Assembly (NCBI GenBank): GCA_025403435.1
Contig: CM046354.1
Span: forward strand, 41,985,779-42,049,778
Origin: Artocarpus heterophyllus
Lineage: Eukaryota; Streptophyta; Magnoliopsida; Rosales; Moraceae
Length of the DNA: 64,000 nt
Direction: 5' to 3'
Made by a program: the position numbers and the translations under genes. Positions 1 to 64,000 of the stretch are shown in pieces. The notes below the pieces were generated by a model. That model saw only the letters and a program-made list of their open reading frames with translations, was not told the DNA's origin and did not search any database. Numbering within the stretch: the stretch's first letter is position 1; every line of letters starts with the position of its first letter.

Positions 1-378
1 CAACTCCTCGAACCTATCCCAATTAATATTCTTGTTGTTTTTTAAATGTTTGGCTTGCTTCCACCAAGCATTAGCATTGCCTTTAAATTTGTAAGCTGCA
101 AATTCCACATGGTATTCCACTGGTACTCGGAGGGTATCCAGATGTTTTACTACTAAGTCTAACCAATACTAAACCAGTTGCGAGTCCCCGTTTTTGTCAA
201 ATGTTGGAATAGATGCACGCTGAAATTTCTTAAAGTACTTATGCTAGTAACTTGCCTCTGAATCCTCTGGCCTAGCCCTTGCTGCCATCTGCCAAAAGGT
301 AGCAAACATCACGCCTATCATACCTTCATCATCTATCGAGTTTGCGTCAGCTACAGTTGGACGACGTCTAGGCGCCAT
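1..378 (-). pseudogene. Gypsy-1 gag, N-terminal part, broken
   Basis: This is the start of a Ty3/gypsy capsid (gag) frame read leftwards from an ATG at 378. The protein opens MAPRRRPTVADANS and further on reads AYKFKGNANAWWKQ, which matches the WW-containing core of plant gypsy gag proteins that package the retroelement RNA in virus-like particles. At least two in-frame TAG codons interrupt it (after EASY and after DSQLV), so it cannot make a full capsid. It continues off the left edge. The primer-binding site and LTR lie just upstream at 465-2541, the expected order for a minus-strand element. The gypsy gag identity is strong; the clade is inferred from the LTR it shares with Gypsy-2. Confidence 0.8.
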
Positions 379-464
379 TCTTTCAATTCTAAAAACAAAA
401 TTGGACTGTCAACGGTATTTCATTGTCGTACCTGTGTGCATAATTCTCAAGGTTCAAAACCGAT

Positions 465-477
465 GGCTCTAATACCA
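465..477 (-). promoter_or_regulatory. Gypsy-1 primer-binding site (tRNA-Met)
   Basis: On the minus strand this reads TGGTATTAGAGCC, one base from the usual plant initiator-tRNA-Met complement TGGTATCAGAGCC. It sits three bases inside the LTR edge at 481, where reverse transcription would be primed. It fixes the element's orientation and marks the adjoining LTR as the 5' copy. Confidence 0.85.
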
Positions 478-480
478 TTC

Positions 481-2541
481 TGTCACGCCTCAAAATCCAA
501 GAGGTGACATGGTGGATTAATTAATTTAATTAAATCAAATTTTAGTTAAAAAATTGCAATTAAAGAATTTAGTTGGTTATTAAAAATTTGATGAAATTGA
601 ACCTTTTAAATCTCTTATCAAAGTGATAAAACAGATAAGACAAAATAATTTAGAAAGGTAGACACGAGTGGGCCTCACCAGACACACATTGGTGCACACA
701 AATATAGTATTAACAATAATTAAAATTACAACCATAGTCCAATATAAGACATAAGAAATTAAAACATGCCTTGATTAGTCAATGCAAATAACCTACTCAA
801 AATCTTTTCCTACTCGCGAGTTCAATCAATAGCCTCCCAATCAGTCCTAAGTTGAATTCCACCTAAGGGGGAAAGGTTTGAAAACAAATAAAATGTGAGT
901 GAAAGGCTTCTTAGGACTAGAATTTAAAATCATTTAATTTGAAAATGAAATTTATCATTTAGAAAAATATTTGGAAAATAGAATTAAATAAATAACTCAA
1001 TTAAATCATTCTTACCAAAAACAGTTCATTGTTTGTCCATAAAGGGTCTTATTATCTTTTCTTAGGCAAACCATAAATGTCACCACTGCAGTGGCCCAAT
1101 TGGTTTTCGAGACCTACCTTCAAGGTCGTACTCTACATGACCCAATCTCTAAGTATGATATCTTGCCCATTTAAGCATTTCTATCATTATTCAAATCTCA
1201 TTTTGCCAAGTGAGTTTGTTTACATTCATTATGCGATTCATTATGAATATCACATCATTCAACAGTTTATGAAAACAACTAATAATTTTTTTTTTTTAAT
1301 CATTCATTGAAAAACATTTTAGAAGAATTCATTTTTAGGGCAAAATCATTCAAAACATGGTTACCAAAGAAGGGTAAGAGTCCTACCTCAATATCTGACA
1401 TCGTGACTCAGCATCATAGTCCCGATCCACTATACGTTAGCTCTATGAAACCACAAACAACCTTAAATAAAGACTAAGTTCACAAATGTCTAGCTTGGGT
1501 ACTCTACACTACTAAGTTATCTCATGGTGTCTTAGTGTACCTTTGAAGTTCATAAAAATCATTCTACAGGATCAAAGTCTTTAACTAGGTTTAAAACAAT
1601 GAAAACGGGTGGAAAACATCAAATTTTATGGAGCCATGTCAGCCTGTCGAACTTCCTACTCCGACCTACCAAACTCCATAGTTCGGCCTATTGGCCATAC
1701 AACACCAGATTGCTGAACTTTCCCAGGTTCGGCATGCCGATGCGATGAGTCTGGCCTACCGATGCTCAACATTAGCCTGCCAAACTAGAAAAATTTGGAA
1801 ATTTCTAGATTCAAGCTTCGGCCTCCCCAAGCTCAAATCTTCATTTCCAAACAGTTTTTCAATTCCTAGAGCATGCATAATGATCATAAATGATAGAAAA
1901 ACATACTAGAACACTTTTAAACACATTCAAACAAGATTTACATATTAATTTTCAAAGAAATCCAAAAATAGACAAAAAGAGAAAATTTTGGTTTAATCCA
2001 TTTTTCATCAAATAAAGCCTAGATTCTAGATGATTTGAGTCTTACTAACTTAGATTGAAGGTTTCCTAAGCTCATAAAACTCAGATTTCAACATTCTAAG
2101 AAAATTTAGAAATTTGGGAAAAGGTTAAAGTTTTGAAAAATAGAGTAACTAACCTTGAATTTGATCTTGAAAAGGATTTGTGGATGCTCAATTGAGTCTC
2201 CAAGCTTCCAATTTAGTTGAGATTTAAGGGTTGAGCTCTAAAATTTTGAAACAAATTTGAGAGGGAATAGAGAAAGAAAGAGACAGCATGAGAGAAGGGG
2301 GGAAGAGAGAGACAGCGTCTAGGAGAGTAAGAGAGTGAGGAGAGGGAAAGTGAAATAAATAGAAATAGAGAGAGCAGTTTTTAGAATGAAAGTCATGTCC
2401 TGCATATTGTTTTTCAAAATGGGACATATTGAGCATTTGACAAATTGTTTTGTTTAAAAATTCAAAATAACAAATAAATATAATTAAGAGTGATTAAAAA
2501 TAAATAGAAATAACATTAATTTAGAAATATCACAAAATAAG
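481..2541 (-). mobile_element. Gypsy-1 5' LTR, truncated
   Basis: This long terminal repeat is the reverse-strand counterpart of the LTR at 33146-35280, recognisable along nearly all of its length (CT/GA-rich block, the same 22-bp dyad array, similar ends). On the minus strand it ends GGCGTGACA next to the primer-binding site. The opposite end lacks roughly the first 90 bases found in the other copy and is replaced at about 2541 by a piece of copia coding sequence. The short open frames in it (for example 1077-1310 and 2224-2436) are chance frames in LTR DNA. Confidence 0.8.
1639..1783. repeat. 21-22 bp dyad array in Gypsy-1 LTR
   Basis: Seven degenerate copies of the dyad TCGGCCTGCCGA start at about 1639, 1661, 1683, 1705, 1729, 1751 and 1772, so the spacing is 22, 22, 22, 24, 22 and 21 bp. 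The dyads are GC-rich and the surrounding LTR is AT-rich. In the element's own sense the centre reads AG. The same kind of array occurs in unrelated copia and gypsy elements in this window. Confidence 0.8.
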
Positions 2542-2615
2542 TTAACATGACCTAATCTAAGGTGCCATAGGTATGTTTCATTATCAGAAGAAACCTTTTG
2601 CTTCTTGGGTTTTGG
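2542..2615 (-). pseudogene. copia pol scrap (GAG-pre-integrase)
   Basis: Read on the minus strand this short piece encodes [20 protein letters not shown], the zinc-finger region just before the copia integrase, with the two histidines in place. It is wedged between the truncated Gypsy-1 LTR and the end of a copia LTR at 2616. Its wording differs from the A-D family, so it comes from another copia lineage. It is probably the remnant target into which element A landed. Confidence 0.65.
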
Positions 2616-4402
2616 TGTTGGAAATAAAGTGTGCAGCGGAATTTTAAAATTTTTTTTCATCAGAGTAATTTCCAAAACACAAGTTTGACATGTTATATGT
2701 ATAAATTAAACAGATCTTACTAACCTCAGTGTGCCGAAGAACCTCCGCAACCTGTGTAGAGAAGTAACGTTCCAGAAGAGCCTCAACCAACTGGTCTTCT
2801 TTGCTATTCTCTATCCACAATCGGAGTGAGTGTGGGCTCACACGTACAGCTTTTCCACAGGTGACTCTCCTTCCAACCAATAGAGAGAACCCAAAGCTAA
2901 TATTCGTGATTTGTGAACAAAAGCTCTCAGGGATTTTTCAGATGCTCACTAGAAGAGTATCACTCTTAATCTCTCAAACTGATCTGAGTAAATCATGAGA
3001 CTCACTCCCTTTTTATATCTATTGGTCCTGGGGTCATTCCATATCAGATTAGGTCTCAAAAACTCAAAACAGAATCAAGTTCGGATCAATATCTGATAAG
3101 ATCTATGTGAAAACGCGTAATCTTATCTTCGCTGATCGACAGGCCAAACATTCTGATCAGCAGGCCAAACAGGCCACTTCGGTAGGCCGAACACGTCATC
3201 TGGCAGGCCGAACTCTTGAGAAAAAATCTCCACGAATCTTTTATTTTCCACCCGAGATTCTAAAGGATAAAGTCTCAGTTTTGATTCAAATAACCCAATA
3301 GAGAAGTTATCTGATCAAAACAAACTTTATCAAGATAATCTCTAAGAAAATAAATCAATTCACAATAATTCTACAAGTTTATCTTGTTCTAATTTTGTAC
3401 AAAATTAAAACAAGCGATAAATAGACAAGAATTATCTGATCGCAATAATTCAACAAGTTTACCTTGAACTAATTTCTTACAAAATTAATTCAACTGATAA
3501 ACAGACATGAATTATTTGATTCTTACAAATTTTAAACCAATTTGATAAATCCGACATAAGACACCAATTATTGGAAAAGCACGCCGTGTCGTTACAGGAT
3601 TTTGTGAGCTAGTAAAGGGGACCAAAATGGACCTATAAAGTTCAAGCTCATGATAATTATGAAACCTAATATCCCAGATATACATTTCACAATTATCAAC
3701 TCCAACGCTACTCCATTAAAAGCTTGGAGCTGCACTCTTGAACTTTATAGAATTACAAAGCTCGAGTAGCTAAGTCTCCATGACATATCATAGTGTATCG
3801 CATCCCCATATGATCATCCATAATCGGCTTAAGGACAAGTTCTGTCTTACCTTCACGATTATTTTTATCTTACGTTCCATTGTCTCACCATTAGAAAACT
3901 TACCATCCAAAGAGAGAATACCATTCGGTTACACCTATGTATCCAAATGGTTGAGCGCTCCAGTTTTTCAATTACAGGACAACGCATATAAGAGGATATC
4001 TCCTAAAGAGGAGCTATGGATTCCATATCTATGAATAACAAGTCTACGCTACCAATGACAACGTCACCTATGACAACGTGCCAATGTTTCTATTCATGAA
4101 GTCCAACTCTAGAAAACATAACAATCTTTACATGAATAAAGCGCCCAACTTTATTCCCTTGATTGTGGATCATATGTTTTAGACCATCACCTTAAGAATC
4201 GTGTCTTCCGCATAATCAGTCCATCATATGCCTAATTCTTAAGGTTTAGACTGACAGTCTCAAACTACTATTTGCTTATCATACATTCAACAAATATGAA
4301 CGTAAAGAGGACAAGATTTGGTATATGAATAGATTCTTTATTGATAAAAATGTCTCCAAAAATGTATTACATTTTTACTCCTTAGGGCATACATGTCTAA
4401 CA
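2616..4402 (-). mobile_element. copia A 3' LTR
   Basis: On the minus strand it begins TGTTAGACATGTATGCCC and ends TTTCCAACA, with the terminal TG and CA of an LTR. It is 1787 bp, shorter than its sister LTRs (about 2.0-2.1 kb). An internal deletion of roughly 220 bp is visible at about 4050, where CTACGCTAC runs straight into the sequence of the CACATCGTCACC region. A dyad array lies at 3136-3211 on the upstream side of the TATA region. A polypurine stretch (GTGCAAGTGCGAGA on the minus strand) follows pol just outside the LTR. Confidence 0.85.
3134..3213. repeat. dyad array in copia A 3' LTR
   Basis: Four copies of the TCGGCAGGCCGA dyad start at about 3136, 3157, 3179 and 3200 (spacing 21, 22, 21 bp). 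The third copy has long matching arms. Several CG steps have become TG or CA, as expected from decay of methylated cytosines. The cluster lies in U3, about 120-200 bp upstream of the TATA-like stretch near 3009-3019. Confidence 0.8.
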
Positions 4403-4416
4403 ATCTCGCACTTGCA

Positions 4417-5937
4417 CTAAGTGAGTAAATACAGCAAATTTCGCATCCCCATAGCTTCCACATGCCTCTCGAAGACTCTCCCAGTAAGTGTCTTCGTAAA
4501 TGGATAAGCTAAATTGTCCTCTGACGCAATCTTGCACACCGTGACATGCCTGCCCTCAACGAAGTCCTTTTTCACATGATACTTCCGATCAATATGCTTA
4601 CTCTTCTTGTGAAATCTTGGTTCCTTTGCATTAGCTACCGCCGCACTGTTATCACAGTACAATGATACTGCTTTATCCATACCAGGAACTACCTCAAGAT
4701 CCCCAAGGAACTTGCGGAGCCACACTGCTTCTTTCGAAGCATCACTAGCCGCCACATATTCGGCCTCCACCGTCGAATCCGAAGTGCAATCTTGCTTCGC
4801 ACTTCTCCAACTGATGGCACCGCCACCCAGAGTAAACACAAACCCCGAAGTCGATTTCCTAGAATCTAGACAGGATTGAAAATCTGAATCAGTGTATCCT
4901 AGGGGAGTCAAGTCCTCACCCGAATACACAAGCATATACCTTCGAGTCCTTCTCAGGTACTTGAAAATATGCTTTACCGCAACCCAATGGTTCGGTCCTG
5001 GATCCACCAAAAATCGACTTACAATCCCGACTGCATAGCTAATATCCCGTCGTGTGCAAAGCATGGCATAAAAGAGACTACCCACTGCCGAAGCATAAGG
5101 CACCTTCTTCATGTATTCTCTTTCTTCATAAGACTTTGGAGAGTCTTTCTTAGAAAGAGTAATTCCAGACCTAGATGGTTGCCCACCTTTCTTGGAATCC
5201 TGCATTGCAAACCTCTTGAGAATTTTATCTATGTAGCCGGCCTGAGACAAAGCTATCATTTTGTTCTTCCTATCCCGAAAGATCTGGATACCGAGAACAA
5301 AATTAGCCTCACCCAAGTCCTTCAAGTCAAACTGCTTGGTCAACCATAATTTGACTGATGACAACGTCCCAACATCATTACCAATTAGCAGAATATCATC
5401 TACATAGAGCAGTAGAAAAACCACCTTCCCATCCTTTATGTGTTTGTAAACACATAGTTCATCCACGTTTTGTGAGAACCCATAAGTTTTGATCACTTGA
5501 TCAAATGTAATATTCCAAGAACGAGAAACCTGCTTAAGTCCATAAATAGACTTTAGCAGTTTACAAACCTTACCCTCTTGACCCGCGACCTTGAACCCGT
5601 CTGGTTGTTCCATATAAATGGACTCATCAAGATAGCCATTCAAAAAAGCCATCTTGACATCCATTTGCAAAATCTCGTAATCGAGAGCAGCAGCTATGGA
5701 CAAGAGAATCTGGATGGACTTAAGCATGGCTACAGGCGAAAAGGTTTCCTCATAATCGATTCCTTCCTTTTGCATAAAACCCTTAGCTACCAGTCTAGCC
5801 TTAAAGGTTTCGCCCTTTCCATCCACTCCTCTTTTCCTCTTGTAGATCCACTTACACCCTATGGGTTTTACCCCTTTGGAAAGATCCACAAGCTCCCAGA
5901 CCCAATTTGTCTCCATAGATTTCATCTCAATGTTCAT
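4417..5937 (-). pseudogene. copia A RT-RNase H
   Basis: A 506-codon open frame carries the reverse transcriptase and RNase H that copy retroelement RNA into DNA. It starts inside RT with [20 protein letters not shown]; the catalytic YVDD is at residues 178-181, the [13 protein letters not shown] motif near 130-142, and the RNase H part with [19 protein letters not shown] and [12 protein letters not shown] lies in the C-terminal third. It ends LLYLLT plus stop beside the polypurine tract. The apparent start at MNIEMKSM is only an internal methionine: a stop just upstream (PYTYTEA in B, P-stop-TYAEA here) cuts this frame from integrase. Confidence 0.9.
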
Positions 5938-7371
5938 GGCCTCGGTCCAGAGTTTTGAATCAACATCTTCAATAGCTTCTGCGTAAGTTTAAGGATCCCT
6001 GTCATGTTCATCCGATCCAGCCAAAAATACCTCCCCATTGAACATATACCTTTCAGGTTGACGCCCGATCCTCCCACTACGCCGAAGCCCCTGAGGTTAT
6101 TGTTCAGGTTTGTTTGGTTTTTCTACACCGACCAGAATGGTTTCGTTCGGAACCTCCAGAGTGAACGGATCAACCCTTAACTCCTCAAGCACCACTTTGC
6201 TTCGAGGTTTAAAGTCGTTCATGTAACTCTCCTCAAGGAAAGTTGCATTAGTTGAAACCACGACTTTATTTTCCTTTGGGTTATAAAAATAACCCCCTTT
6301 AGTCCCTTTTGGATATCCAACAAACACGCAAACTTCCGAACGTGCTTCCAACTTATTTGGATCCTTAAACAGGACATGAGCTGGACATCCCCATATGCGA
6401 ATATGGTTTAAAGATGTCTTCCGTCTTGTCCACAACTCGTGAGGAGTTTTAGGGACCAATTTTGAAGGCACATTGTTCAAAAGATAACATGTGGTTTGTA
6501 GTGCATATCCCCAAAAGGATAAAGGCAATGATGAATAACTCATCATGGACCTAATCATGTCCAACAAAGTCCTATTCCTTCTCTCCGCTACGCCATTCTG
6601 CTGCAGAGTGCCCGGCGCAGTCAAATGGGATAAAATCCCATTCTCTAACAAGTGTCCCAAGAACTCATCAGAAAGGTATTCCCCACCTCGATCAGATCGA
6701 AGTGCCTTTATGGGTCTACCCAATTGCTTTTCCACTTCGGTCTGAAACTCCCTGAACTTATCATAAGTTTCGGTTTTGTGGTACATTAGGTACACATACC
6801 CATATCTTGAGTAATCATCAATAAAAGTGACAAAGTACTCATACCCTCCTCGTGCCCGGATGTTCATTGGTCCGCAAACATCACTATGCACAAGTTCTGG
6901 AACCCCTTCGGCCCTTTTGCCTTTAGACCCGTATGGTGTTTTGGTCATTTTACCCTCCAAACAAGATTCACATTGAGGTATAGATTCCACCTTTAAGTGA
7001 CTTAAAGGTCCATCCCTTACCAACCTTTGAATCCTATTCAGGTTGATATGGCCAAGGCGCAAATGCCAAAGATAAGTCTTATTAGAGTGAGAAATTTTAA
7101 GTCTTTTTGAGTCATTATCATTTATCTCAGCACTAAGCAATAAGTCCATCTTAGGTTTGATAAAATATAGATTATTTTGCATCAATCCAGAACAGATAAA
7201 AGATTTGTTTTTACGAATCACCACTTTTTCATTAAAAGATACCACGTAGGAGTCTTTAAATAAAGAAGATACAGAAATTAAATTCCTTTTAAATTTAGGA
7301 ACATAAAAACAATCTCACAAAATTAAATTCCTATAATTATCAAAATAAAGATGGACATCTCCCACTACTTT
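5938..7371 (-). pseudogene. copia A integrase region
   Basis: The main open stretch (6097-7245, 382 codons) is the integrase that inserts the DNA copy. The HHCC zinc finger is at H61, H66, C92, C95 and the D,D35E catalytic triad at D122, D185 and E221, with 35 residues between the last two. [18 protein letters not shown] follows, as in copia integrase C-termini. Two stops lie downstream: a CAA to TAA change after NKPEQ, and the P-stop-TYAEA stop. Another lies upstream at about 7316, where the arginine of LILRDCFY is a TGA. All active-site residues remain, so the loss of function comes from the stops. Confidence 0.88.
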
Positions 7372-7772
7372 CGCTGAGACCAAGGATCCATCGCCCATCC
7401 GAAGCGTTAAGTCTTCACTAAGTAGACTTCTCGTTTCTTTGAATCCCTGCAGAGAAACACAAATATGATTAGTTGCACCAGAATCTATGACCCAGATGTC
7501 ACTGGATTCCTCAACCAAACAAGTTTCTAAATATAGAAGATCACACCTACCTCCCTTGGAAAGGAAGTCCTTGCAATGCTTCTTTATATGCCTGACCTTT
7601 CCATAGAAGAAGCACTTAAGCTTCTTTGGGTTCTTCTTCTTGCTCTTGGTTGCAGGAGGAATAGAAGACTTCCCACTCTTGGCCCGTTGCTTCTTTCCAT
7701 TCAAAGAGTTAGGATTGGAACCAGAAGCAGCTACCATATTGGCCTCACCACCAGTAGGAGACTCCCTGATCA
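7315..7772 (-). pseudogene. copia A gag C-terminus and protease
   Basis: This frame covers the end of gag, the nucleocapsid and the aspartic protease. A lysine-rich stretch precedes KCFFYGKVRHIKKHC, where the second cysteine of the CCHC zinc knuckle (C in B) has become tyrosine. The protease active site WVIDSGATNH is intact. The upstream part of gag is separated: the frame runs into foreign DNA after the codons for RES at 7773 and resumes at 10879. The stop at the right-hand end of pol (TGA at about 7316) separates it from integrase. Confidence 0.85.
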
Positions 7773-7922
7773 CTATGATATGGGGATAAGATGCACTATG
7801 ATATAGAAGTAGTTAGGATGATATGGGGATACGATGCACTATGATATAGAAGTAGTTAGGATACCTGCTTTTCCAATAATTGGGAGTCTCCTGCTGGTGG
7901 TGAGGCCAAATGGACCTAATGG
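7739..7922. other. patchwork junction with inverted repeat and 43-bp tandem repeat
   Basis: About 150 bp of filler joins A's gag to a plus-strand copia fragment. It contains a 43-bp unit twice (7777-7819 and 7820-7862), built on LTR sequence GGGGATACGATGCACTATG plus AGAAGTAGTTAGGAT. Next comes a short LTR piece (CTTTTCCAATAATTGG, about 7868-7883). Then 7882-7909 repeats the gag sequence of 7739-7766 in inverted orientation with one mismatch. The two arms could fold into a 28-bp stem with a loop of about 115 bases. Confidence 0.8.
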
Positions 7923-8861
7923 ACCAAATTATGGTTGACCAAGCAGTTTGACATGAAGGACTTAGGTGAGGCTAATTTTGTTCTCGGTATCCAGATCATT
8001 CGGGATAGGAAGAACAAAATGATAGCTTTATCACAGGCCGGCAACATAGATAAAATTCTCAGGAGGTTTGCAATGTAGGATTCCAAGAAAGGTGGGCAAC
8101 CATCTAGGTCTGGAATTACTCTTTCTAAGAAAGACTCTCCAAAGTCTTATGAAGAAAGAGAATACATGAAGAAGGTGCCTTATGCTTCGGCAGTGGGTAG
8201 TCTCATGTATGCCATGCTTTGCACACGGCCGGATATTAGCTATGCGGTCGGGATTGTAAGTCGATTTCAGGCGGATCCAAGACCGAACCATTGGGTTGTA
8301 GTAAAGCATATTTTCAAGTACCTGAGAAGGACTCGAGGGTATATGCTTGTGTATTCGGGTGAGGACTTGACTCCTCTAGGATACACTAATTTGGATTTTC
8401 AATCCTGTCTAGATTTGAGGAAATCGACTTCGGGGTTTGTGTTTACTCTGGGTGGCGGTGCCATCAGTTGGAGAAGTGCGAAGGAAGATTGCACTTCAGA
8501 TTCAACGATGGAGGCCGAATATGTGGCAGCTAGTGATGCTTCGAAAGAATCAGTGTGGCTCCGCAAGTTCCTTAGGGATCTTGAGGTAGTTCCTGGTATG
8601 GATAAAGCGGTATCACTGTACTGTGATAACAGTGCGGCGGTAGCTAATGCTAAGGAACCAAGATTTCATAAGAAGAGTAAGCATATTGATCGGAAGTATC
8701 ATGTGATAAAGGACTTCGTTGAGGGCGGGCATGTCACGGTGTGCAAGATTGCGTCAGAGGACAATTTAGCTGATCCATTTATGAAGACACTTACTGGGAG
8801 AGTCTTCGAGAGGCATATGGAAGCTATGGGGATGCGAAATTTGCTGTATTTACTCACTTAG
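7919..8861 (+). pseudogene. copia RT C-terminus and RNase H, plus-strand insert
   Basis: A plus-strand copy of the same copia family, holding only the end of pol. It starts in RT at [20 protein letters not shown], has one stop in RRFAM-stop-DSKKGG (CAG to TAG) and then stays open for 231 codons from 8166. Motifs are [39 protein letters not shown] and [20 protein letters not shown]. It ends LLYLLT-stop, followed by the polypurine tract and an LTR at 8876. RT catalytic residues are missing, so this is a 5'-truncated element inserted in A. Confidence 0.9.
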
Positions 8862-10299
8862 TGCAAGTGGGAGATTGTTAGACATGTATGCCCTAAGGAG
8901 TAAAAATGTAATACGTTTTTGGAGACATTTTTATCAATAAAGAATTTATTCATTTATCTATATACCAAATCTAGTCCTCTTTACGTTCATATTTGTTGAA
9001 TGTATGATAAGCAAACAGTAGTCTGAGACTGTCAGTCTAAACCTTAAGAATTGGGCATATGATGGGATGATTATGCGGTAGACACGATTCTTAAGGTGAT
9101 GGTCTAAAACACATGATCCGCAATCGAGGGAATAAAGTTGGGCGCTTTATTCATGTAAAGATTGTAATGTTGTCTATATCCCTTTTGGGAGATGGTTTGT
9201 CTTGACCATTGGAGTTGGACTCCATGAATAGAAACATTGGTGCGTTGTCATAGGTGACGACGTGTTGGATCGGGACATAAAGTGAATTGATTTGGATTAA
9301 TAATTCTATCTTGGCAAATCGATTCACTTTAGACAGTCATTTGTATTGTATCTTAATCCTGAGATGAATAGTGGGCCCGTTATTTCGACTTGTGTCTTTT
9401 GATGTACCAATGGGTGACTCCCACATCTCTATAGTGGTATGCATGCCGGTATGTTGGAGGCATGACTCTTGATAGCGTAGACTTGTTATTCATAGATATG
9501 GAATCCATGGCTCTTCTTTAGGAGTAATGATATCCTCTTATATTCGTTGTCCTGTAATTAGAAAACTGGAGTGCTCAACCATTTGGATACATAGGTGTAA
9601 CTGAATGGTATACTATCTTTGGATGGTAAGTTTTCTAATGGTAAGACAATGGAACGTTAGATAAAAATAATCGGGAAGGTAAGACAGAACTTGTCCTTAA
9701 GCCGATTATGGGGATATGATGCACTATGATATGTCATGGAGACTTGGCTACACGAGCTTCGTAATTCTATAAAGTTCGAGAGTGCAGCTCCAAGCTTTCA
9801 GTGGAGTAGCGTTGGAGTTGATAATTGGGAAATGTATATCTGGGATATTGGGTTTCATAATTATCATGAGCTTGAACTTTATAGGTCCATTTTGGTCCCC
9901 TTTGCTAGCTCACAAAATCCTGTAACGACACGGCGTGCTTTTCTAATAATTGGTGACTTATGTCGGATTTATCATATTGGTTTAAAATTTGTAAGAATCA
10001 AATAATTCATGTCTATTTATCGATTGAATTAATTTTGTAAGAAATTAGTTCAAGATAAACTTGTTGAATTATTGCGATCAGATAATTCTTGTCTATTTAT
10101 CGGTTGTTTTAATTTTGGACAAATTAGAACAAGATAAACTTGTAGAATTATTGTGAATCGATTTATTTTCTTAGAGATTATCTTGATAAAGTTTGTTTTG
10201 ATCAGATAACTTCTCTATTGGGTTATTTGAATCAAAACTGAGACTTTATCCTTTAGAATCTTGGGTGGAAAATAAAAGATTCGCGGAGATTTTTTCTCG

Positions 10300-10365
10300 G
10301 TAGTTCGGCCTGCCGGATGACGTGTTCGGCCAGCCGAACTGGCCTGTTCGGCCTACCAATCAGCG
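10300..10365. repeat. dyad array upstream of copia TATA box
   Basis: Three dyads are clear: GTTCGGCCTGCCGGA, GTTCGGCCAGCCGAAC and GTTCGGCCTACCAA, with a partial ACTGGCC between. The middle one has perfect 7-bp arms around a two-base centre. The block ends about 115 bp before the TATA box at 10478, a position typical of proximal promoter elements. Confidence 0.75.
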
Positions 10366-10477
10366 GAGATAAGATTACACATTTTCATGCAGATCTTATC
10401 AGATATTGATCTGAACTTAATTCTGTTTCGAGTTTTTGAGACCTAATCTGATATGGACTGACCCTAGGACCAATAGG

Positions 10478-10488
10478 TATAAAAAGGG
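10478..10488 (+). promoter_or_regulatory. copia LTR TATA box
   Basis: TATAAAAAGGG lies about 390 bp before the LTR end, so the LTR divides into roughly 1.6 kb of U3 and under 0.4 kb of R plus U5. The same box is conserved, read on the minus strand, in the other family LTRs. Confidence 0.75.
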
Positions 10489-10878
10489 AGTGAGTCTCAT
10501 GATTTACTCAGATCAATTTGAGAGATTAAGAGTGATACTCTTCTAGTGAGCATCTGAAAACTCCCTGAGAGCTTTTGTTCACAAATCATGAACACTAGCT
10601 TTGGGTTCTCTCTATTGGTTGGAAGGAGAGTCACCGGTGGAAGAGCTGTACGTGTGAGCCCACACTCACTCCGGTTGTGGATAGAGAATAGCAAAGAAGA
10701 CCAGTTGGTTGAGGCTCTTCTAGAACGTTACTTCTCTACATAGGTTGCGGAGGTTCTTCGGCACACTGAGGTTAGTAAGATCTATTTAATTTATACATAT
10801 AACATGTCAAACTTGTGTTTTTGGAAATTACTTTGATGGAAATTTTTAAAATTCCGCTGCGCACTTTGTTTCCAACAA

Positions 10879-11460
10879 AAACTCCTGTAACTATTTCATC
10901 AGTTCTGTCAAGGTCATATCCCATCTATTACTTAAGTTAAAAGTAGCTCTAAACGGAATAAATTACTTAGACAGAGTCTCAAAGACCATAGTCATCTGAG
11001 TTTCAGCATTGATGTCGGCTCTATTGGTTTGAGCCTCAGCGAGATAACCCATGACCAACATCATGTGCTCCTTTACAGATGTCCCTGGTCTCTGTCTATA
11101 GTTTAAGAGTTTCCGAAGCACCCCTTGCCGCTTCGTTATGGCCTGGCTTCCGAAGATATCCTCAAGATTATCCAAGATCTGCTTCGCAGTCTCATAATCC
11201 TGATGTTGAGCCTGCAGCACGTTGTTCATGCTGGCCATAACATAGCAGCGGGCCTGATCATTAGCGTCTTTCCAGCAGTCGTACGCTTAGAATTGCTCAT
11301 TACTGGAGTCTCCCGTAGGCTCGGGAGGACAAGGAGCTGTCAGAACATATTTCAGTTTCTCAAAGGAAAGGACGATGTCCAGGTTCCGTTTCCAATCGTT
11401 ATAGTTCGCACCGGTTAATTGGTTGTTGTCAAGTGTCGATGATAAAGTGTTTTTAGACAT
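10879..11460 (-). pseudogene. copia A gag, N-terminal part
   Basis: Capsid-coding frame starting at the ATG at 11460 (MSKNTLSSTLDNNQLTGANY). It continues through MASMNNVLQAQHQDYETAKQ and QMTMVFETLSK into LTELMK-stop-LQEF, where the plus-strand insert interrupts it at 10878. This is the GAG family common in plant copia elements. Stops are seen at SNEQF-stop (CAA to TAA), LSK-stop (GAA to TAA) and the LMK-stop-LQ position. Its continuation is 7315-7772. The start was chosen because B and D begin at the same codon. Confidence 0.85.
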
Positions 11461-11614
11461 TTTCAATCTACAATAAAGAATCATATACCAAACATAAGCA
11501 AACATATATAATAATTTAGTAAGATAACACAATCATGTAAAATCATACAAATGTGTTTATGTGTCAAAACCTTGAAAATATCACAACCTTACAACGATAC
11601 TTCCCAACTCAGAA

Positions 11615-11945
11615 TTCAACAAGCTCCTAGGGGAGTCATGCCAAATTCAATCAGGAACACGGATCCCCTCTTGATTAATATATGCCATCCAGGACCCGTA
11701 TGATCTAGCATATACTAATAATTGTTTCTTTGGCCATTAATTTTATTAACAGAGCTCCTAGGGGAGGTTAATAATAAAATTAACGTGAGTGTATAACCAC
11801 CGTTTCAATATTTTATCCATGATTTATAATCACCACCTAGGGGTGTGCAACCATAAATCATACTAAAATACCTTATCTTTTCAGAGATCCAATCTGGTAC
11901 ATGATAGAAATCCCTTCCTAGGGGTTGGGACCACCATGTTCTTCC
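11615..11945 (-). repeat. four CCTAGG hairpin segments in leader A
   Basis: CCTAGGGG occurs at 11626, 11757, 11836 and 11917 (intervals 131, 79, 81). Around the second, TAATTTTATTAAC and GTTAATAATAAAATTA can pair. Around the third, ATGATTTAT and ATAAATCAT can pair. The first has CTCC and GGAG directly around the core. The hexamer CCTAGG is self-complementary, so two RNA copies could pair through it. Confidence 0.65.
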
Positions 11946-12409
11946 TATGGACCAACGATGGAGGCCTTAGGTCCTCTCTTCGAAAACCTTCTCCCACTCA
12001 ATCTTTTGAAGTCAAGGTTTTATTTTAAAATTATGCATGAACAATTTTAATATGAGCGGCACTCCCTATTCTATATGACATGTTATCAATATATATGGTA
12101 AATCATATTATAATGCAGACAAGCAAAGCTACAAGAAAAATAATAATAACCGTAATATTATGGTTCCACCCTAGAGAATAGAAAAATAAGATTACAAGAG
12201 AATAATCGAGACATTTATCGATTCTTCATCCTTGAATCCTCAAGCTGTATCCTTCTTCATGTAATATCCATCTTCAAGTCTTCAATCCCGCATGAATCGA
12301 ATACTTCATATTTTCGGTCATATCCAAATTTAATGTTTCTCAGAATCGTCTCAAAAATAAAATTAAAACTGCACCGAAAAAATTGCACCTTTTCTGGACA
12401 CTCGGCAGC

Positions 12410-12620
12410 TCTCGATCGGCAGGCCAATCTGGGTGATCGGCCTGCCGGTCTTGCTCCATAGGCCTGCCGATCTGAAACATCGGCCTGTCGATCTATGCAG
12501 GTTCGGCCTGCCGGCAGAGCACCAAAATTTCTGCCCCACTGTCGGCCTACCGGACCACACGTCCGACCTGTCGATCTGTGACCTTCGGCCTGCCGAACTG
12601 TGAGGTCCGGCATGCCGACA
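12410..12620. repeat. dyad array in copia A leader
   Basis: About nine copies of the TCGGC-NN-GCCGA dyad are spaced mostly 21-22 bp apart, matching the array at 20184-20365 in B. Most have a CT centre on the plus strand, opposite to the AG centre of the LTR arrays of the same element. Confidence 0.8.
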
Positions 12621-13116
12621 GAGCAGAAAACCCTCAATCCAGAAAATACAATTTTAATGCAATTTATCAATTTTATTTTCAACAATTCAAAAACATAAAA
12701 TTAAAGACTCAGGAAATACCTGGAGGCGCCATCATCAATCTTTAAGATCCGACTTCTCGTTCCATCTTCTCCGAATAGTTATTTAATTACAAAATTCTTA
12801 CAAATTAAAAATTAAATAACAATCCCTAGACGGAGATGAGAGTCCGCCATCTAATTACATGAAAAACCTAGATACACATTCTAACCTCTAAGGAACCATA
12901 ACCGGTATTAATTAATTAATAAATAATTAAACAACGATTTAATCAATCATAATTAATTAATAAACATTCACCACATAATCCATGACAACATATATATTAT
13001 ATAGAAACCTAGAGTGTCATCTCTCTATAAAATTCAATTCAAGCATAGGAGAGATTAAGATCACAAAATTTATGCATATAACATGATACAAACTTGTAAA
13101 TTTATGTAAAAACCTC

Positions 13117-13129
13117 GGCTCTGATACCA
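13117..13129 (-). promoter_or_regulatory. copia A primer-binding site
   Basis: The minus strand reads TGGTATCAGAGCC, a perfect match to the initiator-tRNA-Met site, two bases from the LTR edge at 13132. It shows that the LTR 13132-15252 is the 5' LTR of A. Confidence 0.9.
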
Positions 13130-13605
13130 ATTGTTGGAAACAAAGTGCGCAGCGGAATTTTAAAAAAATTTTTCATTAGAGTAATTTCTAAAACACAAGT
13201 TTGACATGTTATATGTGTTGGAAACAAAGTGCGTAGCGGAATTTTAAAAAAAAATTCATCAGAGTAATTTCCAAAACACAAGTTTGACATGTTATATGTA
13301 TAAATTAGACAGATCTTACTAACCTCAGTGTGCCGAAGAACCTTCGCGACCTGTGTAGAGAAGTAACATTCCAGAAGAGCCTCAACCAACTGGTCTTCTT
13401 TGCTATTCTCTATCCACAACCGGAGTGAGTGTGGGCTCACACATACAGCTCTTCCACCGGTGACTCCCCTTCCAACCAACAGAGAGAACCCAAAGCTAGT
13501 GCTCGTGATTTGTGAACAAAAGCTCTTAGGGATTTTTTTAGATGCTCACTAGAAGAGTATCACTCTTAATCTCTCAAATTGATCTGAGTAAATCATTAGA
13601 CTCAC

Positions 13606-13617
13606 TCCCTTTTTATA
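13606..13617 (-). promoter_or_regulatory. TATA box of shared copia LTR
   Basis: The minus strand reads TATAAAAAGGGAG, identical to the box at 10478. Transcription would run leftwards through R/U5 into element A. Confidence 0.7.
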
Positions 13618-13733
13618 CCTATTGGTCCTAGGGTCAGTCCATATCAGATTAGGTCTCAAAAAATCGAAACAGAATCAAGTTCGGATCAATATATGATAAG
13701 ATCCGCATGAAAACGCGTAATCTTAACTGTCGT

Positions 13734-13816
13734 CGGTCGGCAGGCCAAACTTTCTGATAGGCAGGCCGAACAGGCCAGTTCGGCAGGCCGAACACGTCAT
13801 CCGGCAGGCCGAACTG
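13734..13816. repeat. dyad array in shared LTR
   Basis: Four dyads lie here, including one with perfect 7-bp arms (GTTCGGCAGGCCGAAC, near 13779-13794), at roughly 21-22 bp spacing and about 120-200 bp upstream of the TATA box. Confidence 0.8.
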
Positions 13817-15266
13817 TCGAGAAAAAATCTCCGCGAATCTTTTATTTTCCACCCGAGATTCTAAAGGATAAAGTCTCAGTTTTGATTCAAATAGCCCAAT
13901 AGAAAAGATATCTGATCAAAACAAACTTTATCAAGATAATCTCTAAGAAAATAAATCAATTCACAATAATTCTACAAGTTTATCTTGTTCTAATTGTCCA
14001 AAATTAAAACAACCGATAAACAGACAAGAATTATCCGAACGCAATAATTCAACAAGTTCATCTTGAACTAATTTCTTACATAATTAATTCAACCGATAAA
14101 CAGACATGAATTATTTGATTCTTATAAATTTTAAAACAATCTGATAAATCTGACATAAGTCACCAATTATTGGAAAAGCACGCCGTGTCGTTTCAGGATT
14201 TTGTGAGCTAGCAAAGGGGACCAAAATGGACCTATAAAGTTCAAGCTCATGATAATTATGAAACCCAATATCCCAGATATACATTTCACAATTATCAACT
14301 CCAATGCTACTCCACTAAAAGCTTGGAGCTGCACTCTCGAACTTTATAGAATTACGAAGCTTGTGTAGCTAAGTCTCCATGACATATCATAGTGTATCGC
14401 ATCCCCATATGATCATCCATAATCGGCTTAAGGACAAGTTCTATCTTACCTTCCCGATTATTTTTATCTTACGTTCCATCGTCTCACCATTAGAAAACTT
14501 ACCATCCAAAGATAGTATACCATTCGGTTACACCTATGTATCCAAATGGTTGAGCGCTCCAGTTTTCCAATTACAGGACAATGCATATAAGAGGATATCA
14601 TTACTCCTAAAGAGGAGCTATGGATTCCGTATCTATGAATAACAAGTCTACGCTATCAAGAGTCATGCCTCCAACGTACCGGCATGCATGCCACTATAGA
14701 GATGTGGGAGTCACCCATTGGTACATCAAAAGACACAAGTCGAGACAACGGGCCCATTATTCATCTCAGGATTAAGATACAATACAAATGATTGTCTAAA
14801 GTGAATCGATTTCCCAAGACAGAATTATTAATCCAAATCAATTCACTTTATGTCCCGATCCAACACATCGTCACCTTCGACAACGTGCCAATGTTTCTAT
14901 TCATGGAGTCCAACTCCGATGGTCAAGACAAACCATCTCCCAAAAGGAATATAGACAACATAACAATCTTTACATGAATAAAGCACCCAACTTTATTCCC
15001 TCGATTGCGGATCATATGTTTTAGACCGTCACCCTAAGAATTGTGTCTTCCGCATAATCATCCCATCATATGCTCAATTCTTAAGGTTTAGACTGACAGT
15101 CTCAGACTACTGTTTGCTTATCATACATTCAACAAATATGAACGTAAAGAGGACAATAGTTGGTATATTTATAAATGAATAAATTCTTTATTGATAAAAA
15201 TGTCTCCAAAAACGTATTACATTTTTACTCCTTAGAGCATACATGTCTAACAATCTCCCACTTGCC

Positions 15267-18254
15267 CTAAGTGAGTAAATACTGCAAATTTCTCGTCCCC
15301 ATAGCTTCCACATGCCTCTTGAAGACTCTCCCAGTAAGTGTCTTCGTAAATGGATCAGCTTAATTGTCCTCTGACGCGATCTTGCACACCGTGACATGCC
15401 CGCTCTCAACGAAGTCCTTTATCACATGATACTTCCGATCAATATGCTTACTCTTCTTGTGAAATCTTGGTTCCTTAGCATTAGCTACCACCGCACTATT
15501 ATCACAGTACAGTGATACCGCCTTATCCATACCAGGAACTACCTCAAGATCCCCAAGGAACTTGCGGAGCCACACTGCTTCTTTTGAAGCATCACTAGTC
15601 GCCACATACTCGGCCTCCATCGTTGAATCCGAAGTGCAATCTTGCTTCGCACTTCTCCAACTGATGGCACCGCCACCTAGAGTAAACACAAACCCCGAAG
15701 TCGATTTCCTAGAATCCAGACAGGATTGAAAATCCGAATCAGTGTATCCTAGAGGAGTTAAATCCTCACCCGAATACACAAGCATATACCCTCGAGTCCT
15801 TCTCAGGTACTTGAAAATATGCCTTACCGCAACCCAATGGTTCGGTCCTAGATCCGCCTGAAATCGACTCATAATTTCAACCGCATAGCTAATATCCGGT
15901 CGAGTGCAAAGCATGGCATACATGAGACTACCCACTGCAGAAGCATAAGGCACCTTCTTCATGTATTCTCTTTCTTCATAAGACTTTGGAGAGTCTTTCT
16001 TAGAAAGGGTAATTCCAGACCTAGATGGTTGCCCACCTTTCTTGGAATCCTGCATTGCAAACCTCTTGAGAATTTTTTCTATGTAGCTGGCCTGTGGCAA
16101 AGCTATCATTTTGTTCTTCCTCTCCCGAAAGATCTGGATACCGAGAACAAAATTAGCCTCACCTAAGTCCTTCATGTCAAACTGCTTGGTCAACCATAAT
16201 TTGACCGATGACAATGCCCCAACGTCATTGCCAATTAGAAGAATGTCATCTACATAGAGTAGTAGAAAAACCACCTTCTCATTCTTAATGTGTTTGTAAA
16301 CACATGGTTCATCCACATTTTGTGAGAACCCATAAGTCTTGATCACTTGATCAAATCTTATGTTCCAAGAACGAGAAGCCTGCTTAAGTCCATAAATTGA
16401 CTTTAGCAGCTTACAAACCTTACCCTCTTGACCTGCGAACTTGAACCCGTATGGTTGTTCCATATAAATGGACTCATCAAGATAGCCATTCAGAAAAGCC
16501 GTCTTGACATCCATCTGCCAAATCTCGTAGTCGAGAGCGGCAGCTATGGACAAGAGAATCTGGATGGACTTAAGCATGGCTACAGGCGAAAAGGTTTCCT
16601 CATAATCGATTCCTTCTTTTTGCGTATAACCCTTAGCTACCAGTCTAGCCTTAAAGGTTTCGACCTTTCCATCCACTCCCCTTTTCCTCTTGTAGATCCA
16701 CTTACACCCTATGGGTTTTACCCCTTCGGGAAGATCCACAAGCTCCCAGACCCTATTAGTCTCCATAGACTTCATCTCTATGTTCATGGCCTCTATCCAG
16801 AGTCTTGAATCAACATCCTCCATAGCTTCTGTGTAAGTATAAGGATCCCTGTCATGTTCATCCGGTTCAGCCAAAAAGACCTCCCCATTGAACATATACC
16901 TCTCAGGTTGACGCCCGATCCTCCCACTACGCCGAAGCCCCTGAGGTTGTTGTTCAGGTTTGTTTGGTTTTTCTACACTGATCGGAATGGTTACATTCGG
17001 AACCTCTGGAGTAAACGGATCACCCCTCAACTCCTCAAGCACCACTTTGCTTCGAGGTTTAAAGTCGTTCATGTAACTCTCCTCAAGGAAAGTTGCATTA
17101 GTTGAAACCACGACTTTATTTTCCTTTGGGTTATAAAAATAACCCCCTTTAGTCCCTTTTGGATATCCTACAAACACGCAAACTTCTGAACGTGCTTCCA
17201 ACTTATTCGGATCCTTAAACAGGACATGAGCTGGACATCCCCATATGCGAATATGGTTTAAGGATGTCTTCCATCTTGTCCACAACTCGTAAGGAGTTTT
17301 AGGGACCGATTTTGAAGGTACATTGTTCAAAAGATAACATGCGGTTTGTAGTGCATATCCCCAAAAGGATAAAGGCAATGATGAATAACTCATCATGGAC
17401 CGAATCATGTCCAAAAAAGTCCTATTCCTTCTCTCCGCTACGCCATTCTGCTGCGAAGTGCCCGGCGCAGTCAAATGGGATAAAATCCCATTCTCTAACA
17501 AGTGTCCCAAGAACTCTTCAGAAAGGTATTCCCCACCTCGATCAGATCGAAGTGCCTTTATGGGTTTACCCAATTGCTTTTCTTCTTCAGCCTGAAACTC
17601 CCTGAACTTATCATAAGTTTCACTTTTGTGGTGCATTAGGTACACATACCCATATCTTGAGTGATCGTCAATGAAAGTGACGAAGTACTCATACCCTCTT
17701 CGTGCCCGGATGTTCATCGGTCCGCAAACATCACTATGCACAAGTTCTAGAACCCCTTCGGCCCTATTGCCCTTAGACCCGTATGGTCTTTTGGTCATTT
17801 TACCCTCCAAACAAGACTCACATTGAGGTATAGATTCCACCTTTAAGTGACTTAAAGGTCCATCCCTTACCAACCTTTGAATCCTATTCAGGTTAATATG
17901 ACCAAGGCGCAAATGCCAAAGATAAGTCTTATTAGAGTGAGAAGTTTTAAGTCTTTTTGAGTCGTTATCATTTATCTCAGTATTAAGCAATAGGTCCATC
18001 TTAGGTTTGATAAAATATAGATTATTTTGCATCCATCCAGAACAGATAAAAGATTTGTTTTTACGAATCACCACTTTTTTATTAAAAGATACCACGTAGG
18101 AGTCTTTAAATAAAGAAACAGAAATTAAATTCCTTTTAAATTTAGGAACATAAAAACAATCTCGCAAAATTAAATTCCTATAATTATCAAAGTAAAGATG
18201 GACATCTCCCACTGCTTCCGCTGAGACCAAGGATCCATCGCCCATCCGAAGCAT
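15267..18254 (-). pseudogene. copia B pol: integrase-RT-RNase H
   Basis: The best preserved copia frame here: 964 codons open from 18254 to 15360. Integrase: HHCC at H114, H119, C145, C148; D,D35E at D175, D238, E274. [14 protein letters not shown] near 511-522, [13 protein letters not shown] near 619-631, YVDD at 667-670. RNase H fills the C-terminus ([35 protein letters not shown]). One stop near the end (DN-stop-ADPF; TTA to TAA at about 15360) removes the last 31 residues or so, which remain readable to the stop at 15267-15269. The nominal start is an internal methionine: the true protein begins with gag at 19217, and a stop at about 18296 separates them. Confidence 0.92.
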
Positions 18255-18259
18255 TAAGT

Positions 18260-19217
18260 CTTCACGAAGTAGACTTCTCGTTTCTTTGAATCCCTATAGA
18301 GAAACACAAACATGATTAGTTGCACCAGAATCTATGACCCAAATGTCACTGGATTCCTCAACCAAACAAGTTTCTAAATATAGAAGATCACACCTACCTC
18401 CCTTGGAAAGGAAGTCCTTGCAATGCTTCTTTATATGCCCGACCTTACCACAGAAGAAGCACTTAAGCTTCTTTGGGTTCTTCTTCTTCTTCTTCTTGCT
18501 CTTGGTAGCAGCAGGAATAGAAGACTTCCCACTTTTGGCCTGTTGCTTCTTTCCATTCAAAGAGTTAGGATTGGAACCAGAAGCAGCTACCATATTGGCC
18601 TCTCCACCAGCAGGAGACTCCCTGATCAGCAGTTCAAACTCCTGTAATTGCTTCATCAGTTCTGTCAAGGTCATATCCCGTCTATTGCTCAAATTAAAAG
18701 TAGCTCTAAACGGAATAAATTCCTTAGACAGAGTCTCAAAGACCATAGTCATTTGAGTTTCAGCATCGATGTCGGCTCCATTGGTTTGAGCCTCAGCGAG
18801 GTAACCCATGACCAACATCATATGCTCCTTTACAGATGTCCCCGGTCTCTGTCTACAGTTTAAGAGTTTTCGAAGCACCCCTTGCCGCTTTGTTATGGCC
18901 TGGCCTCCAAACATGTCCTCAAGATTTTCCAAGATCTGCTTCGCAGTGTCATAATCTTGATGTTGAGCCTACAGCACGTTGTTCATGCTAGCCACAAGAT
19001 AGCAGCGGGCCTGATCATTAGCATCTTTCCAGCGGTCGTACGCTTGGAATTGCTCATTACTTGAGTCTCCCGTAGGCTCGGGAGGACAAGGAGTTGTCAA
19101 AACATATTTCAGTTTCTCAAAGGAAAGGATGATGTCCAGGTTCCGTTTCCAATCGTTATAGTTCTCACCAGTTAATTGGTTTTTGTCAAGTATCGATGAT
19201 AAAGCGTTTTTAGACAT
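18260..19217 (-). pseudogene. copia B gag-protease
   Basis: Capsid, nucleocapsid and protease part of the polyprotein. It starts at the ATG at 19217 (MSKNALSSILDKNQLTGENY) and is interrupted at MNNVL-stop-AQHQ (CAG to TAG, about 18970). The second part, 18294-18932, has the CCHC zinc knuckle CFFCGKVGHIKKHC at residues 158-171 of that frame and the protease WVIDSGATNH with DSG at 201-203. A lysine run precedes the knuckle. A third stop (CAG to TAG, about 18296) falls just after VCVSL, before pol. Zinc-binding and catalytic residues are all kept, so only the stops disable it. Confidence 0.88.
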
Positions 19218-19374
19218 TTTCAATCTACAATAAAGAATCATATACCAAACATAGGCAAACATATATATTAATTTAGTAAGATAACACAATCATGTAAAAT
19301 CATACAAATGTGTTTATGTGTCAAAACCTTGAAAATATCACAACCTTACAACGATAATTCCCAACTCAGAATTC

Positions 19375-19700
19375 AACAAGCTCCTAGGGGAGTCATGCTA
19401 AATTCAATCAGGAACACGGATCCCCTCTTGATTAATATATACCTTCCAGGACCCGTATGATCCAGCATATATTAATAATCGTTTCTTTGGCCATTAATTT
19501 TATTAACAGAGCTCCTAGGGGAGGTTAATAATAAAATTAACATGAGTGTATAACCACTGTTTCAATATTTTATCCATGATTTATAATCACCACCTAGGGG
19601 TGTGCAACCATAAATCATACTAAAATACCTTATCCTTTAGAGATCCAATCTGGTACATGATAGAAATCCCTTCCTAGGGGTTGGGACCACCATGTTCTTC
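19375..19700 (-). repeat. four CCTAGG hairpin segments in leader B
   Basis: CCTAGGGG at 19383, 19514, 19593 and 19673. The complementary arms seen in A are kept here (TAATTTTATTAAC against GTTAATAATAAAATTA; ATGATTTAT against ATAAATCAT). One is flanked by CTCC and GGAG directly. Confidence 0.65.
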
Positions 19701-20181
19701 CTATGGACCAACGATGGAGGCCTTAGGTTCTCTCTTCGAAAACCTTCTCCCACTCAATCTTTTGAAGTCAAGGTTTTATTTTAAAATTATGCATGAACAA
19801 TTTTAATATGAGCGGCACTCCCTATTCTATATGACATGTTATCAATATACATGGTAAATCATATTATAATGCAAACAAGCAAAGCAATCAAGCAAAGCTA
19901 CAAGCACAATAATAATAACCGTAATATTATGGTTCCACCCTAGAGAATAGAAAACTAAGATTACAAGAGAATAATCGAGACATTTATCGATTCTTCTTCC
20001 TTGAATCCTCAAGCTGTATCCTTCTTCATGTAATATCCATCTTTAAGTCCTCAATCTCGTATGAATCGAACGCTTCATATTTCCGGCCAAATCCAAATTT
20101 ATTGTTTCTCAGAATCGTCCCAAAAATAAAATTAAAACTACACCGAAAAATTACACCTTTTCTGGACATTTGGTAGCTCTC

Positions 20182-20366
20182 GGTCGGCAGGCCGATCTAG
20201 GTAATCGGCCTACCGATCATGGAGGTTCGGCCTGCCGAACTTAAAGGTTCGGCCTGCCGGCAGAGCACCAAAATTTTTGCCCCACTGTCGGCTTGCCGGA
20301 CCGTACGTCTGGCCTGCCGATTTGTGACTTTCGGCTTGCCAAACTATGAGGTCCGGCATGCCAATC
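20182..20366. repeat. dyad array in copia B leader (reference copy)
   Basis: Dyads start at 20184, 20205, 20227, 20249, 20288, 20309, 20331 and 20353: spacing 21, 22, 22, 39, 21, 22, 22 bp. The copy at 20225-20240 is the perfect 16-bp form GTTCGGCCTGCCGAAC. The sequence between dyads is not conserved, so it is the dyad and its spacing that are kept, not a simple duplicated block. Confidence 0.85.
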
Positions 20367-20864
20367 GAGCAGAAGAAACCTTAATCCAGAAAATACAATT
20401 TTAATGCAATTCATCAATTTTATTTTCAACAATTCAAAAACATAAAATTAGAGACTCAGGAAATACCTGGAGGCGCCATCATCAATCTTTAAGTTCCGAC
20501 TTCTTGTTCCGTCTTCTCCGAATAATTATTTAATTACAAAATTCTTACAAATTAAAAATTAAATAACAATTCCTAGACGGAGATGATAGTCCGCCATCTA
20601 ATTACATGAAAAACCTAGATACACATTCTAACCTCTAAGGAACCATAACCGGTATTAATTAATTAATAAATAATTAAGCAACAATTTAATCAACCATAAT
20701 TAATTAATAAACATTCACCACATAATCCATGACAACATATATATTATATAGAAACCTAGAGTGCCATCTCTCTATAAAATTTAATTCAAGCATTGGAGAG
20801 ATTAAGATCACAAAATTTATGCATATAACATAATCACAAAATTGCAAATTTATGTAAAAACCTC

Positions 20865-20877
20865 GTCTCTGATACCA
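20865..20877 (-). promoter_or_regulatory. copia B primer-binding site
   Basis: The minus strand reads TGGTATCAGAGAC, one mismatch from the initiator-tRNA-Met complement, two bases from the LTR edge at 20880. Confidence 0.85.
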
Positions 20878-20879
20878 AT

Positions 20880-22894
20880 TGTTGGAAACAAAGTGCGCAG
20901 CGGAATTTTAAAAAAAATTTCATCAGAGTAATTTCCAAAACACAAGTTTGACATGTTATATGTATAAATTAGACAGATCTTACTAACCTCAGTGTGCCGA
21001 AGAACCTTCGCGACCTGTGTAGAGAAGTAACGTTCCAGAATAGCCTCAACCAACTGGTCTTCTTTGCTATTCTCTATCCACAACCGGAGTGAGTGTGGGC
21101 TCACACGTACAGCTCTTCCACCGGTGACTCTCCTTCCAACCAACAGAGAGAACCCAAAGCTAGTGCTCGTGATTTGTGAACAAAAGCTCTCAGGGAGTTT
21201 TTTAGATGCTCACTAGAAGAGTATCACTCTTAATCTCTCAAATTGATCTGAGTAAATCATTAGACTCACTCCCTTTTTATACCTATTGGTCCTAGGGTCA
21301 GTCCATATCAGATTAGGTCTCAAAAAATCGAAACAGAATCAAGTTCGGATCAATATCTAATAAGATCTGCATGAAAACGTGTAATCTTAACTTTCGTCGA
21401 TCGGCAGGCCGAACTTTCTGATAGGCAGGCCGAACACGTCATCCGGCAGGCCGAACTGCCGAGAAAAAATCTCTGCGAATCTTTTATTTTCCACCCGAGA
21501 TTCTAAAGGATAAAGTCTCAGTTTTGATTCAAATAGCCCAATAGAAAAGATATCTGATCAAAACAAACTTTATCAAGATAATCTCTAAGAAAATAAATCA
21601 ATTCATAATAATTCTACAAGTTTATCTTGTTCTAATTGTCCAAAATTAAAACAACCGATAAACAGACAAGAATTATCCGAACGCAATAATTCAACAAGTT
21701 CATCTTGAACTAATTTCTTACATAATTAATTCAACCGATAAACAGACATGAATTATTTGATTCTTATAAATTTTAAAACAATCTGATAAATCTGACATAA
21801 GTCATCAATTATTGGAAAAGCACGCCGTGTCGTTACAGGATTTTGTCAGCTAACAAAGGGGACCAAAATGGACCTATAAAGTTCAAGCTCATGATAATTA
21901 TGAAACCCAATATCCCAAATATACATTTCACAATTATCAACTCCAACGCTACTCCACTAAAAGCTTGGAGCTGCACTCTCGAACTTTATAGAATTATGAA
22001 GCTTGTGTAGCTAAGTCTCCATGACATATCATAGTGTATCGCATCCCCATATGATCATCCATAATCGGCTTAAGGACAAGTTCTATCTTACCTTCTCGAT
22101 TATTTTTATCTTACGTTCCATCGTCTCACCATTAGAAAACTTACCATCCAAAGATAGTATACCATTCGGTTACACCTATGTATCCAAATGGTTGAGCGCT
22201 CCAGTTTTCCAATTACAGGACAACGCATATAAGAGGATATCATTACTCCTAAAGAGGAGCTATGGATTCCGTATCTATGAATAACAAGTCTACACTATCA
22301 AGAGTCATGCCTCCAACGTACCGGCTTGCATGCCACTATAGAGATGTGGGAGTCACCCATTGGTACATCAAAAGACACAAGTCGAGACAACGGGCCCATT
22401 ATTCATCTCAGGATTAAGATACAATACAAATGATTGTCTAAAGTGAATCGATTTCCCAAGACAGAATTATTAATCCAAATCAATTCACTTTATGTCCCGA
22501 TCCAACACATCGTCACCTTTGACAACGTGCCAATGTTTCTATTCATGGAGTCCAACTCCGATGGTCAAGACAAACCATCTCCCAAAAGGGATATAGACAA
22601 CATAACAATCTTTACATGAATAAAGTGCCCAACTTTATTCCCTCGATTGCGGATCATATGTTTTAGACCGTCACCCTAAGAATTGTGTCTTCCGCATAAT
22701 CATCCCATCATATACTCAATTCTTAAGGTTTAGACTGACAGTCTCAGACTATTGTTTGCTTATTATACATTCAACAAATATGAACGTAAAGAGGACAATA
22801 TTTGGTATATTTATAAATGAATAAATTCTTTATTGATAAAAATGTCTCCAAAAATGTATTACATTTTTACTCTTTAGAGCATACATGTCTAACA
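20880..22894 (-). mobile_element. copia B 5' LTR
   Basis: A complete 2015-bp LTR, TGTTAGACATG to TTTCCAACA on the minus strand, very close in sequence to 13132-15252. It carries the TATA box at about 21270-21281 and three dyads at about 21399-21462, two of them nearly perfect. At its outer end (22894) it meets not a target duplication but another, truncated LTR piece. Confidence 0.88.
21397..21463. repeat. dyad array in copia B LTR
   Basis: Three dyads (GATCGGCAGGCCGAAC, GATAGGCAGGCCGAAC, ATCCGGCAGGCCGAAC) at 21-22 bp spacing, about 120-180 bp upstream of the TATA box. One repeat present in the shared LTR is missing here, a copy-number change of one unit. Confidence 0.8.
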
Positions 22895-23217
22895 ATATGT
22901 ATAAATTAAACAGATCTTACTAACCTCAGTGTGCCGAAGAACCTCCGCAACCTGTGTAGAGAAGTAACATTCCAGAAGAGCCTCAACCAACTGGTCTTCT
23001 TTGCTATTCGCTATCCACAACTGGAGTGAGTGTGGGCTCACGCGTACAGCTCTTCCACCGGTGACTCTCCTTCCAACCAATAGAGAGAACCCAAAGCTAA
23101 TGTTCGTGATTTGTGAACAAAAGCTTTGAGGGGGATTTTAGATGCTCACTAGAAGAGTATCACTCTTAATCTCTCAAATTGATCTGAGTAAATCACGAGA
23201 CTCACTCCCTTTTTATC
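22895..23217 (-). mobile_element. orphan copia LTR piece (U5/R end)
   Basis: Matches the R/U5 side of the family LTR from ATATGTATAAATTA onward but lacks the terminal 75 bases or so. It stops at the TATA region (CACTCCCTTTTTAT) and is fused directly to plus-strand pol of element C. It joins the right end of the A+B tandem to the C+D block in head-to-head orientation. Confidence 0.75.
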
Positions 23218-25554
23218 GGATAGGCGATGGATCCTCGATCTTAGCAGAAGCAGTGGGAGATGTCCATCTTTATTTTGATAATTATAGGAATTTAATTTTG
23301 AGAGATTGTTTTTATGTTCCTAATTTTAAGAGGAATTTAATTTTTGTAGCTTGTTTATTTAAAGACTCCTATTTGGTTTCTTTTAATAATAAAGTGGTGA
23401 TTCGTAAAAACAAATATTTTATCTATTCTGGATGGATGAAAAATAATCTATGTTTTATCAAACCTAAGATGGACTTACTGTTTAATGCTGAGATGAATGA
23501 TAATAACTCTAAAAGACTTAAAACTTCTCACTCTAATAAGACTTATCAAGTATTTGTGCCTTGGTCATATTAAACCTGAATAGGATTCAAAGTTTGGTAA
23601 GGGATGGACCTTTGAGTCACTTAAAGGTGGAATCTATGCCTCAATGTGAATCTTGTGTGGAGGGTAAAATGACCAAAAGACCATTATAGTCTAAGGGCAA
23701 TAGGGCTGAAGGGGTTCTAGAACATGTGCATAATGATGTTTACGGACCGATGACCATCCGGGCACGAGGAGGGTATGAGTACTTCATCACTTTTATTGAT
23801 GATTGCTCAAGGTATGGTATGTGTACCTGATGTACCATAAAAGAAAAACTTTTGACAAGTTTAGGGAGTTTCAGGCTGAAGTGGAAAAGCAATTGGGTAG
23901 ACCCATAAAGGCATTTCGATCCAATCGAGGTAGTGAGTACCTTTCTGATGAGTTCTCATGGCTTAACCTGATGAACATGATAGGGATCCTTATACTTACG
24001 TAGAGACTACGAAGGATGTTGATTTGAAACTCTAGACAGAGGACATGAACATAGAGATGAAGTCTATGGAGACTAATCGGGCATGGGAGCTTGTGGATCT
24101 TCCCAAAGGGGTAAAACCCATATGGTATAAGTGGATCTACAAGAGGAAAAGAGAAGTGGATTGAAAGGTTGAAACCTTTAAGGCTAGATTAGTAGCTAAG
24201 GGTTTTATGCAAAAGGAAGGAATCAATTACGAGGAAACCGTTTTGCCTGTAGTCATGCTTAAGTCCATTCAGATTCTCTTATCTATAGTTGCCACTCTCG
24301 ATTACGAGATTTGGCAGATGGATGTCAAGAAGGCTTTTCTAAATGGCTACCTTGATGAGTCTATTTATATGGAACAACCAGATGGGTTGAAGGTCAAGGG
24401 TCATGAGGTTATGGTTTGTAAGCAGCTAAAGTCAATTTATGAACTAAAGCAGGCTTCCCATTTTTTAAACATAAGATTTGATTAGGTGATCAAGACTTAT
24501 GGGTTCTCACAAAATGTGGATGAGCCGTGTGTTTACAAGCACATTAAGGATAGGACGGTAGTTTTTCTACTGCTCTATGCAGATGACATTCTGCTAATTA
24601 GCAATGATGTTGGGGCATTGTCATCAATCAAATTATGTTTGACCAAGTAGTTTGCCATAAAGGACTTGGGTGAGGCTAATTTTATTATTGGTATCTAGAT
24701 TTTTTGGGATTGGAAGAACAAAATGATAGCTTTGTCACAAGCTGGCTACATAGATAAAATTCTCAGGCGATTTGCAATGCAAGATTCAAAGAAATGTGGG
24801 CAACCATCTAGGTCTAGAATTACTATTTCTAAGAAAGACTCTCCAAAGTCTGAGGAAGAAAGAGAATACAGGAAGAAGGTGACTTATGCTTCGGTAGTGG
24901 GTATTCTCATATATGCCATGCTTTGCACACGACTAGATATTTGTTATGAGGTCGGGATTATAAGTCGATTTCAGGCAGATCTGGGATCGAACCATTGGGT
25001 GTGGTCTAGCATTTTTTCAAGTACTTAAGATGGACTCGAGGGTATATGCTTGTGTATTCAGGTAAGGACTTAACTCTTCTAGGATATACTGACTTGGATT
25101 TTCAATCCTGTCTGGATTCTAGGAGATTGACTTTGGGTTTTGTGTTACTATGGGCGATGGTGCCATCAGTTGGAGAAATGTAAAGCAAGATTGCACGTTG
25201 GATTCAACGATGGAGGCCGAGTATGTGGCAGCTAGTGATGCTTCGAAAGAAGCAATGTGGCTTTGCAAGTTTCTTAGGGATCTTGAGGTAGTTCCAGGTA
25301 TAGATAAGGCAGTATCACTGTGTTGTGATAATAGTGCGGTAGTTAAGGAATCAAAATTTTACAAGAAGAGTAAGCATATTGATTGAAAGTATCATGCAAT
25401 AAAGGACTTCATCGAGGGCGGGCATGTCATGATGTGCAAAATCACGTCAGAGGACAATTTAGCTGATCCATTTATGAAGACATTTACTGGGAGAGTCTTC
25501 GAATGGTATGTGGAAGCTATGGGGATGCGAGATTTGTCATACTTACTCACTTAG
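23218..25554 (+). pseudogene. copia C pol, heavily decayed
   Basis: Plus-strand pol of the A-D family. It begins inside the protease/integrase linker ([20 protein letters not shown]). Readable pieces are the integrase zinc finger (frameshifted at about 23550), the integrase core up to RGSEYLSDEF at about 23950, then a deletion of about 650 bp that jumps to [10 protein letters not shown] before RT. RT has [22 protein letters not shown] and YADD in place of the usual YVDD near 24580. RNase H follows with several stops and shifts (open piece 25150-25386), ending SYLLT-stop. Many stops mean it is long dead. The 5' end, gag and primer site are missing. Confidence 0.85.
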
Positions 25555-25568
25555 TGCAAGTGGGAGAT

Positions 25569-26786
25569 TATTAGATGTGTATGCCCTAAGGAGTAAAAAT
25601 GTAATATGTTTTTGGAGATATTTTTATCAATAAAGAATTTATTTATTATTTATGTATCAAATCTTATCCTCTTTATGTTTATATTTGCTAAATGTATGTT
25701 AAGCAAAGAATAGTTTGAGTAGCTTGGAGTTGATAATTATGAAATATATATCTGGGATATTGGGTTTGATAATTATTGGGAGCTTAGACTATATAGGTCC
25801 ATCAAGTCTTCTTTGCTAACTCATAAAAATCTTATAACGATACGGTGTGCTTTTCTAATAATTGGCGACTTATGTTAGATTTATCAAATTGATTGAAATT
25901 CGATAAAATCAGATAATTCATGTTTGTTTATCGATTGATTAATTTTGTGACAAAATTAATTTAAGATAAACTTGTTGAATTATTGGGATCAGATAATTCT
26001 TGTTTGTTTATCAGTTGATTTAATTTTCAATAGATTAAATCAAGATAAACTTGTAGAATTATTAGGAATTCATTTATTTTCCTAAAGATTATCTAGATAG
26101 AGTTGTTTTAATCAAATAACTTCTCTATTAGGTTATTTGAATTAAAACTGATACTTTATCGTATAGAATCTCGGATGAAAATTAAAAGATTAGCTAAGAT
26201 TTTTATCACAGGTTCGACATACTGATCCTCTAGTTTGGCCTATCGATGGGGCAAGTTCGGCATACCGACTGCACGATAAAAAGATCACGTATTTTCACGT
26301 GGATTTCATCAAATATTGATCCGAATTTGATTCTGATTTGAATTTTTGAGGCCTTATCTGATAAAGACAGACTCTTGGGCCCAACCTCTATAAAAAGGGA
26401 GTGAGTCTCATTATTATTTAGATCAATTGAGAGATTAAGAGTGATACTCTGTTGGTGAGATTCTAAAACTCCCTGAGAGCTCTTGCTCACAATCACAAAC
26501 ACTAGCATTAGGTTCTCTTAATTGGTTGGAAGGAGAGTTACTTAGTGGAAGAGCTATACGCGTGAGCCCACACTCACGCCGATCGTGGATAGAGAATAGC
26601 AAAGAAGGCCAGCTGATTGAGGTCTTTCTAGAGCGTTACTTCTCTTCACTATTTGAGGAAGCTTTTTGGCATTTACAAAGTTAGTAAGATCTGGTTAATT
26701 TATGATATAATGTGTCAAACTTGTGTTTTAAAAAATACTCTCATATAAAATTTTTTAAAATTCAGCTGCATACTATTTTTATAATA
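25569..26786 (+). mobile_element. shared LTR: 3' of copia C, 5' of copia D
   Basis: Starts TATTAGATGTGTATGCCC after the polypurine tract of C (TG has become TA) and ends near CTATTTTTATAATA, the decayed TTTCCAACA. At 1218 bp it lacks about 775 bp of U3; the join is at about 25720. The TATA region (TATAAAAAGGGAG) is at about 26390-26402. D's leader follows at once, so this LTR serves both elements, as in the A+B tandem. Confidence 0.8.
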
Positions 26787-28489
26787 GTCAAAGCCATGGT
26801 TTTTGCATAAATTTGCAAGTTTGTGATCATGCTACATATATAAATTATGTGATCTTGAATTTAATTTTTTAAATTATGTGATATCTCCTATACTTGAATT
26901 TAATTTTTTAGAGAGTTTGCACTCTAGGTTTCAATATATTATTATGTTGTCATAGAATATATGGTGAATGTTTATTAATTAATTATGGTTGATTAAATTA
27001 TTAATTTATTATTAATTAATTTATTTATTTATGCTGGTTACGATTGCTTAGAGGTTAGAATATGTATCTAGGTTTTTCATATTATTAAATAGCAAACTAT
27101 CATCTTCGTCTAGGAATTATTATTTAATTTTTAAATTTGTAAGAATTTTGTAATTAAATAATCATTCGGACAAGATGGATCTAGAAGATGGATGATAGCA
27201 TTTTCAGGTATTTCTTGTGCCTCTAATTTTATATTTTTAAATTGTTAAATTCCATTGAAGATGTATTTTCTAGAAAAGGGTGATCTTTGCTCGGTCGGCA
27301 TGCCATACCCTCAGGTCCGGTAGGCTGAAGGTCGCAAATCGGTATGTCAGACTTTAGGGTCGGTGGATCGTTAGCGGGGTAGAAATCTAGTGGCTCTAGC
27401 AACAGGCTGAACTTTCCAGTTTGGTAGGCGAATCTGTCATGACCAGTAGGTCGATTTGAAAAGATCGACAGGCCAAAGGGTCATGACTGGTAGATCGATC
27501 ACACAAATCGACATCTCGGCAAAGAGCATTAATTTTTTAGAAAAGGTGCGTTTTTCGACACAGTTTGGATTTTATTTTTGAGACAATTTTGAGAAACATT
27601 AAAATTTGGATATGACCGAAAATATGGAGTATTCGATCTATGTGGGATTGAAGACTTGAAGATAGAGGTTACATGAAGAAGGATACAATTTTGAAGATTC
27701 AAGGATAAAGAATCGATGATATGTTTTGATTATTCTCTTATAATCTTTGTTTTCTTTTTCTCTAGAGTGGAACCATAATGTTATGATTATTATTATTATT
27801 TTGCTTGCAGCTTTGCTTGATTGCTTTGCTTGTCTACATTATAGTATGATTTGCCATGTATATTGATAACATGTCATAGAGAATAGGAAGTGCCGCTCAT
27901 TAAAAATTGTTGATGCATGTTTATAAAATAAAACCTTGATTTCAAAAGAATGAGTGGAAGAAGGTTTTCGAAGAGACGACCTACGGCCTCCATCGTTGAT
28001 CCATAGGTAGCACATGGTGGTTCCGACCCCTAGGAAGGGACTTCATCATGTATCGGGTTGGATTTCTGAGAGGATAAGGTCTTTTAGCATAATTTATGGT
28101 TGCAAACCCCTTGGTGGTAATTATAAATCGTGGATAAAATATTGACATGATGGTTATACACTGATGTTAATTTTATTATTAACCTCCCCTAGGAGCTTCG
28201 TTAATAAAATTGATAGCTAAAGAAACGATTATTAATATATGCTTGATTTTTTGGGTCCCGGATGGCATATATTAATTTGGAAGGGATCCGTGTTCCTGAT
28301 TGAATTTGGCAAGACTCCCCTAGGAGCTTGTTGAATTCTAAGTTGGGAATTATCATTTTAAGGTTGTGATATTATCAAGGTTTTGACACAAAAACACATT
28401 TGTATGTGTTACATGATTGTGTTATCTTACTAAATTATTATTATATGTTTACTTATGTTTGGTATATAATTCTTTATTATAGATTAAAA
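26787..28489 (+). other. copia D 5' leader
   Basis: Aligns with the A and B leaders in opposite orientation. The primer site is damaged (GTCAAAGCC in place of TGGTATCAGAGCC). A degraded dyad array lies at about 27290-27530. The four CCTAGG segments remain: CCCCTAGG near 28028, CCCCTTGG (one change) near 28107, CCCCTAGG near 28187 and near 28317. No protein is encoded. Confidence 0.72.
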
Positions 28490-30667
28490 TGTCTAAAAAT
28501 GCTTTACCATCGATACTTGATAAAAACCAATTAACTGGAGAGAACTATAATGATTAGGAATGGAACCTAAACATCGTCTTATCCTTTGAGAAACTGAAAT
28601 TTATGCTGACGACATCTTGTCCTGCTGAGCCTACGGGAGATTTCACAAACCATCAAATCTAAGCATATGATCATTGGAAACATGTTAATGATCAGGCCTG
28701 CTGCTATGTTATGGCTAGCATGAATAATGTGCTGCAGGCTCAACATGAGGATTATGAGACTGCTAGGTAGATCTTGGATAATCTAGAAGACATGTTTAGA
28801 GGCCAGGCCTTAACAAAGCAGCAAGGGGCGCTTCAGAAACTCTTGAACCATAAGCAAAGAATAGGGATGTCTATAAAGGAGCATATGATGTTGGTCATGG
28901 GTTAACTCATTGAGGCTCAAACCAATGGAGGTGACATCGATGCTAAAACTTAGATGACTATGGTCTTTGAGACTTTGTCTAAGGAATTCATTCCATTTAG
29001 AGCTACTTTTAATTTGAGCAATAGACAAGATATGACCTTGACGGAGTTGATGAAACAGTTACAGGAATTCGAACTGCTGATCAGGGAGTCTCATGCTAGT
29101 GGCGAGGCCAACTTGGCAGCTATTTTTGGTTCCAATCCTAACCTAGGGAATGGAAAGAAGCAACGGGTCAAGAATAAGAAGTCTTAAATTCCTGCAAATG
29201 TCAAGAACCAGAAGAAGAAGTAAAAAAACCCATTAAAGCTCAAGTGCTTTTTCTACAGGAAGGTCGGGCACGTTAAGAAGAATTACAAGGGCTTCCTTTC
29301 TTGAGAAGGTAGGTGTAATCTTTTGTATTTAGAAACTTGTTTGGTTGAGTAATCCAGTGACATTTGGGTCATAGATTCCAGAGCAACTGATCACGTTTAT
29401 GTTTCTCTACAGGGGTTCAAAGAAACAAAAAGTCTGCTGCATAAAGACTTCATTCTTTGGATGGGCGATGGATCCTTGGTCTTAGCAAAAGCAGTGGGAG
29501 ACATCTATCTATATTTTGATAATTATAGGAATTTAATTTTGCGAGATTGTTTTTATGTTCCTAAATTTAAGAGGAATTTAATTTTTGTTGCTTGTTTATT
29601 TAAAGACTCCTATTTGGTTTCTTTTAACAATAAAGTGGTAATTTGTAAAAACAAACCTTTTATTTGTTCTAGATAGACGCAAAAAAATCTATATTTTATT
29701 AAACCTAAGAGGGACTTACTGCTTAATGCTGAAATGAACGATAATAACTCTAAAAGGCTTAAAACTTCTCACTCTAATAAGACTTATCTTTGGGATTTGT
29801 GACTTGGTCATATTAATCTGAATAGGATTCAAAGGTTGGTAAGGGATGGACCTTTAAGTCATTTAAAGGTGGAATCTATACCACAATGTGAATCTTGTTT
29901 GAAGGGTAAAATGACCAAAAAACCATTTGTGTCTAAGGTCAATAGGGCCAAAGGGGTTCTAGATATTATGCATAGTGATGTTTGCGGACCGATGAACATC
30001 CGGGCACAAGGAGGGTATGAGTATTTTGTCACATTTATTGATGATTACTCAAGGTATGGGTATGTGTACCTAATGCACTACAAAAGCGAAACTTATGACA
30101 AGTTCAGGGAGTTTTGGGTTGAAGTGGAAAAGTAATTGGGTAGACCCATAAGTCACTTTGATCTAATCATGGTGGTAAATACCCTTCGATGAGTTCTTGG
30201 GAAACTTGTTAGAGAATAGGATTCTATCCCATTTGACTGTGCTAGGCACTTCGCAGCAGAATGGCATAGCTAAGAGAAGAAATAGAGTTATTCTTCAAAT
30301 CCTTTATCCTTTTAGGGATATGCACTGCAAATTGCATGTTATCTTTTGAACAATGTGCCTTCAAAATTGGTTCCTAAAACTCCTCATGAGTTGTGGAAGG
30401 GTAGGAAAACATCTTTAAACCATATTTAGGGATACGATAAGTTGGAAGCACATTCGGAAGTTTGTGTGTTTGTAGGATATCCAAAAGGGACTATAAAGGG
30501 GGTTATTTTTATAACTCAAAGGAAAATAAAGTCGTGGTTTTAACTAATGCAACTTTCCTTCAAGAGAGTTACATGGATGACTTTAAGCCTCGAAGAAAAG
30601 TGGTGCTCGAGAAGTTAAGGAGTGATTTGATCACTTTAGGGGTTTCGATAGAAACCATTCCAATCAA
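28490..30667 (+). pseudogene. copia D gag-protease-integrase remnant
   Basis: Starts at the ATG at 28490 (MSKNALPSILDKNQLTGENY) and passes through gag, nucleocapsid, protease and integrase with more than ten stops. The zinc knuckle has lost its second cysteine (KCFFYRKVGHVKKNY) and the protease motif reads WVIDSRATDH, with the essential glycine changed to arginine. Integrase is readable around 29836-30135 ([32 protein letters not shown]). At about 30668 the frame runs directly into the middle of an LTR, so RT, RNase H, the polypurine tract and the first part of the 3' LTR are all deleted. Confidence 0.85.
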
Positions 30668-30775
30668 ATCGATTTGGATTAATAATTCTGTTTCAGCAAA
30701 TCGATTCACTTTAGACAATCATATGTATTGTATCTTAATCTTGAGATGAATGATGGGCCTGTTGTCTTGACTTAT

Positions 30776-30899
30776 GCCTTGATGTACCAAAGTGTGATAT
30801 CCACATTTTAATAGTGGTACGCATGTTGGTACGTTGTGCCTTGATGTACCAAAGTGTGACATCCACATTTTAATAGTGGTATGCATGTTGGTACGTTGG
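30776..30899 (+). repeat. 62-bp tandem duplication in D LTR
   Basis: Two adjoining copies that start GCCTTGATGTACC and end TTGGTACGTTG, with about three differences. The other family LTRs have this segment once. Confidence 0.85.
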
Positions 30900-31745
30900 A
30901 GGCATAACTCTTGATAGCATAGACTTGTTATTTATAGATATCAAATCCATAGCTCCTCTTCAGGAGTAGTTGATTCCTTTGATTTGCGTTATCCTGTAAT
31001 TGGAAAACTGGAGCGTTCAACCATTTGGATACATAAGTGTAACCGAATGGTATACCGTTTGTGGATGGTAAGTTTTCTGATGCTGAAATAATGGAATATA
31101 AGATAAAATAATGAAGAAGATAAGGCAGAACTTGTCCTTAAGCTAATTAAGGATAATTCTATGAGGATATGATACATTATGATATGTTATGGAGACTTAG
31201 CTATATGGGCTTCGTAATTCTATATAGTTCAAGAGTGCAGCTTTAAGCTTTTAGTGGAGTAGTGTTGGAGTTAATAATTATGAATTGTAGATTTAGGATA
31301 TTGGGGTTCATAATTATCAAGAGCTTAAACTATATAGGTCCATCAAGTCTCATTTGCTAGCTCATAAAAATCCTGTGATGATACGGTGTGCTTTTCCAAT
31401 AATTGGTGACTTGTGTCAAATTATCAGATTTGTAAAATCTCAATAGGATTAGATAATTCATGTCTGTTTATCAATTGAATTAATTTTGTGAAAATTAATT
31501 CCAGATAAACTTGTTGAATTATCAGGATCAAATAATTCATGTCTGTTTATTGGTTGGATTAATTTAAATAAATTAATTTAAGATAAACTTGTTGAATTAT
31601 CAGGTATATTTATTTTCCTAGAGATTATCTAAATATGACTGTTTTAATCAGATAACTTCTCTAATGGGTTATTTGAATTAAAATTGAGGCTTTATCTCAA
31701 GAATCTTGGGTGGGAAATAAAGATTCACAGGGATCATTTATAGGA

Positions 31746-31826
31746 AGTTCGGTAGGCCGATCTTTAAGTTTGGCTTGCGATGGAGCAAGTTCGGTAGGCT
31801 GATCTGCCTGTTTGGCCTACCAACCG
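31746..31826. repeat. dyad array in copia D LTR
   Basis: Dyads start at 31749, 31770, 31791 and 31812, exactly 21 bp apart. Two have an AG-type centre and two a CT-type centre, so orientation of the centre is mixed within one array. Confidence 0.78.
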
Positions 31827-32335
31827 AGCATTAAATAGATCATGCGTTTTTCACATGGATTTTATTTGATATTGATTCTGATTCAAATTTTTGAGGCCTT
31901 ATCTGATAAGGACTGACTCCTGGGCCTAACCCCTGTAAAAAGGGGAGTGAGACTCATTGTAATTTAGGTCAATTGAGAAATCTATAGTGAGACTCTACCA
32001 ATGAGACTCTATAACTCCCTAGAGAGCTATTGCTCACAAATCACAAACTATAGCTTTGGCTATTTCTCAACTAGTTGGAAGGAGAGTCACTTGGTGGAAA
32101 AGCTATATGAGTGTGCCCACACATACACCGGCCATGGATAGAGAATAGCAAAGAAGGCCAATTGGTTGAGGTCCATCTAGCATGCACATCTCTTCACAGA
32201 CTACAAGAGCTTTTCGGCATTTACAAGGTTAGTAAGATCTGATTAAGTTATGCATATAGTGTGTCAAACTTATGTTTTGGAAAATACTTTGGTATAAAAA
32301 ATTTTAAAATTCTACTGCGTACTATTTTTCCAACA

Positions 32336-33103
32336 TGACAGGCAATCTGTGCGAGTCATTCAGATCCTCAAGGATATGTTACGTGCGTGTGTCTTAAATT
32401 TTGACAGGAATTCGAAGAAGTGTTTGCAACTGACAGAGTTTACATACAGCAATAGTTATCAAGCAAGGATTGGGATGGCACCGTTTGAAGCACTTTATGG
32501 ACAATCGTGTCGGTCACCGGTGTGTTCAGCAGGACTAAAGGCCAGGATTGTTCACAGGCCAGATGAGATTCGTGACAAAAAGGAGAAGGTCGCCATAATT
32601 CGAGATCGGTTGAAAGTGGCTCAGAGTAGACAGAAAGTTGTGTTGACAGGAGACGTTGACCCTTGGAATTTGAAGTAGGAGATTTTGTGCTCTTAAAGGT
32701 TTCACCGCGCAAGGGTTTATTGCATTTTGGTGTAAGTGGGAAACTTGCACTAAGGTACATTGGACCGTTCGAGATTACCCAACGCGTTGGTGTGGTCGCT
32801 TATCGACTTGATCTTCCTCCTGAGCTCTCTCACTTTCACGATGTGTTTCATGTGTCAACGCTTCAGAAGTGTGCACCCACGAAAAACAAGATAGTCTCAT
32901 TCCAATGTGTGCAGATCCAGGAGGACACGACATACGAGGAAGGGCCAGTCCAAATTATCGATCGAAAGGTGATAAACTTGCGACATCATGACGTATTGTT
33001 AATGAAAGTTGTGTGGCAACATCATGGAGTAGATGAAGCCACTTGGGAGTTAGAATTAACCATGCAAGAGTTGTATCCACTTTTGTTTTTGTTTCAAAGT
33101 TGA
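32336..33103 (+). pseudogene. Gypsy-2 integrase C-terminus and chromodomain
   Basis: End of a Ty3/gypsy pol. The first part (32349-32678) is the tail of the integrase core, MLRACVLNFDRN and TEFTYSNSYQARIGMAPFEALYG; the catalytic glutamate of the GQSER motif reads V. After a frameshift at about 32670, 32663-33103 gives EVGDFVLLKVSPRKGL, LSHFHDVFHVSTLQKC and a C-terminal chromodomain-like module with VVWQHHGVDEATWELE. That module is typical of chromoviruses and guides insertion to chromatin. Everything upstream is missing, cut off by the copia D LTR. Confidence 0.88.
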
Positions 33104-33130
33104 TTTGTAATTTCGAGGATGAAATTTCTT

Positions 33131-33145
33131 TTAGAGGTGGAGGGC
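33131..33145 (+). promoter_or_regulatory. Gypsy-2 polypurine tract
   Basis: TTAGAGGTGGAGGGC precedes the LTR start TGTAAGACCC. Its purine run and position fit the plus-strand primer site. Confidence 0.8.
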
Positions 33146-35280
33146 TGTAAGACCCTGAAATTTATTAAGTATAATTAGTGTGCCATGGTGTAACTTGAAC
33201 TTAATTTAACTATTTCATGATATTTTCAAATTAATGTTATTTCCATTTATTTCTAATCACTTTTAATTATTTTTATTTGTTATTTTGAATTTTTAAACAA
33301 AACAATTTGTCAAATGCCCAATGTGTCCCATTTTGGAAAACCATGTGCGGGACATAGTTTTCATTCTAAAAGCTGCTCTCTCCCTCTCTATTTATTTCAC
33401 TCTCCCTTTCCTCACTCACTCACTCACTCTCCCAGATGCTCTTTCTCTTCCTTCCCTTTCTCATGCTGTCTCTCTCTTTCTCTCTTCCCTTTCAAATTTC
33501 TTCCAAGATTTTGGAGCTTAAGCCCTAAATCTCAGTTGGATTGGAAGCTTAGAGACTCAATTGAGCATCCACAAACCCTTTTCAAGATCAAATTCAAGGT
33601 TAGTTACTCTATTTTTCAAAACTTTAAACTTTTTCCAAATTTTTAAATTTTCTTAGAATGTTGAAATCTGAGTTTTATGAGCATAGGAAACCTTCAATCT
33701 AAGTTAGTAAGAATCAAATCATCTAGAATTTAGGCTTGATTTGATGAAAAGTGGATTAAACCAACTTTTTCTCTTTTTCTCTATTTTTGGATTTCTTTAA
33801 AAATTTCTATGTAAATTTTGTTCGCATGTGTTTAGATGTGTTCTAGTATGTTTTTCTATCATTTATGATCATTATGCATGCCATGGGAATTAGAAAACTA
33901 GTTGGAAATGAAGATTTGAGCTCGTGGAGGCCGAAGCTCAAACCTGGAAATTTCTAGATTTTTCTAGTTCAGCAAGTCGATGTTGAGCATCGGCAGGCCA
34001 GACTCATCGCGTCGGCAGGCCGATCCTGGAAGAGTTTGACAGGCTGGTGTTGTACGGCCAGTAGGCTGAGCTGTGGAATTTAGTAGGCCGAACCAAGAAG
34101 TTCAGCAGGCCAACCGGGCTCCATAAAATTTGATGTTTTTCACCCATTTTCATTGTTTTAAACCTAGTTAAAGACTTTGATCCTGTAGAATGATTTTTGT
34201 GAACTTCAAAGGCACACTAAGGCACCATGAGATAGCTTAGTAGTGTAGAATACCCTAAACTAGATATTGATAAACTTAGTCTCTATTTAAGGCTGTTTGT
34301 AGTTCCGTGGAGCTAATGTATAGTGGATCGGGGCTATAATGCTGAGTCACAGCGCTGGACTTTGAGGTAGGACTCTTACCCTTCTTTGGTAACCATGTTT
34401 TGAATGATTTTGGCCTAAAAATGAATTCTTCCAAGATGTTTTTCAATGAATGATTGAAAAAGATTTTTTATTAGTTGTTTTAATAAACTGTTGAAGGATG
34501 TGATATTCATAATGAATCGCATGACGACCATAAACGAACTCACTTGGTAAAATGAGATTTGAATAATTATAGAAATGCTTAAATGGACATGATACCATCT
34601 CAAAGATCGGGTTGTGTAGAGTGTGAACTTGGGGGCAGGTCTCAGAACCAAGCTGGGCCACTATAGTGGTGACATTTATGGTTTGCCCAAGAAAAGATAA
34701 TAAGATCCTTTCTAGATGAACAATGAACTGTTTTTGGTAAGAATAATTTAATTGAGTTTATTTATTTAATTTTGTTTTCCAAATATTTTTCTAAATGATA
34801 AATTTCATATTCAAATTAAATGATTTTCAATTCTAGCTCTACTGAGCTTTTCGCTCATATTTTATTTGTTTTCAAACCTTTCCCCCTCTAGGTGGAATTT
34901 AGCTTAGGACCGATGAGGAGGCAACCTTTCAGACTCACGAGCAATAAAAGATATTGAGTAGGTTATTTGCATTAACTAATGAAGGCATGTAATATTTTAA
35001 TTTCCCATTTCTTATATTAGACTATGGTTTTAATTTTAATTATTGTTGATACTATATGTGTGCACACCAATGTGGGTTCGGTGAGGCCCAACTCGTGTCT
35101 ACCTTTCTTTATTATTTTGTCTTATCTGTTTTATTATTTCAATAAGAGATTTAAAAGGATTTAAATTTATCACATTTTTCATAACCAACTAAATTCTTTA
35201 ATTGCAAATTTTTAACTAAAATTTGATTTCATTAAATTAATTAATCTGCCACATCACCTCTCAGATTTTGGGGTGTGATA
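33146..35280 (+). mobile_element. Gypsy-2 3' LTR
   Basis: 2135 bp from TGTAAGACCCTGAAATT to GGGGTGTGATA. It is the same family as 481-2541, whose end reads GGCGTGACA. A CT-rich block (about 33370-33500), the dyad array (33969-34113) and the section GTGGTGACATTTATGGTTTG are shared with that copy. The right end abuts minus-strand copia LTR sequence (ATTCCATATCTATG), which it seems to have interrupted. No second half of that target is seen on the left, so later rearrangement removed it. Confidence 0.85.
33967..34115. repeat. dyad array in Gypsy-2 LTR
   Basis: Seven dyads start at about 33969, 33990, 34012, 34036, 34058, 34080 and 34102 (spacing 21, 22, 24, 22, 22, 22), the same pattern as in Gypsy-1 including the 24-bp step. 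Confidence 0.82.
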
Positions 35281-35909
35281 ATTCCATATCTATGAATAAC
35301 AGGTCTACACTATTAAGAGTCATGTTTCTAATATACCAGTATGTGCATCATCACAAAGTCAAGATGTCACTCTTTGGTACATCAAAAGACATAAGTCATA
35401 TTAACAAGCCCATTAGTCATTTTGGGATTAACATACAACACATATGATTGTCTAAGTAAATTGTTTTGTACAGATGGAATTATTAATCAAAATCAATTCT
35501 ATCGTATGTCCCGATCCAATACATCGTCTCCTATAATGATATACCAATATTTCTACTCGTGGAGTCTAACTCTGATGGCCAAAACAAGCCATCTCACATC
35601 AGAGATGGAGGCAACATAGCAATCTTAGCATGAATAAAGCACCCAACTTTATTCTCTCGATTGCAGATCTTATGATCTAGACCATCACCTTCAGAATCAT
35701 GTATTTTGCATAATCTATCCATCATATGGCTGATTCTTAAAGGTTTAGACCGATAGTCTCAAACTTTTATTTGCTTAACATACATTCAACAAATATGAAT
35801 GTAAAGAGGACAACATTTGGAGTATGAATAATAAATAAATTCTTTATTGGTAAAATGTCTCCAAAAACATGTTACGACATTTTACTCCTTAGGAGTTACA
35901 TGTCTAGCA
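35281..35909 (-). mobile_element. copia LTR fragment (A-D family)
   Basis: Minus-strand match to the U3 start of the family LTR: it runs from the LTR start (TGCTAGACATGTAACTCC, ending at 35909) to the point where Gypsy-2's LTR cuts it. The rest of the LTR is gone. Decay is advanced. Confidence 0.75.
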
Positions 35910-35942
35910 TTATAGACTGGGTATAAACCTAGTCTACTCTCC

Positions 35943-36715
35943 TAATGTGTGGGGGCATCCAGCTCTTGTTAAAAAGCCAAAGATGGATAAGTTGGAACAA
36001 TGTATTAAAGTATGTATTATTTGTAAGGTATCTAAAGAATATGCATGGTGGTTTCATCTATAGTACTCAAGACAACAAAGTGTTTGTTTCTACAAATGCA
36101 ACTTTTCTTGAGGAAAAAAAAATGAAGGACTATAAACCTCAAAGTAAAGTCGTACTGGAAGAATTAGTGGGAGATAAGATCATCCCATAGAGTCATGAGA
36201 ATGTATAATCATTCCCATGACACTAGTCGATGAAAATCAGATCACGGCTTTAGAACAACAACCAAGGACTCTATGTAGCATTGGAAGGGATATTGGACAA
36301 CCAAATTGGCACATTGGAATTGGAGAAGCTAATGTAGAAGTCTTTGATTACAATGTCAATGATCCCATCTCCAATAGTTAACGTATGACGGTTATCGATT
36401 TTAAATCACAGCAAGAAATGACGAACCAAGAAATAGATTCTATTTAGACCAACAAAGTCTAGGAACTTGTTGATAAAGCCTAATGGGATTAAGCCCATTT
36501 AGAGCAAGTGGATTTATAAAAAAAAAAAAAGAGAAGAACAAATAGAAAAGTAGAAACTTTCAAAACAAGGCTTAGAGATAAGAAGAACAAAGTATTAGCT
36601 TTATCCCAAGCCTTGTACATGGATAGAATACTTAAGAAATGTTTTATAAAAGTTTCCAAAAGGGCATTTAGCCCATGAATACATGGAATAACACTTTCTA
36701 AGGAGATATCTGGTA
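35943..36715 (+). pseudogene. copia G pol, left part
   Basis: Decayed copia pol of a lineage different from A-D. Visible are WGHPALVKKPKMDKLEQ, GGFIYSTQDNKVFVSTNATF (integrase C-terminus, open at 35945-36190), then the linker, VWELVDKA and KWIYKKKK at the RT start. A large deletion removes the RT core, and the text resumes with RDKKNKVLALSQALYMDRIL and HGITLSKEI. It stops at about 36715 where other DNA begins; the matching continuation is found at about 49225. Many stops and shifts. Confidence 0.78.
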
Positions 36716-36753
36716 AGTCTCGAGGGAAACACCAAATAAATCTTTGCTTAAAG
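36716..36753. other. short unassigned join
   Basis: A 38-bp stretch between copia G and the likely LTR H end. Its origin is unclear: it may be G sequence or the LTR edge. Confidence 0.3.
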
Positions 36754-37843
36754 TGTAGTCATAGTCAAGTATAGTAATGAGTAAGAGTCATTCCCGCAAA
36801 TGATTAAGTTTAATTGATAAGTTATTAATTTCCAAAATAAAATGGGGAATAATCAACTAAAATTACTAAAAATTAAATAAAAGAAAAATAAATAAATAAA
36901 AACATTAATTATACGAGATTGTAAACAATAATGATTAAACCAGTTAGAGGATCATTCGCCACTACTAGACAACAATTATACAATTGATCATTGAATTATT
37001 CCTAGATTCTTATCAAAACTACTAACTGTAGATAACAATAAGCTATGCTATCCCAATCTTTCCTTAGTTTTTTGTTAAGAAAAACAAGCTCTTCACTTAA
37101 TCTGTTTCCCTCAAACAACCTAGAATAAACTCTCTAGATTTAATTCAATAGGAGCATTACGTTAAGAAAGATAGGTTGATCAAGGTAGTAATCACAAAAG
37201 CTCGGATTATTGAACCCAGGTTATATTCTATATTCAATCATACAAAAACTTGATCATAATCAACGACCACAATAGCTACTAAGGATTAGAAAAACAAGAC
37301 AATTACAAAATATGATTTCTAACCTAGCAATAGATTAAATTCAAGTCCTATTTAATTGAGCAACCCAAACAAAATAATAAAATAATCATAAACAATTAAA
37401 ACTAAACAACATAAACAATTTCGATTGGGAAAATTAGAAATAATTCTTAAAATATTAATTACACAACTATGTCTAGGATTTGAAATCACCCTTTAGTTAT
37501 TTAGCCTAACATTATTATAAAATTATATGATGCAAAGAAAACAAATAAGATTTGGAGTTCAAGATGAAGAAGAAGAAAATAAAAACTCTTTGACAATCTT
37601 GAAGAAATCTCTACACGAATGAATATTCTTGGGCTTCAATGAATTTTTCCTCTTGATTTTCTATATTTTCTCTCTAAAAAGTTGCTAGAAAACTAAAGAA
37701 AAACTGACTAAAAATGTGTTCTAAAGTTATGTATTTATAGAATTCCACGTTTAGGTCAAAATGGGAAGGTTTGGAGTTAATTTGGGTTCAAAAACATGTT
37801 TTTTTTTTTACGATGTAGCACTACAATACTGAAGAGGTAGTGC
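36754..37843 (-). mobile_element. Athila-like LTR H, left part
   Basis: Resembles 54532-55620 along its length: TCAAGTATAGTAATGAG near the start, the CATCCCAATCTTTCCTTA block, and a TATA box read on the minus strand (TATAAATA, 37732-37739) before a region of short direct repeats. The LTR end is placed at TGTAGTCAT (36754) by comparison. The chromovirus F interrupts it at 37848, and its other side continues at 48944. The outer limits are not certain. Confidence 0.6.
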
Positions 37844-37848
37844 CGTGG
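37844..37848. repeat. target-site duplication of F, left copy
   Basis: CGTGG directly before the LTR terminus of F. The same five bases follow the other LTR at 48939-48943. Five bases is the size gypsy integrases normally produce. Confidence 0.9.
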
Positions 37849-38210
37849 TGAAACGCCCCTTAATTCGGACGTCACAGATGTCGTTACATACTTTCATTCA
37901 TACATGCCTAAACTTTAAACATATAAATAATATCAAACTTAATCAGTACTATTGATTTTAAAAGTACTTAAACATACATAACCAGGATCCATTCATACCT
38001 CAAATTTTTTTTTTTATATATATAACTTAACATTGTTTAGAATAACATTGTTTAACTTATTCCATATCATAATTTATTCAATTATACTTAAATTAATCAT
38101 GAACTTATTTAATAATATAGGTTTGTCAAGTTGTAAAAATCAGGACTTAACAAAACATCACATCAAATCTCCTTGATCATCTCATCATTTAAAATTCATT
38201 TACTCCCACA

Positions 38211-38387
38211 GTTCGGCAGGCCGAACTTGGGACTTCGGCAGGCCGGAGTTCCCTCAATCGGCAGGCCGGTAGAGGCTTTGCAATTCGGACAAAAAATTCA
38301 TCCATGTTCGGCAGGCCAAAAAATGTGATCGGCAGGCCGAACTTCTGGACATCGACAGGTCGGCCAACAAGTTCGGTAGGCCGTCCG
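38211..38387. repeat. dyad array, distal, F 3' LTR
   Basis: Dyads start at 38213, 38235, 38258, 38308, 38329, 38352 and 38373 (spacing 22, 23, 50, 21, 23, 21). Centres read AG on the plus strand, opposite to the second array of the same LTR at about 40557. Confidence 0.82.
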
Positions 38388-40387
38388 AGACCGATCTTTG
38401 AGAAAACTTAAAATTTTAAAACAAACCAACTTTTCGTAAAACATAGCAAAAGTTCATAATTCATTAAAAATGATAAAATATCTTATAAAACCATAATATA
38501 AGTATTCTTAAAACTTAACATAAAATATATGTTAAAAATATATAACTTAATTAAATCATAAAATCGTTCTTCTTGGCATGCTTTCGGTTACAATTCATCG
38601 TTCATAATGCTCGCACGCCTTCCCATGTCCTCCGCCTAGTCCATGATTTTCTAACCCTTATCTGCAACATGACATAAAACATGATTAAGCTAATGCTTAG
38701 TAAGTACATATAATTCTCACAATTTAAAACATTTCATAAACATCATCATCATCATCATCATCATCAAACCATAAAAGTGCCTTAAGCACAATTTCATATA
38801 AACATATCTTTCATTACGTTGACCATTTTAAAACTTATTCCATTTTTATCTTAAGGGCCCAAGTGTTGCACCATAAACATCATCATAGGCACGCTGTCAT
38901 GAGAGGAGAAGGGTAGCTAATCCCAAACCAAACATGACATCATAACATATCATTTCATAACATTGGGTGTGCAACACTTATTAGGTGATACATATATATA
39001 CATAACTTTCATGCTTTGAAACATGTCATCATCATACATGCATAACTTTAAATCATGAAAATCTTTCATAAGAAATCCTTTAAGGAAAATCATCATAAAA
39101 TCATCGTGAATGTCCTTGTAAACATATCATCAAACCTTGAAAAAGGTGTCATGTTGCAGGTGAGAATGTACTTACCTTATCGTTAGCTTACTTAACCTTA
39201 ACGTGATTTGGTGACGACGCCGCGGTCTCGTAGTGCTCGTTCCTTGAGTGTTCATGCCATTTTTCAATTAAAGATGCAATAACATTAATATGTATCATAA
39301 AACATCCATGCATATAACATTCATTCATATACATTCATCTCATAATCCATAACCATCATCGTAAAACATGAAATTATCATCACATATATATTTTCATCTC
39401 ATCCATTACAATCAATAATTCATAACCATAAACATTGTCATCACATAAACATGTTATTATGATTTTTCTTTAATTATAAAAATTACCTTAAGCATATAAA
39501 AACCAACCATACATTTTAAACATATTTATCTTTTAAATAAAATATTTTCGAACAAATACATATATTTTAATTTAAAACTCCATCCAAACATCATATTATC
39601 ATGCATAAAATCATTTTATTTTCATAAAATCATGTAAATACATAAATCGTTTAATAAAACAAAAATCCCAAAAACAACATTATCAAAACAGTTTTCTTAT
39701 TATAATCTCATAAAAATTTCATAATCATAAAATACATTGATCTTACATTATACTTGCATATTCTTAACAACTTTTCATGGAAACATCATTCATTACCTCT
39801 TGAATAATCATTAAATTTTTCATATATCAAAATTAAACAGTAACATTACTGTGAAGAGTAGAAGACAGAAATATTCATTTTTCATAAAACATTCATATGA
39901 CATGAAATTAGAAAACACCATATAACATATATGCATAACATCACATTTAAAAATTTGAGACAAAAAACAATACCTATGGAAAGATATTGTAGACGAAACG
40001 AGGAGAAGAATTTCTTTTCAAAAATACCAGAAAAGCCGAATTCATACCTTGAAGTTTCTTCTCAAAATCCTTGAATTTTAACCAACGAAGTAAGACTTTT
40101 CTTACAATTTTTGTAGAGAATTTTCGTGATAGAGAGAGAGAGAGAAAGAACTCATGGAGAAGAGAAGAGGAAGAGAGAAACAAATGTCTCAGAATTTTGA
40201 GAGAGAAAATAATGAAAAAGGAAACTTTAAATTTTTAACGTAATAGACATAATTGATGGGAATTCAATTCCCTTCATTAAGTCAGAATTTTCTGACTGTT
40301 GAGGGAGGCAAGAGGCGTGGAGAAAGGAAAGAAAAGAGGAAACCAAACAATCACTCACAACTTTCCATGTTTTGCCCATTTAAAATT

Positions 40388-41063
40388 GGAAACCATTTAA
40401 ATTGACACAAATCAATGCAGTTCAAACCCCTTTAATTTCCTTAACTGATAAAATCAATCCTTAATTATGCCAATTAATCATATTAAATCATCCAATTAAC
40501 GTAATTAACTCGCCATAATTTTGGAGAGATTTATGCTGACTGCTTGTCAGCCGTGTTCGGCCTGTCGATTTTCCATCTTCGGCCTGCCAATTCCACAAGT
40601 TCGGCCTGCCGATCTTAAAAGTTTGGCCTGTCGAACTATCCTTAATTGCCATACAATAAAACATTCATACATTATTGCATCATAAATAAACATGGAAACC
40701 ATTTAAATTGACACAAATCAATGCAGATCAAACCCCTTTAATTTCCTTAACTGATAAAATCAATCCTTAATTATGCCAATTAATCGCATTAAATTATCCA
40801 ATTAACGTAATTAACTCGCCATAATTTTGGAGAGATTTCTGCTGACTGCTTGTCAGCCGTGTTCGGCCTGTCGATTTTCCCTCTTCGGCCTGCCGGTTCC
40901 ACAAGTTCGGCCTGCCGATCTCGGGCAGAATGTTCGGCCTGCCGAACTGTCCTTAATTGCCATACAATAAAACATTCATACATTATTGCATCATAAATCA
41001 ACATATTCTTAAAAGTTTGGCCTGTCGAACTGTCCTTAATTGCCATATAATAAAACATTCATA
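40388..41063 (-). repeat. 306-bp tandem repeat in F 3' LTR
   Basis: Units at 40388-40693 and 40694-40999, each starting GGAAACCATTTAAATTGACA, followed by a partial third (about 41007-41063). The 5' LTR of F has this segment once (from about 48391). Each unit carries a dyad array. Confidence 0.88.
40556..40945. repeat. two dyad arrays within the 306-bp repeat
   Basis: First array: dyads at 40557, 40579, 40601 and 40623, exactly 22 bp apart. Second array: about 40861-40945, the same order with one changed member. A further single dyad lies at about 41015. The centres read CT on the plus strand. Confidence 0.83.
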
Positions 41064-42578
41064 CATAACTTTCATGTCATCTTCACGTTCCCATGTAGCT
41101 TCTTCAACTTGCTGATTTCGCCATAACACCTTGACCAATGGAATTTCTTTATTCCTTAAAGTCTTGGTTTTCCGATCGAGTATCTTCATTGGCTTTTCTT
41201 CATAACTTAAGTCTTCTCATATCTCGATCACTTGTGGCTCAATCACATGCGTAGGGTCCAGAACATACTTCTTGAGAATGGAGACATGAAATACATCGTG
41301 CATTGCGGACATTTCAGATGGCAACTTCAGCTGATAAGCTACTTTGCCTACTTGTTTAACAACTTCATAAGGACCGATGAATCTAGGGCTTAGCTTGCTT
41401 TTCTTCCCAAACCTCATAACCCCTTTCATTGGTGCAACTTTCAAAAACACATATTTGCCTACAACGAACTCTAAAGGTCTTCTTCTTTTGTCAGCATAAC
41501 TCTTTTGATGGCTTTGAGCAGTCTCTATTCTTCTTCTTATCAACTTTATCATCTCAGAAGTTTCATTCACAAAGTCAGTTCTTTCAGCATCTACACTTTC
41601 CATCAACTTCTTTTCACCAGCTTCGTGCTAACATATAGGTGACCTGTATTTTCGTCCATACAACGCTTCATATGGTGCCATCCCAATTGTCGCCTGAAAG
41701 CTGTTGTTATAAGCAAACTCTGCTAACGGCAACATTTTACACCAGCTGGTCTTAAAATCGAGAGAACAAGCCCGTAGCATATCTTCTAGAATCAAGTTCG
41801 TCATCTCTGTTTGGCCGTCAGTCTGAGGATGAAAAGCTGTGCTGAAATGAAGCCTGGTTCCCATTGCAGTCTGTACACTCTTCCAAAACTTAGATGTGAA
41901 CCTGCCATCACGATCTGAGATAATTGACTTGGGAATCCCATGAAGTCGTACAATCTCCTTAACATAGAGTTCCGCTAACCGTTCCATAGAGTAAGTGATC
42001 TTGATAGGGATGAAATGCGCCGTCTTCGTCAGTCGATCCATAGCTACCCAAATTCCATCATAGCCATTCATAGTTCTGGGCAAACCAATAATGAAATCCA
42101 TTGCTATTTCTTCCTATTTCCATTTCGGTATTTGGATAGACTGTAGTTCACCACCAGGTCTCTGGTGTTCAGCCTTTACTTGCTGACATGTCATACATTT
42201 CTTCACATACTTTGCAACATCACGTTTCATTCCAAACCACCAGAAGTTACCCTTTAGATCAATATACATCTTTGTTGCACCTAGATGAATAGAGTAAGGA
42301 GTGTCATGAATTTCTGCCAAGATCCTTTCCCTTAAATCATCAGCATTGGGAACACATAAATGGTCCTTAAGGTATAGAGTTCTGTCATCCGCAATACGAA
42401 ACTCTTGACATTTTCCTTCTTTCATTTCTTGCTTGATCCTTACAAGGCTTAAGTCGTCATCTTGCTTACTCTGAATTTCATCATACATCGTCGGAGCAAG
42501 AGAGAGTGCTGATAGCTGGCCTGCTATAAGTTCTAAACCGAAGTCTAGAATTTCCTTCCTTAAAGGTGAAGACATTGT
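41064..42578 (-). pseudogene. F integrase and chromodomain
   Basis: 42114-42575 holds the zinc-finger side (HLGATKMYIDLKGNFWW, CMTCQQVKAEHQ). 41628-42101 holds the catalytic core with D in MDFIIGLP, D in SDRDGRFTS and E in TDGQTE. 41217-41606 holds the DNA-binding end (LSPRFIGPYEVVKQVG, MHDVFHVSILKKY). The chromodomain follows as KVLWRNQQVEEATWERED, then is cut off by the LTR join at about 41064. Stops: TGG to TAG after PKWK, TGG to TAG after RSPIC, and TGA before EDLSYEEK. Catalytic residues are kept. Confidence 0.9.
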
Positions 42579-44122
42579 TTACATTGACATCAACGTGGCA
42601 ACTGACTTCCTACTTAGAGCATCAGCTACTCGGTTAGCTTTACCAGGATGATAAAGGATTTCACAATCATAATCCTTCACCAACTCTAGCCATCTTCGTT
42701 GTCTCATGTTTAGGTCTTTTTGCGTGAAGAAATACTTCAGACTTTGATGATCAATGAAGATCTTACATTGGACCCCATATAAATAGTGTCTCCATATCTT
42801 CAACGCAAAAACGACCGTTGCTAACTCGAGGTCATGAGTAGGATAGTTCTTTTCATAATCCTTTAGTTGTCTTGAAGCATAAGCAATCACCTTTTCATTC
42901 TACATTAATATAGCTCTGAGGCCCATCTTGGATGCATCATTATAGATTACGAACCCATCATTTCTCTCAGGAATTGCCAACACTGGAGCCATCGTTAATC
43001 TTTTCTTCAGTCTTGAAAACTCCTTTCACATGCATCCGTCCATTCATACTTCTTTCCTTTGCTAGTTAAGTTCGTGAGTGGAGCTGCTATCTTGGAGAAA
43101 TCTTCTACGAATCTCCGATAGTAACCTGCTAGACCCAAGAAGCTCCTTATTTCACTTGCATTCATCGGTTGCTTCCAATTGAGTACAGCTTCTACTTTAG
43201 CAGGGTCCACCATAATCTCATCCTTTGAAATAACATGCCCTAGAAATGACACTTTATCAAGCCGAAACTCGCATTTGGAAAACTTAGCATATAGCTGGTG
43301 TCTTCTTAAAGTCTCCAGCACAATCCTTAAATGCTCCTCATGTTCTTCATCATTCTTAGAGTAGACAAGAATATCATCGATAAATACAACAACAAATTTA
43401 TCAAGGAAATCCTTGAATACCCTGTTCATCAAATCCATAAAGGCAGCCGGTGCATTCGTCAGACCGAAAGGCATAACCACAAATTCATGGTGACCATACC
43501 TCGACCTGAAAGCAATCTTGGGAATATCACCTTCTTTAATCTTCAACTGGTGATACCCTGATCGTAGATCAATCTTTGAGAACACCGATGCACCCTTGAG
43601 CTGATCAAACAAATCATCAATTCGAGGCAACGGGTACTTGTTCTTGATCGTCACCTTGTTCAGCTCTCTGTAGTCGATGTAGAGTCTCATAGTGCCATCC
43701 TTCTTTTTCACAAACAAGACTGGAGCACCCCACGGTCAGTGACTTGGCCTGATAAATCCTTTGTCAAGTAGCTCTTTTAATTGCGTGTGAAGCTCCTTTA
43801 ATTCTACCGGGACCATTCTATATGGTGCTTTTGAGATTGGGTTGGTGCCTAGAGCGAGCTCAATCTCGAATTCAACTTCTCTTTCTGGCGGTAGACTCGT
43901 TAGATCATCAGGAAACACATCTTTATATTCATGAACAACATGCACATCTTCAATTCTTGTCTTTCCTTCTTGACTTTTGTCTACAACGTTAGCCAGAAAG
44001 CCGATGCAGCCACTTGCTAAAAGCCTCCTTGCTTTCATTGCCGATAGAAACATGCTGGGTTTCTTTCTGGTCTAGCCAACATAAATGAACTTCTGATCAC
44101 CTTCAGGATGGAAGATCACCTT
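42579..44122 (-). pseudogene. F reverse transcriptase and RNase H
   Basis: The RT N-terminal part is 43736-44053 (VHEYKDVFPDDLTSLPPERE). The core is 43007-43717 with [23 protein letters not shown] and the catalytic FIDD at residues 112-115. RNase H (42579-43005) keeps its acidic residues in [20 protein letters not shown] and [10 protein letters not shown], and ends VADALSRK. Disruptions: TCA to TGA in RPSH-stop-PWGAP, a one-base frameshift at about 43010, a CAG to TAG stop after AILM, and a stop before TMSSPLR. Two stops also lie in the linker 44054-44122. Confidence 0.9.
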
Positions 44123-44900
44123 TCATTTCTGGCATTCTATTGAGGCATTATACTTGCTTAGGAAATCCATCCCAAGAATCATGTCGTAATCATGCATGTC
44201 GATCGCAATGAGGTCGATGAAAAGTTCCCTATTAGAAATCCATAGGGGTACAACACGCAAACAGTGCGGGGATAATATCACTTCCCCAGAGGGTAGTGTC
44301 GTAGTGAATCCCTGTCTCATAGGCTCTAAACAAACCCCTAACTTCTTAGCATGTGACATAGACACAAAAGAATGTGTGGCACCCGTATCAAAAAGAACAT
44401 AAACATCATTAGATAAGCTTGTTATCTGACCTGTGACCACATTGGAGGCTTCAGCAGCCACTTGTCCTTTCATCATAGCATAGATTCGGGCATTTGTCGG
44501 TGGGGCTTTGATTCTCCCTTGACTAATAAGTGGCCCTTCAAGGGAGGCTTGCATCTGATGCAGCTGGGCTTGAGGAGGAGCTCTTTGCAGGGCATTAGCA
44601 TTCATCAGCTTGGGGCAGTTCTTTACAAAGTGGTCTTCATGCCCACATATGAAACATTGCTTTGTCTCCAATCGGCATTCCCCTGGATGTTTCTTTCCAC
44701 ATTTACACATGGTTGAAATCGGCTGTCATTGTTGTTGCACTGACCATCATTGTGCCTCTTGTTGTCTTGGCCCTGCTGTTGTTGAGGATTGCCCTTCCTC
44801 TTATTGTTCCTCCAGTTCTGGTTGTTGTTGTTGCTGTTGTTGTTGTTCCTGTGGGGAGGGCGATTCTGGTTGTTTGCATTGTTGGCTTGCTGGTTGGGCT
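44123..44900 (-). pseudogene. F nucleocapsid zinc knuckle and protease
   Basis: The frame 44123-44710 has the CCHC knuckle CFICGHEDHFVKNC at residues 19-32 and the aspartic protease LFDTGATHSFVS with DTG at 108-110, ending in the flap and C-terminal region (MILGMDFLSKYNASI). Upstream, 44710-44900 is an asparagine/glutamine-rich, basic linker (NNNNSNNNNQNWRNNKRKG) in another frame, so a frameshift lies close to 44710. The linker is low complexity and its antisense gives a cysteine-rich decoy frame. Confidence 0.88.
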
Positions 44901-44904
44901 GAGG

Positions 44905-45674
44905 CTAGTTCCTTCTTAACTTTGACAGATGGAACTCAACACGTTGAGCCCTCATAACAACCTGTTCTTGGGTCCTTGGCGGACTTGCCCCATCAACAAT
45001 CGCAGCAATGTCTAGACTAAGGGCTCTGATCAACCTTCTGACCCTTTCACCTTCATTCATAACCATCCCTACGCATAGACGAGCAAGCTGGTCAAACTTT
45101 GTCACCACATCTGTGACTGACATATCCCCTTGGCGTAAGCTCTCAAACTCCTCATAATGTTTCCTCGTGAAATTCATATGGAAGAACTTTGTGTTGAATT
45201 CATGAACGAAGTCAGCCCATGTCATCTCTTCAACATTCCTGCTCTGTTCGATGCCATCCCACCAAATTCTGGCCTCCATTGTAAGACAGTACGAGGCACA
45301 GAGAACCTTTTCATTATCTGTGAAATTCATGAGTCGTAAAGTGGCCTCAATCGTCTTCAACCATCCCTGAGCGACTAACAGGTCCTTTGAACCCTCAAAG
45401 TCTACTGGCTTAACCCTCTTCCATATGACCAGAAGAGGTTCTTGATATGCCGCTCTTGGTTCAGCAGCAGGCACAGGGACTTCGTTAACTTGTGGCTGCG
45501 GAGGAGGAGGAGGAGGCACATCATTGCCTCGTTGTTCATCATTCTGACCATTGGCCCTTAAAGCAGCAATCTCCCTTCTTTGATCCTCCAACTGCCTTTG
45601 CAGTTCAGCGATCATCATCATGAGTCTTTCGTTAGTTTAGGTGTGAGTCTGCATTTTTCTATGTCCGTCCATCG
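44905..45674 (-). pseudogene. F gag capsid
   Basis: Begins at the ATG at about 45674 (MDGHRKMQTHT-stop) and is open from 45621 for 238 codons. A coiled-coil-like start (MMMIAELQRQLEDQRREIAALRANG) and a proline-rich segment precede the Retrotrans_gag domain, residues about 80-200: CLTMEARIWWDGIEQSRN, FNTKFFHMNF, FDQLARLCVG. A stop after HLSKLRRN separates it from the nucleocapsid. It would form the virus-like particle. Confidence 0.88.
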
Positions 45675-45890
45675 TTAATTTCCTAAAAGAATTAAGACTT
45701 AGAAAATAATCTTCCATTTATGAGACAGGTTTTCACTACTATGTCGTTAATCATTAAACATTCAAACCTTAATCTTATCATCATACTTGCATCAATATAT
45801 CTAACTTAATAACATACTTACTTGGAGGACATGGATTGACGTGTGGCGATATAAATTGTAATCGGAAAACCTGGCTCTGATACCAAAGCC
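45675..45890 (-). promoter_or_regulatory. F leader with primer-binding site
   Basis: About 200 bases between gag and the 5' LTR. 45873-45885 reads TGGTATCAGAGCC on the minus strand, an exact initiator-tRNA-Met match, five bases from the LTR edge. The short leader contrasts with the 1.6-kb leader of the copia A-D family. Confidence 0.88.
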
Positions 45891-46253
45891 TGAAACGCCC
45901 CTTAATTTGGATGTCACAGATATCGTTACATACTTTCATTCGTACATGCTTAAACTTTAAACATATAAATAATATCAAACTTAATCAGTACTATTGATTT
46001 TAAAAGTACTTAAACATACATAACCAGGATCCATTCATACCTCAAAATTATTTTTTTTATATATATAACTTAACATTGTTTAGAATAACATTGTTTAACT
46101 TATTCCATATCATAATTTATTCAATTATACTTAAATTAATCATGAACTTATTTAATAATATAGGTTTGTCAAGTTGTAAAAATCAGGACTTAACAAAACA
46201 TCACATCAAATCTCCTTGATCATCTCATCATTTAAAATTCATTTACTCCTAGA

Positions 46254-46402
46254 GTTCGGTAGGCTGAACTTGGGACTTCAGCAGGCCGAACATGATCGGC
46301 AGGCCGGAGTTCCCTCAACCGACAACCGGCAGAGGCTTTGCAATTTGGACCAAAAATTCATCCATGTTCGGCAGGCCGGCCAAAAAGTTTGGCAAGCCGT
46401 CC
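46254..46402. repeat. dyad array, distal, F 5' LTR
   Basis: Same region as 38211-38387 with small indels: copies at TTCGGTAGGCTGAAC, TTCAGCAGGCCGAAC, GATCGGCAGGCCGGA and others. Spacing is still mostly 21-23 bp, but one section has been deleted relative to the other LTR. Confidence 0.75.
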
Positions 46403-48557
46403 GAGACCAATCTTTGAGAAAACTTAAAATTTTAAAACAAACTAACTTTTCGTAAAACATAGCGGAAGTTCATAATTCATTAAAAATGATAAAATATCTT
46501 ATAAAACCATAATATAAGTATTCTTAAAACTTAACATAAAATATATGTTCAAAATATATAACTTGATTAAATAATAAAATTGTTCTTCTTGGCATGCTTC
46601 TGGTTACAATTCATCGTTCATAATGCTCACACGCCTTCCCATGTCCTCCGCCTAGTCCATGATTTTCTTGCCCTTATCTGCAACATGACATAAAACATGA
46701 TTAAGCTAATGCTTAGTAAGTACATATAATTCTCACAATTTAAAACATTTCATAAACATCGTCATCATCATCATCATATCATAAAAGTGCCTTAAGCACA
46801 ATTTCATAGAAACATATCTTTCATTACGTTGACCATTTTAAAACTTATTCCGTTTTTATCTTAAGGGCCCAAGTGTTGCACCATAAACATCATCATAGGC
46901 GCGTCATCATGAGAGGAGAAGGGTAGCTAATCCCAAACCAAACATGACATCATAACATATCATTTCATAACATTGGGTGTGCAACACTTATTAGGTGATA
47001 CATATATATACATAACTTTCATGCTTTGAAACATGTCATCATCATACATGCATAACTTTAAGTCATGAAAATCTTTCATAAGAAATCCTTTAAGGAAAAT
47101 CATCATAAAATCATCGGGAATATCCTTGTAAACATATCATCAAACCTTGAAAAAGGTGTCATGTTGCAAGTGAGAATGTACTTACCTTATCGTTAGCTTA
47201 CTTATCCTTAAGGTGATTTGGTGACGATGCCACGGTCTCGTAGTGCTCGTTCCTTGAGTGTTCATGCCATTTTCCATTTAAAGATGCAATAACATTAATA
47301 CGTATCATAAAACATCCATGCATATAACATTTATTCATATACATTCATCTCATAATACATAACCATCATCGTAAAACATGAAATTATCATCACATATATA
47401 TTTTCATCTCATCCATTATAATCAATAATTCATAACCATAAACATTGTCATCACATAAACATGTTATTATGATTTTTCTTTAATTATAAAAATTACCTTA
47501 AGCATATAAAAACCAACCATACATTTTAAACATATTTATCTTTTAAATAAAACGTTTTCGAACAAATACATATATTTTAATTTAAAACTTCATACAATCA
47601 TCATATTATCATAAAATCATGTAAATACATAAATCGTTTAATAAAACAAAAATCCCAAAAACAACATTATCAAAACAGTTTTCTTATTATAATCTCATAA
47701 AATTTTCATAATCATAAAATACATTCATCTTACATTATACTTGCATATTCTTAACAACTTTTCATGGAAACATCATTCATTACCTCTTGAATAATCATTA
47801 CATTTTTCATATATCAAAATTAAACAGTAACATTACTGTGAAGAGTAGAAGACAGAAATATTCATTTTTCATAAAACATTCATATGACATGAAATTAGAA
47901 AACACCATATAACATATATGCATAACATCACATTTAAAATTTGAGACAAAACACAATACCTATGGAAAGATATTGTAGATGAAACGAGGAGAAGAATTTC
48001 TTTTCAAAAATACCAGAAAAGCCGAATTCATACCTTGAAGTTTCTTCTCAAAATCCTTGAATTTTAACCAATGAAGTAAGACTTTTCTTACAATTTTTGC
48101 AGAGAATTTTCATGAGAGAGAGAGAGAGAAAGAACTCATGGAGAAGAGAAGAGGAAAAGAGAAACAAATGTCTCAAAATTTTGAGAGTGAAAAACGTGAG
48201 AGGGAGAGAAAATAATGAAAAAGGAAACGTTAAAATTTTTAACGTAATAAACATAATTGATGGGAATTCAATTCCTTTCATTAAGTCAGAATTTTCTGAC
48301 TGTTGAGGGAGACAAGAGGCGTGGAGAAAGGAAAGAAAAGAGGAAACCAAACAATCACTCACAACTTTCCATGTTTTGCCCATTTAAAATTGGAAACCAT
48401 TTAAATTGACACAAATCAATGCAGGTCAAACCCCTTTAATTTCCTTAACTGATAAAATCAATCCTTAATTATGCCAATTAATCACATTAAATCATCCAAT
48501 TAATGTAATTAACTCAACCATAATTTTGGAGAGATTTCTACTGACTGCTTGTCAGCC

Positions 48558-48686
48558 GTGTTTGGCCTGTCAATTTTCCCTCTTCGGCCTGTCGGTTCCA
48601 CAAGTTCGGCCTGCCGATGGGTTTCTTCGGCCTGCCAATCTCTGGTAGAATGTTTAGCCTGTCGATCTTAAAAGTTTGGCCTGCCG
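48558..48686. repeat. dyad array in F 5' LTR U3
   Basis: Six members, from TTTGGCCTGTCAAT at about 48560 to TTTGGCCTGCCGAAC at about 48672, near 21-23 bp spacing. This array has two more units than the equivalent in the 306-bp repeat of the 3' LTR. Confidence 0.8.
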
Positions 48687-48938
48687 AACTGTCCTTAATT
48701 GCCATACAATAAAACATTCATACACTATTGCATCATAAATAAACATATTCTTAAAATTTTCACATGAACACTAGAGCACAATGATCCCATGAGGTCGTCA
48801 ACTGTCACAAAACTTGACATAAAAAGTTAGTAACATGCACATCACATATCATATCATATAACATAATTTATTAATAAAATTTCTTATCAACGTTACTAAC
48901 TTAACGTGGTCCGTTACATAAAATAGGCGGGTGTTACA

Positions 48939-48943
48939 CGTGG
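48939..48943. repeat. target-site duplication of F, right copy
   Basis: CGTGG, identical to 37844-37848. The flanks then join as one sequence (GTAGTGCCGTGG followed by TGCTACG). Confidence 0.9.
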
Positions 48944-49220
48944 TGCTACGAAAACATGGCAAAAATCTAGCCGCTGTGGCCTTGTGTTGCTTCCTTGGTG
49001 GTGCTGCATCACTATTGAGCCAGTGTTGCAATGCTATGCTCACTATCTATGACTGCACTTTTGCTAATTCGATGCCAAGGCACCCAACAACCAATGCCTA
49101 GGCACCAGTAACTCCTCTAAAGTGATTTTTTTAGCTTCAAATCATTTGTAACCCATCAATGCACCTGAAAAACACACGCACATAATTAAAACACCAAAAA
49201 ATTCAAAATAAAGCAAGTAA
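48944..49220 (-). mobile_element. Athila-like LTR H, right part (U3)
   Basis: The continuation of the sequence cut by F. It is not clearly alignable with the Athila LTR at 54532-56729, so assignment rests on adjacency to 36754-37843. The far limit, about 49200-49225, is set only by the return of copia G coding sequence. No convincing gene. Confidence 0.45.
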
Positions 49221-49224
49221 ACAT

Positions 49225-49903
49225 GGGAAAACTTGATAAAAAACCATATCAAATTAAGCACTTATTAATCTTTCTCAAAACTCTTAAGGAAGTTAATAGC
49301 ATGAAAAGGCATTTGTACATGTCAACAGTCGAAAGTCTTATGTATGCTATGCTATGTACAAGACAAGATATTATTATGCGGTTAAAATTGTTAGCCGATA
49401 CGAATCAAATCCACGAGAAAAGCACTAAGAGTCAATTAAGCATAATCTTAAGTATCTTTGAAGAATAAGAAATAATATGTTTGTGTACTTTGATTTAAAT
49501 ATTAAACCTATTAGTTACATAGATTAAGATTTTCAATTCGATGGGGAAGCCGAATATGTTATAGCTTCGGAAGCTAACAAAGAGGCTGTCTTGCTTCGTA
49601 ACTTCTTGAGGGATTTAGAAGTTATCTTTAACCTTGAGCGAGCAATAACGCTACATTGTAATAATAATGTTGCAACTGCGAATATAAAGGAACCAAGAAG
49701 TCAAAGCAAAAATACATAAAGAGGAAGTACAGTCTCATTAGAGAGATAGTACATCAGGGAGATATGACAATTTGCAAGATCGATTCAAAGAATAACTTGG
49801 CTAACCTGTTTATTAAAACTTTAATGATTAAAAGTTTTAAGGTTCATATAGAAGGAATGAGAATTCGAAAGATGTCACATATGATATAATGCAAGTGGGA
49901 GAT
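49225..49903 (+). pseudogene. copia G pol, right part (RNase H)
   Basis: Continues the copia G reading: KTLKEVNSMKR and [14 protein letters not shown] (RT/RNase H border), then EAEYVIASEANKEAVLLRNF, ITLHCNNNVATANIKEPRS, and the end before a polypurine tract GCAAGTGGGAGA. A frameshift falls at about 49380, and a gap removes the GFVFTLGG section. Together with 35943-36715 it gives one element split by about 12.5 kb. Confidence 0.8.
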
Positions 49904-50983
49904 TATTGATATTGTTGTCTTTATAGCATACAAAAACTTCATCAAAAAATTATGAGATTTAAAGTATTACATAATTAAAAAAAATTCTACTTATTCTTCT
50001 ATATGTATATTTTGATATATATGTGCATGAAATTATCATAAGGGTTCCAATACTTATAAAAATCCATAATCATGTATATGAAATAATCATAATACAAAGT
50101 ATATGGTTATGTATACTTAGTATAAATTTTGGTTTATAATTAGTAGATAAAGCTAAAGCCTTTATCTTGCTTAGAATTACAATGCTTTCTTTTCCCAATT
50201 TGATATAATAATCTTATCCAGATATAATGATCACTAGATAAACACATCAATGTGTTTAGAATATATTAAACCTAGACCAAGATAGAATTTAATTTCGTGT
50301 GTAATTCCATAATGAGAAATCAGAACTCTTATCATTATTGATCATTTGAAAGAACATACATTAATCTTGAAGTGATTAGTGAACTCACATCTATTTATGA
50401 TATCTTTTGATTGCCAATGGGTGAGATCTATATACACACAATCAAAAACTTGTTATATTGGAGGCATAGTTTTATAGGTAGTTGGGAACACTTCTCATAG
50501 AAATGGAATCCACAACCCCTGCTAGATCGGATATTAAGATAATATTATCATGAGCATTGATTCAAAAAACTTGGATATAGAGATGTCGTTGTTTGATATG
50601 GGATATTAAACATTATACAAAATCCTAATTTATGATTTCTTCATAAAAAGATCATCCATTAGAGAATTAACGCTACTCATAGACAAAGAATTAATTGAAG
50701 AGATTGTACAGAAAACTATAACCTAGCTCTAATTATGAATATTATTGAGGGTGGTGTTATCACATAGTAAATTATTATATCAATGGACCTTATTGTGAAC
50801 ATTTAATGTTTAAGGTTCCATGTAATTAATGTATATGATTTAAGAGTGCATCTTTGGTTTTCAAATAGTGTAAACAAGAGTTAATAATTATTATTAATTT
50901 AATTGTCAGATATAATTAAGTTATAAATAACTATTTGAGCTTAAATTATATATGTCCATTGGGTCCTCTTGCTAACTCTATAA

Positions 50984-51343
50984 TATTCTTTTAGATGGTT
51001 CAATGGAAATTTCTGGGATTATTTTTTATTAGTGGAGGCTAAATTGGAAATTCAAATAGTACACTATATGCACTTTGTGTGGTGCCAGCTGTGTAACTTT
51101 GGGAGCACATGTGGCTTGTTTTCATGGTTTTTTATTTAATTATGTCACATGATTTTCATGTAAAATTCTTTTAGATGGATTAATGGAAGTTTCTTGGATT
51201 ATTTCTAATCAGTAGAGGTTGAATTGGAAATTCATATAATGCACTACATGCATAGTGTGGTGCCAACTATGTAACTCTAGGAGTACATGTGGCTTGTTTT
51301 CATAGTTCTTTGATTTAATTATGTGACATGATTTTCATGTGAT
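50984..51343 (+). repeat. 181-bp tandem duplication in G LTR
   Basis: Two copies starting ATTCTTTTAGATGG, each with GTGGTGCCA and ACATGTGGCTTGTTTTCAT, about 85-90% alike by eye. They lie in U3, about 350 bp upstream of the TATA box. Confidence 0.85.
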
Positions 51344-51685
51344 ATAATTGTTATTAAAGTATAGAAAAACATCTTTTTCAAAAGTCGAAATAGATATTGC
51401 ACAATAATTATTTATTTTATTATATGTTATAAATAATAAAAAATCATGAAAGATGTAATTCAGTAAAAATCTATAATATCCCAGTTTGAACTAAATTAGA
51501 TCTCAGATAGATATTTGATGGATACAGAATCACATTGTTAGAGGTAGTTGGGAGACATGTATTTCTTCTATTGGAGAGATGACAGATCATACCCAACCAT
51601 CCTGGTGGTGGGCGTGATTTCTGTTAATCTCTGTTAATTGAATCTCACTAGGGATTCTGTTCCAACTACCTAGCATTAGTCTACC

Positions 51686-51693
51686 TATAAATA
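51686..51693 (+). promoter_or_regulatory. copia G LTR TATA box
   Basis: TATAAATA in CTACCTATAAATAG, followed by a pyrimidine-rich stretch, about 265 bp from the LTR end. Confidence 0.65.
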
Positions 51694-51984
51694 GATTTCA
51701 AAGGCTCCATTTTCTACAGACTTTTCTCTAGCCTCATCAAGTATTCTTGTTTCTCTCCCCTTTAGAGCTATGAAAAAATTCTTCTAAGAAGAGTTGGATG
51801 GAGATATTAGGGAGATTTTTGAAGGAGTCTCACTAGTGCCTATACACCAGTTGATTCAGAAGGAAAAGAATAGCAAGGAAGATCTAAAGGTTTTGAAACA
51901 TTATTTTGTTGCGTTTTGACTATTTTCATTGAATTTTTTTTGGAAAACTAACAATAAAAGATTGTTTAAACATAGTTGTAATAT

Positions 51985-52931
51985 CTAGTTATCATCATTA
52001 TCTCCTTCAACAAAATCATCAATATAGTTGAAAGCATCAATATGAGTTAAATCGTATATTGGACCAAGATCTTCTATAAAATTCACTTCCTTTTCTTTCC
52101 CTTGCAGATGTGCTTTGTAAAGTTTACAAAGGTGCTTTGGCATTCAATAAACTTAATCCCAATGTCCTTTGGTACCACATCTGTGGCAGGAATCTTTAGG
52201 ACTCCAAGAAGAATTCTCACAAACATTTTTCCGTTAAGCCTGCCTTCCTACATGATGCTTCTTTTAAATTGTGTGGATTTTGTAAAGGGTTGTGAAACCC
52301 ACCTTCACAATGCCCCCCACCATGGCCACGATCGCGACCATGACCACGATCATGACCATGCCCATGATTATGTCCTTATCTAAGATTTTTAGTAATTACA
52401 GCATTTGCTTTTAGAAATGCTGCTAAACCTATGGGGAAAAGACTAATGATTTTTAATCAAAAGTTCATTATTCTTTTCTACCATTAAAAGAGATAAAATG
52501 GGTTCAAAATATTTCTTGAAACCATGCAACCTATCTTGTTGATGTAAGGTTAGGTAGGATACATGAAATATAGAGTAAGTCTTTTTCAATATTTACTCAT
52601 CTGTAATTTCTTCCCTACAAAATTTCAATTGTGAAACTATTCTTAATAATCACCGGCTTTCTTAAAATCTTGGAATCGCAGAGTGTTCTATTCATAGATC
52701 CTTCCATAGGGCACTTGGATCTTTTGTTGCGAGGTATGCACATTTTAAACCTTCATCAAAATGTATGTGAAGAAAAATCACCTTTGCCTTACCTTGCAAT
52801 GATGTGGTATTGTCTTCTTTGATTCTCTCAGGGAGACCTATTGACTGAAGATATATTTTTATGAGTCCAAGGCAAATACTTCTTTCTCGTGATATCCAAT
52901 GCAATGAACTCAAGTTTCACAAGGTTTGACA
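51985..52931 (-). pseudogene. copia-type gag (MSNLxKLEF family), decayed
   Basis: On the minus strand an ATG at 52931 opens MSNLVKLEFIALDITRKKYL, the start of the common plant copia gag family (UBN2 / Retrotran_gag_2 type). Stops and shifts are frequent. A Gly/Arg/His run (about 52320-52372), then a CCHC-type knuckle CHRCGTKGHWD at about 52156-52188, and finally THIDAFNYIDDFVEGDNDDN with its own stop at 51985. Because the frame ends itself rather than continuing into protease, this may be a gag-only non-autonomous element (TR-GAG-like); that is inference. The third and fourth zinc ligands are affected by changes. Confidence 0.75.
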
Positions 52932-54531
52932 TGGTGATAACTGTAATAAAATGCAATAATAATTAGAGCCATAATTTTATTTATTAAAACATAAATAGTT
53001 TAATCATTGCATGTTATTAACATAAATAGTAATTAACAAAAGAGGAAGAACAAGAAACACTATCAGTCCACTACACAATTGAAAATCATTTGAAGATAAA
53101 TCAAAAATTAAAAGAAGAATAATTTAGATGGTAATGAAAGTAATAAGAAATAGTGCAACTAGACTAAATATTTTGTAGAATTTTTAACCAGAAAATAATT
53201 TCTAGAGAAGAAAAAAAAGTTACGGAAGATGAAGGAGAGGTGAGATATGAAGGGCTAGAATTTACCAATTTGTAGAGTAAAGCTTGTTTTTTATTACCTT
53301 GATTTAGTTGTTTATTATCGTTGGAGTAGTGTAAAGATAGTTATGCCCTTGATTAGTAATTTAAGAAAAATAAAAACCACAAGTACTAACAGTTATGTAT
53401 AAACAATATGCATATATGTGCTAGAATAATAATATGGACACGCCAAACTACTTAATAAAATAAGTGAGTGAAATGATATATCTTTGTTGCTGCTTACTAG
53501 AGGTAGAGATTTACGTTAGAAGTAGAGCATTTATGTTGACAACATGTTATGGAAAATAAAGAATGCTAGACTAAAATTATAGAACTATGAGAATTTAGAA
53601 AGAGAATTTTTAGATAGAGAAATTAGAGAGAGAAGCTCTTCCATTATCATGAATGAGAGGTGTGTATAGAATGAGTAAAGGAGGGGGTATAAGGAAAAAA
53701 TTAAAGCATTGTTTATGATCGCTACTCTCAAATACTATTCATCCATGGTACTTTTTATAGGTATTACTTATGACACTGCTTATAATGTACATCATTGCTT
53801 ACATCAGCTTCAGTTACCAGTCACATAGGATTCTGGATTCTATTCACTATTTGCATATTGTTTTATTCCGTGGAAAAACACATCTTTGATTTTGTTTATA
53901 ATAGAGATGTTTTTTCTTTTTCTTTTCTCTTCTTTATGCCCATGTTTTTTAATTGTCGACTAATTTTCACTAAAGGGAAAACCATAACTACTCAAGTTGA
54001 AGATATCTTTTTTAGAAGAGGATTCTTGCTTCAAAATTTCAAATTATGAAGATTTATTTGAAATTGATAAATTATTGAATTCTATATGAGTTTATAAATA
54101 CCTATAATTTAGGGAAATTATAACAAATATGTTAAGTTTGGAGACGTTTAAGGTATAAAGCATATTTATTAACATCATTAATGAATAGGCCAATTAGAAT
54201 TTTTGGGTGTAATATGGATTACTTATTGACCAAAACACCCCAAAACAACAGAATCGTCCCCGCCCCTTTTTTCTCCTCAAAATAAATCCCTAATTTTTTA
54301 ACCCTAGATCTAGTATATTGAGAAAAGGACCGGTGCCAAAGAAGAACGTCGGATTGTGAGTTTCATTGATCATCGCAAGAGTCTGGGGCTTCACCATCAT
54401 CATGAAGAGTGTAGGGCTTCATCGCCAATGAAAGAGCATCACATTGCAAGGCTTAGGGCTTCATCATTGTCGTGTTAGCTTGCAAACTTTATTGTCGTCC
54501 TGATGGGTTGATTCTCGTACATGCAAGCATA
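52932..54531. other. AT-rich stretch with no recognised gene
   Basis: Probably leader and LTR of the gag element to the left, plus older DNA. I could not find LTR ends or a primer-binding site. The open frames at 53795-54049 and 54521-54706 are hydrophobic, AT-driven and unlike known proteins. At 54380-54480 the phrase AGGGCTTCATC or a variant recurs three times at about 35-50 bp spacing, hinting at degenerate tandem duplication. Confidence 0.5.
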
Positions 54532-56729
54532 TGTGGTCATATCAAGTAATATAAATAATGAGTCGAGTATTGTTCTTACAATGATTGATTTTAATTATAT
54601 GTTATCAATAATTTCATTTTTTATTATTTTAATTATTTATTATTACTTTTTTAATTTTTATAGAATTAAAAGGGGGTTTGAAAATTACTTAAAAGGACTA
54701 AAATAAAAAATTAAATTAATATAAGGAAACAATTAAAATTAGAATTAAAATGCAAATAAAAAATGAATAAAGTAAGCAAAAATGATAAAACTAGTTAAAG
54801 GTTTATTATCCACCATTAGGCAATAATTTTGCAGTAATCCTAGAATTATTTCCAATTTTTCTGTGAAATTAACAACCTTAAATAGCAACAAGCACTACCA
54901 TCCCAATCTTTCCTTACTTTATAGTTTACCAAAACAAGCTTTTTACTAAATTCTTTCCATTAAATAGCCTATGACAAGCTTTCTAGATTTAATCCAATGG
55001 TGGCATAAAGTTGAAAAAGATAAGTTAATATAAGCAAGAAACTCACAAGCTCAGTTCATTCAACTTATGTTACATTTCACGTCACCATCTAACAAAAGGC
55101 TCCCATAATCATAGAGCATAATTTGTTACTAATGGTTAAAACTACAAGACAATTACATATCTAGATTTCTAATATAGCATTAGATGATTTCTTGGTCTCA
55201 CTTAGTTGTGTACCAAAATTGAACGAGAAAATAACCATAGATAATAATTATAGTGAAACATAAACAATCACAATTCAAAACTTGAAAAATAATTTACACA
55301 AACAACTACATAATTATGTCCAAGGTTTTAAAATCACCTTTAACCAAAAACAAATTTTGCTATACATAATTCAAAATAATAACAAAAATATAAAAAATAA
55401 CAACATTTGCAACTTAGAAGATTGGCGAAATCTAAAGAATGATGGCGATCTCCAAGAATTTTTTTCTAGAAATCTCCTGGGTTCCTCCTCCTTCCTCTAT
55501 GTCTCTCTATTTTTTTCTCTCAAAATTCTAAGTGTTTATTGACTTTTGGAATGAAAATTGATTGAAGAATTGATGATTTAAGTAGAAAACTGCTACCTTT
55601 TATAGGTGAACTTGTGATTCTTTTTCAGAATTTTACATGTAAAAACCAACAAACGCATTGCTATCTTTGTAAAATTTAGGTGAATTATAAAGCCGCAACG
55701 CCGCCCTTGTAAAGGAGCAATTGAATGATTAAGCTCCGATTTTCAAGTAACCAATTTCCTTTCTTTCTCCAGATCCCAACGCATCTTGATTGCATGATCA
55801 TTTTTTCTTCTTCTTTCAGCTTGAGAATGCAACTCATTTGATAAAAAAAAAAAAAATTATTCTCTTTCCCTCCGCTAGTTGCAACTCTTAGGTGTGCAAA
55901 TTTTTAATTTTTATCTAGTGCTTCATGGCTTATGGGAGGATGGAATGACGCGAATCTGGGCATTGGTTGCATGAATTTTGACTCAATCATGCGGCTAGTA
56001 CACTGGAGATAAGAGGACCAACTAGGATGAATAGGAGCCGTAGATCTCATATTTGGTAAGCACAGTAGGTGGCTATGATCATGGCTGCATTTGGACGCTG
56101 CTGCAATGGATTGGAGGCTGCATAGAGTAGCCCACATGGGCGGGCCATCCCTTGTTGTGGGCTTGGCTTCGTGGCTAGGCTTTTGCATGGCTCAACTCTA
56201 GGTCGAGGCACACGGGACATCTACTCTAGCGTGGCTTCGACTCCAGCTCGACTAAAGTTCTTCAAAATAAAAAGTAGTTACCTAAAACTATCTGAAATTA
56301 ATTATTTCACTATGATTTCCACTTTTTCTCAAACTTTCTTCTATTTTTGCCTTAATAATAAAATTCCTTGCAATCAAACTAAAAGAAAATAACTAGTCTT
56401 TAAAACAACAATTGCTAAAAATAAGTAAATATTTTTGAATACTTATTTAACACAAAACTAAATTAAAACTGAAAACAAACTTTAAAGTCAAAATAAAGAT
56501 AAAAAATCAAAATCAAAATCAAAATAAAACCTAGTTAAGCTAAAAAACATTTCTAAAAAATTCCAAAATTTTAATCAAATAGTAAAATAGGAAATCAAAT
56601 GTATTTTAGAGAAGTCACACTAAATTGTTAGAAAGACGTAAAAATGCTTAATTAGACGTTTTAATAATAAATAAAATGTTAATTAAATCATTTCAAAGTC
56701 ATAAACACATACATTTTTATGTGTTATCA
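54532..56729 (-). mobile_element. Athila-type 3' LTR
   Basis: The minus strand starts TGATAACACATAAAAATG directly after a purine run (TTTGGGGGTATTT) and ends near ATGACCACA at 54532. The TATA box CCTATAAAAGG is at 55596-55606, followed by U-rich leader and purine-rich sequence. The left half matches LTR H at 36754-37800. It is placed as the 3' LTR because pol lies upstream on the minus strand. Ends are inferred from termini and polypurine tract, not from a second LTR. Confidence 0.68.
55596..55606 (-). promoter_or_regulatory. Athila LTR TATA box
   Basis: CCTATAAAAGG on the minus strand, in the same relative position as TATAAATA (37732-37739) of LTR H. Confidence 0.65.
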
Positions 56730-58189
56730 AAATACCCCCAAACATAGCATTTTGCTTGTCTTCATGCAAAAGAAAAAGAAAAATTGAAAGTATACATTCT
56801 TAAGTGATGAGTTGATGAATTTATAGGCCTCAACATTTTCACAACTTGTATACCTCAAGAAAAATTCAAAACATAACGAGCATGCAGAGTTCAATTCAAA
56901 TGCTGACTCTGTCTTACTTAGACCCTCTAAGTGCATGTATGAATAACCAACTACTCTTAGCTGCCATAGCCTGGATTAGTTTATACAAATCAATGATTGA
57001 AAGTAGATCTTCGGGTGTAAACATTGGAGTTCCATAGGCTTGTCTTTCATATATTCCTCTACTAATGTAGCAACAAAATACTTAAGGACCATGAGGACTT
57101 TATGAAGCTTGTAATGTATGGCTTGGATAAGGGGTAGGACATTTTGATATAACTGAGGTTCAAATCACCCATAAACACATACATTGTTTATTGACCTTTA
57201 ACGAGCACAAATCATTATCCCACTTATAAAACACCCGTAAACTTGAACGTTGCCTTCTTCTGTCATCGACATGTATTCATTTTTTGTCATTTTCACAATT
57301 TTTTATGGATGTCACAAGTTACAATGGAAATAATGGTACCAAACTATAAATCATAATACCACCCTTGCTTCCATATACAAGAATAAACTTCAAAATGTGT
57401 CATAGACTAACAAACATGCTTGTGGGTGAAGGGTTACAAGCGGTTGTAAATAAATAACGACTAAGTTATAATTTGTGGGTGACAAAAAAAAGAGGAAAAC
57501 ATAAGACTCAATAGGGTGACTAGGGATTAAGTATGTTTCTTAAGGTAAGCTTAGAAAGCCTCAAACTGTCTAAAGATGGCCTAAATTATATTCTTAATGT
57601 CATGCAGCCTAGGATTTTGCCTTGAGAGATAATCAGACAAGTTCTAGAGTTTATGAAATATTGAGAGTTAGTTGCAAAATTCATATAAACATTCTCTAAG
57701 CTTGCAAACAACTAAGTGATCATGGCTATGTGCATTTCATTGTCTAGAGAAATCTAAACAGATTAGAGCCAATAAATGAATCAAGCAACTCAGACATAAT
57801 GTTTATCATGTTTCAAGAGCTATGCAGATTTTAAAACAAGTTCTATCACTGGCCTTAGTCATCGACTCAAAACACTAGTTTAAAAACTTTTTCTTAAGAA
57901 AATAAAAGCAAAAGAAACAAAAAGCAATTTTTTTAAACTTTTGACTTTTTGATTTTTTTTACCCCAAAACTTAAGCTGAACATTGTTCTCAATGTTTAGA
58001 AATAAAATGAATATTAAGTGCCGAGGATTTATCTAACCAGTGGAGGTTTGATGTTTTCAATAAAAAGGAAAAAAAAAAAAGATAGAGTGAATAGTAATAA
58101 GAAAAATCAAATTTGTTATGGTGTACTCTCCATCCATTAGGTTGCCTCCTAATAAGCGCTTGGTTTAGTGTCCTCAACCTGATGTAGCC
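56730..58189 (-). other. Athila 3' untranslated region
   Basis: About 1.46 kb between the pol stop and the LTR. It starts with a segment (minus strand, about 58134-58170) containing CTAAACCAAGCGCTT and GGAGGCAACC, a run that I recognise as conserved just after pol in plant Athila-type elements. No convincing open frame follows. It ends in the polypurine tract at about 56730-56742. Confidence 0.65.
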
Positions 58190-60960
58190 CCGCTTCACTT
58201 ATCAAAATATGCCAGCTCGTCAAGTGATGCCTCTTTTATATAGTGTGTCAGAAAACCCTCGTAGTGTGGCTTCAAGAGGTGCCCATTCACATTGATTGTG
58301 CTTTCTATCTTCATGCTTTGTATTTCAACTACACCATAAGAAAAGACATTAGTAACAATAAATGGTCCAACCCAACAAGAACATAACTTGTATAGAAATA
58401 ACTTAAGGCATGCATGGAATGGAATAACTTTGTCCTATAACAAAATTCTTGTAGGAGATCATCTTGTCATGAAAGGCCTTAGTTTTCTCCTTGCAAATTC
58501 TTGAACTCTCGTAGGCATCATTCCGAATGTCCACTAGCTCTTGCAATTGAAGCTTCCTGTGTTGTCTTGTGGCTTCTATCTCTATGTTCCATTGCTTCAT
58601 TGCCCAAAATACTCTATGTTCTAGCTCAACTTGAAGATGATATAGCTTACTATACACCAACGATAAGGGGACATTCCAATAAGTGTTATGTATGTTGTCC
58701 TATATGTCCAAAGTGTGTCATCTAGTTCTAGACTTCATTCTTTCCAATTTGGGTTAACCATATTTTGAAGAATGGATTTTACTTCTCGGTTGGATACTAT
58801 AGCTTACCCACTTGTTTGTGGATGGTATACATTAGAGACTCTATGTGTAATGTTGTATTTTGTTATAGAACCTCAATTGACCTGTTGAAAAAATGTGTAC
58901 TTCTATCGCTGATCATATCTCTCGATGTTCCAAACCTTGCAAAGATGTTAGACTTTACAAAATCTCCAATGAGTTTGGAATCATTAGTCTTGGTGGCTTT
59001 TGCTTCCACCCATTTTGAGACTTAATCAACTGTAAGAATAATATAATGATTACCAAAAGAAGAGGGAAAAATTCCTATGAAATCAATGCTTTAGACATCA
59101 AAGATTTCAATAACAAGAATGGGGGTTAGTGGCATTTGATTTCATGTACCCAAATTATTTGCCTTTTGGCAATGATCACATGACTTGCAGAAGAGGTATG
59201 AATCCTTGAACAATGATGGCCATACAAACCATAATTAAGGACTTTATGTGCTATCCTTTTGGTCTAAAGTGTCCTCCACATGCATAAGAGTGACAAAAAG
59301 TGAGTATAGAGTGAAATTTGGTTTCAGGATGCACCTTTTATCACTTCATCAAAACACTGTTTCCATAAATACGGGTCGTCCCAAATGTAGTACTTGGCAT
59401 CACTTTTGAGCTTCTCTTTTCTAGCTCAGGTTAAGTCATTTGGCATTCTACAGGTAACCAAATAGATGACAATGTCTGTATATTAGGGGCTTGTTGCACT
59501 CACAAAAATTAGTTGCAAATCTGGGAAATTCTTTGCAAAGGTAAAGCCTCCTCCTCATGAACAAGGGGACTAAGATGGTCTACCATCAAATTCTCAATTC
59601 CCTTCTTATCTTTGATTTCCAAATCAAATTCTTGAAGGAGAAGTACCCACCCAATGATTTGGTTTTATATTCTTCTTTATGAGTAGGTACCTAAGAGTTG
59701 CATGATCACAGTGGACAGTTACTTTTTCTTATCAAAAAAGATCAAAAATTTTCCAAAGCAAAAATAACTGCCAACAATTCTTTTTCAGTAGTGGAGTAGT
59801 TGAGATGTGCATCAACCCATTGTACCAAAATGACTTCTATTGTATAGTCGCTAACGTCACACATGATTTCAAAAGGAAGATCCTAATTTGTTGGTTAGAT
59901 CACAGGTGCTAAAGTAGAAGCTCCTTCAACTTTGTAAATGCCTCCTTGCACTTGTCATCAAAGTTGAATGCCATATCCTTTCGAAGCAATTTGTATCGGG
60001 GCCATGCTATCTACAAGAAATCCTTGATAAACCCATGGTAAAAACCTGCATGTCCAAGAAAAAATGAATCTCCCATACACTTATTGGAGGTGGTAAAGGA
60101 CACACAAGATCTACTTTAGATTTATCAACCTCAATACCCCTAGAAGAAACAATATGCCCCAGAACTATCCCTTGGTTTACCATAAAGTGACACTTTCCAA
60201 GTTCAACACAAGGTTAGTTTCTATACATCTTTTTAGCACCAATATAAGGTTATGTAAGCACTTATCAAATGAATCACCATAGACACTAAAATCATCTATA
60301 AAGACCTCTATGATGTTCTACACATAATCGAAAAAGATATTTACCATGCATCTTTGAAATGTGGCTAGAGGATCGCACAAACCGAATGGCATGCATCGGT
60401 AAGCAAATGTCCTGAATAGGCAAGTGAATGTTGTCTTTTCTTGGTACTCTAGTGCATTGACAATTTGATTATAGCCTGAGCAACCATCAAGAAAACATTA
60501 ATGAGAGTAACCAACTAATCTTTCAAGCATTTGATCGATGAATGGCAAAGGAAAGTGGTCCTTGCGACTGGCTTAATTGAGCTTCCAGTAGTCGATGTAA
60601 ACATGCCACTCAATTTGAACATGAGTGAGGATTAATTCACTTTCTTCTTTCTTTAAAATGGAGAACTCAAGTTTCTTTGGTACAACTTGAACCGGCTCAC
60701 CCACTTGCTATCTGAAATAGGGTAGATCATCCCAACATCTAGGAGCTTCAGTATCTCCTTCTTCATAACTTCCATTATAGAAGCGTTTAACCTGCGTTGA
60801 GCCTCCCTCATTGCCTTTGATCCCTCTTCAAATAGGATCTGATTCGTGTACATGGATGGGCTTATGCCTTTAATGTTAATAAAAGTCACCCAATCATCAT
60901 CTTATGGTCTCCAAGAACTTGAATAAGGTTTTCCACTTATGTTGGTGTGAGATTGTTGGC
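58190..60960 (-). pseudogene. Athila-type pol (RT, RNase H, integrase)
   Basis: Minus-strand pol in tatters. RT opens IIANNLTP and has the conserved IKGISPSMYTNQI...EAQRRLN and YPISDSKWVS (60653-60889), MPFGLCDPLATFQRCM (about 60349-60399) and FIDDFSVYG (about 60280-60311). RNase H has VQWVDAHLNYSTTEKELLAV (about 59770-59830). Integrase has DFIGIFPSSFGNHYIILTVD and SKWVEAKATKTND (about 58980-59090). The C-terminus WVGPFIVTNVFSYGVVEIQ and NGHLLKPHYEGF ends at about 58190. Dozens of stops and shifts make this the oldest coding remnant here. Its 5' side is cut by copia E. Confidence 0.85.
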
Positions 60961-60966
60961 GATGAT

Positions 60967-62852
60967 TGTTGGAATTAAAAATGAAAAGCAGTGGAAGGAA
61001 TGAATCATTGACAAACAAAACTTTTCTGAAAACTTTGTTCATTGAGAATAGTTATATAATTTTAATTAATAATAGAAAGCTTTGAGAATTTTTACAAACG
61101 TTTTGAAGACTATCAGGGTATCCTAGCTTTCCTTTTTGACACCAAGATCTTCCAAGCTAGGCCTCTACACCAATGGAAAGACGAGTGGGCATCAAACTGC
61201 AAGAATGAATTAACATTATACTATTCTAGATCAGCTATATACTCAACAAATGAGATAACAAACCTTTTTATATTTGAACAATTAGTTATTTTTCAACTAA
61301 TTTTAATTTACTTTAAATATGAAATAACCACCATATAAGATATATAGGAAGGGATATACTTTACATGATTCTTATCCTTTTCTTTTAATTTTATTTTAAT
61401 ATACGTGAACTGATTACATTATTTATATATCATATAAAAACAGAATCACGTAAAACGTGACTCTGTTTAACGTCTTGTTTTTTTTTATTTTTTTTAAGTT
61501 AACATTTACGTTCTTCATATATAATATATAAATAAGTTTATATGTTTAAAAACAAAATGTAAACGAAACATTTACGTAATATATATATATTAATATATAA
61601 TAAAATCTAATATATATATTAAAATACAAAAAAATAAATCTCATTTATTTAAGAATAGATTTTAAATATAATCAATTAATTAATTAAATAATGCTTAGTT
61701 AAATGTGACAACATTTATCATATTATATTATGTGTCATAGAGAACATTTTTCTATATCACATTACTATCTTAAGTATGAAATAATTAATTCAAAATTTAA
61801 TAATTTCAAATTAAATATGCATAATTCAATCCATGCATTAAATCCAATATAGTATTATAGAGGTGACATTGAGGACCTATGGATCTATAACCCAAGCTCC
61901 AATAAATTTGACAATTAATCAAACTCTTTAATTAATGTGTCAAATTTATTAGTTTTAGTATTACTCTTCTAAAAACCTGAAACTAAACTTTTGAGATTAT
62001 AGTAAAAATTAGTCAAAGAAAATTAGCGAGTAGTCCATTGATATAATCATTACATATAAGTCAATCCTCAATGAATAGTTCATAATAAGAGCTAGGTTCA
62101 ATTTTCATTTACCTCTCTTATTACATCTTTATTCTTGAGTTTCAATAATTCTCTAATAAACAGTTAATTCATAATCTTATTATAAACGTGTGCTCTACTG
62201 TTCAAAACTTGAATAATCACTTAAGAAAGCTATTTTTCTAACTTCCGTAAGGAAGGAATGGATTCCATATCTATATAATATTATTCCTAGCTATTTATTA
62301 CATTATGTTTCGAAGATGCAAAGTTATGATATGTATTTAGATAAATCTTACCATGCAAGTTAAAAACATAATGTCATAAATAGGAGTCTAATAAATACTT
62401 AGGATTAAGACTGTCAAATATATGATCATTATAGTGATAAATTTGTATACTCTGTTTGTAACTGATCATTATTAGAGATTCATAATTTATTTGGTCCAGT
62501 CCTATATAATCTCATTATTTATTGTACCTCCAATCTAATGTCTCTACATTAATAGCTCGGATAAGACTATTTCATTCTTAATGAGATTGGATCATACTTG
62601 TAATATTTAATTAAAGATCCCAAACTTTAATTAATTGTTACGGACTGTTTAGATTATTATCTATAATTTTTATCCTTAAGCATATAACACTTATATGCTA
62701 AATTTATAGTCACATAAATAATCATAGAATTTTCTTGATGTTTATAAAGTATTCATAATATATATAAGCAATCAAAATAATTATAAATGTCAATTTATTT
62801 ATTTATTAATAATATGTACAATGTCACAACTAATAGGACATCAACCCCAACA
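60967..62852 (-). mobile_element. copia E 3' LTR
   Basis: The minus strand runs from TGTTGGGGTTGATGTCC (62852) to AATTCCAACA (60967), 1886 bp with TG/CA ends. The polypurine/pol end follows at 62853. It is AT-rich, with a near-perfect hairpin ACAGAATCACGT-AAA-ACGTGACTCTGT at about 61440-61466 and a TA-rich run at 61578-61620. It lies within Athila pol, so E inserted there; the left flank of five bases is ATGAT, and the matching duplicate would be outside the window. Confidence 0.8.
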
Positions 62853-64000
62853 ATCTCTCACTTGTCCTAAAGCAAGTGAGACATATTTCTAAGACTTAAG
62901 CCTTCCAAATGTCCCTTGAAGCTCTTTATAGGTAACGTTTTTGTGAAAGGGTTGGCAAGGTTGTTATCTGACGCTATCTTTACAACTTCTGCAAATTCTC
63001 GATACACTATTTCTCTGATGAAATGATGTTTTTGCTTTATATGCTTTCCTCTTTTGTGGCTTCTCAGTTCTCTTGAAGTTGCCACTGCACCATTGTTATC
63101 ACAAGATAGTGTGAGTGGTTTATCCACGCTTGGAATGACTTCTAGATCATTTAAGAACTTACAGAGCCAAACAACTTCTTTAGCTGCTTCACAAGCAGCC
63201 ATATATTTAGTTTCCATAGTTGAATCAGCAATAGATGATTGTTTAATGCTTCTCCAAACTAAGGCGCCACCACCAAAAGTAAACACTGATCGAAATGTAG
63301 ATTTACTTGTGTCTTTGTCTGATTGAAAATCAGAATCAATGTATCAGGTGGGAATCAAATTATTGCTAAAATATACCAACATATAGTTTCTTGTCCTCCT
63401 GAGATACTTAAGAATGTGTTTAACCGCCACCCAATAATCTAATCTTGGGTTGGATTGATACCGACTGACTATACCTACCACATAGCAAATGTTAAGTCTT
63501 TTACATAACATGGCATACATTAGACTTCCAACTACATATGCATAAGGTACCTGTCTTATATTTTTTTCCTCTTGAGATGTCTTAGGACACTGCACTTTTG
63601 ATAGATAAACACCATAGCGTGTAGGTAAATTACCTTTCTTGGAGTTTTGCATCAAAAATCTGATAAGCACCTTGTTGATGTATGATGCCTGAGACAACGC
63701 CAACAGTTTGTTCTTAAGATCTCTTATGAGTTGGATTCCAAGAACATAACTTGCCTCTCCTAAATCTTTATTTGGAATTGGTTGGTGAGCCATTTCTTTA
63801 CATTAGATAATATCCCTCCATCATTCCCAATGAGTAGGATATCATCTACGTAAGACCACCTTCTTATCTTTGACGAATTTGTATACATAAGGTTCATCAA
63901 TATTTTGATTGAAACCATAAGACTTAATGCCTTATCAAATCTCAAGTTCCAAGATCTTGAAGCTTGCTTAAGTCCATAGATAGACCTTTGCAACTTTCAA
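62853..64000 (-). pseudogene. copia E pol, C-terminal half
   Basis: A third copia lineage, running off the window. RT pieces: [17 protein letters not shown] and [13 protein letters not shown] (63760-63993), with the residues before YVDD deleted. Next come DLGEASYVLGIQLIRDLKNK and [20 protein letters not shown] (63344-63793). RNase H (62867-63286) reads FGGGALVWRSIKQSSIADST, AACEAAKEVVWLCKF and CDNNGAVATSREL, ending LRNMSHLL beside the LTR. Frameshifts fall at about 63780 and at 63287-63343. The YVDD residues remain, but the product is broken. Confidence 0.87.

Follow-up and report, generated by a model that had tools for sequence, protein, structure and literature searches.

The window analysed here, a stretch of 64,000 nucleotides from Artocarpus heterophyllus, holds copia and gypsy LTR retrotransposons whose control regions carry rows of a short palindrome, referred to below as the dyad. 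Copia-1 has LTRs of ~2 kb, a Met-type primer binding site (PBS) and a pol with RVT_2, and bears arrays in both the LTR and the leader. Gag-pol proteins carrying PF14223 are its relatives, and ~1,310-1,340 aa is a common length among them; three among the 120 matches listed take their name from Tnt1. From the PBS to the likely gag start, which was judged by eye, the leader spans ~1.65 kb (19215-20865). At 13118-13299, a PBS and ~83 bp of a copia LTR end directly adjoin the end of another copia LTR, a trace of recombination or nested insertion. The copia features are as follows.

20182-20366, minus strand: Copia-1 leader array of 8 dyads, between PBS and gag
20866-20877, minus strand: Copia-1 PBS, Met-type, one mismatch against TGGTATCAGAGC
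20880-22894, minus strand: Copia-1 5' LTR
21271-21281, minus strand: TATA box of the Copia-1 5' LTR, TATAAAAAGGG
21399-21456, minus strand: Copia-1 5' LTR array of 3 dyads, ~120 bp before the TATA box
15360-18293, minus strand: Copia-1 pol open frame (RVT_2, integrase)
13216-15252, minus strand: Copia-1 3' LTR, 97% like the 5' LTR
13735-13814, minus strand: Copia-1 3' LTR array of 4 dyads
12414-12620, minus strand: leader array of another Copia-1 copy, 9 dyads
3134-3213, minus strand: copia LTR array of 4 dyads
10303-10361, plus strand: copia LTR array of 3 dyads
26212-26270, plus strand: decayed copia LTR array of 3 dyads
27293-27478, plus strand: decayed leader array of a diverged copia copy
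31747-31825, plus strand: copia LTR array of a diverged copy

Another host, Gypsy-F, had been listed in the initial annotation as a family "F" apart from gypsy, but its gag, protease, RT, integrase and SH3_Tf2-1 at 41217-45636 place it in Ty3/gypsy. Each of its ~3 kb LTRs contains two arrays, and in the 3' LTR a tandem duplication of ~306 bp (40381-41004) has doubled the upstream one. Gypsy-1, as found in the window, is a diverged relative (~64-67% in the LTR) of Gypsy-2, a family known from loci L010, L013, L017, L018, L022 and L038. The gypsy features are as follows.

45891-48938, minus strand: Gypsy-F 5' LTR, outer end approximate, read from the sequence
48560-48689, minus strand: Gypsy-F 5' LTR upstream array of 6 dyads, AG centres in sense
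46254-46402, minus strand: Gypsy-F 5' LTR downstream array, CT centres in sense
41217-45636, minus strand: Gypsy-F coding region (gag, protease, RT, integrase, SH3_Tf2-1 in separate frames)
40861-41030, minus strand: Gypsy-F 3' LTR upstream array, copy 2 of the 306-bp duplication, extra dyad at 41015
40555-40636, minus strand: Gypsy-F 3' LTR upstream array, copy 1 of the duplication
38211-38386, minus strand: Gypsy-F 3' LTR downstream array
1637-1785, minus strand: decayed Gypsy-1 LTR array (LTR ~483-2545)
33967-34115, plus strand: decayed Gypsy-1 LTR array (LTR ~33206-35278)

All 13 arrays listed in the initial annotation are present, with ends off by a few bases, whereas two decayed arrays of copia, the LTR one at 26212-26270 and the leader one at 27293-27478, had been missed; the dyads of its block 40556-40945 are there too, but form two arrays, 40555-40636 and 40861-40947, within the 306-bp tandem duplication.

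The dyad arrays are real and far from chance. The 16-bp consensus GTTCGGC-AG-GCCGAAC, sought in both directions, occurs at 89, 72 and 46 places of the window at <=5, <=4 and <=3 mismatches, respectively, compared with 4-11, 0-2 and 0 places in ten first-order Markov shuffles of the same sequence, which bears out the array claim made earlier; a separate scan found TCGGCNNGCCGA at <=1 mismatch in 45 places against 0.15 expected. Across the genome (985 Mb), the exact 16-mer occurs 6,967 + 6,798 times, and the same pattern reversed (read backwards) is absent. The perfect core TTCGGC-N2-GCCGAA (TTCGGCNNGCCGAA) was counted 33,063 times (control, 27), whereas only 43 cores with a one-base centre and 22 with a three-base centre were found, the rough chance estimate being ~6 per centre length. 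The centre is thus rigid at 2 bp, and such a fixed spacing of two half-sites is a mark of arrays of dimeric-protein sites, which supports the dimeric host protein proposed among the initial candidates.

The step between neighbouring dyads is also strongly preferred. Genome-wide, 12,403 exact TCGGCNNGCCGA pairs have starts separated by 17-42 bp, and 9,774 of them (79%) lie at 21 or 22 bp, two of the 26 possible steps. Within the window and at loci L009-L043, the same step separates 116 of the 175 distinct successive pairs that are <=120 bp apart, in agreement with the repeat step first reported. Other steps occur as well (18, 20, 23, 26-27 and 39 bp), several of them common to multiple copies. 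In the Gypsy-2 copy at L017 the steps run 21, 20, 23, 26, 21, 22 and 22 bp, so that dyad 5 sits 90 bp, or ~8.6 turns, from dyad 1. Steps of 18, 26, 27 or 39 bp move the dyads that follow away from the helix face on which the first one lies, so strict helical phasing over entire arrays was rejected, and the description "helically spaced" proved too strong. The 21-22 bp may instead be the room that one bound dimer needs next to its neighbour; that small RNAs are similar in length to the step, as pointed out in the initial annotation, is not needed for the explanation. For 148 of the 158 neighbour pairs with a defined direction the two centres agree, as tandem duplication would leave them. From array to array both directions are found, which an orientation-free DNA element permits.

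In the sample, the arrays are hosted by a single family of classic copia, in LTR and leader, and by Ty3/gypsy LTRs of two groups. All arrays of 20 stretches picked around exact 16-mers in the first 5 Mb of contig C1, where dyads are present by construction, fall within these copia and gypsy groups. Among ten motif-blind 5-kb stretches taken at round coordinates, two contain dyads, both in LTRs of Copia-1 or Gypsy-2, so the unit did not appear to be equally common outside LTRs, an outcome that would have spoken against a shared functional module. Of the 58 dyad pairs listed, 48 match sampled loci at <=4 mismatches, and the five examined among the ten unmatched ones all lie in Gypsy-F or copia sequence. 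When the dyads were masked (one copy per family compared), copia LTR and leader gave no match at E<=0.01 to the LTRs of Gypsy-F, Gypsy-1 or Gypsy-2, and the unmasked copia-gypsy matches are located in the arrays, which upholds the view that the arrays are common to non-homologous LTRs. In the masked comparison, Gypsy-1 and Gypsy-2 match each other, as expected of relatives, and Gypsy-F and Gypsy-2 share a single weak match (56 bp, E 0.005). Spacer identity between groups ranges from.226 to.290, against.241-.266 for shuffles. A recent copying of one block between copia and gypsy, with conserved spacers, was therefore rejected: the masked copies compared have no block in common, and cross-family spacers are near shuffled identity.

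Positions relative to promoters differ among the hosts. The copia LTR array stands in the lower LTR half before the TATA box, with 117 bp between array and TATAAAAAGGG in the two Copia-1 copies measured, and 5 of 7 aligned copia copies retain TATAAAWAGGG. Gypsy-F has one array in each LTR half, and no conserved TATA was seen after the downstream array in six aligned copies, one of which has a large gap. In Gypsy-2 the next TATA comes ~700 bp past the array, and the copia leader array follows the PBS and hence does not lie upstream of that promoter. GC is higher at the arrays than in their surroundings.

Conservation was compared as identity counting transversions only, in alignments of diverged copies. 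In the order dyad, spacer and flank, the values are.953,.806 and.881 for the Gypsy-F upstream array;.966,.939 and.938 for the Gypsy-F downstream array;.902,.614 and.944 for the copia LTR array;.944,.851 and.965 for the copia leader array; and.933,.866 and.883 for the Gypsy-1/2 arrays. Dyads thus exceed spacers in all five alignments, in line with the earlier statement that dyads are kept while spacers differ, and exceed flanks in the three gypsy sets only; in these comparisons the dyad columns were picked by motif likeness, a bias in their favour, and spacers align poorly. Copies differ by gain or loss of whole 21-22 bp units. Across 229 distinct sites, defined as lying within 5 mismatches of the consensus and having a neighbour 15-50 bp away, information falls off at the 16-bp edges, the centre is AG or CT in 197, and the half-site reads G(A/T)TCGGC with its complement; A and T are about equally frequent at position 2, and A predominates at position 15.

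Taken together, the arrays are probably clustered cis-regulatory sites for a dimeric host DNA-binding protein. Each 16-bp dyad would consist of two half-sites exactly 2 bp apart, read by a dimer in double-stranded DNA, and the next dimer would sit 21-22 bp away, alongside, without holding strictly to one face of the helix. The reader would be a host protein because elements with unrelated proteins share the site; copia and gypsy encode unrelated proteins, and a reader encoded by the elements was set aside. In the Copia-1 LTR, the array may act as an upstream activating element, as it stands where such an element would stand, ~120 bp before the TATA box, and arrays presumably grew by tandem amplification. 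Dyad, rigid centre, spacing, copia promoter position and whole-unit gain or loss are observed, as is the lack of copia-gypsy homology outside the dyads; a protein that binds as a dimer, activation rather than repression, uptake by several lineages and tandem amplification are what we infer from them. Several observations argue against this reading: copia dyads are kept less than their flanks in both LTR and leader, the dyad-spacer difference in the Gypsy-F downstream array is small, and the leader array folds strongly as RNA. The one-way centres are also more than a symmetric dimer needs, and the missing conserved TATA in Gypsy-F, the distant one in Gypsy-2 and the leader array past the PBS count against it as well. 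As for the reader itself, an LBD/AS2-type factor is our guess, and AP2/ERF, E2F and ARF sites, which we also considered for the dyad, were set aside. LOB domains, expected in any plant, are present in the genome (101 matches), and no usable LBD binding motif was found in the literature. LOB-domain genes are near-equal in score on the large contig pairs C1/C2, C11/C12 and C19-C22, as after genome duplication.

The fold of the copia leader array (z -9.07 against shuffles), in a leader that is transcribed, might suggest that the arrays were selected as RNA hairpins for packaging, dimerisation or translation, which nevertheless seems improbable. Complementary pairs are fewer than independence predicts at 1/16 (.441 observed vs.478 predicted), 2/15 (.384 vs.433) and 3/14 (.694 vs.732), the 2/15 association exceeding all 300 permutations in the direction of fewer pairs, while 4/13 and 6/11 are slightly above independence but inside the permutation range. 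This lack of excess pairing at outer positions is unlike an evolving RNA stem and agrees with half-sites that are each read on their own; selection for RNA structure is accordingly disfavoured despite the strong leader fold, although that fold may have consequences such as small RNAs. In addition, the array in the copia LTR precedes the TATA box, and Rfam gave no match in 12000-23000. About equally improbable is that the arrays are recognition points of the host at which methylation or small RNAs start and silence the elements. Each dyad contains two CpG, and, in passages of two reports, maize Sirevirus palindrome clusters attract many small RNAs (PMC10760457, PMC5311732); however, selection on the element should remove such arrays, yet several lineages keep them, and silencing may be a side effect.

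Functionless growth of a minisatellite by slippage would account for the whole units gained or lost between copies and for adjacent centres in the same direction, but spacers within an array are hardly alike (.15-.34) while dyads stay alike, and the same dyad in unrelated LTRs would be left unexplained, making this the least likely of the alternatives. A different question is where the shared site came from. It is possible, though we would not expect it, that recombination or template switching passed a regulatory module between copia and gypsy, in which case the shared AG centre and step would both descend from one seed dyad that was then amplified locally and whose spacers lost all likeness. 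Such an exchange concerns origin and is compatible with sites for a host dimer. The prevalence of AG/CT centres, more than two half-sites need, points in this direction, as do copia leader spacers slightly closer to those of Gypsy-F than shuffles are (.271 vs.253, SD.007, or 2.6 SD above); against it, copia and gypsy give no match outside the dyads, and the other five cross-family spacer comparisons stay within ~2 SD of shuffles. If the arrays are indeed sites for a host dimer, a bolder proposal, which we hold tentatively, is that copia and two gypsy lineages came to exploit one host dimer separately, each building arrays with an identical 16-bp site and an identical step; the tens of thousands of sites might then form one regulon switched together, and a sink larger than the host protein's own gene targets.

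That two unrelated kinds of element have the same palindrome rows in their control regions suggests that all of them use the same host protein. The dyad offers a handle on that reader: there is a single probe to use, its geometry is fixed, perfect cores number 33,063, and the half-site, the step and the number of units all vary naturally. With it one could test whether elements that are unrelated have converged on a common host regulator or exchange their control modules.

A related arrangement is known from the VANC motifs of Arabidopsis VANDAL elements, which are short, repeated, located in non-coding parts and bound by a protein that the element itself encodes; here, by contrast, elements with unrelated proteins share the site. 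The closest precedent is the repeated motifs (RM boxes) of Sireviruses. In the passages of Bousios et al. 2010 that bear on them (PMC2829016), these are palindromic CGG-CCG motifs in LTRs, placed in the upper LTR half shortly before the TATA box, said to define CpG islands, called Sirevirus-specific and absent from classic elements, and described there without a known binding protein. The present arrays resemble them in being multi-copy palindromes with a CGG-CCG core, in LTRs and with variable surroundings, and the 4-bp gap from CGG to CCG is the same in the Citrus, Vitis and Usier boxes of Table 3 (PMC2829016). According to the same passages, each Sirevirus element has its own box, found also before the envelope gene, whereas here one identical dyad occurs in classic copia and gypsy LTRs, and the 21-22 bp step and the leader array are peculiar to the present arrays.

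The hosts do not appear to be Sireviruses: they are gypsy elements and a copia family that lacks two Sirevirus features. The Sirevirus polypurine tract (PPT), AGGGGGAG, is described as present in several copies, the last being the final 10 bp before the 3' LTR (PMC2829016, in part); AGGGGGA[GA] is absent from 15255-20879 in one Copia-1 copy, and Copia-1 has a single PPT-like AGTGGGAG before its 3' LTR, a change that the same text calls common in classic copia. The linker from pol to 3' LTR averages 1.5 kb in Sireviruses and 0.078 kb in classic copia in that account, and is at most ~106 bp in the one Copia-1 copy measured. The Sirevirus 5' junction CA/ATTGG/TATCAGAGC does have a counterpart, AACA|ATTGG followed by TATCAGAGC either exactly or with a single mismatch, at L009, L014, L015 and L027 and in the window, but this is not decisive because some classic elements have similar junctions, as noted there (PMC2829016). 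One dyad common to classic copia and gypsy therefore implies that palindrome arrays are not tied to Sireviruses.

A literature search by title and abstract start, covering few subscription journals, found no report of dyad-type arrays in gypsy LTRs, and among the matches listed for the motif letters none, judged by title, concerned plant retrotransposons. In maize, a copia palindrome is also reported in Helitrons in the relevant portion of one study (PMC10760457), likewise one palindrome in two superfamilies of one genome; the partner in that account is Helitrons and not gypsy LTRs, and the palindrome was found as secondary structure. The category of the present arrays, which the initial annotation had not recognised, is thus already published as Sirevirus repeated motifs, and the hosts are new; as far as could be seen, the range of hosts, the occurrence of a single dyad in more than one superfamily, the constant step and the location in the leader are new as well.
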